A stretch of 35,892 nt of DNA from a virus. This document shows, one piece after another, positions 1 through 35,892 of the stretch. Location: positions 1 through 35,892 of IMG/VR virus record IMGVR_UViG_3300050821_003256; one strand, 5' to 3'. The notes beneath the pieces are model-generated. The model had not been told where the DNA came from, searched no databases, and was given only the letters and a program-made list of their open reading frames with translations. Both the position numbers and the translations under genes were made by a program. The first letter of the stretch is position 1; every line of letters begins with the position of its first letter.

Positions 1-62
1 ATACATGGGCCGCTTTGGTCAATTACATTGGCACACTGAAAAAGAAGGCGAGGTCCGGCTAA
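1..62 (+). CDS. 3' end of small unknown gene that starts at 35721 (crosses the window ends)
   Basis: If the two window ends are joined, the frame open at the right edge continues from base 1 without a stop for 19 codons and ends with TAA at 60-62. That TAA overlaps the ATG of the next gene (TAATG), the same coupling seen at many junctions in this genome. The whole product would be 77 residues, mostly helical and rich in basic residues, ending in LKKKARSG. No function recognised. An ATG at 5 in another frame gives a longer version of the next gene, but it would run through this C-terminus. Confidence 0.6.
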   Translation, partial: TWAALVNYIGTLKKKARSG

Positions 63-271
63 TGCGAGACAGATATTACGGGGAAACGCCGATGGATCTG
101 AAAGCTGCCGCCGACCTCCGAATCGAGGCTGACAAGCTGATGGAGTCGGCCCGAAGGCTGATCGTGACCGGAGAACTCGATACGGCCGTCCTATGCTCCG
201 TCGCGGGCCGGGTTGCCGAGTGCGCCGGGGCGTTGAGGTATATTGCCGACGCCATCGAAATTCCGAGGTAG
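62..271 (+). CDS. small hypothetical protein, 69 aa
   Basis: This reads MRDRYYGETP and then an alanine-rich helical stretch (LKAAADLRIEADKLMESARR) ending IADAIEIPR. The start at 62 is chosen because its ATG overlaps the TAA of the gene that crosses the window ends. An in-frame ATG at 5 would add 19 residues, and one at 92 has a GGGGA upstream. No domain, signal peptide or membrane segment is seen. It lies in the rightward unit, with the next gene starting 1 nt after its stop. Function unknown; probably a helical accessory protein. Confidence 0.6.
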   Translation: MRDRYYGETPMDLKAAADLRIEADKLMESARRLIVTGELDTAVLCSVAGRVAECAGALRYIADAIEIPR

Positions 272-272
272 A

Positions 273-545
273 ATGTCGAGAATGAGCGCATCGAACAAAC
301 CATACATTGAGCCACAAGCACAACGAGCTTGGCCCGAGCATTCCTGCTACGAGTGGAATCGGCAGCATTACATCTCGACTCCCGAATATCTGGCAACGAT
401 GTGCGGGACCTGTAATCACATCACCGGATTCAAGTGGCGCAGCCCCTGGCGCAGATTCGTCAGTCTGTTCACTTCGGAGCCGACACTTCGAAAAGAAGTG
501 AAGTTTGTGCTTAGAGAGTGGTGGTGGAAGCGATTTGTTCGATGA
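273..545 (+). CDS. small Cys/Trp-rich hypothetical protein, 90 aa
   Basis: The start at 273 follows a GAGG 4 nt upstream, inside the end of the preceding gene; an ATG at 282 is the alternative. A middle segment has HSC, then HYISTPEYLATMCGTCNH. One CxxC pair plus nearby Cys and His could bind a metal, but this is not a recognised zinc-finger family. The C-terminus is aromatic and basic (EWWWKRFVR). The stop overlaps an ATG at 542 (ATGA). Function unknown. Confidence 0.6.
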   Translation: MSRMSASNKPYIEPQAQRAWPEHSCYEWNRQHYISTPEYLATMCGTCNHITGFKWRSPWRRFVSLFTSEPTLRKEVKFVLREWWWKRFVR

Positions 546-619
546 GACTCTACTGGTTCCTCGTTTGGATGTGGCACGAATTTCGAATCACAAGGAGAGC
601 TAAATGGCGAGTTTTGTAA
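542..619 (+). CDS. possible 25-aa basic/aromatic peptide
   Basis: A tiny frame whose ATG overlaps the stop of the previous gene (ATGA). It encodes MRLYWFLVWMWHEFRITRR and a few more basic residues, a hydrophobic N-terminus followed by a basic tail. It overlaps the start of the next gene (604) and covers that gene's strong ribosome binding site. Translation here could couple the two genes or produce a small membrane peptide. The only support is the overlap pattern, so it may be spurious. Confidence 0.25.
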   Translation: MRLYWFLVWMWHEFRITRRAKWRVL

Positions 620-1101
620 GCGTGTTGAAAAAGATCGGCGAAGTGATTGTCGATGCGGCGGGCATCCTTACCGGGGTCGGCCCGCTCATCACAAACCTCA
701 TCCCGGCAGGGTCGCAAGCAAACACCGTGGTCGGCACGGCGATCAGCGATCTCACGCAGATCGGCAGCATTGTAACGACGGTCGAATCGGCGTTCTCGGC
801 GGTCACGACAGCGAAGACAGGCCCATTGAAGCTTCAGGCTGCCGCGCCGCTCGTCAGCCAGATCATCCAGCAATCGGCGCTCGTGGCCGGACATCCGATT
901 GCCAATTCGACGCTGTTCAATCAGGGAGTAACCGAAGTGACGCAAGGCGTGGTCGATATTCTGAACTCGCTCAATTCGGGAGGCGTCGGAACTCAGGGAA
1001 GCGTGCCTGCTCCGGCATCCACGGGAGCCGTGCCAGTGCCATCGGCAACGATCCCGCCCGCGTTGTTGCCGACGACTGTGCCGCCCACAGCTTCGGTCTA
1101 G
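604..1101 (+). CDS. hypothetical phage protein, 165 aa, hydrophobic N-terminus and Pro-rich tail
   Basis: A near-perfect AAGGAGAG lies 4 nt before the ATG, the strongest ribosome site of the left end. Residues 1-35 form an amphipathic-to-hydrophobic helix (VLKKIGEVIVDAAGILTGVG). Residues 36-125 are rich in Val, Thr, Ser and Ala, and the last 35 are Pro/Ala/Thr-rich and probably disordered. It resembles small uncharacterised proteins I associate with phage structural or lysis regions, but I recognise no named family. It is the last gene of the rightward unit and converges on the leftward late genes across the hairpin at 1117-1151. A membrane-associated role is possible but unproven. Confidence 0.75.
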   Translation: MASFVSVLKKIGEVIVDAAGILTGVGPLITNLIPAGSQANTVVGTAISDLTQIGSIVTTVESAFSAVTTAKTGPLKLQAAAPLVSQIIQQSALVAGHPIANSTLFNQGVTEVTQGVVDILNSLNSGGVGTQGSVPAPASTGAVPVPSATIPPALLPTTVPPTASV

Positions 1102-1116
1102 ACGTTGTACCAGAGC

Positions 1117-1151
1117 CCCGGCCCGATGAGTAATCCGAACATTGGGCCGGG
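1117..1151. terminator. GC-rich hairpin between convergent genes, likely bidirectional terminator
   Basis: Bases 1117-1128 pair with 1140-1151: eight uninterrupted G-C pairs, one G-T wobble, then three more pairs, closing an 11-nt loop. The hairpin sits in the 58-nt gap between the stops of the rightward gene (1101) and the leftward gene (1160). No T-run follows on either strand, so termination would be factor-dependent, or the hairpin would block read-through or protect 3' ends. Confidence 0.6.
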
Positions 1152-1159
1152 TGTCGAAA

Positions 1160-1543
1160 TCAGTCTGTGTAGGTTAAGGTCATCACGGCCTTCGTGAATC
1201 CAGCCGAATTCCCTTCGCCGTAGGACACGTCACACTGGAAATTCCCGCTTGTGTAGGTATCGTCATTCCCTTTTCCGGTCAGGTTTCCGGTGCCGTGAAA
1301 TGTGATCGTGAGATGATAATGATTCCCTACCGGAACAAACGTCCATGAATCGATCACCGCGTCCGATGGTCCCCACTGCTGAAAGTTGAGAACCTTAGCT
1401 CCGTTGTCATCGCTCGACAGGAATGCACCTGTGGCAACGAGCACCGGAGGCACGGCTTCATCGGCCATTGGAATCGTACCCTGCAGTGGAGTCTTGAATC
1501 CAGCCTGTCCTTGGTTGCTCTGCTTTAGAGTTGCGGTTGCCAT
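1160..1543 (-). CDS. hypothetical protein, last gene of the late unit, 127 aa
   Basis: An AAGGAG sits 6 nt upstream of the ATG, overlapping the end of the preceding gene, whose TAA directly abuts this start. The product looks beta-rich: alternating hydrophobics, DSWTFVPVGNHYHLTITFHG, then a Gly/Thr/Asn stretch and a final AVMTLTYTD strand. No signal peptide or membrane segment. No family recognised. Its position after the lysis-like genes and its beta-sandwich look allow a virion-surface or host-interaction role, but this is only a guess. Confidence 0.7.
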   Translation of the reverse strand: MATATLKQSNQGQAGFKTPLQGTIPMADEAVPPVLVATGAFLSSDDNGAKVLNFQQWGPSDAVIDSWTFVPVGNHYHLTITFHGTGNLTGKGNDDTYTSGNFQCDVSYGEGNSAGFTKAVMTLTYTD

Positions 1544-1948
1544 TTATGGCTCCTTATCGTTATCGGATTTGAAGATCGAATCGACCTGCCGCACTACTTG
1601 GAGTCGATGATCCCCGGAGTTCCAGATGGACTCTCGGGCTTCTCGGGGCAGGATAATACAACCCTCCGATGCATTCCCTGGCCGTTCGACAGAATCCCCA
1701 TGTACGAGAAACCCACTACGCCCAAACATAGCGTTACCAGCGTCGGGGAGCAAGGGAAGCGCGTATGGTCCGTGGGTAGGGCTGTCGATGGGTCCTTCAA
1801 TGTCATAGAATCCTTCGGGAATGGGTCCCACATTTTGGACATTTTCTTCGTTTGGAGAGTTTTTCCCTTCACCCGCGCCTGAGTACCCTTCGGCAAGCAA
1901 GCCAGTCGGCCCGTACATTCGACCTTCCGATTGACTCCATGTCCACAT
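1544..1948 (-). CDS. Tlde1-like (DUF2778) L,D-transpeptidase-type peptidoglycan enzyme, likely lysin
   Basis: The protein (134 aa) has the hallmarks of the Tlde1/DUF2778 domain: MYGPTGLLAEGYSGAGEGKN at residues 11-30, NVGPIPEGFYDI at 39-50, HGPYAL at 59-64, then FGRSGFLVHGD (75-85) and ASEGCIIL (93-100). His83 and Cys97 are the expected catalytic pair of the L,D-transpeptidase-like fold. Relatives include type VI secretion effectors that cleave or exchange peptidoglycan peptides in the periplasm. There is no signal peptide, so access to the wall would depend on a holin. The surrounding small membrane-protein genes support a lysis role. A GGAGG lies 9 nt before the start, and the upstream stop TAG directly abuts the ATG. 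No other endolysin is visible in the window. Confidence 0.8.
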   Translation of the reverse strand: MWTWSQSEGRMYGPTGLLAEGYSGAGEGKNSPNEENVQNVGPIPEGFYDIEGPIDSPTHGPYALPLLPDAGNAMFGRSGFLVHGDSVERPGNASEGCIILPREARESIWNSGDHRLQVVRQVDSIFKSDNDKEP

Positions 1949-2140
1949 CTACCAGGGCCTCCATCCGTGCCGATACAGGACACCGAGCACGAAGAGTCCG
2001 GCAATCACCAAGAGCCACAGCACGACGCGAATCTTCTCTCCCCGAACCGCTTGCTTGAATTCCGGGGAGGGCGTCTTCGGAGCCTCGGGCACCGAGGGAG
2101 AATTGTCCCACCGCTCGTGATCGCTGTTGCCCGTGTGCAT
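1949..2140 (-). CDS. small single-TM protein, lysis-region (holin or spanin candidate), 63 aa
   Basis: The first 36 residues are hydrophilic. One membrane helix follows (about 38-56, VVLWLLVIAGLFVLGVLY), then a short basic tail RHGWRPW. The start overlaps the upstream stop (TAATG), and its own stop abuts the start of the Tlde1-like gene. A single-helix membrane protein directly before a wall enzyme fits a holin accessory or spanin-like role. The topology (long soluble N-terminus, helix near the C-terminus) is not typical of classic holins. Confidence 0.65.
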   Translation of the reverse strand: MHTGNSDHERWDNSPSVPEAPKTPSPEFKQAVRGEKIRVVLWLLVIAGLFVLGVLYRHGWRPW

Positions 2141-2334
2141 TACGAAATCTGATTTACGGTCTGCGTCGAAACGGTCAGATTGAATGTCGTGTTGGTGTTC
2201 GTTGCCGGGGTCGATACGGCAACCTGAATCGGATTCGTTGCCGAAGGCGTCAGCACAACCAGAGGATCACTCGCCGTCCATGTGTCGATGCGCTTGATGG
2301 TCCAGAACTCATTCGACGCTTCGTGTTCCGACAT
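2140..2334 (-). CDS. small hypothetical protein, 64 aa
   Basis: The start at the ATG 2334 gives MSEHEASNEFWTIKRIDTW. A TTG at 2355 would add seven residues but is a poorer start, and neither has a clear ribosome site. The sequence is Thr/Val/Asn-rich and beta-like (VAVSTPATNTNTTFNLTVST), resembling small virion or decoration-type proteins rather than membrane proteins. Its TAA overlaps the next ATG. Function unknown. Confidence 0.55.
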   Translation of the reverse strand: MSEHEASNEFWTIKRIDTWTASDPLVVLTPSATNPIQVAVSTPATNTNTTFNLTVSTQTVNQIS

Positions 2335-2385
2335 AGCGCCCGCAGAGTACCACAACTCAGGTTGCAGGAATGTTCAAAATTAGAC

Positions 2386-2547
2386 TTATCGGCGCAAGAC
2401 GGTCAAAAGAGCGGCGTCCTGCAAGAGAAAGGCGAGCAGGCCGACGCCGAAAGCAATGCGGCCCATCTCCGAGATTTTCGGGTTGGCAGAGAGCGCGTAC
2501 ATCAAAGCGCCGATTACGCACACAAGCAAACTGAGGTAGATAATCAA
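2386..2547 (-). CDS. two-helix small membrane protein, holin-like, TTG start, 53 aa
   Basis: A perfect AAGGAGG lies 5 nt before a TTG at 2547. The product has two hydrophobic segments (about residues 2-19, IIYLSLLVCVIGALMYAL, and 31-51, IAFGVGLLAFLLQDAALLTVL). They are separated by the polar hinge SANPKISEMGR and followed by two arginines. Small phage proteins with an N-P-K-x-S/A-E-x-G-R hinge between two helices are common in lysis regions, and this matches them well. There is no ATG; the start is set by the ribosome site. Likely holin or holin-associated protein of the inner membrane. Confidence 0.75.
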   Translation of the reverse strand: MIIYLSLLVCVIGALMYALSANPKISEMGRIAFGVGLLAFLLQDAALLTVLRR

Positions 2548-2558
2548 AGGTTCCTCCT

Positions 2559-2960
2559 TTACGGCTTCGCTTGCACTGGGGCCGGAGAAGCAGGGAACAT
2601 GGACTGGAAGATGATCTTATACCAAGCGTGCTGCATAAGATAGTTCTGCGCGATGTCGAAAACCAGATGGATGATCGCATACAAGGTCAACCCGGTTATC
2701 ATCAAGGTTCCATTGTGATAGGTCCAGTGCATCCCCACTGAAGTCGCGCTGGCGGCGACAAACCCAAGAATTCGGGCAGCAGTAGGAGTATCGGCATTGA
2801 TCCATGAGAAGATCGGCCATTTACTCGATTTCATTACCTGTATCGCTCCAGATGTGAGGCCATTCGCCTTGAGCTGGCTGATGAACTGGACGACCATCGT
2901 CAACAAGATGCTGTTGTCCACGTTCGATACTGGGATCGGAACTGGAGGAATCTGCATCAT
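2559..2960 (-). CDS. phage membrane protein, holin candidate, 133 aa
   Basis: The start is fixed at 2960: AAGGAA sits upstream and the ATG overlaps the TGA of the zinc protein (ATGA). A second ATG at 2957 follows at once. The N-terminal half has a hydrophobic helix near NSILLTMVVQFISQLKANG. The motif SSKWPIFSWINAD precedes a second hydrophobic stretch (ARILGFVAASATSVGMHW), and GTLMITGLTLYAIIHLVFD forms a third. This layout (KW-P-W-x-xA/D motif, aliphatic helix, then TLxITGLT) recurs in uncharacterised phage membrane proteins near lysis genes. A holin role is plausible, not shown. Confidence 0.7.
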   Translation of the reverse strand: MMQIPPVPIPVSNVDNSILLTMVVQFISQLKANGLTSGAIQVMKSSKWPIFSWINADTPTAARILGFVAASATSVGMHWTYHNGTLMITGLTLYAIIHLVFDIAQNYLMQHAWYKIIFQSMFPASPAPVQAKP

Positions 2961-3142
2961 ATTCTTCCTTTCGGATAATCCGAACAAACATGCGCTGCGA
3001 AGGATTGAGCCAGGTGCAACTCGAAGTGGTCTTTCATTTCTTCCATCGTATCCCCGGAAATCGTTTCGGGAGCCTTGAAACGCCATGCGCAATTTGAACA
3101 GCGCCAAGAATAATCGCGCTTGTCCTTGATGAGCGTGCGCAA
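2957..3142 (-). CDS. small zinc-binding-type protein (CxxC ... H ... H ... C), 61 aa
   Basis: The TTG start at 3142 has AGGGA upstream and lies 1 nt after the stop of the upstream gene. Its own TGA overlaps the ATG of the membrane protein. WRCSNCAWRF provides a CxxC knuckle, and MKDHFELHLAQSFAAHVC supplies later His and Cys ligands, a likely single zinc site. I recall similar W-x-C-S-x-C-x-W-x-F ... F-x-x-H-x-C proteins from Acidobacteriota, one of two weak host hints here. Function unknown; perhaps a regulator or adaptor. Confidence 0.65.
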   Translation of the reverse strand: MRTLIKDKRDYSWRCSNCAWRFKAPETISGDTMEEMKDHFELHLAQSFAAHVCSDYPKGRI

Positions 3143-3143
3143 T

Positions 3144-3428
3144 CTATTCCCTGTACGCTTCCTGCCTCAATTGCTCGGCAATCTGCTTTGCGTCTTCTAA
3201 ATCCTTGGCCGTCACGATCTGCGTGTAAACCATGTGCAGCCACCGGCGCTGCGCCTTCGCTTCGATGTCTCGGGCCTTTTTCCCTACGCCATCGACCTGA
3301 GACTTAAGCCCGGCATCACCTTCTTCCCGGCGTCGTTGTTCCCACTTCAGCGTGAGAGTGACGGTAGTGTAGAAGACCGTGGCCGCGACCACAACACTGA
3401 CGAGCCATTGCAGTGCCGAAAGGCTCAC
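3144..3428 (-). CDS. membrane-anchored coiled-coil protein, i-spanin-like candidate, 94 aa
   Basis: The GTG start overlaps the upstream TGA (GTGA). An N-terminal hydrophobic helix (residues about 6-26, QWLVSVVVAATVFYTTVTLTL) is followed by a long charged helix rich in K/R/E with a coiled-coil look (KWEQRRREEGDAGLKSQV ... EDAKQIAEQLRQEAYRE). A short N-terminal anchor plus a periplasmic helix is the topology of inner-membrane spanins, and the lysis-region location agrees. No overlapping outer-membrane lipoprotein frame was noticed, so the spanin call is tentative. Confidence 0.65.
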   Translation of the reverse strand: MSLSALQWLVSVVVAATVFYTTVTLTLKWEQRRREEGDAGLKSQVDGVGKKARDIEAKAQRRWLHMVYTQIVTAKDLEDAKQIAEQLRQEAYRE

Positions 3429-3661
3429 GGGATCGGCTCGATCCCGAGCTTCTTAATCACCTGAAACAGCACCGTGTCGATGAACAGGTCTTTCTTCAAG
3501 AGTTCCAGTTTCAGGTGCTCAATATGGGCATCCTTCACTTCGTCGATGATCGAAGCATGTAGGCAGCACCAAGGCCGCTTTCCCGGAACGCCGAGTCCGA
3601 CGCCGTAATGCGTGACAGGCTTATCGCAACCTGGCGAACTGCATCGAGAGTCGCCGGACAT
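3425..3661 (-). CDS. small Cys-rich protein with helical C-terminus, 78 aa
   Basis: The N-terminal half carries Cys7, Cys12, Cys32, Cys33 and His35 (CSSPGC ... WCCLH), a likely zinc-binding knot. The rest is a leucine-rich helix (HIEHLKLELLKKDLFIDTVLFQVIKKLG). The ATG at 3661 has only a weak ribosome site. The 43-nt gap upstream separates it from the fibre gene. Function unknown. It is coupled by a 4-nt overlap to the anchor/coiled-coil gene. Confidence 0.65.
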   Translation of the reverse strand: MSGDSRCSSPGCDKPVTHYGVGLGVPGKRPWCCLHASIIDEVKDAHIEHLKLELLKKDLFIDTVLFQVIKKLGIEPIP

Positions 3662-3704
3662 GGTTCGATTGTATCCAACATGTAAATTAGCTCAAGCACA
3701 TAAT

Positions 3705-5792
3705 CTAAGGCGCTCTCTTAAACGCGACACCAGCCGCCGCCCAATTTCCAGTCGCGGCAGACATCGTGACATTTGCCGTACCCCCGGAGCAGGTTTGATC
3801 TTCGGTAAGTGTTCCGTTGTTGGGATTGCCGCGTGTGGTGAATCCACCTCCAGGCACGGATAGGCCCGTTGCAAGTGCGCCGCCAATTCCAAAAACCAAG
3901 TCGCCATTCGTGCAGGTATAACTTCCGCTTGCGAGAGCCGTACCATTGCCGTTTGCCGATGCTCCGGCTCCGTCCACGGGAGAAGTTGGAGCAATTCCGC
4001 TATACTCCGCTACCGTCACACCATGATTCGCCGTGCAGACATTGACGCTGCTCGTATCCGTGACGGTCTCCGCACCGCCAACAACAGCCACGGCGTAGAA
4101 GATTTGCACATATCCGTTTCCAGCCGGAGTTGCTTGCTGCGCAATAGCCGACGTGATGGTGTTGGCGCTGTCGGTGACAGTGAATGTTGGAGCACCGCCC
4201 GCTGTGTCGCAATAGACGCTGATCGCCAGGAAGTCTCCAGGCTGAACGTGCGTCGTAAGCGTAACCGCCGTCGTAGCGGTATTCGAGGTTGCGGCATTCG
4301 ACTGGATCGGCTGCCAAGTCGCTACAGGTTGTCCGACCCATATGCCATTGACGCGGTACACATAGTTGTGAGTTCCGGTTCCGGTGATGACTCTTCCCGT
4401 CGTGCAGTTCGAGCAAAATCCGTGTGACCCATCTCCGACTGGAGTAGGCAGAGAGGCAAACGGCAGTTGTGGAGTGTCGAACACCCAGGTATCGGCGGTA
4501 CTCCCGGTTCCAGCATCAAGCGTGGTGTCTCCAGGCTGGATGTCCACGTACTCCGTATTGTTGTTTTGTGTGTCGGTGCGCTTGATGCAAAACGTCAAGT
4601 GGACGCAGCCCTCATTGCGGACGATCACGGACCAATTCGTATTCAGGTTGTTGGAATTGTTGAGAAAGAATCCGTATGCTTGCGCTCCGCCTGACACCAC
4701 TCCAAAGTGGTTATTTTCCGCAAAGAGCATGTTCAAGTTGTGCGTTCCGCTGGGGTTATCGCAAATTCCGTAATTCAAATCCGCGCCATTCGTGTCGGAA
4801 ATTTGCGTCTGATTCGCTATAAATCTGTCACCGATCATGTCGCCCTTCGCAGCGATGGCGCAGATGCCGGAAACCGCCCCCGCGATGTTCAAGGCCGAGG
4901 AATTGCCGATGATATTCATTTGGTTCCCGGTGATGTCGATTCCATCGCCAAGGGAGGTAGAGACAGTGTTGAATTCGACAAAATCGCTTGCGGAGGAAAC
5001 CGCTGGGACTCCGGATGCAGAACTCACTACGTTATTGAACTGTATCCATCCCGATCCAGCGGTATTTTTAATGGCCGTGGCCGCTTCTCCCGAAACGGTA
5101 TTCCGTTCAATAAGCGCTCCCGATCCGCCGCTCTGCACGATTCCATTGCCAGTGAACGATCCACTCACACCGACTAAAGTCAGGCACCGAATAAACGTTG
5201 CGTTCGCTGTGATTGTGAATTGGTCGATATTTCCAGCCTTCGTGAAAATGGCCGGAGTTCCATTGCAAGCGTCAATTCCTGAGCCGCTATTTCCGAGAGT
5301 CACATTCGCGGATTGCGAGATCGCCTGTCCCGAAAACGTGTAGATAACAGGCTTGGCTGTCGTGACTGCCGTCGAGAGAGTAAGCGCTCCGGTAAGATTG
5401 TCACCCTTGCACGTTCCACCCACTGCTGGAAGTGCGGTCGCACAAGCATTCATCTTTGCGCCAAGATCAGCACCAGAGATTCCTGCCATATCGAGAACAA
5501 TTGTTCCACCGGATGCGGAATTTGTCGCCGAAGCATACAGGGATTGTCCCGCGCTTGCCGTTACTCCACCGCCTGATGTGGTAATAATCTGCCATGACCC
5601 GGCATTACAGGAATAAGCATTCCCATTCGAGTCGTTTGTGTAGAAAGTTCCAGCTGTGCATGAGCCGGTTGGCGCTCCCGTCCCATGTGTCCCTCCGCCC
5701 GTAGCCGGTGCATTAAATCCACCCGCTTGCCCGAAAGCGCGTGATGCGCACAGAATCAAAACCAGAAACATGAGAACTTTTGCGGCTTTCAT
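3705..5792 (-). CDS. tail fibre/spike-like protein with signal peptide, beta-helix and C-terminal beta domain, 695 aa
   Basis: GGAGGGAC precedes the ATG at 5792 by 5 nt, so an in-frame start at 5813 is rejected. Residues 1-22 form a Sec-type signal peptide (MKAAKVLMFLVLILCASRAFG, then QA). A Gly/Asn/Ser-rich fibre-like stretch follows. From about 125 to 400 short N/G/I/V repeats (ALIERNTVSG, FVEFNTVST, MNIIGNSSA) form a right-handed pectate-lyase-type beta-helix. The C-terminal 200 residues look like a separate beta-sandwich (TVAEYSGIAPTSPVDGAG ... WAAAGVAFKRAP), a module I associate with secreted Acidobacteriota proteins. The protein probably binds or cleaves a host polysaccharide. The export signal is unusual for a virion protein, since assembly takes place in the cytoplasm. 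Confidence 0.75.
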   Translation of the reverse strand: MKAAKVLMFLVLILCASRAFGQAGGFNAPATGGGTHGTGAPTGSCTAGTFYTNDSNGNAYSCNAGSWQIITTSGGGVTASAGQSLYASATNSASGGTIVLDMAGISGADLGAKMNACATALPAVGGTCKGDNLTGALTLSTAVTTAKPVIYTFSGQAISQSANVTLGNSGSGIDACNGTPAIFTKAGNIDQFTITANATFIRCLTLVGVSGSFTGNGIVQSGGSGALIERNTVSGEAATAIKNTAGSGWIQFNNVVSSASGVPAVSSASDFVEFNTVSTSLGDGIDITGNQMNIIGNSSALNIAGAVSGICAIAAKGDMIGDRFIANQTQISDTNGADLNYGICDNPSGTHNLNMLFAENNHFGVVSGGAQAYGFFLNNSNNLNTNWSVIVRNEGCVHLTFCIKRTDTQNNNTEYVDIQPGDTTLDAGTGSTADTWVFDTPQLPFASLPTPVGDGSHGFCSNCTTGRVITGTGTHNYVYRVNGIWVGQPVATWQPIQSNAATSNTATTAVTLTTHVQPGDFLAISVYCDTAGGAPTFTVTDSANTITSAIAQQATPAGNGYVQIFYAVAVVGGAETVTDTSSVNVCTANHGVTVAEYSGIAPTSPVDGAGASANGNGTALASGSYTCTNGDLVFGIGGALATGLSVPGGGFTTRGNPNNGTLTEDQTCSGGTANVTMSAATGNWAAAGVAFKRAP

Positions 5793-5814
5793 TGTCCCTC
5801 CGAAATTTCGCACC

Positions 5815-7419
5815 TCAGTTCTTAATTGCCGTCATGGTACAAACAAACGGACCACCGACAGGCCCCTTGCCCAGAATCATAATGTTCATTCCAGCCGGAG
5901 GAATGGATTGATTGAGCGCCCCAGCCGTCCATGCCCCGGAGGATGGCCGAGCGTTGCCGTTCAGGTCCGAGCACAGCGGCACGAGATTCCCGGTGCAAAG
6001 ACTTGTCAAATTCACGCCGACGCCGATAAGCCCTGAACCTCCAGTCGGCACTCCCGTGCTGCTATTCACGCCGAGACTTGTGAGTTTGTTTCCATGCGAA
6101 TCGCCGCCGCAGGACGATTTCCAGTTTGCGAAGGTGGCGTCGTTTGTGCCATTGCAGACCCAGGGAGAATTGCCGCTCGTTCCGATGGCCCCGTAGAAAT
6201 TGTAATCGAGCGTCGTGAACGAGGCTGTCCCAGTCACAACGTACTGACCGTAATTCTCCGTCGCATTATTTTCGGCTGTGATGCCAGTCCCGTAGAGGTC
6301 AATAGCTTCGACGTTGCTGCTTGTCGTCGCACAGCCAAGGAATGTGTTATTCGCGAGGAGGGCAAATCCCGCCCCGGCGTTCTGCGTGCGCGTCGTTATC
6401 GGAGGATTCGAGTTGACACACTGCTGAATCGCCACGTTGTTGAACACGTACAGATTGGCCGGTGGAGCGACCTCGATAAACAAAAAGTTTGATGTCGTGC
6501 AGCACGTTCCCCAGTTTCCATCCGAGCGATTGTTGTAGATGTAAAGACCGAGCGAATCCGAGGACGTGTTCATGTAATTGTGAATGCAGTTGTGATGGTA
6601 GGTATCGGCTCCCGTGTCCCAATTCGAGGCGTCGTGGCAATGATTTCCGTAGAAAAATAGCGTGCGAGTCCCGTTGCCGCTGTTTTCGAGCGCCCAATTG
6701 TTATGCCAGAATTCGTTGTTGTAAATGTTGATCGTGGCCGAGGAGAACTTCTCCATCGAGAGCGCGTTCCCATTGTCGTGGATGTCGTTATCGTGAATCG
6801 AGATTACTCCTGTGCAAGCAGTTGCCGCCGATGAACACTGAAAAGCGAAATTCCCACTGTCCGCGCTGGATGTATTGTCAGATGTAGACGTATGTTGATA
6901 TAGATTACGGATTATTAGATTGCGAATTTCGATGTCATGGCATCCTGAGCAACCTTCAAATGCCTGTGTGGTGACTGACTGATGCGCAAGCCCTGATCCA
7001 TTGGCTGTCGCTTCGACGATCCCAGTTATCCCGGAAGGATACCCCGTAGGGTTTGCAGCTTCATTGGCATAGCAGGTCGTTCCTTGGCCGCATGGCGTTC
7101 CCCCGTCGAAGAGGAGATATCCCTGACTATTTACGTTGATTAGCGGTCCAAACGCAGCACTGACTGCTGATCCCGATTCCCACTTAAATATAAGTGGATT
7201 CCCAGACGATCCGGACCCCAGTATTGAGAAGCCTCCAACAAAACTACACAGATGAATCGTATTCCCAGCAATCTCATCTCCAGCAACCAACGAACTGATC
7301 GCACGAGCGTCGGCGCAATCGTTTCCGGTATTACCTCCAGCCGACGCCTGGGCAACGTAGATATTCGCCGCCATCGCAGGACTCGCCACGAGCAATAGAA
7401 TTGGAATGAGCCATTTCAT
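5815..7419 (-). CDS. secreted-type right-handed beta-helix protein, putative tail fibre/depolymerase, 534 aa
   Basis: The start at 7419 overlaps the upstream TGA (TGATG); a longer start at 7491 lies inside the previous gene. Residues 1-18 are a clear signal peptide (MKWLIPILLLVASPAMA, cleavage before ANIYVAQ). The body has repeated N-x-I-x-N-N and H-D-N-D-I-H-D-N type coils (IEIRNLIIRN, ISIHDNDIHDNGN, INIYNNEFWHNN, LYIYNNRSDGN, LYVFNNVA). These are typical of pectate-lyase-like beta-helices (Pfam Beta_helix type). Several cysteine pairs would suit an oxidising compartment. The C-terminus GKGPVGGPFVCTMTAIKN may be a small cap. A glycan-binding or glycan-cleaving role is likely; no catalytic residues can be assigned. 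Confidence 0.75.
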   Translation of the reverse strand: MKWLIPILLLVASPAMAANIYVAQASAGGNTGNDCADARAISSLVAGDEIAGNTIHLCSFVGGFSILGSGSSGNPLIFKWESGSAVSAAFGPLINVNSQGYLLFDGGTPCGQGTTCYANEAANPTGYPSGITGIVEATANGSGLAHQSVTTQAFEGCSGCHDIEIRNLIIRNLYQHTSTSDNTSSADSGNFAFQCSSAATACTGVISIHDNDIHDNGNALSMEKFSSATINIYNNEFWHNNWALENSGNGTRTLFFYGNHCHDASNWDTGADTYHHNCIHNYMNTSSDSLGLYIYNNRSDGNWGTCCTTSNFLFIEVAPPANLYVFNNVAIQQCVNSNPPITTRTQNAGAGFALLANNTFLGCATTSSNVEAIDLYGTGITAENNATENYGQYVVTGTASFTTLDYNFYGAIGTSGNSPWVCNGTNDATFANWKSSCGGDSHGNKLTSLGVNSSTGVPTGGSGLIGVGVNLTSLCTGNLVPLCSDLNGNARPSSGAWTAGALNQSIPPAGMNIMILGKGPVGGPFVCTMTAIKN

Positions 7420-8684
7420 CAGTGCTTTGTCCACGCGGTAGGTGACTGCTGAAAAAATTGCCAGTGCGTTCCATCCACTCCGACTACACAACCGTTATCA
7501 CCCGCCGCTCCGGGCGAACTTACAAACCCTCCGCTCGCGCTCAACGTCCCGTCCGTGAAGATAATAAACTGCCCCGCCGCCGAGGTTTGAAGCGTCAGTA
7601 TTCCCGTATCCGGGTTCGTCCCGTTGTTCGAGTTCATCGCACACTTCATCAACCCGTTGGCAGCCGTGGGGAGCGTATAGGTTACAGCCGTGCCCGCCGT
7701 GGCTTCTTGGTTCATAAAGATCGTTCTGTCATAGGCATCGGCGGCTACCGAGGCTGCGGTCGTCACGGTAACGTGTATCGGCCCATCGAAAACACCGTTC
7801 TGGTCGAAGCGGGAGAGAACGACGCTTGAGGAATTGAGGATGTCGAAAATATCGGCGGTCTGGGAGTTTGCTGCCCGCACCGCGAAAGGAACGACGGCGG
7901 CGCATGCCGCTGCATTGCTGCAAGCTTCAACAATCCCGTCCGTCGCGGTCCAGAACAAGCAGGAATAATTATTAGTCCCGCCGTCGCCGACCGCCCCTCC
8001 GCCACACCACTGAGCTTGACCGTTGTCTGCTACCCCGGCAGCCATGAGCGCGACGTTCGAGCTGCCCTTTGAAACATCTGCGGCATGGTTCGTAATGACC
8101 CATGCGTCATAAGCCGTTGCCGCACTTTCCTGGATGAGATGGAATAGGGCCTTGTTTGCCGCTGGAGTGAACGAGCCGAAACCTCTCCCGCGTATGACGG
8201 CTGGTGTGTCCGCCGTTCCCGAGCTTTGGTTGTTGACATCGAGGAGCGGGGCGGATTGGGTGACGGAGTGCGAATTGATCTGCAATGGCAGAGTTGCATC
8301 CGTCTGCGCCGTCAACACAATCGGCGGGACAACGGAGCCGCCGCCAATCGACATGTAGAACGAAAAAGCAACGAGCGGCCCTCCGGAAATCGAAATGAGG
8401 TAATTCCCGGTCGGAGCGAAGAAAGGCCAGTTGCCGAATCCGTCCGAAGGGAACGGATTCGCCTGCGCCGCCCCGGAAAAGGATGAGTAAATCGTCGTAG
8501 TCGGAGAGCATACCGTCCCGACCGGCGGAAGCGTAAGCGCGCCAGAACAGACTGTGACCGTCGCTCCGGCTACTGGATGCCCTGTTCCATCGACAATCGT
8601 GCTTGTCGGCGCGGCGAAGTTCTGCCCGAATGCCGGAAGCGCAAACAAACAGGCAACCGCCAACAGTTCGAAGAGTTTTCTCAT
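7419..8684 (-). CDS. tail fibre-like protein with signal peptide and N-terminal beta-sandwich, 421 aa
   Basis: Residues 1-20 form a signal peptide (MRKLFELLAVACLFALPAFG, then QNF). Residues about 25-110 form a carboxypeptidase-regulatory-like beta-sandwich (STIVDGTGHPVAGATVTVC ... GFGNWPFFAPTGNYLISISG). A central alanine- and glycine-rich segment with probable shaft and head follows. The C-terminus (ILTLQTSAAGQFIIF ... GDNGCVVGVDGTHWQFF) resembles trimeric fibre tips. The ATG at 8684 is 4 nt after the upstream stop with a weak ribosome site. It is the first of three consecutive exported-type fibre genes. The product could be an alternative receptor-binding protein or a secreted product of the infected cell. 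Confidence 0.7.
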   Translation of the reverse strand: MRKLFELLAVACLFALPAFGQNFAAPTSTIVDGTGHPVAGATVTVCSGALTLPPVGTVCSPTTTIYSSFSGAAQANPFPSDGFGNWPFFAPTGNYLISISGGPLVAFSFYMSIGGGSVVPPIVLTAQTDATLPLQINSHSVTQSAPLLDVNNQSSGTADTPAVIRGRGFGSFTPAANKALFHLIQESAATAYDAWVITNHAADVSKGSSNVALMAAGVADNGQAQWCGGGAVGDGGTNNYSCLFWTATDGIVEACSNAAACAAVVPFAVRAANSQTADIFDILNSSSVVLSRFDQNGVFDGPIHVTVTTAASVAADAYDRTIFMNQEATAGTAVTYTLPTAANGLMKCAMNSNNGTNPDTGILTLQTSAAGQFIIFTDGTLSASGGFVSSPGAAGDNGCVVGVDGTHWQFFQQSPTAWTKH

Positions 8685-8688
8685 CTGG

Positions 8689-9081
8689 CTACCGGCCGAT
8701 GAATGCCGTCACCGTCACTGAGTTTGTCCGCGTCCGCATCAGGAGCCGCACGAACGGCGTATCGAGCTGCACACCCTGCAGGTTGAACGTCTGGTTTGTC
8801 GAATCGACGGAATTGATGATCCCGCCGCTCACCGTCTGGTAGTGCGTGTCTACATCGTCATTCGACACCTGCACGTCAATCTCAAACGTGCCCGGCGCTC
8901 CGGAGAAATAGCCCGACACATTGAACGGCGTTCCGCTCTGCGTTTGCAGGCGCAAGAGCGCGAGTTGCTGCGAAGCGGACGCGCCGCCGACGCCGGGCGA
9001 CGGCGTTTCGGCGTTCCAGACCTTGACGACTTCGCCCGGAGCGATGGAAAGGAAGGGCGGCGTAAATGTGTAGGGAGCCAT
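8689..9081 (-). CDS. putative virion beta-sandwich protein, 130 aa
   Basis: The start at 9081 overlaps the upstream TGA (TGATG). The frame continues further upstream without function. The sequence is a run of beta strands (PGEVVKVWNAE, EIDVQVSNDD, NQTFNLQGVQLD, PFVRLLMRTRTNSVTVTAFIGR). This last strand pattern is common in small phage baseplate or fibre-attachment proteins that resemble discoidin or carbohydrate-binding sandwiches. There is no signal peptide, unlike the next three fibre genes. Likely a structural component near the fibres. Confidence 0.65.
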   Translation of the reverse strand: MAPYTFTPPFLSIAPGEVVKVWNAETPSPGVGGASASQQLALLRLQTQSGTPFNVSGYFSGAPGTFEIDVQVSNDDVDTHYQTVSGGIINSVDSTNQTFNLQGVQLDTPFVRLLMRTRTNSVTVTAFIGR

Positions 9082-9293
9082 CAGGGAACCGCTTTCTGGA
9101 CGGCGCGCACTGCGGTTTGAATTTCTTCCAGGGCGAGGGCCATCCAGTTGCCGCCCTGTTGATTCCGGATGAATCCTATGTGCCTCGAAATGTTGAGGTA
9201 GTTTGCCGGATTTATCGTTGCACACGACACATCCGGCAAACTCCGCGCATAGGACAAGAGCCAGGCGTCGAAGTCCTGATAGGTCGGTTTCAT
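9081..9293 (-). CDS. small hypothetical protein with TYxxFDAWL motif, 70 aa
   Basis: The N-terminus (TYQDFDAWLLSYARSLPD) closely matches the N-terminus of the internal virion protein that starts at 13748 (TYIEFDAWLIDQAKRMPR). The underlying DNA is also similar. The rest is helical (MALALEEIQTAVRAVQKAV). No ribosome site is visible before the ATG, and the upstream context is interrupted by the HNH gene on the other strand. The gene may have lost its original leader. Possibly an adaptor sharing a docking peptide with the internal protein. Confidence 0.6.
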   Translation of the reverse strand: MKPTYQDFDAWLLSYARSLPDVSCATINPANYLNISRHIGFIRNQQGGNWMALALEEIQTAVRAVQKAVP

Positions 9294-9337
9294 GGTAAAA
9301 TAGCGGCTGGTAGCAACGATCCATTGGAGGTGGACCG

Positions 9338-9883
9338 ATGCCGAAACGCCGTGTTCGCAGACACGAAGTTATCCAGCCGCTCGATCAATCCTACAGACTT
9401 ATTCCGCTTACGCAAGGACAGAACGCCATTGTCGATGCGGAAGATTTTGACCGATTGAATCAGTGGAACTGGCATGCACAGTGGAGCAATTGCTCTAAAA
9501 CTTTCTATGCTGGGCGTAATTCTTACCCAGATGGACCGAAAGGCAAGTGCGTGTATGTACGCATGCACGCCGAAGTTCTCGGCATTAAAAGCGAAATCGA
9601 CCATCGAGACGGAAATGGCTTCAACAACCGAAAGGAAAATCTTCGTCCATGCACGCGAAAACAAAATACGTGGAACGGCACAAAGAAATCTACCAATCGC
9701 TCTGGGTTTAAGGGCGTCAGCAAAGATAGGCGTTCTCCTAACGGCCGATGGCGTGCTCGCATCATGGTTAGCGGCGTAGAAATCCAACTTGGCCTCTTCG
9801 ATACACCTGAAGAAGCAGCGCACGCCTATAATGATGCAGCCAGGCGACACTTCGGAGACTTCGCCCAAGTGAATTCCCTCTAG
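9338..9883 (+). CDS. HNH homing endonuclease with C-terminal AP2 DNA-binding domain
   Basis: GGAGGTGG lies before the ATG. The 181-aa protein has an HNH_3-type core at about 76-112: His77 in MHAEVLG, Asp88-His89 in EIDHRDGNG, Asn97, then Asn101 in KENLRPCTRKQN. An AP2/ERF-like domain follows at 121-178 (SGFKGVSKDRRSPNGRW ... DTPEEAAHAYNDAARRHFG). This is a classic free-standing phage homing endonuclease. It lies on the opposite strand to all neighbouring structural genes, is more AT-rich than they are, and shares a CTAG with the next gene so that the two stop codons overlap tail to tail. Such genes copy themselves by cutting uninterrupted homologues; no essential phage role is expected. Confidence 0.92.
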   Translation: MPKRRVRRHEVIQPLDQSYRLIPLTQGQNAIVDAEDFDRLNQWNWHAQWSNCSKTFYAGRNSYPDGPKGKCVYVRMHAEVLGIKSEIDHRDGNGFNNRKENLRPCTRKQNTWNGTKKSTNRSGFKGVSKDRRSPNGRWRARIMVSGVEIQLGLFDTPEEAAHAYNDAARRHFGDFAQVNSL

Positions 9884-10260
9884 GAGCGTCTGAAGATTCC
9901 GTGAAATTGTATCAAGTCGGCAATAATCGGACCAGCAATAGGAAGATTAGTTGCATACTCGGCGAAGGGCGACGTGCCCGTGTTCGCGCTGACCGGCGAC
10001 GTGAGAATCCGAATCGTGCTCGATTGCTTGTCCCATAAATAGTCGTAGAGTCCCGGAGGGCTGCCGACGCTCATAAACTCGGCCCATGAGATCGTGGCGG
10101 GGTTGAACGTCTCCGGAAGGTTCCAGGAAATCGGAAGTCCGCCGGCCGGGTAGACGCCCGAGCTGATCTTGATTGTGCCGTACAGGTGGAAATGATTGAA
10201 GGTCAAATCCCGAGCATCCGGGAAGTTGTTCAGTGTTACTGTGACGGTTGCATTTGCCAT
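9880..10260 (-). CDS. putative structural protein, beta-rich, 126 aa
   Basis: AAGGAGA is 6 nt before the ATG. The sequence starts with strands (ATVTVTLNNFPDARDLTFNHFHLYGTIKIS) and contains SISWAEFMSVG-like and DYLWDKQSSTIRILTS segments, with hydrophobic patches near the C-terminus. It lies between internal virion protein genes and the fibre genes, so a tail or fibre-attachment role is plausible. No family recognised. Its stop overlaps that of the HNH gene. Confidence 0.7.
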   Translation of the reverse strand: MANATVTVTLNNFPDARDLTFNHFHLYGTIKISSGVYPAGGLPISWNLPETFNPATISWAEFMSVGSPPGLYDYLWDKQSSTIRILTSPVSANTGTSPFAEYATNLPIAGPIIADLIQFHGIFRRS

Positions 10261-10298
10261 CGACTCTCCTTAGTCTTCCGCTGGACCATCCACTACAT

Positions 10299-11576
10299 CT
10301 AGCGGTTTTTGATGAACGACGGGTTCTGGCCCATGTAAAACTGGATCAAATTCTTGGCGTTCTGACGCTCGGAATCGTTGTACATTCCGGCACCCGATGC
10401 CCGGTTAATCAGTTCCTCGGCGCGTTGCCCGGCCTGGGTGCGGTCGATGCCGGTCTTCGACATGATCGCTTTGAACAGGTCTTCATGCTCCGGAACTTGG
10501 TCGGTGATATTGCCGAGCGCCCCTGATCCTCCACGGATCGGCTGAATGGGCGTGCCTTCCTCGGTGAACGGTATCGTCTCCCGAGGTCCCGGATATTCGG
10601 TCGGAGCCATACGTGTCGGCATGCGCGGAACGGATCGGCCTTCGCGCGGCGTCATTCCGGCGGCGAACTGCATTCCGCGCTCGCTCGCCCGGCGCTTGGC
10701 AACCGACTGCATCTGCTCTTCGCTGGCCGCTTCTTCGGGAGTCAGCACCAGGCTGCGCGGGCGCGTACCGGCAACGGATTCTGAGCCACCCGATGAGATT
10801 GCTCCAAGTGGACCACCGCTAGTCGGATCAATCCGAGTTGGGAGCCATGCCGCCGTTCTGTTCTTGACCGCTTGTGCGACAGGATCGGGTTCTTCCCGAA
10901 TCCCTGCCGCTATATCGGCATTCCGTTGGGCCATTTTCCGCTCTGCCATATTCTCGGCGTACTCTTCCGGAGAAGCGACGATCCTTCCGAGACCATAGGG
11001 CAGATTGGCGTAGTACTTTCCAGGAACGAACGGAGCCGCAATTCCGCCGATAGTTGCGCCGATTTGAGCGCCTTCCTTCGGATGACCGACAATGCTGCCG
11101 ACGCCGCCTCCGACGCCCGCCCCGATGGTTGATCCAGCCGCAGACTTCAGCAATCCCTTCCCGACGCCTTTGGCAACACCCTTGAGTCCCACTTGCTCGA
11201 TTGCTTCCTGCGTCCCGATAGCCGGAAGGATCACTGATGCGGCATCTGAAAAAGGTGTCGGGCTTCGCATGGCCCGATTCTCCGCTGCTCCGAGGCGTGT
11301 TGCACGCGCCGATTGGTCCTCCCACGCCTGATTGATATTCGCGGGAACCCGGACCCGAGCGCCGCCCGAATCGTACAACTCAGGGACAGGCCGCATGGAT
11401 GGAGGAAGTGGCGCTGGTCCCGTTGGCGCTCCTGCGGTGCGCGCGGCAGCCTGCGTCTGCTGTGTGAGTGGATCGGTCGGGCCGGAAACGACGGAAGCGC
11501 CCAGAGGAAGGTCGCTATAGCCTGCGACCTCGGCACCTTTCGGCAGATCGCTGTATGTTGTTACTCCGGCTGCCAT
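10299..11576 (-). CDS. putative internal virion (ejection) protein with glycine zipper, 425 aa
   Basis: The N-terminus contains two copies of YSDLPxGA (residues 8-15 and 20-27). Residues about 147-185 form a glycine-zipper membrane-active segment (STIGAGVGGGVGSIVG ... GAQIGATIGGIAAPFVPG), the kind that inserts in membranes. Long helical, charged regions follow, with a C-terminal helical domain (DLFKAIMSKTGIDRTQAGQRAEELINRASG). Large glycine-zipper proteins between tail and fibre genes of podoviruses are commonly ejected with DNA to form a trans-envelope channel. The start overlaps the upstream gene by 16 nt. There is no homology-based proof. Confidence 0.65.
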   Translation of the reverse strand: MAAGVTTYSDLPKGAEVAGYSDLPLGASVVSGPTDPLTQQTQAAARTAGAPTGPAPLPPSMRPVPELYDSGGARVRVPANINQAWEDQSARATRLGAAENRAMRSPTPFSDAASVILPAIGTQEAIEQVGLKGVAKGVGKGLLKSAAGSTIGAGVGGGVGSIVGHPKEGAQIGATIGGIAAPFVPGKYYANLPYGLGRIVASPEEYAENMAERKMAQRNADIAAGIREEPDPVAQAVKNRTAAWLPTRIDPTSGGPLGAISSGGSESVAGTRPRSLVLTPEEAASEEQMQSVAKRRASERGMQFAAGMTPREGRSVPRMPTRMAPTEYPGPRETIPFTEEGTPIQPIRGGSGALGNITDQVPEHEDLFKAIMSKTGIDRTQAGQRAEELINRASGAGMYNDSERQNAKNLIQFYMGQNPSFIKNR

Positions 11577-12922
11577 TGACCGCCGCGTTTCACCTGATAG
11601 GAACCATCCGACATTTTGACCCGAGTTCCTTCAGGAGCTTTTTCGCCCTGATCTTGGGTGCCCTGCATTCGCTTTTGTGCCATTTTCGCCGTAATGTCGA
11701 TCACGTCGAGCATCTGCTTGCGCTGGTCGGGAGTCAAAAGTTGGCCGCTCTCGACCTTGTTCATCAAAGCCTGGATGTCACCGAGCGTGGACCGAGACTT
11801 CTGGATCATGTTCCATTCGGTCTGCGTCATGCGGAATCCGGACTTTGGACGGGTCGCTTCGACCATAGCCAGAATCAGGCCAATGTCGCCTGGTCCGGTC
11901 TTCTGGTCCGCAAATTCCTTAGCTTCCTGCTGCTTGTCGAGGATGTCTTGAAAAGGTTGATTCTGCTTTTGCTGCGCTTCTGAAATTTTCTGCTGCGCGG
12001 CCATGCCAGGAGCCGTCGTTGCGCCTCCAAGATTAGGCGCGGCGCGCATTTCTCCGGTCGCCGGATTCCATGCGCCTGTGATTGCGCCTGTCTTCGGATC
12101 GAATGTCGGAGTGAATGCGCCACGATCGGGCGTCTGTTCCTGGCGCTTTTCCTCAGCCTCGAACTGCATCCGCGTACCGTCCGGATGAGTCTGTTTCCAT
12201 TCGTCAAACGTCTGTTCTTGGAACGTTTCCTTGGTCGGTTCCTTTCCTTTTGTGGACGATCCGACACGAATATCGTATCGGCCCGTCTGGGGATTGAATT
12301 GATACACGCCTTCCCCGGTATCAACCGTCGCGCCAATTTTCTCCGTTTCCTTTGCAGGGGGGGTTCTCAATGCCGCAGCCCGCGCTTGAGCTTCCTCACT
12401 CTGCGCGCCTCGAAGCTCTTCCTCTGTTCGTTGCGTTTCTTCGGCCCGCTGCTCGGACTCTGCGCCGCGAAGATTCGATAGGTCTTGATTCTGCTGCACG
12501 ATCCTTCCGAGCGGAGTTTGCGGGATCATTGCAGCAATGTGCGGAGTCAGGATCGACGCGGCCCAACCCCCAATCTTGCCCAGAGTTCCGGGCTGCGGTC
12601 TGGCAACATCGGCGGCATACTTCCTCTGAGCGTAATCCACTGATCCGGGAGGACCGGATGGAGGAGCCATGTCGGATGCCGGAGCGGAAGCGGGCGCGAT
12701 GGGCGGAAGTGGGGACGCTCCCACATCCGGTGCGCCCGTCCCTAGCGTGGTGGGGGCTGATGGATTCCAGTTAGGAGTGAGCGGGGAAGCGGAATCCGGA
12801 GGAGGCTGCATCGCGCCGAGGCGCGGATCGGCTGGCTGACTCGGCGTCAGCGGAAACAGACCCGTGATTCCCGCGAACTGGTCGAGCACTTCCGGGTCGG
12901 CTTTAATCGTTACGTCAGCCAC
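11561..12922 (-). CDS. putative internal virion protein, Pro-rich N-terminus and coiled coil, 453 aa
   Basis: The GTG start at 12922 overlaps the upstream stop by 8 nt. Residues 25-105 are Pro/Ala/Ser-rich and likely disordered. Residues about 145-190 form a strong coiled coil (NLRGAESEQRAEETQRTEEE and onward). A central GVYQFNPQTGRYDIRV strand and FDPKTGAITGAWNPATGEM repeat-like hairpins follow, then helices, then a C-terminal SDGSYQVKRGGQWQPE strand. Gene order matches podoviral internal proteins that are ejected with DNA. The KxxDGSxYxVKxGGQW ending is a short SH3-like motif seen in various phage tail-end proteins. Confidence 0.6.
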   Translation of the reverse strand: MADVTIKADPEVLDQFAGITGLFPLTPSQPADPRLGAMQPPPDSASPLTPNWNPSAPTTLGTGAPDVGASPLPPIAPASAPASDMAPPSGPPGSVDYAQRKYAADVARPQPGTLGKIGGWAASILTPHIAAMIPQTPLGRIVQQNQDLSNLRGAESEQRAEETQRTEEELRGAQSEEAQARAAALRTPPAKETEKIGATVDTGEGVYQFNPQTGRYDIRVGSSTKGKEPTKETFQEQTFDEWKQTHPDGTRMQFEAEEKRQEQTPDRGAFTPTFDPKTGAITGAWNPATGEMRAAPNLGGATTAPGMAAQQKISEAQQKQNQPFQDILDKQQEAKEFADQKTGPGDIGLILAMVEATRPKSGFRMTQTEWNMIQKSRSTLGDIQALMNKVESGQLLTPDQRKQMLDVIDITAKMAQKRMQGTQDQGEKAPEGTRVKMSDGSYQVKRGGQWQPE

Positions 12923-13748
12923 GGGCTTTCCTCAAAAACACATCGAATAGTATCTTGGTCCAATCGCGGGCGCTTCTGTGAAGGACAATAAATTCGGACC
13001 ACTGTCGGCCGAACCTCTGATACAGGAACACAAACGGCTGCATGTACCATGTCTTGACGAGCCATCGGCGAATCAGGAAGGTTTCGAGCGTGTTCCACCC
13101 TCCATAGAGTTCAGCGGCCACCCAACAAATCCCCGTAGCAGCCGCTCCGACTCCAGTACCTAAACTGCCAAGTGCGCCCAATACGCCGGTGACGTTTTGC
13201 AGCCAACCAACCTGCTGGGCGTTCACACCGGATTTGATATCCTCCGGCTGCTGCCCAAGGGCCGAGAGTTGCGCGTTGACGTTTGTGCCATACAGCCCGG
13301 AAAGAAGGCCCGCGCCCTCTTGCTGCTGTTGCTGTTTCAATTGCGCGTTCTGCGCGAGGATGTCTTGCTGGTTCGCGCCCCCGGCCGCCGACGCTTGCTG
13401 CGCCGCTGCATCCTGGGATGCGTTGATCCCGGCCGCATTCCCGCCGCGCGCCGCCGCGAGCGCTGCAGATTGCGCCGCGTTGTTCGATGCCGAACTTGCT
13501 TCCTCTCCGGCGATTGCCTGCATGTTCTGCAGGTCGGCACCGTATCCCGGAGGCGCGGTCATCATGTTTGTGCCGAAACTCTGCAGCGGTCCATACAGGC
13601 CGCTCGCATTCGCTCCGGCCTGATTCGCAACTCCGGTCGTCGCTCCGAACGTCTGCTTTTCCTGCTGTTGCAGCGCGCGGTCGTTCATCGCCCGAGGCAT
13701 GCGCTTCGCCTGGTCGATCAGCCACGCGTCGAATTCGATGTAGGTCAT
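12915..13748 (-). CDS. internal virion protein with FDAWL N-terminus and CFI-box-like C-terminus, 277 aa
   Basis: The start at 13748 overlaps the upstream TGA (ATGA); a longer frame to 13847 lies within that gene. The N-terminus is TYIEFDAWLIDQAKRMPR, matching the gene at 9081-9293. Residues 30-180 are Ala/Gln/Asn-rich and low complexity. A Gly/Ala/Val segment (183-207) looks membrane-active. The last 70 residues start at Cys208 (CWVAAELYGGWNT) and continue with aromatic and basic residues (RRWLVKTWY ... FLYQRFGRQWSEFI). This resembles the CFI-box C-terminal domain found in some bacterial and phage proteins. Likely ejected with DNA or part of the tail core. Confidence 0.65.
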   Translation of the reverse strand: MTYIEFDAWLIDQAKRMPRAMNDRALQQQEKQTFGATTGVANQAGANASGLYGPLQSFGTNMMTAPPGYGADLQNMQAIAGEEASSASNNAAQSAALAAARGGNAAGINASQDAAAQQASAAGGANQQDILAQNAQLKQQQQQEGAGLLSGLYGTNVNAQLSALGQQPEDIKSGVNAQQVGWLQNVTGVLGALGSLGTGVGAAATGICWVAAELYGGWNTLETFLIRRWLVKTWYMQPFVFLYQRFGRQWSEFIVLHRSARDWTKILFDVFLRKARG

Positions 13749-14104
13749 GTGAGAAGCCTCGAAAAGCACGGCCACGGACTCATGCGCCACCCCAATTCTC
13801 CGAGCGTGTGCGCGAACTTCGGCGCGATGTCGGGCGGGACCCAGCAACTTACGTCTTCGAGTTTGAAAATCTTTGCCGCTTCGATGGCCTTGCCCGAAAC
13901 TTCCCGGATTGCCTCAACGCGTTCGCGCACGCTGGCCTTCGGTTCGAGCCACAGATACGCTTCGCCGATCATCTTGACCGCGCAAACCGCTTTTTCGTTC
14001 GCGGCCTTTTCGGTCAGGATCATCAAGGGACTATCGAGCGCCGGAAGCGGATACCGGATGCCCATTTTCTGATGCAGGTCGGCAATCAGTTGCTCGGTCG
14101 TCAT
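13745..14104 (-). CDS. hypothetical tail-region protein, 119 aa
   Basis: The start at 14104 overlaps the upstream TGA (ATGA), fixing MTTEQLIADLHQ. The protein looks alpha/beta: DSPLMILTEKAANEKAVCAVKMIGEAY, ASVRERVEAIREVSGKAIEAAKIF and a proline-containing C-terminus DIAPKFAHTLGELGWRM. No family recognised. Its place between the large tail protein and an internal virion protein suggests a small tail or assembly factor. Confidence 0.6.
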   Translation of the reverse strand: MTTEQLIADLHQKMGIRYPLPALDSPLMILTEKAANEKAVCAVKMIGEAYLWLEPKASVRERVEAIREVSGKAIEAAKIFKLEDVSCWVPPDIAPKFAHTLGELGWRMSPWPCFSRLLT

Positions 14105-16707
14105 AGTCCGCTGATCGGTATGGACGGATCGCGCATGACTCCGACTACCATACGCCTTAAGTTGAAATACGATCCTGCATTTCCGTCCGTCTTGAGTTGC
14201 AAGAAGCAATAGTTCCCGGTTTCATTCAATGGCAGGTTCACATCGTCGAGCGCCGGATTTGCGAGCGTTACCGGAGGCTGCGCATTCGCATAGGGCGTTT
14301 CGAGATTTTCGGGATACGTTGTCAGGATTGCCCCGCCAGCGCCTTCGAGCGTGGCGGTCATATAGGCGTATTGCTTGCGAACGCTGCCGAGCTGCAATCC
14401 CTGGTTCTGCATCTCATCCGAGAATCCGAAAGTCGTGTACTTCTCCGGGATGGCAGCGCTGTCGTCGGTCTGGTTCGATGCGTCGAGCACATAGATTTTC
14501 CCGGTGCCCGTCCCGCCAAGCCAAAGCTGTTGCGCGACGGCGCTCTGATTGATCCAGTTCGCAACTGGGGAAGCAATCGTCCATGCTGTCCACTTCCGGG
14601 TTTGATCCCTCGAAAGCAACTGCCCGGTGAATGCCGATGGATGAACGCCGATGGCCGATGCAATATCGGCGGCGGTGAAAAGTCCGAGATACGACATGCA
14701 TAGAATCACGTTCGGTGTCGCGGGCGCAGCGTTCGCCGGGGCGTCGGGCATCCACTTGTTCGGCGTAATCATCGGCACGCCGACCAGAATCCTTTGCTGG
14801 TACAGGTCGATCTTCACCCACACTCGGTTGAGCGAAGGTTCGTAAAGCTGATTCCAGAGCTGCTGAATCTCCTGGCTGATCTTTTGCGGCGTGCCTCCGT
14901 CGAAGATGTACACGCCCTGCCGATTCGCGTAAATGACCCAAGCATCCCCGAGATCGTCGGCGAGCGGTCCGCAGATGCCGCCCGCCCCGGTAATTTCCAC
15001 GATTCCCCAGCCGGAAGGCTCCGATCCGGCCGTCACTTGCGTTTGAAACAGCCGGTCCTCGGTGGCGAAATAGAGCGAGTTATTGTTTGGAAAAACGAAT
15101 TGATCCGTCAGCGGGCGCGTCGTGAACAGAGAAGCGTCGATGATGCCCGTTACCGAATCGACGCACTGCGGATCGCCGAGGACGCCGTTGTTCAGGAGAT
15201 AGCTCGCCGAAAGCTGCGAAGCGTAAATCGGGCTTTCAGTCGGGAAGATTTCGATGCGATCCACAAACAGCGTCGCGTTGCCCGGAAGATTGTTCGGATA
15301 CAGTTGCAATTCTGCGAATTCCGCAAGCTTCGTTCCGAGAGAAAAATCAAGAATGAATTCCTGTGGAACTTGCGTAAGCGGTCCGGTTGCGACATTCGAC
15401 GCCATCGGAAGCGAACCGCCCGAAAGTGTGAATCCGCAAGTCGCCCCGACCCCGAGTGCATCCGTATAGGCCGTGACTCGAATCGAATAATCGAAATTGT
15501 TCTGAAGTTGCGGAACGCCGAACGGATCGAGTCCAAAGTTCTTGAAGAGATAGTAGGTCGGCGGGAGTGAAGTGTTGATTGTCGATCCTGTCGGATTCTT
15601 AAAGGAAAGCGCTATCCCGTAGATGAGGGAACGAACCACGGAAAGAGTCGGTCCGGGCGAGGATACGCCCCACGTTGCCGCAAACGCTCCATTGCCGTCG
15701 AATGTCATGTTCGGGATGTTGTCCACCTTGACGCGCTCACCGAGATAGAACATACGGCCGCCATAGTTGACGCCCTTGACGTACTCGCCGATCTCGCGCA
15801 TCTGCAGGACGTTGCCGCCGACAACGGAAAGATTGATGCCCGAAGTGATTGCCGTGTCCGAAAGGATGGCGGTCAACGTCGTCGTGGTATTGTCGTTGAT
15901 GACCGTTGGACCGAAAGGACCTCCCGATCCGGCAACGGCATTCGGAATGTAGTAGTAGGGTCCGCCGATCCCGGCATTCGCCGCCGTCAACGCGATAATT
16001 CGAGCGACACAGTTGCGCGGACCGATGCCCACATTCGAGAAGATGATTCCAATCTCCGTCGAGGTTGTTGTAAACTGCGAAGGCTGTGAGGCCGGAGTGA
16101 TCGAACCATCGGCCATCAGGAACATGTAAATGCAGTACCGCGTTCCGGCGGCAAGCTGCCCCGATCCCGTTCCAGTTCCTACTGCTGAGAAAAAATCATC
16201 CTGCGGCCCGCACTGCGAGACGCGGCCTACGTTCGTTCCTGTATAGGTGCGCGGCTGGTCGTAGCCGTTCGTCACAAGCCCGCCAATCGGACTGACAACC
16301 TCCGGCCCGAAGTTCGATAGCGCGATGAATTCCGTGTTCTCGACATTCTCGGATGTGGCGATGGCGTTTGAGACGACAGGCGAATCGCCGGGGAAAAAAG
16401 GAACGATATTGCCGTCACCGATCTGTGTGATTTGTCCCGCGCTCGTCTGGTATAGCGTCGCATCCTCGGGCGGAGAGAATGCCGGAATGATCCGCGTGGA
16501 CTTGAGATACGGAACCGTCAGCCCGGCTCCGATTCCAAGCTGCGTTGTCAGTCCTGGCCGGATGGTGAATCCGCCGATCAGGAAATCGACATCGTGATTG
16601 AGCGGCGAAGCGCCGAGCGGCAAGTCCCGTTCGTCGGCTTCGGTATACAATCCGCCGAAGCGTCCGAGCGTCATTTCCGCAAATGGCTGTCCGAGCAGGA
16701 ATCCCAT
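14101..16707 (-). CDS. large tail hub/tubular protein (TTPB- or P22 gp10-like), 868 aa
   Basis: The N-terminus has FGGLYTEADERDLPLGASPL and FLIGGFTIRPGL, a pattern of phage tail-tubular B and P22 gp10-type stabilisation proteins (N-D-x-D-F-x-x-G-x-x-x-R-P-G). Long beta-rich regions follow with propeller-like repeats (YIFDGGTPQKISQEIQQLWN, ILVGVPMI, WTAWTI, KIYVLDASNQTDD). Proteins of this size and pattern close the lower end of short tails and contact fibres. There is only a 6-nt gap after the upstream stop and no clear ribosome site before the ATG at 16707, so translation probably follows from the preceding gene. Confidence 0.65.
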   Translation of the reverse strand: MGFLLGQPFAEMTLGRFGGLYTEADERDLPLGASPLNHDVDFLIGGFTIRPGLTTQLGIGAGLTVPYLKSTRIIPAFSPPEDATLYQTSAGQITQIGDGNIVPFFPGDSPVVSNAIATSENVENTEFIALSNFGPEVVSPIGGLVTNGYDQPRTYTGTNVGRVSQCGPQDDFFSAVGTGTGSGQLAAGTRYCIYMFLMADGSITPASQPSQFTTTSTEIGIIFSNVGIGPRNCVARIIALTAANAGIGGPYYYIPNAVAGSGGPFGPTVINDNTTTTLTAILSDTAITSGINLSVVGGNVLQMREIGEYVKGVNYGGRMFYLGERVKVDNIPNMTFDGNGAFAATWGVSSPGPTLSVVRSLIYGIALSFKNPTGSTINTSLPPTYYLFKNFGLDPFGVPQLQNNFDYSIRVTAYTDALGVGATCGFTLSGGSLPMASNVATGPLTQVPQEFILDFSLGTKLAEFAELQLYPNNLPGNATLFVDRIEIFPTESPIYASQLSASYLLNNGVLGDPQCVDSVTGIIDASLFTTRPLTDQFVFPNNNSLYFATEDRLFQTQVTAGSEPSGWGIVEITGAGGICGPLADDLGDAWVIYANRQGVYIFDGGTPQKISQEIQQLWNQLYEPSLNRVWVKIDLYQQRILVGVPMITPNKWMPDAPANAAPATPNVILCMSYLGLFTAADIASAIGVHPSAFTGQLLSRDQTRKWTAWTIASPVANWINQSAVAQQLWLGGTGTGKIYVLDASNQTDDSAAIPEKYTTFGFSDEMQNQGLQLGSVRKQYAYMTATLEGAGGAILTTYPENLETPYANAQPPVTLANPALDDVNLPLNETGNYCFLQLKTDGNAGSYFNLRRMVVGVMRDPSIPISGL

Positions 16708-16713
16708 GATGGT

Positions 16714-17538
16714 TTAGAAGGTGAAGATGTCCCCCGTCTCTCCGTAGGCTCCCCGGCTGTGCCGGACCGCTTGCATGGCCTTCGCTTCTCGGTTGATAAC
16801 CTTGTCCATCTCCGTCCGAATCTTTGCCAGAAGCCCGCTCGTTGCGCCTTCCGGCAAGCGTGCGGCGCAGAACTTTTCCGCGCCCATGAGCGAAAGAACA
16901 GAAATCGAATCCTTGAATGGAATGGGCGTCGTCGAAAAGAGCGGCGTCGAAAGGTTCCCGTAAAACGCTACTTGCTGCACGTAGCGCATGCGCATTTCGA
17001 GCGCGACGAGCGACCCGTTCCAGAAAAGAGAATATCCGCGCCAGTCCCATTCTCCGGGCGCATAATCCTGAAACTGCGATTGCAAGCCCGCGCGCGCCGG
17101 ATAGAACTCGGTGAAATTCAGGTTCGATCCCGCTGTCCGAAACCACATGCGCTTCGGCACAAGGCAATCGGGCGGCAGGAACGGCGTCGGATAATTCTGA
17201 TAGCCGTCGAAGAATCCGGTAAAGCTGAGTTCCTGCTGTGCTGCCGGATTCGGCGTTCCCGCTCCGGCGCTGCTGTTGATCGGAGGAATGGAGTTGCCGA
17301 GCGCTTGCGTGAAAAAGACTTCGTTGTACTTTGTCGGAATCGAAGCGTTATCGAGTTCGCGCTGAAAGTCGGCAAGACAGTCGTTCAAAATCGGAATCGT
17401 GAACGGAGCGCCATCGGTGAAGATGCGGCCTTCGCCCGGAGTGCCGGTTGCCCCCTTAAACGTGTCATTAATTTTTTGCCGGACCAGATTCGCCCAGGTC
17501 TCAATCGTCGGATACGCTGTCGAGCCGACTCCCGGCAT
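16714..17538 (-). CDS. putative neck/tail tubular protein A-like, 274 aa
   Basis: The start overlaps the preceding TAA (TAATG). The N-terminal helix (YPTIETWANLVRQKINDTF), a short GRIFTD strand and LNDCLADFQRELDNASIP resemble head-tail adaptor and tubular-A proteins. The middle has aromatic strands (FEFYPARAG-like, YAPGEWDWRGYSLFWNG), and the C-terminal helices (GLLAKIRTEMDKVINREAKA) precede AYGETGDIFTF. Position between capsid-side and tail-hub genes supports the neck call. Homology is not certain. Confidence 0.55.
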   Translation of the reverse strand: MPGVGSTAYPTIETWANLVRQKINDTFKGATGTPGEGRIFTDGAPFTIPILNDCLADFQRELDNASIPTKYNEVFFTQALGNSIPPINSSAGAGTPNPAAQQELSFTGFFDGYQNYPTPFLPPDCLVPKRMWFRTAGSNLNFTEFYPARAGLQSQFQDYAPGEWDWRGYSLFWNGSLVALEMRMRYVQQVAFYGNLSTPLFSTTPIPFKDSISVLSLMGAEKFCAARLPEGATSGLLAKIRTEMDKVINREAKAMQAVRHSRGAYGETGDIFTF

Positions 17539-18374
17539 TAGCTAGCCTGTTCCCACCATCGGCATTCTTCCGGCACGTCTTCGCGCTTGACCGCTCCGGC
17601 CTTGACTGCTTTCTGCCAGTCGAGCACACAGATGAAGCCGAGCGTGTTTCGATGGAAGGCCACGTCCCGCGAGACGATCTCTCCACAGTTCGGGCACGTC
17701 GGCTGAATCTCGGCAATCACATGCCATTGGCTCTTGGCGTGGAAGTACTCCGCAGCCATGTGGTGCTCGGGGCCGATGGTTCGGCGCTGGTCGGCGTCAT
17801 TCGTCATGTACGCCTGGTCCGCTTGCTGCAGGAGTTGCTTGTAGTGCGCCTCCATCCGGTCGCGTGTCAGTCGCAAGTGTTCGGGCTTCGGTGGATCGTC
17901 AGTCGAGAAGAACAGGCCGCGCCGCGTCATATCGTCGGTGCCCTGGTCAAGCCATGCGCGTTCCGGACTGACCGGCGAGTTCCACATGTCGATGCCGAGA
18001 TTCACCGGGTTCAGAAGGTCCATGACGAACCGTTCGCCTTGGATGCCGCGATTGCGCGTCTCGCCCGTGTCCGCATCGACCCACTTTTCGTTGACGATGT
18101 TCGGGAACACGCCGACCTTGACGTAATCCTTGTCCTTTGGGCATGGTCCGAACACGATGCAGGGAAAGTTGGGCGGCCGGCGAATCTCAAAGCGCCGGGG
18201 CGCGATGTTGTAGACGTAGATGTGATAATCCGGCTGCCGCGAAATGTTCGCGTCCTGCGTGAAGTCCTGCAGCGTGAACGGAAGCAGAACCATGTTCTCC
18301 CGCTGCGTCATTACTTGCGATTGCTGCACGGCAATCGGCGACTTCGGATCGAGTATTGCATCTCTCTTTGCCAT
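17538..18374 (-). CDS. virion-region protein with C-terminal zinc-ribbon-like motif, 278 aa
   Basis: AAGGAGA is 5 nt before the ATG. The N-terminal half is beta-rich (YHIYVYNIAPRRFEIRRPP, GPCPKDKDYVKVGVF). A helical middle follows, then TCPNCGEIVSRDVAFHR with later Cys residues (GFICVLDW), a likely zinc knuckle. The C-terminus is acidic with Trp (EECRWWEQ). Proteins of this type, beta domain plus CxxC, occur next to capsid genes in related podovirus-like genomes, but I cannot name the family. Possibly a head-closure or assembly adaptor. Confidence 0.6.
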   Translation of the reverse strand: MAKRDAILDPKSPIAVQQSQVMTQRENMVLLPFTLQDFTQDANISRQPDYHIYVYNIAPRRFEIRRPPNFPCIVFGPCPKDKDYVKVGVFPNIVNEKWVDADTGETRNRGIQGERFVMDLLNPVNLGIDMWNSPVSPERAWLDQGTDDMTRRGLFFSTDDPPKPEHLRLTRDRMEAHYKQLLQQADQAYMTNDADQRRTIGPEHHMAAEYFHAKSQWHVIAEIQPTCPNCGEIVSRDVAFHRNTLGFICVLDWQKAVKAGAVKREDVPEECRWWEQAS

Positions 18375-18383
18375 TCCGTCTCC

Positions 18384-18995
18384 TTAGCTGAGTTGCTGAA
18401 GTCCTTTTCGCGCGGCAATGCTCTGGCCCATCTGCGATTCGATCCGGTCCATCATCTGCTGCACGTAGGACCGGCAATTCGTCTGCCCGACAAAGCTGAT
18501 CCCGTCCACCGCGATGGACCCGACCGCATCCTGCAGATTGTCGGCAATGCGGTTCTCGATGATCTTGTCGTCTTTTTCCTTCATGGCCTTCATCACCGCA
18601 AGCCGCTTTTCGGGCGTCTCGCATTCGTAGGCCATGATCGTGTACATGATGAATTCGGCCACGCGGCGGGACATTTCCATCGGCACGATCTTCTTGTCGA
18701 TGCGTTCGTAGAACGGCTGAACCGGATTGTACATGCCGCGATGCGGGTAAGCGCCGAGGGCTTCGTAATCCCAGGAATCGGGACTCCCCCACTTTTCCGG
18801 AGGCTCCCATTTGAGAAGCACCCAGGCGGGAATCGGAAACAGGCGCATGTCTCCGAATCCCGTCCGGGTGACATAGGTTTCGCCCCAGACGATCTTGAAG
18901 TTAGGCTCGCCGTAGGGATTGATTCCCCCGGAGCGAAGAATCAACTCTTCGATCTCCGGGGGAAGTTTGTGCTCTGTGCGGCCCAGCTCGATCAT
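18384..18995 (-). CDS. hypothetical head-region protein, 203 aa
   Basis: The start at 18995 is set by an ATGA overlap with the upstream stop. The protein has EHKLPPEIEELILRSGGINP, YGEPNFKIVWG, a proline/tryptophan loop (LKWEPPEKWGSPDSWDY) and long C-terminal helices (MSRRVAEFIMYTIMAYE, AVMKAMKEKDDKIIENRIAD). The N-terminal RSGGxNxYGEPNFxxVWG motif is one I have seen in uncharacterised phage proteins of this genome class. Likely a structural or assembly protein; function unknown. Confidence 0.65.
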   Translation of the reverse strand: MIELGRTEHKLPPEIEELILRSGGINPYGEPNFKIVWGETYVTRTGFGDMRLFPIPAWVLLKWEPPEKWGSPDSWDYEALGAYPHRGMYNPVQPFYERIDKKIVPMEMSRRVAEFIMYTIMAYECETPEKRLAVMKAMKEKDDKIIENRIADNLQDAVGSIAVDGISFVGQTNCRSYVQQMMDRIESQMGQSIAARKGLQQLS

Positions 18996-19399
18996 TGCGT
19001 AATCATTTCGAACTGGTAGCACCCCGGATTGGTCGTAAAGCTCGACGCCGACGTGATCGTGAACGACGATCCAACCGTGCGGGCCGAAATCCAAGCCGCC
19101 ACGTTGTTCGTGTTGCAGGTCACGCCGAGCGTAGTCCCCATCGTGGTCGATGTATCCTGTGTGAGCATGATGGTTGACTTTGCAGTGACCGCCGAAGTGT
19201 TGACTACAACGGTCGTTGCACCGCCGGACGCAATCGTGACAAGGCCGTAGCTCGCCGACTGGCAGGCGGGCGCGGCAATGCTCGAAATGCACTCGGCGTA
19301 TTGCTGGGCGTGAATCGGCTTCACGACATTCGGAATGAGAAGCGTTCCGAGCGCCGCGACAGCCGCGAGAACCAAGGTGATGATCGTTGCTTTTTTCAT
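18992..19399 (-). CDS. exported-type small protein after the capsid gene, 135 aa
   Basis: Two ATGs are possible. AAGGAGG is 10 nt before the one at 19399 and only 1 nt before the one at 19408, so 19399 is chosen. Residues 1-32 form a signal peptide (MKKATIITLVLAAVAALG ... then PIHA, QQYAE). The mature part is Thr/Ser/Ala-rich and beta-like with four Cys residues, consistent with disulphides in the periplasm or outside. Its place between the major capsid gene and a head-region gene is where decoration proteins often lie, but an export signal argues against simple head decoration. Its role is unclear. Confidence 0.7.
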   Translation of the reverse strand: MKKATIITLVLAAVAALGTLLIPNVVKPIHAQQYAECISSIAAPACQSASYGLVTIASGGATTVVVNTSAVTAKSTIMLTQDTSTTMGTTLGVTCNTNNVAAWISARTVGSSFTITSASSFTTNPGCYQFEMITQ

Positions 19400-19414
19400 G
19401 TTCGTCATTCCTCC

Positions 19415-20734
19415 TTAGATCGTGGGCTGTGCGGCGTTGGAAACGATCACGCCTGCACGCACGTTACTGTTGACGAGGTTAAGCGCGGCCACATAAGCAA
19501 ACATGGACGACGTGAGGTAGCCTCCGTTGATGATGTCCGGCACGGGCGCCACGGTGATCCCGCCGCCGAAGTCGTACAGTTCGAGCGGCAGCATTTCTCC
19601 GATGTACCACGTGTCGAACGTGAACAGGTCAAGCCGCCCCGGTAGCGCGTTCCACCCGACATGCAGGTCGCGGCCCGCATAGGACATCGGCCAGTTGCGC
19701 TTCACCATGTCGAGAGCGGAGTCGCCCTTCGCTTCCGGCACGTTCACGAACAGGGCATTCAGATACAGGTTCGCAATCTGCATGGCCTGATCGGGACCCG
19801 TGTACCACGTCACCGACTTCATCGCGGCGTTGTCCTGGCCCAAGGCGCGGCCAAGCAATACGTTCGCCCGGTATCCGGTCGAAAGCGCCAAGGCTCCGTT
19901 ATTGAGGTTGATGATTGGAGTCGAGAGCCGCCCCGGATACGTGGCGCGCGAGAGGCCGCCAATCGTTCCCGTGTTCGAGTTCACCTGCCACGCCCGAAGC
20001 CCCATGATTGAAGATCCGGCGGTGCCCGCCGAACCCGAGATCACAAGGAAGTCGGTCGTGGTGGTTCCCGAAGGAAGCGCCGTCGAGGAGTAAATCGTGT
20101 TCGCAACGGCATCGACAAAGCTGATGACGAACGAGCCGCGATTCGTTCCGCCGGTCGAGATCACCTGCACCGTTTGCTGATCGGTGAACTGGAAGGCATT
20201 CTGCATTCCGACAATCGAAGAAAACGACGGGCCGGCCGAGCCGGTTCCGTTGTTCACGGTCGCCGTCGCCGGAATCTGGTCGAGCGTTCCGGTGCCGTCG
20301 CCGTTGCACAAGGCTTCGAGGCCCTGCGTCGCTTGCTGGAATGTGTTCTTCAGTTCTTGCGCCTGCACGTTGAACAGGCCGCGCTTACGGCCTTCCGTGG
20401 CGATGCGGGCGAGGAAGGTAATTTCGCAAACCGAGAAGACGAAAACCGGAGACAGCGCGAACGCGGCCCACTGCGACCCGGTGCCCCGGCCAAGAGAATC
20501 GGCGTTGCCGGTCCCTTGCGTGAGCGCTGCACCCGCCTGCGGACGGAACGGCACGCGGAACGAAGGGCGCGTGGTCCCTCCGGCTGCCGTCACGTTCGAG
20601 ACGGGGATGGTTGTGGCGTTGTTTTTGAAAAGGGAATAGAGCGTCTTGTCGAACTGGATTAGATCGGGGATGTCCTTTGAAAACGCATCCAGCTCGATGG
20701 CTTCAACTGCCGCTTCCTGTACTGGATTTGCCAT
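19415..20734 (-). CDS. major capsid protein (HK97-fold type)
   Basis: This 439-aa protein sits after portal and scaffold and has the composition of a major capsid protein: a helical N-arm (PVQEAAVEAIELDAFSKDIPD), the segment FRPQAGAALTQGTG, a long spine-helix region (VQAQELKNTFQQATQGLEAL), and beta-rich A- and P-domain stretches. RNWPMSYAGRDLHVGWNALP and SNVRAGVIVSN lie near the C-terminus. An AGGTGA sits 8 nt before the ATG. No protease gene is visible, and with a separate scaffold the N-terminus is probably not cleaved as in HK97. Confidence 0.85.
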   Translation of the reverse strand: MANPVQEAAVEAIELDAFSKDIPDLIQFDKTLYSLFKNNATTIPVSNVTAAGGTTRPSFRVPFRPQAGAALTQGTGNADSLGRGTGSQWAAFALSPVFVFSVCEITFLARIATEGRKRGLFNVQAQELKNTFQQATQGLEALCNGDGTGTLDQIPATATVNNGTGSAGPSFSSIVGMQNAFQFTDQQTVQVISTGGTNRGSFVISFVDAVANTIYSSTALPSGTTTTDFLVISGSAGTAGSSIMGLRAWQVNSNTGTIGGLSRATYPGRLSTPIINLNNGALALSTGYRANVLLGRALGQDNAAMKSVTWYTGPDQAMQIANLYLNALFVNVPEAKGDSALDMVKRNWPMSYAGRDLHVGWNALPGRLDLFTFDTWYIGEMLPLELYDFGGGITVAPVPDIINGGYLTSSMFAYVAALNLVNSNVRAGVIVSNAAQPTI

Positions 20735-20741
20735 TCATTTG

Positions 20742-20897
20742 TCACCTGCTTTGTTTATGCAGTCCGTTTCGGCCTGTCGGCCCGGCTTCGGGGTGCCGCG
20801 TCTGTCCTGCATCCAAGGCGCAATGCGCCGTCGATAGGAGCAGCTTGCTCGTTTTTACGCCGCTTGCAGGCGAATGCTCCCGTCTGAAACTTGTCAT
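20742..20897 (-). CDS. possible 51-aa basic protein in the scaffold-capsid gap
   Basis: The gap between scaffold and capsid genes is filled by a frame whose ATG overlaps the scaffold stop (ATGA), although GGAGG is only 2 nt away. It encodes MTSFRREHSPASGVKTSK and a basic, Pro/Gly/His-rich remainder. Most of it could instead be untranslated leader. The region also contains GGCGC-AAT-GCGCC (20817-20829) and GAGCA-GCT-TGCTC (20838-20850), small inverted repeats that could shape the capsid mRNA 5' end. Confidence 0.3.
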   Translation of the reverse strand: MTSFRREHSPASGVKTSKLLLSTAHCALDAGQTRHPEAGPTGRNGLHKQSR

Positions 20898-22201
20898 CTC
20901 CTCCACTGGACCAACTTGCCGGCATTCGGGCCGGCTTTCAGATACCCGCGTCCAGCGATGAACAATTGCCGGTCGGGATCGCGGTCCATGTCAAGATCGG
21001 TAATCTTCGGTTTGCCGAGAAGCAAAAGCGCCGCTGAATTCGTCCTCGGTTGTGCCGCTCTCTGCACCGGCTGCGCTGCTTGCCTCGGCTCCGCGCCATT
21101 CGGTTTCGCCGCTGTCTGAAACGGCGTTACCCGCTTGTTCCATACATCGCGCACAATCCTAGCACGAAGCGAATCGACATTGGTCTTGATATATTTCGTG
21201 ATAGCCGAAATGTCACCCTTGGCCTTGAGCGCCGCGAGATTCGATTGGTACACCTTGTCGGAGCGCAGTGTTCGATCAATTTCCTGGATGACCGCGTCCC
21301 GCAAATCGGAAACGACGTTCTCGCCGAGCTTCGCGCCTTTCGAGTGCTCGCTGATGGCCCGTTCGATGGTGCTTGAGAGATATGGCTGCACCTGCACGCC
21401 AATCTTTTCGAGGAGCAAGTTCGCGCGCTCCTCGGCCACCTTGCGGCTCCCGGCCTGAATCTCGGCCATCCGGGGATCGTTCTGCTGCGTCTGCCGCTTG
21501 TTTTCCTCCTCGACAAGTCCGCCCAGCCATCGCTGCACTTGCGCGATTTCCTGCTTTAGTTCCGGGCTTTCCACTCGATTTGCAAACCATGCGATGCGGT
21601 CAAGCGAATTGCCAAGCCCGGCGCTCACGATGGCCTTTACGAGATGCGGCTGCAGCGTCGAAGCGTAGGCTCGCGGGTCCGTGCGTTCGAGCGTGTCGAG
21701 AAACACGGGCGCGGCCTTGATGAATCCGTCCTTGCTCTCGCTGACCCAGGCGTCGATCATCTTCGGATCGCCTTCGGCCGCCATGCGGTCGATGTCGGCA
21801 ACCTGATTCTGCGCCTGCCGAAGCGAGGCAATCCCTTCATCGCCGCCTAGAGCTTCGAATGTAGCCTTGGCGCGCTGCGCATCCTCGGGCGTCGGAAACG
21901 CTTCCGAATACTTCTCCGCCCGGAAGAACGAATCATTGAGTTGCCGAAGGATCGGCGCGCGGTCGGGATTCGCGTCCCTCAGTTCCCGCAACGTCTTCGT
22001 GACATCCCGAGGATTGAGCTTTCCGGGAGCCGCCTTGACTTCCGGCTCTTCCTTTTGCTCGGGAGCCGCCGCTTCCGGAGTTTCCGGCTGTTCCGGTTCC
22101 GGAACTTCGGTTACGTCGGTATCGACCGTTTCAACGTCAACCGGAGGCGCTTCCGCCACATCGCCGAGCGCTCCTGCCAGTGCTACTTCGCCATCAGCCA
22201 T
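20894..22201 (-). CDS. scaffolding protein, 435 aa
   Basis: The N-terminal 60 residues are acidic and Pro/Glu-rich (VTEVPEPEQPETPEAAAPEQ). The middle and C-terminal regions are predicted helical and charged (DVTKTLRELRDANPD ... ERANLLLEKIGVQVQPY ... AVIQEIDRTLRSDK), with the terminal segment FIAGRGYLKAGPNAGKLVQW. This is the usual layout of phage scaffolds, and it lies between portal and capsid genes. The start overlaps the portal stop by 8 nt. It would direct procapsid assembly and leave, with the C-terminus contacting the shell. Confidence 0.85.
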   Translation of the reverse strand: MADGEVALAGALGDVAEAPPVDVETVDTDVTEVPEPEQPETPEAAAPEQKEEPEVKAAPGKLNPRDVTKTLRELRDANPDRAPILRQLNDSFFRAEKYSEAFPTPEDAQRAKATFEALGGDEGIASLRQAQNQVADIDRMAAEGDPKMIDAWVSESKDGFIKAAPVFLDTLERTDPRAYASTLQPHLVKAIVSAGLGNSLDRIAWFANRVESPELKQEIAQVQRWLGGLVEEENKRQTQQNDPRMAEIQAGSRKVAEERANLLLEKIGVQVQPYLSSTIERAISEHSKGAKLGENVVSDLRDAVIQEIDRTLRSDKVYQSNLAALKAKGDISAITKYIKTNVDSLRARIVRDVWNKRVTPFQTAAKPNGAEPRQAAQPVQRAAQPRTNSAALLLLGKPKITDLDMDRDPDRQLFIAGRGYLKAGPNAGKLVQWRR

Positions 22202-25200
22202 TCGTGTTGCTCCTCTCTGCTGCTATTTCCTGCGGGGCCGCCGGAAGTCCGCGCTTTGTCAGTTCCGCCGCCGCCGCCCGTGGAGGCATGTCCTTGATGT
22301 TGGCCGAAACGGACATCGGCTTTTGCGGTGCGGGCGGCACGTTGTTCTTCATCGCCGCGTCGTGTTCGAGCTTGTGCAGGCGCACATTCTGGTAGCCGTC
22401 GCGCTCTTCGGGCGTGCCGTTCTTGTACTTCCGGCCTTCGGCTGAATTGAGCCACCATGCGCAGCATGCCGACTCGGTGGCGCTGTCTTCGACTTGCGGG
22501 TCGATTTGCACGGAAGAGACCATGTCCGGCATCGCTTGAATCTGCTGGATTGCCTGATCGACGCCGGAAACAGCCGCCGGAGGAATCGCTTGCGGCGGAA
22601 CCGCTTTCGCCCCCGATACCACTTGGTCGATTTGCTGCTGCGCCTGAATCTTCTGCGGATTCGGAATCGGTGAAGACTTTAACAGGACTTCGAACTCACC
22701 AAGCTGCTTTTCCCACGAGTCGGCTTGCGGGATGATGAATTCTTCCATGCCGGCCGCGTCGTGCGCAATCTTCGCGTTCTGCGGAGACGAAAGCAGTTGC
22801 GCGAGATAAGGATTCGTGGCCGCTTCGGTGATGAGGCCCTGATACCGCGCCTGCCGCTGGTTCCACGATTCGGGAATGTCGTAACTCTCTTCGGGATAGC
22901 AGAGCACGTTCCCTTTCATGTCGGCGAGTTCGATTCGAACCGCTTCTCCCGGCTGCCCGGCCATGCGAATCGGTTCCTTGCGGCACTTCGCGGCAAGCTG
23001 CACGGCCTGCCGAAAGTAGTTGCACGTCGCCATCATAATCGCATGCCACGGAGTCGAGAGCCGCGCAAGCGCCTGATCCCTGGTCAAAGCCATTGCCACG
23101 CCCGAGGATGGATTGATCGTATCGACGTTCGATTGCGCCCCGAAAAGCGACGGAATGGCCCCGGAAAGAAGTTGTGGCAGGTCCGTCAACCACATCTGAA
23201 TCGCTTGCGGCATCGAAGCCTGGTGCGTCGGCGTCGGCTCGACGAATACCGATGTCTCAATCGGCTGCGTGAGGTTCGCTCCGGAACGCTTGACAAAGAT
23301 CGAATCCCCCGGCATTTGCGGCTGATCCTGTATCGCCTCCGGGTTGTACATGTCGAGATCGTAGATTCGATTCGGAATCGTTCGGATGAAGAAATCGTTC
23401 CAGAGATCGATCCAGTTGTTTACCCGCTTCTGCAAGGACAAGAGCTTCGAACACAGCGCCAGCCGGTTCATGCCTGAGCCGGGGAACGCTTGAACCGTCG
23501 TGCAGTGATCGTCCATGTTTTCGTTCCGGGCAAGCACCATCGCTTCCCCGGCCATGATCGCAAGACATCCGTTCGGGAAGTACTTAAACAGTTCGTCCCG
23601 AACGTCAGTGTCTTCGCACGACATGAAGTAACCGGGCCGCATCCACGTGCGCTGCACCGTGCAGTCCCGCACCATCGAATCGCCGGTTACGTAGGACGCT
23701 TCGAGCGCGAGGCAGGCATTGATCCGGGCAATGCGGTCGAGTTCGTTTTCTCCGGCGCCCGCCGAACCCGGTTTGATCTTGTCGGCGTATTCCGGGAACA
23801 TGCCCTTGACGAAGGCATAGTCGAATTCGCGGGAGACTTGCATCCACGGGAAGTCGGCTTGGCTCTGCGCGTTGATCGGGACTTTCGCTTCGAGCTTGCC
23901 GTACACTTCCGCTACTTCTTCGCCTCTCGGTTCCGATTCTTCCGTGGGCACTGCTCCGTGTTCGGCGGTGGTAGGGAAGACAGGCCGTATCGTAAATCCA
24001 CCGCCAGGAGCAGCAAAAATACCAGCAATTCCGCCAGGATCGACCAGATCAGTGGGTGGAACATATTCCTCTCCATGAATCGCCCGGAACGCCGAGGAAA
24101 TAACCGAATCGTGCGTCACAATCGCTGTGGGCTGCGCTGCGGTAGTCTGCAACTGATCAAGAATCGCTTCCTGTACCCGGCTGTCGAGATCGTTCTGCGA
24201 TTCGCCGCCTCCGGGCAGCGGTTCGTCCGGATTCTCGGAAGACTCTTCGAAGTCCTCTCCGACATCCTCAGAAGCTTGCCCTTCAAGGTCGCCAATATCA
24301 CGAGCCGCAAACCGATCATCCATCTCGACTGGAACGCCGGTAATCTGCGCAATCCGCTCGGCGCTTTCAACCGCCCTCGGCAGCGGCGAAGAGATGATCC
24401 GGCCAATGCTCTTGCCCTTGAGGTAGGAACCCGCATCCGAGGATTCCTGCTGGCCGTGCGGATCGAGTCCAACATCGCTTTGCCCGCGCGTGATGCCTTC
24501 TTCATTGCGCGGCGTCTCGCCGTGACGAACGAGATACAACAGCGCTTGCTCTTCGGCAGTTTCCGTTTCGGGATTGACCGGATTCAGTGGATCGAGGCTG
24601 CCGAATCTTTGCCGGTCGATGATGTGATCCGTGACAATGACCGAGCGCCCATCCGTGCGAAGGTAGTAGACCATCTGCTGCTGCAGCGCCAGAAGGTCAT
24701 TCGACCGGCCAAAGCACTTCGCATAGCGTGTGGCCGCTTCCTTCGCCGTTACGTCAATGTCGGATTCGGGATTCTTCGGCTCGAATCGAACACCGGGCAC
24801 ATCCCGCGTCAACGCGGCTGTGATGATCTCCCCATAGGTCGCGTAAATGTTCGTCTCATACCCGTAGAACTTGCCGCTCTTTTTCGAGGATGTCCGGTTG
24901 TAGTCCGTCGCAAAGGGCGGCAAAATCCAGCCGCCGCCGCGCCTCGGGAGCAAGTACTGGTACCCGCGATCAAATAGCCGCGCTTCCCAAGATTGTTCGA
25001 CTTCCCACCGACGCGCCGCTACGTCCTTGTTCCCAATCTCATCGACGAGGCGCTTGACTTCGTTCTTGGCCTTCTCGGAAAGATCGTCGAGGACGTTTTG
25101 CTGCGGCGAATACCAGAACGGCGAAAGATCGCCTGGCCGGAACGTGCGCGGCTTCGGCTTCTCGTCTGTGTCTGTTTTGACACTATCGGAGTCCGGATAG

Positions 25201-25250
25201 GGCTGCGGCTTCTGTGTGATGTCCTGGTTTCCGGTGTCGTCTTGGGCCAT
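22194..25250 (-). CDS. portal protein with inserted histidine-phosphatase domain, 1018 aa
   Basis: Portal homology is supported by position directly upstream of scaffold and capsid. Portal-type segments include SGKFYGYETNIYATYGEIITAA, RVNNWIDLWNDFFIRTIP, SIFVKRSGANL and RDQALARLSTPWHAIMMATC, with a long helical C-terminus. Inside it, residues about 237-425 form a complete histidine-phosphatase (PGAM-like) fold: LLYLVRHGETPRNEEG (Arg242, His243), SSPLPRAVESAE (Arg292), DDRFAARDIGDLEGQ (Glu323) and VTHDSVIS (His380). Portal sequence resumes at PRGEEVAEVYGKLEAKVPI. Without the insert the portal would be about 820 aa, a normal length. The enzyme would sit on the portal ring; its substrate is unknown. 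Frame and ends are intact, so this is not an assembly break. Confidence 0.85.
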   Translation of the reverse strand: MAQDDTGNQDITQKPQPYPDSDSVKTDTDEKPKPRTFRPGDLSPFWYSPQQNVLDDLSEKAKNEVKRLVDEIGNKDVAARRWEVEQSWEARLFDRGYQYLLPRRGGGWILPPFATDYNRTSSKKSGKFYGYETNIYATYGEIITAALTRDVPGVRFEPKNPESDIDVTAKEAATRYAKCFGRSNDLLALQQQMVYYLRTDGRSVIVTDHIIDRQRFGSLDPLNPVNPETETAEEQALLYLVRHGETPRNEEGITRGQSDVGLDPHGQQESSDAGSYLKGKSIGRIISSPLPRAVESAERIAQITGVPVEMDDRFAARDIGDLEGQASEDVGEDFEESSENPDEPLPGGGESQNDLDSRVQEAILDQLQTTAAQPTAIVTHDSVISSAFRAIHGEEYVPPTDLVDPGGIAGIFAAPGGGFTIRPVFPTTAEHGAVPTEESEPRGEEVAEVYGKLEAKVPINAQSQADFPWMQVSREFDYAFVKGMFPEYADKIKPGSAGAGENELDRIARINACLALEASYVTGDSMVRDCTVQRTWMRPGYFMSCEDTDVRDELFKYFPNGCLAIMAGEAMVLARNENMDDHCTTVQAFPGSGMNRLALCSKLLSLQKRVNNWIDLWNDFFIRTIPNRIYDLDMYNPEAIQDQPQMPGDSIFVKRSGANLTQPIETSVFVEPTPTHQASMPQAIQMWLTDLPQLLSGAIPSLFGAQSNVDTINPSSGVAMALTRDQALARLSTPWHAIMMATCNYFRQAVQLAAKCRKEPIRMAGQPGEAVRIELADMKGNVLCYPEESYDIPESWNQRQARYQGLITEAATNPYLAQLLSSPQNAKIAHDAAGMEEFIIPQADSWEKQLGEFEVLLKSSPIPNPQKIQAQQQIDQVVSGAKAVPPQAIPPAAVSGVDQAIQQIQAMPDMVSSVQIDPQVEDSATESACCAWWLNSAEGRKYKNGTPEERDGYQNVRLHKLEHDAAMKNNVPPAPQKPMSVSANIKDMPPRAAAAELTKRGLPAAPQEIAAERSNTNG
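23976..24542 (-). other. histidine-phosphatase domain inserted in the portal gene
   Basis: This segment codes for residues about 237-425 of the portal. His243 is encoded at 24522-24524 and His380 at 24111-24113, both checked on the bases. Codon use shifts here toward GGA and CCA triplets compared with flanking portal sequence, suggesting later acquisition. The domain is flanked by Glu/Pro-rich linkers (PVNPETETAEEQ and AVPTEESEPRGEE), a usual setting for a domain inserted in a surface loop. Confidence 0.85.
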
Positions 25251-25251
25251 G

Positions 25252-25341
25252 TTAGGCGATCTTCATTTCGTAATCCCGCCACATCCTCGAATAGTCGCTG
25301 GCCCTCAAGATGAATTCCGTGCCTTGCGCATCGAGGCCCAC
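25252..25341 (-). CDS. possible 29-aa peptide before the portal
   Basis: A GTG 1 nt after the upstream TAG opens GLDAQGTEFILRASDYSR, then MWRDYEMKIA, ending 1 nt before the portal ATG. It exactly fills the gap between two coupled genes. Similar LRASDxxxMxxDYE endings seem familiar from small phage proteins, but length and the lack of a ribosome site make this only a possibility. Confidence 0.35.
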   Translation of the reverse strand: MGLDAQGTEFILRASDYSRMWRDYEMKIA

Positions 25342-25342
25342 G

Positions 25343-25549
25343 CTACTGGAAGAACTTGCACCAGCCTCCGGGATTAACAATCGCTTTCCCGGAACGCTGG
25401 ATTCGAAGGCCGGACTTCTCTTGCTTCGCATCGGCAATGACGTGCGATTCATCGCACAGATGCGGCCAGGAATAATGCGTGCAGTCGTGACAATGATCCA
25501 TGCCCGAGGCGTGCGGTTCATATCCCGATTGAGACTCGTTGCTAGGCAC
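25343..25549 (-). CDS. small four-cysteine protein, Fe-S or zinc type, 68 aa
   Basis: Cys20-x2-Cys23, Cys32 and Cys64 (MDHCHDCTHYSWPHLC ... IVNPGGWCKFFQ) give four ligands, resembling the small Cys-rich, HiPIP-like proteins often encoded just before phage portals. The GTG at 25549 is chosen as the shortest start overlapping the previous gene; a TTG at 25576 is an alternative, and an ATG lies further in before Cys20. Whether it binds iron-sulphur or zinc cannot be read from sequence. Confidence 0.6.
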   Translation of the reverse strand: MPSNESQSGYEPHASGMDHCHDCTHYSWPHLCDESHVIADAKQEKSGLRIQRSGKAIVNPGGWCKFFQ

Positions 25550-25718
25550 GTTGCTGTTCGATTGCGCGGGCCACAAAGCCGCGCTTGCGTTTTGGCTTCT
25601 GGTTCTGCTTGTTCGCCGTGGCGTAAAATTCCCGCTTGCCCTTGTCGTCGCCGTAGCGGTCCTGCATGTCGCCCATGACCTGCTTGCCCTTGCCCTGGAA
25701 GTATGCGCTGATCGGCAT
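25542..25718 (-). CDS. small conserved-type phage protein before the portal, 58 aa
   Basis: The ATG overlaps the upstream TAA (TAATG). The product starts MPISAYFQGKGKQVMGDMQ and continues with DRYGDDKGKREFYATAN and a lysine-rich tail (QKPKRKRG). Small proteins with SYFxGxGxxVMxxM and xxFYATAN occur beside portal genes in many phages, so this is a real gene, although short. Function unknown; the basic tail could bind DNA. Confidence 0.7.
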   Translation of the reverse strand: MPISAYFQGKGKQVMGDMQDRYGDDKGKREFYATANKQNQKPKRKRGFVARAIEQQRA

Positions 25719-26128
25719 TAGATTGGCTCCTCCACTTCCCGGCTGTCCTCTTGCGCGACTCGCTCGTCTTCCTTCGGGCCTCGCGGCTGGCTGCGCGCGC
25801 GGGAATGCGTCTGCAACGCCGGCGGAGCTTCGATCCCGAGGAGTTCCCTGCCGAGGTCGTGCGCTCGATACGCTTCGGGATGCACCGACGTGTGCTTGAA
25901 TCCGTCCGCATGGATTGCGGTCAGGCGCGTTCTGCCGTTGCCGACCGATTCGCCTCGCTCGATGATGATTTTACTTGCGAGGCCATGCGCCCGAACCGCC
26001 TCCTCGTGCTGCGGTCCGCCGGGCGCGTCTTTCGTCTGGTCGTGGCCTTCTTCGGCCAGCGACTTGTCATAAGTGCGGCCCTGTAAGGGATGGGTGAAAT
26101 GCCTGCCGTCTTTCGCTATGTAGGCCAT
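25718..26128 (-). CDS. hypothetical His-rich protein, 136 aa
   Basis: MAYIAKDGRHFTHPLQGRTY, then a polar His/Gly/Glu-rich stretch and AHGLASKIIIERGESVGNGR, IHADGFKHTSVHPEAYRAHD, and a disordered acidic/basic C-terminus. The gene lies between the DUF7448 protein and the coupled small genes upstream of the portal, with AGAAAGA as a weak ribosome site. The fold appears to be a small beta hairpin repeated in the middle. No function assigned. Confidence 0.65.
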   Translation of the reverse strand: MAYIAKDGRHFTHPLQGRTYDKSLAEEGHDQTKDAPGGPQHEEAVRAHGLASKIIIERGESVGNGRTRLTAIHADGFKHTSVHPEAYRAHDLGRELLGIEAPPALQTHSRARSQPRGPKEDERVAQEDSREVEEPI

Positions 26129-26136
26129 GCGTCTTT

Positions 26137-26529
26137 CTACGTAATCCTCTCAAAGCTTGCTGATTCAGAATAATAGCCGTTAGATTTTCCGTACCAACGA
26201 ATAACAACAGTTCCCTTAACGGTTCCGATGCGATAAAACGTCCAAATGAACGAATCGTCATCGCCTCCCAAAGCCGGGCGGTTGTGGTCTTCTTCGCTTC
26301 CATTAGCTTCTGCACGCACTATTGGAGAACCAATCAAATCGTTCAAATTTCCGCAAATATCTTCGATGTAGCACTCGGCACAACAGTCTGCGTTATAGAG
26401 CATCGCGTATTCTTCGTTATCGGATACGGTGAAGCGAATAGCGTCGCTGTCGCCTATACCGGAGTCAACTTTTTCAACGCGGGTGAAAGTTTTTCCGATC
26501 ATACTTTCGAATGGAACATCTATCCCCAT
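26137..26529 (-). CDS. DUF7448-like protein, 130 aa
   Basis: The start overlaps the previous TAA (TAATG). The sequence has the DUF7448 pattern: MIGKTFTRVEKV, IRFTVSDNEEYAMLYNADCC, YIEDICGNLNDLIGSPI, FIWTFYRIGTVKGTVVIRWYG and SNGYYSESASF. This family is widespread in phages and some plasmids; its role is unknown. Bases here are visibly more AT-rich than in the flanking late genes, pointing to later acquisition. Confidence 0.85.
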   Translation of the reverse strand: MGIDVPFESMIGKTFTRVEKVDSGIGDSDAIRFTVSDNEEYAMLYNADCCAECYIEDICGNLNDLIGSPIVRAEANGSEEDHNRPALGGDDDSFIWTFYRIGTVKGTVVIRWYGKSNGYYSESASFERIT

Positions 26530-26771
26530 TACCGAACCCGCTCCCAATCGACTTGCTCGGCCTGCGCTTTCGTCAGGCCGTAAGCCCTGCCCAGCGTTTC
26601 ATCTTCCGCCGCTTGCCGATGCTGCACCTTCGTCTGCGCGACTCGCATGGCGTTCACGTCCAGCCGAAGATTCGCCATCTCAGCCTGCATCGCTGCGAGT
26701 TTGGAATCAACTGCCTTCATGCGTTCGACCGCTTCGTGAAACTCGGTGAGGAACGCTTTGAGACGCTTCAT
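26529..26771 (-). CDS. small coiled-coil protein after terminase, 80 aa
   Basis: The start at 26771 overlaps the terminase TGA (ATGA). MKRLKAFLTEFHEAVERM and KLAAMQAEMANLRLDVNAMRV are amphipathic helices with heptads, followed by GLTKAQAEQVDW. Likely a dimeric coiled-coil; it could modulate the terminase or portal. No family recognised. Confidence 0.7.
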   Translation of the reverse strand: MKRLKAFLTEFHEAVERMKAVDSKLAAMQAEMANLRLDVNAMRVAQTKVQHRQAAEDETLGRAYGLTKAQAEQVDWERVR

Positions 26772-28300
26772 CCCATCTCCCACGGCATCCGAACTTCCCG
26801 ATGCACGCGCACCATCGATCCGGACTTCGGCAAGTTCTTCGTCAAGTACTGCCAGCGCATCAGCTTGTCGGGAATCGTCTCGCCAATCTCGCGCACAATG
26901 TCTTCCTTCGGCCGGGTCATCGGACCGAGGACCGACAGCGTGCCGTGCTTCAGCGCATCGAACAGATCATCCTCGATGCCCGACGTTTTGGCAACGTCTT
27001 CGAGTTCCTTTTCGTCACGAGCGAGAAGCGGAATCGCTCGAATCAGTTCCGTGCAGTTCGAGGTGATGAACAAATCCCCGGTAGCGAATGAGTTCCGGAT
27101 AAGAGTTGCGCCGTCGATCCGCTCTTGGTGGCTCGCCGAGCCTGCCGCTTTCGTGCATTCCGGCAATCCGAGCGCCCTGAACGCCCGAGAGAGTTCTGCC
27201 GCAACCGTCTGATCCGGGCGCGGGCTTGACCTTCGAGCAAACAGTTCATGGCTGATGAACGTGTGCTGCATGCGCTTCAATTCATCCGGGCCATTTGGAT
27301 ATGCCGGGTAGCCGTTGAACCCTTCTTTCACTACTTTCGCCGCCGCGTCGATGTCCGTTTCGTTGAACGCCATTTCCCGATAACACACAACCGCGAGCTT
27401 CCGCGTGCCGTCCATCTGCCGAACAAGCGCCCGCGTGAACCACAGTACCACCGTGAAGTGCGCAATGCCCCAATCAATTCCCGACCAGCACGGCTGCCAC
27501 GGCTGCCACATGACTCGTGCCTGGTCGGTCCCGAGGTCGATCACATGCGCGTCGCGGCTGAAGGTCGAATAGTATGATCCTGACAGCGAGTTCAAATCGC
27601 CGTAGAGCATCCGTTGCCGAAGGCCGGGAGAGAGCAGGTTCAGGCGATTCAGGTAGTCCGGGTCTTTCTCCTTCAGGAATGGGTTATCGTCCGCCGTCGA
27701 GTGCCGGAACGCGTAATCCGCCGGATCGTAGTTCGGATTCTTGCCCATCTCGACAATCGGCTGCTTGTCGATGAACAGACTCTTGATCCAGCCGTAACCG
27801 ATGCCGTAAGGGTTTGTCGCAAGCGCCATCGTCGGCTTTGGGCCTTGCACCCGGTTGCGATTCGAACCTTGCAGGAAGTCCCACACCTTGAACGGGAACT
27901 CGCCGCCTTCATCGAGGCCGATGAAGCTGAAGCTCGAAGACAGATATTGGTTCAAGTCGCTTGTTTGCAAGTTTTCGCAGTGTCCAAAGAACAAGAGCGA
28001 TCCGTTCCAGAAGGTCGCAATGTGATCCGAGGCGTTGTACTTGTAAAGTTCCGCAGGAATCTCCGTTCGCAGGTCTTGAATGAGCCCCTTGGAAAGCTCC
28101 TTGAAGTCCTTGCGAAGCAGGAGAACGTGACAACCCGCGAACGGCACAATGTATTTCCAGACTCCTTCACCCAAGAGAAAAATCGACTTGCCCGATCCGC
28201 GCCCTCCGATGGCAGCTCGAAACCGCGCCGGATCGCTGTGCAGCTCTTCCTGCCATTTGGCTGTGGCGTAGAGAACTCGTCCATCGCCGTCTTTAATCAT
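26768..28300 (-). CDS. terminase large subunit
   Basis: Counting from the ATG at 28300, the Walker A is GGRGSGKS at 32-39, the Walker B with acidic pair is FSFIGLDE at 124-131 (followed by GG), and a coupling motif ALATNP lies at 159-164. The nuclease has Asp276 in GIDWG. This is the DNA-packaging motor's ATPase and nuclease. The start is uncertain: 28300 overlaps the small-subunit stop by 8 nt, as elsewhere in this genome, while an in-frame ATG at 28375 would overlap it by 83 nt. Confidence 0.93.
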   Translation of the reverse strand: MIKDGDGRVLYATAKWQEELHSDPARFRAAIGGRGSGKSIFLLGEGVWKYIVPFAGCHVLLLRKDFKELSKGLIQDLRTEIPAELYKYNASDHIATFWNGSLLFFGHCENLQTSDLNQYLSSSFSFIGLDEGGEFPFKVWDFLQGSNRNRVQGPKPTMALATNPYGIGYGWIKSLFIDKQPIVEMGKNPNYDPADYAFRHSTADDNPFLKEKDPDYLNRLNLLSPGLRQRMLYGDLNSLSGSYYSTFSRDAHVIDLGTDQARVMWQPWQPCWSGIDWGIAHFTVVLWFTRALVRQMDGTRKLAVVCYREMAFNETDIDAAAKVVKEGFNGYPAYPNGPDELKRMQHTFISHELFARRSSPRPDQTVAAELSRAFRALGLPECTKAAGSASHQERIDGATLIRNSFATGDLFITSNCTELIRAIPLLARDEKELEDVAKTSGIEDDLFDALKHGTLSVLGPMTRPKEDIVREIGETIPDKLMRWQYLTKNLPKSGSMVRVHREVRMPWEMG

Positions 28301-28550
28301 CCGCCACTTGATAGACGATTTTGAAGGGTTCTCCATTGGCGTTTGCATGCGTGTTCGGCTGTTCGGCTTTGCCATACGCTCGATCCGTGAGGTACTTCAG
28401 CGCGTCGAGAACGATTCGCTCATCTTTCGAGTCGAGCAGCTTGGCCCATATCCTCGATTGGTTCTTTTCCTTGAGGATTTCCATTGCAAACTGCTGCCCT
28501 CGCTGCCGGGCAGCGCGTTGCATGTCGGTCTGTGGCCGTGGATTCGGCAC
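28293..28550 (-). CDS. terminase small subunit, 85 aa
   Basis: The GTG start has GAGG 7 nt upstream and directly follows the TAA of the glycosyltransferase gene. A helical domain (GQQFAMEILKEKNQSRIWAK) with DALKYLTDRAYGK and a C-terminal EPFKIVYQV is the usual pattern of small terminases of this class. Shorter than most (85 aa), it lacks a clear separate N-terminal DNA-binding domain. It overlaps TerL. Confidence 0.75.
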   Translation of the reverse strand: MPNPRPQTDMQRAARQRGQQFAMEILKEKNQSRIWAKLLDSKDERIVLDALKYLTDRAYGKAEQPNTHANANGEPFKIVYQVADD

Positions 28551-29270
28551 TTACGTCCTCGCGCTCGCATAAATCGGTGAATCGACACAGATGATCCCGT
28601 CGCAGTGCCGGCCGCACGTGCAACGTGCCCAGCGCCCCGAACGGACTCGGTTGATGATCCCGAGACGGTATGGATCGCAATAGTCGAACTCGTCATGCTT
28701 TACCGCCCGCCAGATGTAGTGGTACATCACCCTCGGAATGTAGTGCTCGGTCTTCACGATTCCGAGATGCCGGAGTTTGGCCGCCCAGCGGTGATCCTCG
28801 CCGAAACCGCCGTCGAATTCCGCGCGCAGCGCCAGTTCCCGGCGCATCGGATTGACGTGGCTGATGTCCCGGAAGAACTTCATGCCCTCGCGCGACCAGT
28901 CCGGATGCCGAAGCGAGTGATCCGTCTCCCCGTATTCCTGATACCGAAGATGCTGGCACCAGCACTGCAACTGGTAGCCGATGTAATCGACGCCATCGAG
29001 AAGCGGCAGAATCGTGTCCACGAAGTCATGCGCCGGAAAGTCGTCGTCATCGAAGAACATCACGTACTCGGCCGTCGCCCGGCGTATCAGTGCGTTCCGG
29101 TTCTCGCCAAGGTCGAGTTTGTCGTTCCACATCCCGATCAGCAGTTCCACAGGCCGGCCGTTTGCATGATCCACCGGCCAGGGCGCAAGCTGCCGGTCAA
29201 ACTCCGACACGACCTGCTTCAGCATCTCATGCCGGCCGGGCTGCGTCAGAACCATTAGCTGCAGTTTCAT
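28551..29270 (-). CDS. GT-A type glycosyltransferase with Cys-rich C-terminus, 239 aa
   Basis: A GT2-like N-terminus (VELLIGMWNDKLDLGENRN, ATAEYVMFFDDDDFPAHDF, the DDDD at 74-77 supplying the metal site) and GGFGEDHRWAAKLR near the acceptor side are visible. The last 25 residues have ARCTCGRHCDGIICV, four cysteines that look like an added metal site. The start overlaps the methyltransferase stop (ATGA). The substrate is unknown. Confidence 0.85.
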   Translation of the reverse strand: MKLQLMVLTQPGRHEMLKQVVSEFDRQLAPWPVDHANGRPVELLIGMWNDKLDLGENRNALIRRATAEYVMFFDDDDFPAHDFVDTILPLLDGVDYIGYQLQCWCQHLRYQEYGETDHSLRHPDWSREGMKFFRDISHVNPMRRELALRAEFDGGFGEDHRWAAKLRHLGIVKTEHYIPRVMYHYIWRAVKHDEFDYCDPYRLGIINRVRSGRWARCTCGRHCDGIICVDSPIYASART

Positions 29271-29758
29271 CGAAGAATCAACATCCCCTGTTTCGGGCCA
29301 ATCTCTACATCCTCGATCACATACACGCCGCCCGGTGCGAGAAGCGGCAAAAACACTGTCGCGGTCAATGACTGATCGCCCGGTATGTGCGAACCGTCGT
29401 CCACAATCAAATCAAAGGCTCCACCGATCTTCGCGGCGACGGCGCGCAAACTCGCTTCATCGGACTGGTCGCACCAGAAGGATTTGAGCCGGCCGTCGTT
29501 GATGAGCGTGTCCTGCCGGATGTCGAGGCCGTACACTTCCGCCTCCGGGAAGCATTCCGCCCACATTCGGAGGCTCGCGCCCGCTTTCTGCTCGTTGTGG
29601 AACAGGTGATCGTACCCAATCCCGATCTCAAGAATGCGTCGAATGTCCTTCCCGGCAAGGATGGCTTCATAGGTCGGAATGTAGTCATGCGAAAGCGGGT
29701 TCTCCGGATCGCGCACCTTGTCGGTTCTATACTTGCGCGCGAGTTCGGCAAGATTCAT
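29267..29758 (-). CDS. class I SAM-dependent methyltransferase (macrocin/demethylmacrocin O-MT-like), 163 aa
   Basis: From the ATG at 29758 the protein has NLAELARKYRTDK, a SAM-binding ILEIGIGYD (43-50), VYGLDIRQD (76-83) and FDLIVDDGSH (116-124), with a later GGVYVIED. This is the fold of O-methyltransferases of sugar and antibiotic pathways. Its start lies inside the FkbM gene (32-nt overlap). It probably methylates a glycan or nucleotide-sugar made by the neighbouring glycosyltransferases. Confidence 0.8.
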   Translation of the reverse strand: MNLAELARKYRTDKVRDPENPLSHDYIPTYEAILAGKDIRRILEIGIGYDHLFHNEQKAGASLRMWAECFPEAEVYGLDIRQDTLINDGRLKSFWCDQSDEASLRAVAAKIGGAFDLIVDDGSHIPGDQSLTATVFLPLLAPGGVYVIEDVEIGPKQGMLILR

Positions 29759-30341
29759 GGACGAGCACCAGGTTCTCGTTCGATTTGTAGGCCGAGTCGA
29801 AGCCCGCGCCCTTTGCCAGTAGTGCCAACTCCTCGTCTCGGAAGTCGTATTCCACAATGAAGACTTTCGGCTTCGGAATCGACAATGTAAACCAGTGCGC
29901 GAATATCTCGCTGCTCGTTCCTTCGGTGTCGATGCTCACAAGATCGAGACTCCGGAGGGACGGAAGATTCAACAGGTCGGGAATCGTGACCTGCGCGACG
30001 TAGTACGGTTCCTGAAACGCCGCCGCGCTTTCCCATACTTCCCGATGCTTCTCCGAAGTCGTCGATACCGCATCAGGACTCTCCCAGAACTTGACGAGGC
30101 CGCGAACGCAGCCCACCGCCGCATGCACGAGCTGAATCCGGGGATTGTCCGCATATCGACGGCGCAAGGCCGTGAATGCGTTCATGCTCGGCTCGACCAG
30201 CACCCCCGACCAGCCGCGATCCGCAAGCGCCGCCGTATTCGAGAAGGTCTTGCCGTCGAACGCGCCAATGTCGAGAAAGACGCCCGGCCCGTCGCCGACC
30301 GCTTCGAGGATGTACTGCTCTTCGTCATTCTGCGAATACAT
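29727..30341 (-). CDS. FkbM-family methyltransferase, 204 aa
   Basis: The N-terminus reads MYSQNDEEQYILEAVGDGPG then VFLDIGAFDGKTFSNT (SAM motif), GWSGVLVEPSM and SLDLVSIDTEG, all FkbM-type signatures. The ATG at 30341 is preferred; GGAGG lies 13 nt upstream, and a TTG at 30371 is a less likely longer start. FkbM enzymes O-methylate sugars. The genes are coupled tightly, implying one pathway. Confidence 0.85.
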   Translation of the reverse strand: MYSQNDEEQYILEAVGDGPGVFLDIGAFDGKTFSNTAALADRGWSGVLVEPSMNAFTALRRRYADNPRIQLVHAAVGCVRGLVKFWESPDAVSTTSEKHREVWESAAAFQEPYYVAQVTIPDLLNLPSLRSLDLVSIDTEGTSSEIFAHWFTLSIPKPKVFIVEYDFRDEELALLAKGAGFDSAYKSNENLVLVHESCRTRAQV

Positions 30342-31029
30342 TCGTGAGTGTGTTGCCTCCATCGGAAACAAGAATCGAAGTGTCTGCGCCCGGCGCGTAG
30401 GAGAAGATGTCCGGACAGTCAGTGAGCTTTAACCCGAGATTGTGCGCCACAACGCTGAGAATCGTCTGATCGTGCCGGTGTCCAAGCACATCAATCGGTC
30501 CGCAATGCGTCTCCGGCGCGTTCTTCCACGGACCGCAGATCGCTTCCGTGTCGCACAGCCGGAAGTATTCCGAAATGAGCATTTGCCCGACCGGGTGCGC
30601 CACGTTGATCCCGAACGCCGACGCAACGACGTGCGGAATGTCTTTGTTGAGCCTTCGAGCCTGATTCAACGACAGATCGGGGAAAAGCACCTTGTAGGCG
30701 TCGGTCGCTGTCCATTCGTAATTGTTCCAGCCGTTCCGGGCAATCCAGTAGCCATCCTTCTCGATGCGGTCCCACAGCGGCTTCATGCTTCGCACCGGAA
30801 CAATCGGCGCATCGCACCACAAAAGCAAATCATTCCCTGCGGCCCCGGCACTGACAAGCGCCCGGCACTTGAACCCATAAGGCCGGTCCTGATGGCTCGG
30901 CCAGCCAGTCGGTATCTCTCGCCAGGCGCAGATGCCGCACTCCGGATCGACTCGGTTCACGGCGGCAATCAGCCGGTCCTGAAAGGTCACGTACCAGTCG
31001 GTCGCTACAGTGACGACAGCGCGCTTCAT
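30325..31029 (-). CDS. glycosyltransferase-like protein, 234 aa
   Basis: The start is fixed by an ATGA overlap at 31029. The sequence MKRAVVTVATDWYV, DLLLWCDAPIVPVRSMKPLWD (an acidic CDA site in place of DxD), YWIARNGWNNYEWTATDAY and a C-terminal DVLGHRHDQTILSVVAHN look like a nucleotide-sugar-dependent enzyme of the GT-A type. The exact family is not recognised. It is in the cassette of two clear GT2-type enzymes and two methyltransferases. Confidence 0.65.
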   Translation of the reverse strand: MKRAVVTVATDWYVTFQDRLIAAVNRVDPECGICAWREIPTGWPSHQDRPYGFKCRALVSAGAAGNDLLLWCDAPIVPVRSMKPLWDRIEKDGYWIARNGWNNYEWTATDAYKVLFPDLSLNQARRLNKDIPHVVASAFGINVAHPVGQMLISEYFRLCDTEAICGPWKNAPETHCGPIDVLGHRHDQTILSVVAHNLGLKLTDCPDIFSYAPGADTSILVSDGGNTLTNVFAE

Positions 31030-31733
31030 GCCGATTGCGCCATCTCCGGAATCAGCCACGTCGCATCCATTGCCGCCCGAAGCTTCTCCCTATCATCGAA
31101 CCGGTCGTTGAAGTGCTGCAGGTAGACTCGCGCCGCGTCTTGCTTCGCCATCCGAGCGAACTTCTCCCGATAGTTTTCGTCCATCTCGCCTTTGGACCAG
31201 TAGGGATGCATGTGCTCGATGAGGATCGGCACGTGCTGGCTTCTCCCGAGGTCCTTGGCAATGTCGTTGATCCACGTGTCGGCGAAGTCGCCCTCGAACC
31301 ATTCACCTGTCATTCGCCCCGCCACTTCCACCCAGCGCCGCGATACAAACGGAAGTGTGGCGAAATGAGTCAGATCGGCCGGAGAGCCGTCATCCCCATG
31401 CACCATCAGAATCTTGTCCGGACACGCATCGAAAGCCTCGGTCACAATCTTGTCCCAACCGGGCGTTCGGAAGATCGTGTCGTCTCCGCACATCATCAGG
31501 ATGTCACCGTGCGCGGCGCGCGCCAGCACATTCCAGTAGTTGGAGAACGTAAGGCGGGGTCCCTCGATCATAACCTCGGCAATATCCAGAATCTGTTCCA
31601 GCGACTCATCATCCTCGTCCTCGTCAACGTAGGTCACGATCTCAACCGGTGTGCTGGCTGTTCCACGAATCGATTCTGCCATGCGCCGAAATGTCGGCAC
31701 TCGCTTGCGTGTCGGTACTAGGACTGAAATCAT
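31026..31733 (-). CDS. GT2-family glycosyltransferase, 235 aa
   Basis: The N-terminus is MISVLVPTRKRVPTFRRMAE, the nucleotide-sugar-binding start of GT2. A later HGDILMMCGDDTIF (DD at 84-85) is the metal site, followed by acceptor-side residues. The ATG overlaps the upstream stop (ATGA). It is the first gene of the cassette. Confidence 0.85.
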   Translation of the reverse strand: MISVLVPTRKRVPTFRRMAESIRGTASTPVEIVTYVDEDEDDESLEQILDIAEVMIEGPRLTFSNYWNVLARAAHGDILMMCGDDTIFRTPGWDKIVTEAFDACPDKILMVHGDDGSPADLTHFATLPFVSRRWVEVAGRMTGEWFEGDFADTWINDIAKDLGRSQHVPILIEHMHPYWSKGEMDENYREKFARMAKQDAARVYLQHFNDRFDDREKLRAAMDATWLIPEMAQSA

Positions 31734-31981
31734 AGAGTGTGGTTAATTTGCCACAGTACTAGATGCTCGGAAAATGGCCGGAGGTTTGGTCGTGTGATGT
31801 GTGCCGCGCCAGCGGGGTTAGTCCGCGTGTCGGCTCCGGCCATTCCCTTTTCGTGGTCGATGATCGCTCCTTTCGTAATCGGTGCGTCGGGGATGTGGCC
31901 CTTCGGTGCAGAACTTGACGTGCTTCTTCGCCAAGGGCCAGGACCGAAACGTGCGCTTGCAGTGAGGGCATCGAGGTTCAT
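31730..31981 (-). CDS. overlapping hypothetical frame A, 83 aa
   Basis: Its ATG and its stop both overlap neighbours in the ATGA manner, at 31978-31981 and 31730-31733. The C-terminal half (KGAIIDHEKGMAGADTRTNP and onward) reads like a protein, while the N-terminal half has poor codon third positions. It is in conflict with frame B at 31818-32009, which contains a zinc finger. Confidence 0.4.
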   Translation of the reverse strand: MNLDALTASARFGPGPWRRSTSSSAPKGHIPDAPITKGAIIDHEKGMAGADTRTNPAGAAHITRPNLRPFSEHLVLWQINHTL

Positions 31982-32009
31982 TGGAGTTGGAGGACAGTCG
32001 GCCCGGCAT
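31818..32009 (-). CDS. overlapping frame B with C2HC zinc-finger motif, 63 aa
   Basis: RCPHCKRTFRSWPLAKKHVK then FC gives CxxC-x12-H-x3-C spacing, a good single zinc finger. The first half has high GC at third positions. The C-terminal half is basic and polar. A GTG at 32036 would extend it by nine residues. The finger in frame B and the downstream part in frame A could be one protein linked by a +1 shift, or two separate products. Confidence 0.45.
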   Translation of the reverse strand: MPGRLSSNSNEPRCPHCKRTFRSWPLAKKHVKFCTEGPHPRRTDYERSDHRPRKGNGRSRHAD

Positions 32010-32220
32010 ATCCGCTCGGCGTCGGAATCCACTCACAGCGCTTCGTCAACACATTTGAATAGTCGCCAATGCCTGATGGCTGTGTCGAAACGGCATAGAG
32101 ATGGGATTCATCGGTCCAAGCAATCAGCTTTTGATCGAAGAGCTTAGCGGCGTGTTCCGGGGATACGTAATTCGATTTACCGGATGGGAGTCGAATTTCG
32201 ACGCGGATGCGTTTTGCCAC
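31978..32220 (-). CDS. small hypothetical protein, 80 aa
   Basis: A GTG start and the sequence MAKRIRVEIRLPSGKSNYVSP, then EHAAKLFDQKLIAWTDE, HLYAVST and CEWIPTPSGYAGPTVLQLQ. The pattern I-x-V-x-x-P-S/N-G-x-x-x-Y-L/V-x-P-x-x-A suggests a small alpha/beta DNA- or protein-binding domain. The 44-nt overlap with the upstream gene is larger than usual here. Function unknown. Confidence 0.6.
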   Translation of the reverse strand: MAKRIRVEIRLPSGKSNYVSPEHAAKLFDQKLIAWTDESHLYAVSTQPSGIGDYSNVLTKRCEWIPTPSGYAGPTVLQLQ

Positions 32221-32389
32221 AGAGGGAGGAGCGCGAATATCCTACGCGCAGCGGACGTGCGTGTTCAACCACTTGTACATCCGAGCATTCGGGCGTGTCA
32301 ATAGAATTCCACACCAGTGCGCCCTCTCGGAGTACATACCTCCGAACGCCGAGACAGTCCTTCCGCTCGATAATCGTCGCTTCGGGCAT
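32177..32389 (-). CDS. first gene of the late unit, hypothetical, 70 aa
   Basis: MPEATIIERKDCLGVRRYVL, REGALVWNSIDTPECSDVQV and a basic C-terminus with SSLCGKTHPRR. It is the promoter-proximal frame of the leftward unit, about 55 nt after the predicted start of transcription. No clear ribosome site. Function unknown. Confidence 0.5.
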   Translation of the reverse strand: MPEATIIERKDCLGVRRYVLREGALVWNSIDTPECSDVQVVEHARPLRVGYSRSSLCGKTHPRRNSTPIR

Positions 32390-32428
32390 ATTCGAGAACT
32401 GGGCACGCGCGTGATCCTACCATCGAAC

Positions 32429-32442
32429 TTGCTCTAGAGCAA
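32429..32442. promoter_or_regulatory. 14-bp perfect palindrome, operator candidate
   Basis: TTGCTCTAGAGCAA reads identically on both strands. It lies at the predicted start of the leftward transcript (about 32444) and about 30 bp from the -35 area of the rightward promoter. A dimeric repressor or activator would fit, deciding which unit is on. No obvious repressor gene is recognised in the window. Confidence 0.5.
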
Positions 32443-32450
32443 ATAGAGCG

Positions 32451-32479
32451 AAAATAGTATGAGAAAGGGCTTGACACAA
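32451..32479 (-). promoter_or_regulatory. leftward late promoter candidate
   Basis: On the minus strand TTGTGT (32479-32474) is followed after 17 nt by TATTTT (32456-32451), matching a weak sigma70 promoter. It overlaps the -35 of the rightward promoter, so polymerase binding at one should exclude the other. Confidence 0.4.
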
Positions 32480-32500
32480 TCCTAGTATTAGTAGTAGTAT
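32471..32500 (+). promoter_or_regulatory. rightward promoter, sigma70 type, leaderless
   Basis: A perfect -35 TTGACA (32471-32476) and TAGTAT (32495-32500) are separated by 18 nt. The predicted start of transcription (about 32506-32508) coincides with the ATG at 32507, so the mRNA would have no 5' leader. Confidence 0.7.
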
Positions 32501-32506
32501 TCTCGC

Positions 32507-32650
32507 ATGGTCAAACACGCAAGCATCTTTCAACCGAACACGACTGACGTGAAGTGCTCGGCGTGCGGTTACCAATGGGAACCACGTGTCGATAAACCCA
32601 AAGCGTGTCCACGCTGCAAGGCACGTCTCGACGCTCCGAGGAAAGCATGA
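32507..32650 (+). CDS. zinc-ribbon protein, leaderless first gene of the rightward unit, 47 aa
   Basis: CSACGYQWEPR ... KACPRCKARLD provides two CxxC knuckles, a typical zinc ribbon. The start codon lies at the predicted transcription start with no ribosome site. The TGA overlaps the next ATG. Likely an early regulator or transcription-related factor. It is too short for most gene finders. Confidence 0.7.
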   Translation: MVKHASIFQPNTTDVKCSACGYQWEPRVDKPKACPRCKARLDAPRKA

Positions 32651-32820
32651 GTGTTTATCTCGCATTCAGCACCAAAACTGGCCTAGGGAAAAGCACTCAG
32701 CTATTGGGCGTGCTTGAAAAGACCGATGTCCATGTTGAGCGCCGCTCAAGAGAACATCTCGGCTGGAAAGGGACGCGAATTGATTCTTGGGCTGCTGTTC
32801 GGAGGGCTCACTTGGGATGA
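32647..32820 (+). CDS. uncertain frame overlapping the next gene, 57 aa
   Basis: Coupled by ATGA to the zinc-ribbon gene. MSVYLAFSTKTGLGKSTQLL has a P-loop-like GLGKST but is too short to be an ATPase. Third-position usage is poorer than that of the frame that starts at 32726. It may be only a coupling leader or a remnant. Confidence 0.3.
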   Translation: MSVYLAFSTKTGLGKSTQLLGVLEKTDVHVERRSREHLGWKGTRIDSWAAVRRAHLG

Positions 32821-32938
32821 TTTGCCAGTACTAAATGCTGATGAGCCAAGGACTTTGGAGCGGATTTGCACACATGAACGTCTCGATGAAGATGGGATTT
32901 GTCGAGCCTGTGGCGAAGATCGACGCGGAATCGGCTAA
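32726..32938 (+). CDS. small Cys-containing protein, 70 aa
   Basis: MSMLSAAQENISAGKGRELI, GLTWDDLPVLN and CTHERLDEDGICRACGEDRR (a C-x-H ... C-x-x-C-G knuckle) suggest a zinc-binding C-terminus. Possible starts are a TTG at 32714 or ATGs at 32726 and 32732. It overlaps the previous frame by 95 nt. Function unknown. Confidence 0.6.
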   Translation: MSMLSAAQENISAGKGRELILGLLFGGLTWDDLPVLNADEPRTLERICTHERLDEDGICRACGEDRRGIG

Positions 32939-32975
32939 ATGCTAGGGGCTGTGTCTCGAATCAAGGAGAACCGAT

Positions 32976-33143
32976 ATGGCCGAATCACCGAAATACCTCA
33001 CCGCTCAGGACATTATCGACCGCGCCGACTTGTCCCGAGCTTCGAGGGAGCGCCGGAAACAAAGCTTTCTCTGGAAGTTAGCCGCCCTCTGCTTGCTCGC
33101 TTCCGGATTCCTCTTGCTGTGGATATTTGTCGGAGGTCGATGA
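32976..33143 (+). CDS. small single-TM protein, 55 aa
   Basis: AAGGAGA lies 6 nt before the ATG. The soluble N-terminus has YLTAQDIIDRADLSRASRER, then one membrane helix (FLWKLAALCLLASGFLLLWI). Tail-anchored inner-membrane topology is likely. Early phage small membrane proteins often act in superinfection exclusion, but nothing specific can be claimed. Confidence 0.7.
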   Translation: MAESPKYLTAQDIIDRADLSRASRERRKQSFLWKLAALCLLASGFLLLWIFVGGR

Positions 33144-33144
33144 A

Positions 33145-33315
33145 ATGAACGACGAAAAAGAACTCCAAAGGCTCAGAGCTTGGGCCGAACGCCTCGAACG
33201 CACTCACCGATCCTCCCAAGCGATGCTCGTTCGTCAAATGATCTGGGAGATCGAACAAGGTGCAACGTGGCTCGCCCAAATGCGTGCCCTCGGAATCGAG
33301 ACACCTGATGCTTAA
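33145..33315 (+). CDS. small helical protein, 56 aa
   Basis: GGAGG lies 8 nt upstream. MNDEKELQRLRAWAERLERT and QAMLVRQMIWEIEQGATWL form amphipathic helices. No family recognised. The 3' end overlaps the next ATG by 8 nt. Confidence 0.6.
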   Translation: MNDEKELQRLRAWAERLERTHRSSQAMLVRQMIWEIEQGATWLAQMRALGIETPDA

Positions 33316-33478
33316 ACCCGAAGATGAGTTGGAGCTTCGAGCCAATCAGTATTCTGCCGATGGCGAGGATTTGATCTGCCGGAACTGCGGCCTCGATGCT
33401 TTCGACCACCTGTTTAACGGCTGCTCGAAGTTCGAGCCTGCCAACGCTGACGATTTTCGAGAGGACTCCGATGAGTGA
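33308..33478 (+). CDS. small zinc-knuckle protein, 56 aa
   Basis: The start overlaps the previous TAA by 8 nt. LICRNCGLDAFDHLFNGCSK gives CxxC, His and a later Cys, a likely zinc site, followed by an acidic tail. Function unknown. Confidence 0.6.
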   Translation: MLKPEDELELRANQYSADGEDLICRNCGLDAFDHLFNGCSKFEPANADDFREDSDE

Positions 33479-33659
33479 CTACAAAGACGCAATTCAAGCC
33501 ATCTTCGAGGACTTGATTTTCGCTCGATACGACCACACGGAGTACTGGAAGCTACCGCAAGAGGAGCAAGACCGATTGTACGGCATAGCGACACGCGAAT
33601 ATGCCGACCGCATGGCTGACCGCGCCGACTATCTGCGCAAATCTGAACGTGAACGCTAA
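33471..33659 (+). CDS. small hypothetical protein, 62 aa
   Basis: The ATG overlaps the previous TGA by 8 nt. MSDYKDAIQAIFEDLIFARY, then a tail with REYADRMADRADYLRKSER, an all-helical acidic/basic protein. Function unknown. Confidence 0.6.
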   Translation: MSDYKDAIQAIFEDLIFARYDHTEYWKLPQEEQDRLYGIATREYADRMADRADYLRKSERER

Positions 33660-33812
33660 GGAGACTCCCGAAAATTCTATCCGCCCAGCGGAATGCTTGC
33701 TCGGCACGCCCAGATGAAGGAACCCGGAGCGCAAGTCGCCCCTGCCAAGCATTCGCTTGACCATCATAACCTGGAACGTTTATTGATTTTATCACATAAA
33801 GGAGACTCCCGA
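33658..33812 (+). repeat. 14-nt direct repeat carrying a ribosome site, around a 127-nt gap
   Basis: AAGGAGACTCCCGA occurs at 33658-33671 and 33799-33812. The right copy is the ribosome site of the gene at 33812. The left copy is followed by AAAATTC instead of a start codon. The gap contains an inverted repeat AATGCTTG/CAAGCATT (33692-33699 and 33746-33753) and a promoter candidate. A weak 50-aa frame (from 33693) has no ribosome site near it and overlaps the next gene, so I leave it out. Confidence 0.7.
33757..33786 (+). promoter_or_regulatory. weak promoter candidate before the gene at 33812
   Basis: TTGACC (33757-33762) is followed after 18 nt by TATTGA (33781-33786). Predicted transcription would start near 33793, just before the ribosome site. 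The -10 is poor (3 of 6), so support is limited. Confidence 0.3.
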
Positions 33813-34030
33813 TGCCTGATTATCCGAAGCCTGAAATCGGAGACGTAGTTCTGGTCGAATATGGTAGCGAGTGCTACGAAGCTCGCATACTGACTATCGC
33901 CACGGGCCGAACTTGGTCTGGAAATGAGAACCAGATGTATTACAAACTCAGGCGGATGTCTTTTTGGTCTCGACCTTGGGCTCCTCGTATCGAATGGCTC
34001 AATGAAACTCATATAAGGGACCATGCCTGA
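33812..34030 (+). CDS. small hypothetical protein, 72 aa
   Basis: GGAGA lies 7 nt before the ATG. MPDYPKPEIGDVVLVEYGSE, CYEARILTIA, YYKLRRMSFW and RPWAPRIEWLNE form a small SH3-like beta barrel. Function unknown. The stop overlaps the ERF gene by 8 nt. Confidence 0.65.
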   Translation: MPDYPKPEIGDVVLVEYGSECYEARILTIATGRTWSGNENQMYYKLRRMSFWSRPWAPRIEWLNETHIRDHA

Positions 34031-34772
34031 TTCAGAGGAACGTACCGCACCGATGGCCGAAACGCCGAAGCTCGAATGGTCGATGTCGCCTACGATTGGT
34101 AAACTCGTTGAGGCCATCTCCAAAGCTGCCTTGAACTTCGACCCCGTGCTCAAGGACTCCGAAAATCCGGCCTACAGGTCCAAATATGCCGACCTGCCGA
34201 CCGTCATCGACGCCACACGCAAGTATCTCGCAGCCGAAGGCGTGGCTGTGATCCAAATGCCCCATGCCGAGTTTGGACCCGACGACGCCAAAATGCTCAC
34301 GCTCACCACTATGCTCGCGCATTCCTCCGGCGAGTGGATGGCTTCCGATCTCACCCTGCCAGCCATGATGCGCGATCGATTCGACGCGCAATCCGTCGGT
34401 TCCGCAATTACCTACGCCCGGCGCTATGGATTGGCTGCCATGACCAATGTCGCTCAGGAAGATGACGATGGCAACCGCGCGGCTGGGATCGGATCGAAAG
34501 AAGCCGCTCAGGGTGTCGCCAAGCGCAAGATCAAGGAATCGACGGGCGCTGACGAGAACGAGCCCATTACCCTCGTGCCTTGGAAGGAAAACCAGCTCGC
34601 TGTCACCGGAAACTCGCTTGCCCTGCTGCGGGCCGAAATGACGGCAGAAGATCGGGAGAAAATGCACATCAAGTGGTCGGGAGCCGATAAAACATGGGTG
34701 CTGCCCGAGGCCGAAGGCAATATGTTTGCCTCTCTTGCTGAGGCTCATAAGTTCAAGGTGGTTTGGAAGTAA
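34023..34772 (+). CDS. erf: ERF-family single-strand annealing recombinase, 249 aa
   Basis: Residues about 24-150 have the ERF core: IGKLVEAISKAALNFDPVLK, NPAYRSKYADLPTVIDATRK, YLAAEGVAVIQMP, MLAHSSGEWMASDLTLPA and SVGSAITYARRYGLAAMTNV with an acidic QEDDDGN. ERF proteins anneal single strands in phage recombination, often helping to circularise DNA. The C-terminus is a separate charged domain. The start overlaps the previous gene by 8 nt. Confidence 0.9.
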   Translation: MPDSEERTAPMAETPKLEWSMSPTIGKLVEAISKAALNFDPVLKDSENPAYRSKYADLPTVIDATRKYLAAEGVAVIQMPHAEFGPDDAKMLTLTTMLAHSSGEWMASDLTLPAMMRDRFDAQSVGSAITYARRYGLAAMTNVAQEDDDGNRAAGIGSKEAAQGVAKRKIKESTGADENEPITLVPWKENQLAVTGNSLALLRAEMTAEDREKMHIKWSGADKTWVLPEAEGNMFASLAEAHKFKVVWK

Positions 34773-34798
34773 GACTTCGACGCACGCAGCGCCGAACC

Positions 34799-34840
34799 GG
34801 AGCCGACTTCCGAGACCGGGCTGGATCGGGAGTCGGTTCC
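34799..34840 (+). terminator. 13-bp hairpin after erf, attenuator or terminator candidate
   Basis: Bases 34799-34811 pair with 34828-34840 (11 Watson-Crick pairs and two G-T wobbles) around a 16-nt loop. No T-run follows, and AAAGGAG for the next gene starts about 12 nt downstream, so it may attenuate transcription or shape ribosome access rather than end transcription fully. Confidence 0.4.
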
Positions 34841-34862
34841 GAGAATTGAAAAAGGAGAAAAA

Positions 34863-35633
34863 ATGCAACGATTCGAAATCATCGAGGATCGCTTGAGAAA
34901 GTTCGAAAGTTGGTCGCTCAAATCAGGCGCACACTCCCCGGATTCCACATTTTGTGTTATGGAAGCGGTAGCTTTTGTCGCCGGAGAGCCTTGGTCCGAT
35001 CATCCCGAGTGTGCCTGCCCGATTATCTCGTCATTCCTGCGATCTTGGAACGACTCATTGCCGAGCGATGCCGAGCGTGACCGCCTACTGAAGCCGCTGA
35101 TCCCAAAGCTCGTCAATACGCGCCGCACGAAAAAAATCGAACTGGCGCGCAGCCTCATGGCTGCCGACTGGCTCATCCGTGTTCACACTCCGGCTTGGCT
35201 TCGCCTCGCCGGACTCACAAAGCAAGCGGAATCTCTCGAACAGCTTCCCGAAATTACCGCGATGAAGCAGTTTCCATCTCTTCGCGGCCCGATTGAAGCG
35301 GTACGCCAAGATGCGGCCGCTGCGCGGGACGCTGCGTGGGACGCTGCGCGGGCCGCTGCGTGGGACGCTGCGGGGGACGCTGCGTGGGACGCTGCGGGGG
35401 CCGCTGCGCGGGCCGCTGCGTGGGACGCTGCGTGGGACGCTGCGTGGGACGCTGCGGGGGCCGCTGCGCGGGACGCTGCGCGGGCCGCTGCGTGGGACGC
35501 TGCGCGGGACGCTGCGTGGGACGCTGCGCGGGACGCTGCGTGGGACGCTGCGCGGGCAAAGCTCGCTCCCACTTGCGCCGCGATCCAAGAATCGGCTCTT
35601 GAACTCGTAAACCGGATGATCGAACTTCGATGA
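34863..35633 (+). CDS. conserved N-terminal domain plus Ala-rich tandem repeats, 256 aa
   Basis: AAGGAGA is 5 nt upstream. The N-terminal 125 residues have SGAHSPDSTFCVMEAVAFVA, GEPWSDHPECACPII, SSFLRSWNDSLP and KPLIPKLVNTR, a domain common in uncharacterised bacterial and phage proteins. Residues 153-232 are 20 four-residue units of AA[W/R/G][D/A], and the last 24 residues return to LELVNRMIEL. The repeats should form a long helix. Related proteins in other genomes carry similar DAAW repeats; function unknown. Confidence 0.85.
   Translation: MQRFEIIEDRLRKFESWSLKSGAHSPDSTFCVMEAVAFVAGEPWSDHPECACPIISSFLRSWNDSLPSDAERDRLLKPLIPKLVNTRRTKKIELARSLMAADWLIRVHTPAWLRLAGLTKQAESLEQLPEITAMKQFPSLRGPIEAVRQDAAAARDAAWDAARAAAWDAAGDAAWDAAGAAARAAAWDAAWDAAWDAAGAAARDAARAAAWDAARDAAWDAARDAAWDAARAKLAPTCAAIQESALELVNRMIELR
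35319..35558 (+). repeat. 20 tandem 12-bp units inside the Ala-repeat gene
   Basis: Each unit is GCTGCG-N-GGG-M-C: ten of twelve bases are constant. Position 7 is T, C or G (Trp, Arg or Gly) and position 11 is A or C (Asp or Ala). All six reading frames are open across the array, which explains the many long artefact frames here. Slipped-strand expansion is likely. Confidence 0.95.
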
Positions 35634-35806
35634 AACGCCTCTTCATCTGGCTCGGCCTCGCGCCGGCGAGCCTCGAACTCGAATACGCGGAGAGATGCCG
35701 CAGACTGAAGGAGCTATGCTATGCCGAACATCGCCGACCAGACCGAAAAGGAACTCATCGAGACGATCTTGCGCATGTATACCAAAGACGAGCGAGCGGT
35801 TCATAA
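35630..35806 (+). CDS. small basic protein, 58 aa
   Basis: Coupled by ATGA to the repeat gene. MKRLFIWLGLAPASLELEYA, then ERCRRLKEL. Third-position GC is high for the first 30 codons. The last 86 nt overlap the gene at 35721 in another frame and look less natural, so the true product may be a decayed gene. No family recognised. Confidence 0.45.
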   Translation: MKRLFIWLGLAPASLELEYAERCRRLKELCYAEHRRPDRKGTHRDDLAHVYQRRASGS

Positions 35807-35892
35807 TATCGCCGATCACCTGTCGAAGATATTGACGCGCCGACGCTCGATCATCCGAGAGAGAAGAAAGCATCCGTGCGACCAGCAGCCAA
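35721..35892 (+). CDS. 5' part of small unknown gene that continues at base 1
   Basis: AAGGAG is 8 nt upstream of the ATG. The 57 residues here are helical and charged: MPNIADQTEKELIETILRMY, then DHLSKILTRRRSIIRERRK. The frame runs off the window but reads on cleanly at base 1 to a TAA at 60-62, giving 77 aa in all. Function unknown; a DNA-binding or regulatory role is only a guess from the basic segment. Confidence 0.6.
   Translation, partial: MPNIADQTEKELIETILRMYTKDERAVHNIADHLSKILTRRRSIIRERRKHPCDQQP

Follow-up and report, generated by a model that had tools for sequence, protein, structure and literature searches.

Putative exported, disulfide-bonded tail-fibre-class proteins encoded by a podovirus-type phage and its relatives

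On the conventional view, tailed phages complete their particles in the cytoplasm, and the presence of predicted export signals on late proteins of a tailed virus raises the question of where, and in what form, such proteins might act. The DNA examined here, referred to throughout as the window, is a linear virus record of 35,892 bases from a soil bacteriophage of podovirus type. Its late genes lie on the minus strand in the order terminase, portal-like gene, capsid gene, tail genes and then the fibre-like genes P0003, P0002 and P0001, the last of which extends to position 3705. The features considered are as follows:

26768-28375, minus strand: terminase
22194-25250, minus strand: portal-like protein
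19415..20734, minus strand: major capsid protein, used as query for relatives; role inferred from position and conservation
18992..19399, minus strand: P0004, 135 aa, signal plus K1-lyase_C-like domain with 4 Cys, directly after the major capsid gene
19307..19399, minus strand: P0004 signal peptide, about 31 aa, cleavage between IHA and Q (score; site by eye)
14101-16707: tail protein
7419..8684, minus strand: P0003, 421 aa, signal, tail-fibre N-terminal (anchor) domain and C-terminal fibre module (8 Cys)
8625..8684, minus strand: P0003 signal peptide, 20 aa, cleavage between AFG and Q (score)
8295..8624, minus strand: P0003 anchor domain, approximately residues 21-130, with a Cys pair (profile, model and structure matches)
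7422..7775, minus strand: P0003 C-terminal fibre module, approximate limits
5815..7419, minus strand: P0002, 534 aa, signal plus probable right-handed beta-helix (19 Cys)
7369..7419, minus strand: P0002 signal peptide, 17 aa, cleavage between AMA and A (score)
3705..5792, minus strand: P0001, 695 aa, signal plus Cys-rich fibre-like protein (16 Cys in the mature part)
5730..5792, minus strand: P0001 signal peptide, 21 aa, cleavage between AFG and Q (score; site by eye)

The original prediction, that four genes encode Sec-type signal peptides and that three of the products are fibre-like, was borne out. Signals were found in four of the 24 window genes checked, in open frames at the coordinates first proposed, although the minus strand had gone unstated and the range given, 5815-19399, had omitted the gene at 3705-5792. 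According to a home-made score of the n-, h- and c-regions, the four N-termini reached 4.2-5.0, whereas the best of the 20 other window genes reached 0.35. When each N-terminus was shuffled 2000 times, a score of 4.0 was attained by 3, 10, 28 and 72 of the shuffled sequences, and in the control phage P22 two of 43 ORFs scored as signals, including the frame that encodes the Rz spanin. With cleavage sites placed by eye, the N-termini are MKAAKVLMFLVLILCASRAFG followed by Q (P0001), MKWLIPILLLVASPAMA followed by A (P0002), MRKLFELLAVACLFALPAFG followed by Q (P0003) and MKKATIITLVLAAVAALGTLLIPNVVKPIHA followed by Q (P0004), each with a positive n-region, a hydrophobic core and small residues at -3 and -1; as judged from sequence, these are classical Sec signals. 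Inspection by eye for a lipobox or twin-arginine motif revealed neither in the four N-termini. The hydrophobic stretch of P0004 is long, and its signal is the one assigned with the least certainty. The gene starts are backed by the stop/start overlap at 7419 and by ribosome-binding sites ahead of 5792 and 19399.

The breadth of the trait was examined among relatives of the major capsid protein, a search with which returned 11 viral contigs and, with the derived profile, 77 loci; 46 records, the window included, were scanned as pieces, some only in part. Outside one clade, 39 of the 1084 ORFs in 28 records are signal-bearing and low in charge, compared with none of 691 in the 18-record clade itself. 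The capsid relatives carry two to five tandem signal-bearing proteins in the usual tail-fibre position (G014 has five, G012 four, G007 three and G004 two), and in G013 the signal-bearing cluster lies among virion genes. Nor is the trait limited to one capsid lineage, since in L232 three signal-bearing proteins stand beside a tail-sheath gene indicative of a contractile tail (phrog_205, E 1.5e-58), and in L246 such proteins stand beside a different capsid family (phrog_371). No viral relatives were found with the tail protein at 14101-16707 or P0004 as queries. At the thresholds used, P0001-P0003 had no relative among 50,697 isolated phage records; the capsid protein and two signal-less anchors likewise had none in the isolated-phage collection.

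The cysteine content of these proteins argues that the signals function. The mature parts of P0001-P0004 contain 47 Cys in 1697 residues, whereas the products of 13 further late genes have 40 in 5468 (p 9e-10), a more than 3-fold enrichment. Exported bacterial proteins are described as favouring even cysteine numbers (PMC7678975), and the mature counts of P0001, P0003 and P0004 (16, 8 and 4) are even, while that of P0002 (19) is odd. Among the relatives, an even count was found in 34 of 36 signal-bearing, low-charge proteins and in 44 of 95 signal-less, low-charge controls, in a first set for which the score threshold and charge filter had been chosen after an initial look at the counts; with a looser threshold of 3.7 the figure was 36/40, and two of the four odd proteins, from G016 and G019 (958 aa), resemble false signals. 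Since the filter had followed that initial look, a hold-out run was conducted in which the parity rule was stated beforehand and new contigs were then sought. Search A3 gave 21 loci, of which two were already in the first set and 19 were used, and search A4 returned known contigs only. In this hold-out, 38 of 41 signal-bearing proteins were even, compared with 11 of 21 signal-less, low-charge proteins. When both sets were pooled and each homology cluster was thinned to a single protein, 49 of 52 were even (p 5e-12), and odd counts were confined to 5 of 78 signal-bearing proteins, P0002 among them. There is little doubt that P0001-P0003 are of a kind that would be exported and folded oxidatively, and the earlier proposal that their cysteine pairs suit an oxidising compartment is supported by the parity, the hold-out test and the relatives. 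Signal cleavage, periplasmic folding and enzymatic activity are themselves presumed from sequence.

Individually, the proteins differ in how readily they can be classified. P0001 has an N-terminal motif, GxPxGxC...YxCxxGxW, which by eye is common to signal-bearing proteins of G006, G024 and G037. P0002, which has a relative in G007 (E 1e-16), is a probable right-handed beta-helix; its structural model is weak (pLDDT 44), with only beta-helix enzymes as best matches and none at E 1e-3 or better, and assignment to an enzyme class was rejected on account of the weakness of the model. The C-terminal module of P0003 occurs in other signal-bearing and in signal-less phage fibres, its cysteines varying in both forms, with just two signal-less copies available. 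Taken as a group, it is highly probable that P0001-P0003 are fibre-class proteins. P0004 is a small domain that resembles K1-lyase_C (Pfam PF24146), the match covering residues 49-120 at E 1.6e-5 and 25.7 bits, below the curated cutoff of 27; it departs from that family in its signal peptide and in four Cys that are conserved. In G014 the same domain lies at the C-terminal end of a fibre-like protein that has a signal (43% identity, 4/4 Cys conserved), and this protein also matches PF24146 below the cutoff. A PDB sequence search gave no match for P0002, P0004 or the anchor profile, and comparison with PHROGs did not place the signal-bearing proteins in any informative family.

A link to the virion is provided by the anchor domain. 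The match of P0003 in G010 is to the N-terminal region of a fibre-like protein that begins with this domain, without a signal. Of 41 further relatives, 26 have the domain, in most cases at the very start of the protein. In P0003 it lies directly behind the signal; in signal-less relatives tail fibres open with it. Circularity in this homology is avoided, since the signal-bearing copies are recovered by a profile made solely from signal-less ones (L231 2e-16, G014 4e-12, G012 2e-8, P0003 1e-6 and G013 1e-4). The domain is retained in P0003 and six other signal-bearing proteins, in L231 with the signal fused directly to a near-typical fibre start, and was detected in neither P0001 nor P0002. Two or more anchor cysteines occur in five of seven signal-bearing copies but in three of 33 signal-less copies, after removal by hand of overlapping duplicates (script output 7/9 and 3/34). 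In those five, two Cys lie inside the aligned part, while in the two L231 copies the second lies just ahead of it; G013 has Cys-free signal-less copies beside a signal-bearing copy with two Cys. The model of the P0003 anchor has a pLDDT of mostly 74-92 over residues 21-110 and adopts the common transthyretin/CNA-B-like sandwich, with best structural matches at Z ~10. Phage tail chains from the Pam1 and Pan3 tail structures match at Z 8.0-8.4, and the model also resembles predicted Pantoea phage tail spikes. The modelled fold is nonetheless generic, which counts against a virion-anchoring interpretation.

Signal-bearing fibres also appear to replace conventional ones. A signal-bearing, fibre-like protein of 300+ residues is present in 15 records and a signal-less anchored one in 14, and by script none of the 46 records has both; G019 was counted as signal-bearing on a weak basis, which leaves the zero overlap unaffected. 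The associated p of 0.001 overstates independence, because lineages with and without signals each group together on the capsid tree. On that tree the signal-bearing state requires a minimum of four changes; 15 of the 46 rows have neither kind of fibre or are too partial to call. Additionally, short signal-less anchors accompany separate signal-bearing bodies in G004 (170 aa), G037 (226 aa) and the G328 prophage (172 aa), an arrangement that suggests a docking adaptor with exported fibres.

As to the host, a search of genome contigs picked by pattern with the capsid profile found nothing, but a search of 297 Acidobacteriota genomes gave one match, in G328 (E 3e-132). It lies on a contig of 63 kb, the remaining half of which codes for acetate kinase, phosphoketolase and similar host genes. 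In this contig (G328:C158, L256-L259) the signal-less 172-aa anchor is followed by signal-bearing proteins of 1143 aa (20 Cys) and 251 aa (4 Cys), the latter with a weaker signal (score 3.25). This places a relative of the phage inside the chromosome of a member of the Acidobacteriota, with mis-assembly as a residual possibility. Together with the beta-helix loci described below, these sequence data support Acidobacteriota as the host phylum of the lineage.

The interpretation preferred here, at a probability of roughly 50%, is that these are exported, disulfide-bonded tail-fibre/depolymerase proteins, active outside the cell, which become part of virions during lysis or afterwards. P0001-P0003 would be proteins of the tail-fibre/tailspike class, receptor binding and probably polysaccharide degrading, that are synthesised late in infection as Sec precursors. 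In an Acidobacteriota host they would pass through the inner membrane, shed their signal peptides and form disulfide bonds as they fold in the periplasm. During lysis or later, P0003 with its anchor, and perhaps the others through P0003, could then attach to released virions, surplus molecules acting as free enzyme; P0004 may belong to this class too, as a small domain that is exported and encoded beside the capsid gene. Docking is favoured by retention of the anchor behind the signal, by the fibre-slot position and by the replacement of signal-less fibres, although whether it follows export is an evenly balanced matter on the present sequences. Of the options first proposed, secreted or periplasm-loaded proteins, export with disulfide folding was upheld, whereas no evidence was found for decoys. 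A more general proposal, of an Acidobacteriota tailed-phage lineage that sends its receptor-binding fibres through Sec, folds them oxidatively in the periplasm and fits them outside the cytoplasm at lysis, with part of the virion assembled extracellularly, is tentative, at slightly below even odds. Runs of exported fibre-class proteins with paired cysteines in many soil phages would imply either that virion completion takes place beyond the cytoplasm or that the phages release matrix-degrading enzymes into their surroundings in quantity. This bears on viral attack on Acidobacteriota and on how genes are read in soil virome surveys, in which such genes would be expected to be labelled, perhaps, as carbohydrate metabolism.

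The main rival explanation, which is rather unlikely, dispenses with the virion: the proteins would be lyases or hydrolases of polysaccharides, acquired from the exopolysaccharide gene clusters of hosts and exported to thin the matrix so that progeny escape or spread, and never present in particles. A profile of two signal-bearing beta-helix proteins matched seven genome loci, all seven titled as Acidobacteriota taxa (lineage confirmed for Silvibacterium and Acidiferrales), with five signal-bearing proteins among the host homologues, and in the two loci inspected, L247 and L250, the gene lies by eye among glycosyltransferase- and polymerase-like genes. Free enzymes are further favoured by the position of the G004 cluster immediately before a lysozyme gene, which counts for the preferred reading as well, and by the precedent of Pantoea WceF, described as an exopolysaccharide-cluster enzyme with a tailspike fold and an export signal (PMC7949094). 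The beta-helix homologues in host polysaccharide clusters also suit a depolymerase. Against enzymes that are only ever free, the tail-fibre N-terminal domain is kept in seven signal-bearing proteins, and the lack of a coexisting signal-less anchored fibre of 300+ residues would leave these phages without an obvious receptor-binding protein.

An improbable alternative is surface display or lysogenic conversion, whereby the proteins, once exported, remain on the surface of the infected cell or lysogen, where they change its adhesion or keep other phages out. The integrated relative in G328 shows that some members can be prophages, subject to the residual possibility of mis-assembly; periplasmic exclusion proteins encoded by phages, such as T4 Spackle, are also described (PMC7650644). 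Display is countered by the location of the genes within the late structural cluster, by the fibre modules and anchor domains that they keep, and by the lack of an outer-membrane anchor on inspection by eye. A last alternative is that the hydrophobic N-termini do not work as export signals, being either helices that stay uncleaved or remnants of genes taken up from secreted proteins of the host. Capture is plausible for the beta-helix family, whose host homologues carry signals too, but this alternative is very improbable given cysteine parity kept across 52 homology clusters and Cys pairs inside phage-type domains that mostly have none in signal-less forms.

With regard to known systems, P0001-P0003 share with podoviral tailspikes and fibres an N-terminal anchor domain (in P0003), a long, low-charge, beta-rich body and tandem genes after the tail genes, differing in the Sec signal ahead of anchor or body and in their paired cysteines. 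WceF is likewise exported, and is described as a trimeric beta-helix encoded in an exopolysaccharide cluster, although it is the product of a bacterial gene with a Tat signal and without a tandem fibre array (PMC7949094). Signal-peptide endolysins and T4 Spackle also leave the cytoplasm with cleaved signals, but are presented as lysis or exclusion factors as opposed to fibre-class proteins (PMC6116005, PMC7650644). A literature search of titles and abstract starts, with incomplete coverage of print, returned no paper on signal-bearing tail fibres in tailed phages. The excerpts considered of a Bacteroides phage paper describe signal peptides in two phages with no tie to fibres (PMC5723332), and those of PMC8144416 and PMC13001222 had no bearing on such fibres.

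Several further observations were made. A histidine phosphatase domain (Pfam PF00300, E 9.6e-35) is inserted in the portal-like protein (22194-25250, minus strand) at residues 238-395; in the relative G004 a separate gene, following the portal-like gene, encodes a product whose RHGET start is similar. In another relative, a chaperonin (Cpn60, E 1.3e-57) is encoded between capsid and tail genes at L009:14943-16535, with similar frames, by eye, in L008 and L012, and at L228:15957-17603 a further signal-bearing protein lies past a 1980-aa tail-like protein, away from the main cluster. Between the terminase gene and the right end of the window, a cluster of glycosyltransferase- and methyltransferase-like genes (28551-31733, minus strand) possibly has a role in glycan modification, and an ERF-type recombinase is encoded at 34023-34772 (plus strand, E 5.9e-19). 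Finally, a tandem repeat with a 12-base unit in 19.9 copies (35318-35556) lies within the plus-strand frame 34863-35633, where it codes for Ala/Asp/Trp-rich repeats.

Follow-up and report, generated by a model that had tools for sequence, protein, structure and literature searches.

Portal proteins are mostly viewed as channels and assembly nuclei, and those known form dodecamers that are held in place in the capsid. Portal-linked enzymes have also been described, comprising 2H, inorganic pyrophosphatase, PBECR, Nudix, ADP-ribosyltransferase, and lysozyme domains, most of them in two papers (PMC5512222; PMC9503650). Neither paper mentions the term 'histidine phosphatase', and a search of open papers for histidine phosphatase together with 'portal protein', with most subscription papers and preprints outside its scope, returned nothing relevant. 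The preliminary description of the locus analyzed here, which knew of no portal carrying this enzyme, agrees with these open papers, in which portals with other enzymes are described.

The window, which is the whole 35,892-nucleotide stretch of the IMG/VR virus record IMGVR_UViG_3300050821_003256, contains on its minus strand an open reading frame (22194-25250) of 1018 amino acids with an ATG start and zero internal stops. Sequence searches of annotated phages, Pfam, and PHROGs gave no match that identified a portal; in Pfam and PHROG this applied both to the window protein and to the insert-free homologs L076, L084, L013, and L089, and the annotated phage collection returned matches to the phosphatase only. 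Because the sequence route to portal identity was empty, fold comparison was used instead. The AlphaFold2 model of the window protein, built with 33 aligned relatives (mean pLDDT 76.5, pTM 0.57), comprises a portal fold and a phosphatase fold in a single chain. Foldseek matched it to the portals of Pa223, SU10, N4, and Pan3 and also, across some 200 residues, to histidine phosphatases. VIA-align comparison with the portals of Pan3, GP4, PaP3, P22, SU10, N4, Sf6, and T7 gave Z values of 18-26, the best being Pan3 (Z 25.9, 382 residues within 57-789, rmsd 4.2), with P22 at Z 22.5, SU10 at Z 22.2, and T7 at Z 19.7. The portal matches cross the insert, extending from residue ~53 to ~789-839, which bears out the earlier view that portal-type sequence continues on both sides of it, and the insert-free homolog L084 returned an identical portal list. 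Removal of the insert would, as had been proposed, leave a portal of normal length, since full-length portals of the closest clade without the insert have 802-913 amino acids. The best 50 BFVD matches were portals and uncharacterized proteins of at most 842 residues, all shorter than the window protein and none with a sign of a comparable insert. Judged by its modeled fold and gene context, the window protein is a P22/SU10-like portal (Table 1).

Table 1. Portal gene, inserted domain, and neighboring terminase gene in the window
Feature	Position	Strand	Remarks
Portal N-terminal part, residues 1-232	24555..25250	-	aligns with insert-free L076-L090; fold matches from residue ~53; ends with a strand and short helix preceding the insert
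Histidine-phosphatase insert, residues 237-429	23964..24542	-	PF00300 E 9.6e-35; VIA Z 18-19
Nucleophile motif R242-H243-G244	24519..24527	-	invariant 19/19
R292, second phosphate-pocket arginine (SSPLPR)	24375..24377	-	invariant 19/19
Glu323, catalytic acid proposed earlier	24282..24284	-	not conserved: Ala in L001, L009, L070; not the PhoE acid position
H380, second histidine (THDSVI)	24111..24113	-	invariant 19/19
Portal remainder, residues 438-1018	22197..23939	-	starts at the strand after the insert; aligns with insert-free portals; fold matches to ~789-839
Terminase large subunit	26768..28375	-, upstream of portal	PF04466 E 3e-9, phrog_2 E 8e-32

The inserted domain is recognized by Pfam His_Phos_1 (residues 238-395) and by PHROG 12933 (E 9e-22), a family whose function is listed as unknown and which also matches the copies found in lambda- and Mu-type portals. 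Its model shows the alpha/beta/alpha fold of branch 1 of the histidine phosphatase superfamily, and residues 235-429 align with the PspA-type phosphoserine phosphatase 4ij6 (Z 19.4) and with PhoE 1h2e (Z 18.3, rmsd 3.2 over 183 residues), so that structure prediction and structural comparison confirm the fold first proposed from sequence motifs. The insert scored under the cut-off of every NCBIfam model that it matched, including SixA (TIGR00249, 22.7 bits against 74.5 bits) and CobC alpha-ribazole phosphatase (TIGR03162, 97.9 bits against 162.9 bits). An LRPW motif present in most stand-alone viral copies has been lost from the window copies.

The same insertion had been suggested as something to look for in metagenomic portals, and it was found at an identical place and in frame in three lineages besides the window virus, namely L001-L004 (near-identical contigs from four separate metagenomes), L009/L010, and L070. 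A selection test on L001-L004 revealed no synonymous changes between these contigs. An assembly artifact or chance fusion is hardly credible: a dip in GC3 within the insert of the window virus (0.57, compared with 0.72 and 0.73 in the flanks) could be taken to speak for it, but the insert is present in seven other contigs from the three lineages, L004 and L009 carry it without a GC3 dip, and no break of the frame marks its borders, which four other metagenome assemblies match; misassembly was therefore rejected. The change in codon use noted in the preliminary description holds for the window virus and not for L004 and L009. In the window virus, GC3 falls to about 0.38-0.43 near residues 360-450 (within 23925-24542), even though the clade has long carried the insert. 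A recent import, as judged by codon use, was likewise rejected, because the shift is confined to the window virus and L009 and L070 pair in the portal tree and the phosphatase tree alike, which indicates that portal and insert were inherited together.

In the nearest insert-free portals (L076-L090), '..FG..VPEDE' runs straight into 'PRGRE..VFGKLEHKVP'. The L084 model contains a low-confidence loop (residues 211-230) between a strand with a short helix (191-205) and a further strand (237-244), and the equivalent elements of the window model flank the phosphatase at 202-216 and 443-450; in the insert-free relatives, the loop at the insertion point is thus predicted to be disordered. We would place the insert-bearing loop in the portal wing, given its location ahead of the stem and clip and the presence of a beta-sandwich in the SU10 portal wing (PMC9509320). 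A large related portal clade (L011-L069) carries two CxxC motifs in the loop of the phosphatase site (residues ~175-290), which we read as a zinc ribbon and which gave weak Pfam zinc-ribbon matches. Given these modules, the site seems to accept different cargo, and the portal loop looks like a plug-in site.

The active site was assessed in an alignment of 19 viral phosphatase copies with 195 columns, 13 of which were invariant in all copies (R242, H243, G244, N249, R255, G266, R292, G320, G324, G349, E350, R358, and H380). The rough chance that R242, H243, R292, and H380 all fall among these columns is 1e-5, with columns taken as independent and relatedness ignored. The hallmarks reported earlier were found where they had been placed as regards the RHG motif (242-244), SSPLPRA with R292, and TH with H380, whereas Glu323 had been misassigned as the catalytic acid and was rejected in this role, being Ala in the other inserted copies and off the PhoE acid position. 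A glutamate is the proton donor in PhoE and HFP. Alignment with PhoE (PhoE 'RLREIHLGDWEG', window 'RFAARDIGDLEG') places an alanine at the acid position in the window protein, and in every viral copy the residue at the position of PhoE E83 is Ala, Ser, Pro, or Thr. The four universal residues of the superfamily and the pocket asparagine (PMC12051542) are all within the 13 invariant columns. In our view, the conservation of the putative pocket and nucleophile residues speaks for catalysis or, failing that, for phosphate binding; the missing canonical acid could mean weak or no turnover.

Whether the domain still serves as a useful enzyme has to be weighed here. It might instead bind phosphate or nucleotides, or be a purely structural plug of the portal, as would fit the replaced general acid, the acceptance of non-enzymatic, zinc-ribbon-like CxxC inserts by the same loop in another large clade, and the divergence of the insert, which is faster than that of the flanks (41-42% against 56-60% identity in aligned pairs of insert-bearing portals). 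We consider this unlikely, as the phosphate-pocket and nucleophile residues are nevertheless invariant in 19 copies of different architectures, a stand-alone copy provided in trans is hard to square with a structural plug, and proton donors are reported to differ across the superfamily (PMC12051542).

Such stand-alone copies were located by scanning all loci with an HMM built from the viral phosphatases, and most members of the sister clade encode one beside the portal. In L076 and L077, the portal stop is followed by the phosphatase start with a spacing of 0 bp; the two overlap by 1 bp in L078 and by 4 bp in L085, L126, and L127, and in L080 the phosphatase gene is found some 0.7 kb further downstream. 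L126 and L127 had been fetched via the phosphatase, and their neighboring 826-aa protein belongs to the window portal family (E 1.6e-138). Among 28 whole records, 13 contain the phosphatase, always as exactly one copy, which is inserted in five, adjacent to the portal or a short way downstream in seven, and upstream in one (L031). It is absent from the other 15, and the domain is thus accessory; some of these records are fragments, but the relatives without a phosphatase include L079, L084, and L089, which span 45-48 kb. The downstream phosphatases of L078 (7887-8717) and L080 (8500-9327) hold an inserted Cys-rich module (CxxC...C...CC), and a similar Cys-rich stretch precedes the phosphatase N-terminally in L099-L102.

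In the portal tree, the inserted portals form one clade (98/96), sister to the next-gene and phosphatase-free types (91/94). In the phosphatase tree, the inserted copies also form one clade (100/99), the placement of which is unresolved, and the next-gene copies form another (100/97), grouping with copies from SU10-type neighborhoods (90/94). That the insert arose when the next-gene phosphatase simply changed place is unsupported, because the next-gene copies go with the SU10-type ones and the inserted copies stand apart. Between one ancestral association and two acquisitions as the origin of the two arrangements, the trees lean toward two. The next-gene arrangement also bears on a role in defense, in which the insert would shield the portal from host sensors or the phosphatase would undo phosphorylation of the portal or terminase by defense kinases. 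Enzymes linked to packaging genes have been suggested to counter immunity directed at the portal or terminase (PMC9503650), but a separate phosphatase encoded by the next gene is unable to shield, and the literature searched yielded no phosphorylated portal, which makes this explanation very improbable.

The phosphatase is also associated with other portal classes. Searching viral contigs with the phosphatase sequence alone returned 24 contigs, and in 20 of them, by our count, a portal contains the phosphatase or has it close by (inserted in 7, joined to other portals in 2, and in the neighborhood in 11), near-copies being counted, so that these cases are not independent. L109 (4030-6696) combines a lambda-type portal (Phage_portal_2, E 5e-38) with His_Phos_1. 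In its relatives L148 and L149, 'NPVRS' leads directly to 'ISPEVLALIDQQGDG' with no phosphatase, and in L109 the phosphatase stands between equal flanks; relative to L148, it is an insertion near the portal C-terminus that leaves the flanks intact. L110 (4384-6525) encodes a Mu-type portal (Portal_Mu, E 9.5e-74) with His_Phos_1 appended beyond the end point of its relative L146, which is without phosphatase. In L120, the gene lies directly 3' of an SU10-type portal, in L122 one gene off, in L119 and L129 a few genes off, and in L125 between the terminase and a P22/SU10-type portal. The 743-aa gene adjoining the phosphatase in L118 had no portal match, the PseuP_222 phosphatase (one of four records of the annotated collection examined) is located among regulatory genes, and no portal was recognized in three unannotated fecal records with a phosphatase match. 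L114 (4528-12114, 2528 aa) and L115 (3208-9345, 2045 aa) contain histidine-phosphatase regions inside giant proteins, and HxTxxxG and HxTIAYL motifs resembling a 2H phosphoesterase were seen by eye in L114.

These arrangements also bear on a rival reading, according to which the phosphatase is an effector that travels in the head and is passed on to the next host. Such a role has been proposed for 2H, Nudix, InPase, and ADP-ribosyltransferase domains on MuF or portal proteins. Iyer and colleagues read portal-fused enzymes as injected (PMC5512222; PMC9503650), the placement of phosphatases inside proteins of >2000 aa in L114 and L115 resembles that in polyvalent proteins, and stand-alone copies within the head operon could be packaged. 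In the window clade, however, the domain is anchored at both ends, and its release would take two cuts and passage through the channel; we therefore hold this reading to be rather unlikely.

In our opinion, the domain is probably a working phosphatase of a virus-specific branch, tethered to the portal as its place of action and active late or in the virion, and not an injected effector. A P22/SU10-type portal subunit would carry the histidine phosphatase in a wing loop before the stem and clip, and a ring of ~12 subunits, the number expected from known portals, would present one phosphatase on each, with acidic linkers at both ends; as portals are dodecameric, a virion may hold about twelve phosphatase domains. 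The enzyme would retain the residues that bind phosphate and form phosphohistidine and would work without the usual glutamate proton donor. Tethering at both ends in an anchored ring makes injection into the next host unlikely, and with it the suggestion of the preliminary description that the phosphatase acts during entry. This favors a role either in the producing cell, while heads are assembled and packaged, or in the virion, and action on assembly partners, which the preliminary description also suggested, may be part of it; for the stand-alone copies, either place of action would be possible. Since in relatives the domain comes in trans, as the product of the next gene, or sits on unrelated portals, the link appears to be to the portal and not to one protein. 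Speculatively, the absence of the acid, together with reports of other phosphohydrolases on portals, would fit a substrate with a good leaving group, a phosphoanhydride or phosphoramidate such as a nucleotide-derived compound or phosphohistidine, better than an alkyl monoester. More tentatively, though still plausibly, the histidine phosphatase may be a recurrent working component of the portal vertex, joined to portals several times independently or encoded as a translationally coupled neighbor, and acting in assembly or the virion and not by injection.

Several observations concern the genome and its host. Of two scans of genome contigs, one found nothing and the other two portal fragments in metagenome-assembled genomes, both ending before the insert and one from a genome named Acidobacteria. 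Among 396 genomes of the phylum of Acidobacteria, one further portal of the family was found, with no phosphatase within 20 kb. Portals of the window family in metagenome-assembled genomes are represented by L116, L117, and L155 (G302 contig 158), one from Acidobacteria and one from the same phylum, a hint of an acidobacterial host for part of the portal family. Upstream of the terminase, the window contains a cluster (28551-31733) with glycosyltransferase matches at 28551-29270 (PHROG) and 31026-31733 (weak Pfam) and an FkbM methyltransferase at 29727-30371 (E 7e-12), which suggests sugar modification genes in this phage. An ERF-type single-strand annealing protein is encoded on the plus strand (34023-34772, E 6e-19). 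The gap of ~1.5 kb between portal and terminase (25251-26767) holds no convincing gene; an arginine-rich ORF of 219 aa (25252-25911) had zero matches.

Compared with branch 1 histidine phosphatases (PhoE 1h2e; 4ij6), the insert shares the fold, the RHG motif, the second arginine, the second histidine, and the pocket asparagine, but differs in having no glutamate at the PhoE acid position and in scoring below NCBIfam cut-offs. It matches the viral histidine phosphatases of PHROG 12933, from which the window copies differ by the lost LRPW motif, and a portal-linked role is suggested for this family. The window protein resembles portals of the P22/SU10/Pan3 type (8eao, 7z44, 9vyf) in its fold (~53-839, Z 21-26) and in the terminase large subunit upstream, but differs from them by having, in the loop that precedes stem and clip, a phosphatase of ~190 residues and by lacking a detectable Pfam or PHROG portal match. 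Like portal- and MuF-fused enzymes and polyvalent proteins, it has an enzyme domain in the portal polypeptide, among virion genes; it differs from those described (PMC5512222; PMC9503650) in the enzyme, in the insertion inside the portal, and in the in-trans alternative of the sister clade. Enzymes fused to portals are thus already known, and what the open papers searched did not yield is the histidine phosphatase, its position, and the alternation between cis and trans. An enzyme in the ring, its in-trans counterpart, and independent joins to unrelated portals would point to a phosphate-removal step at the portal vertex, and phage portals appear to have a recurrent, hitherto unnamed partner in a phosphate-removing enzyme.
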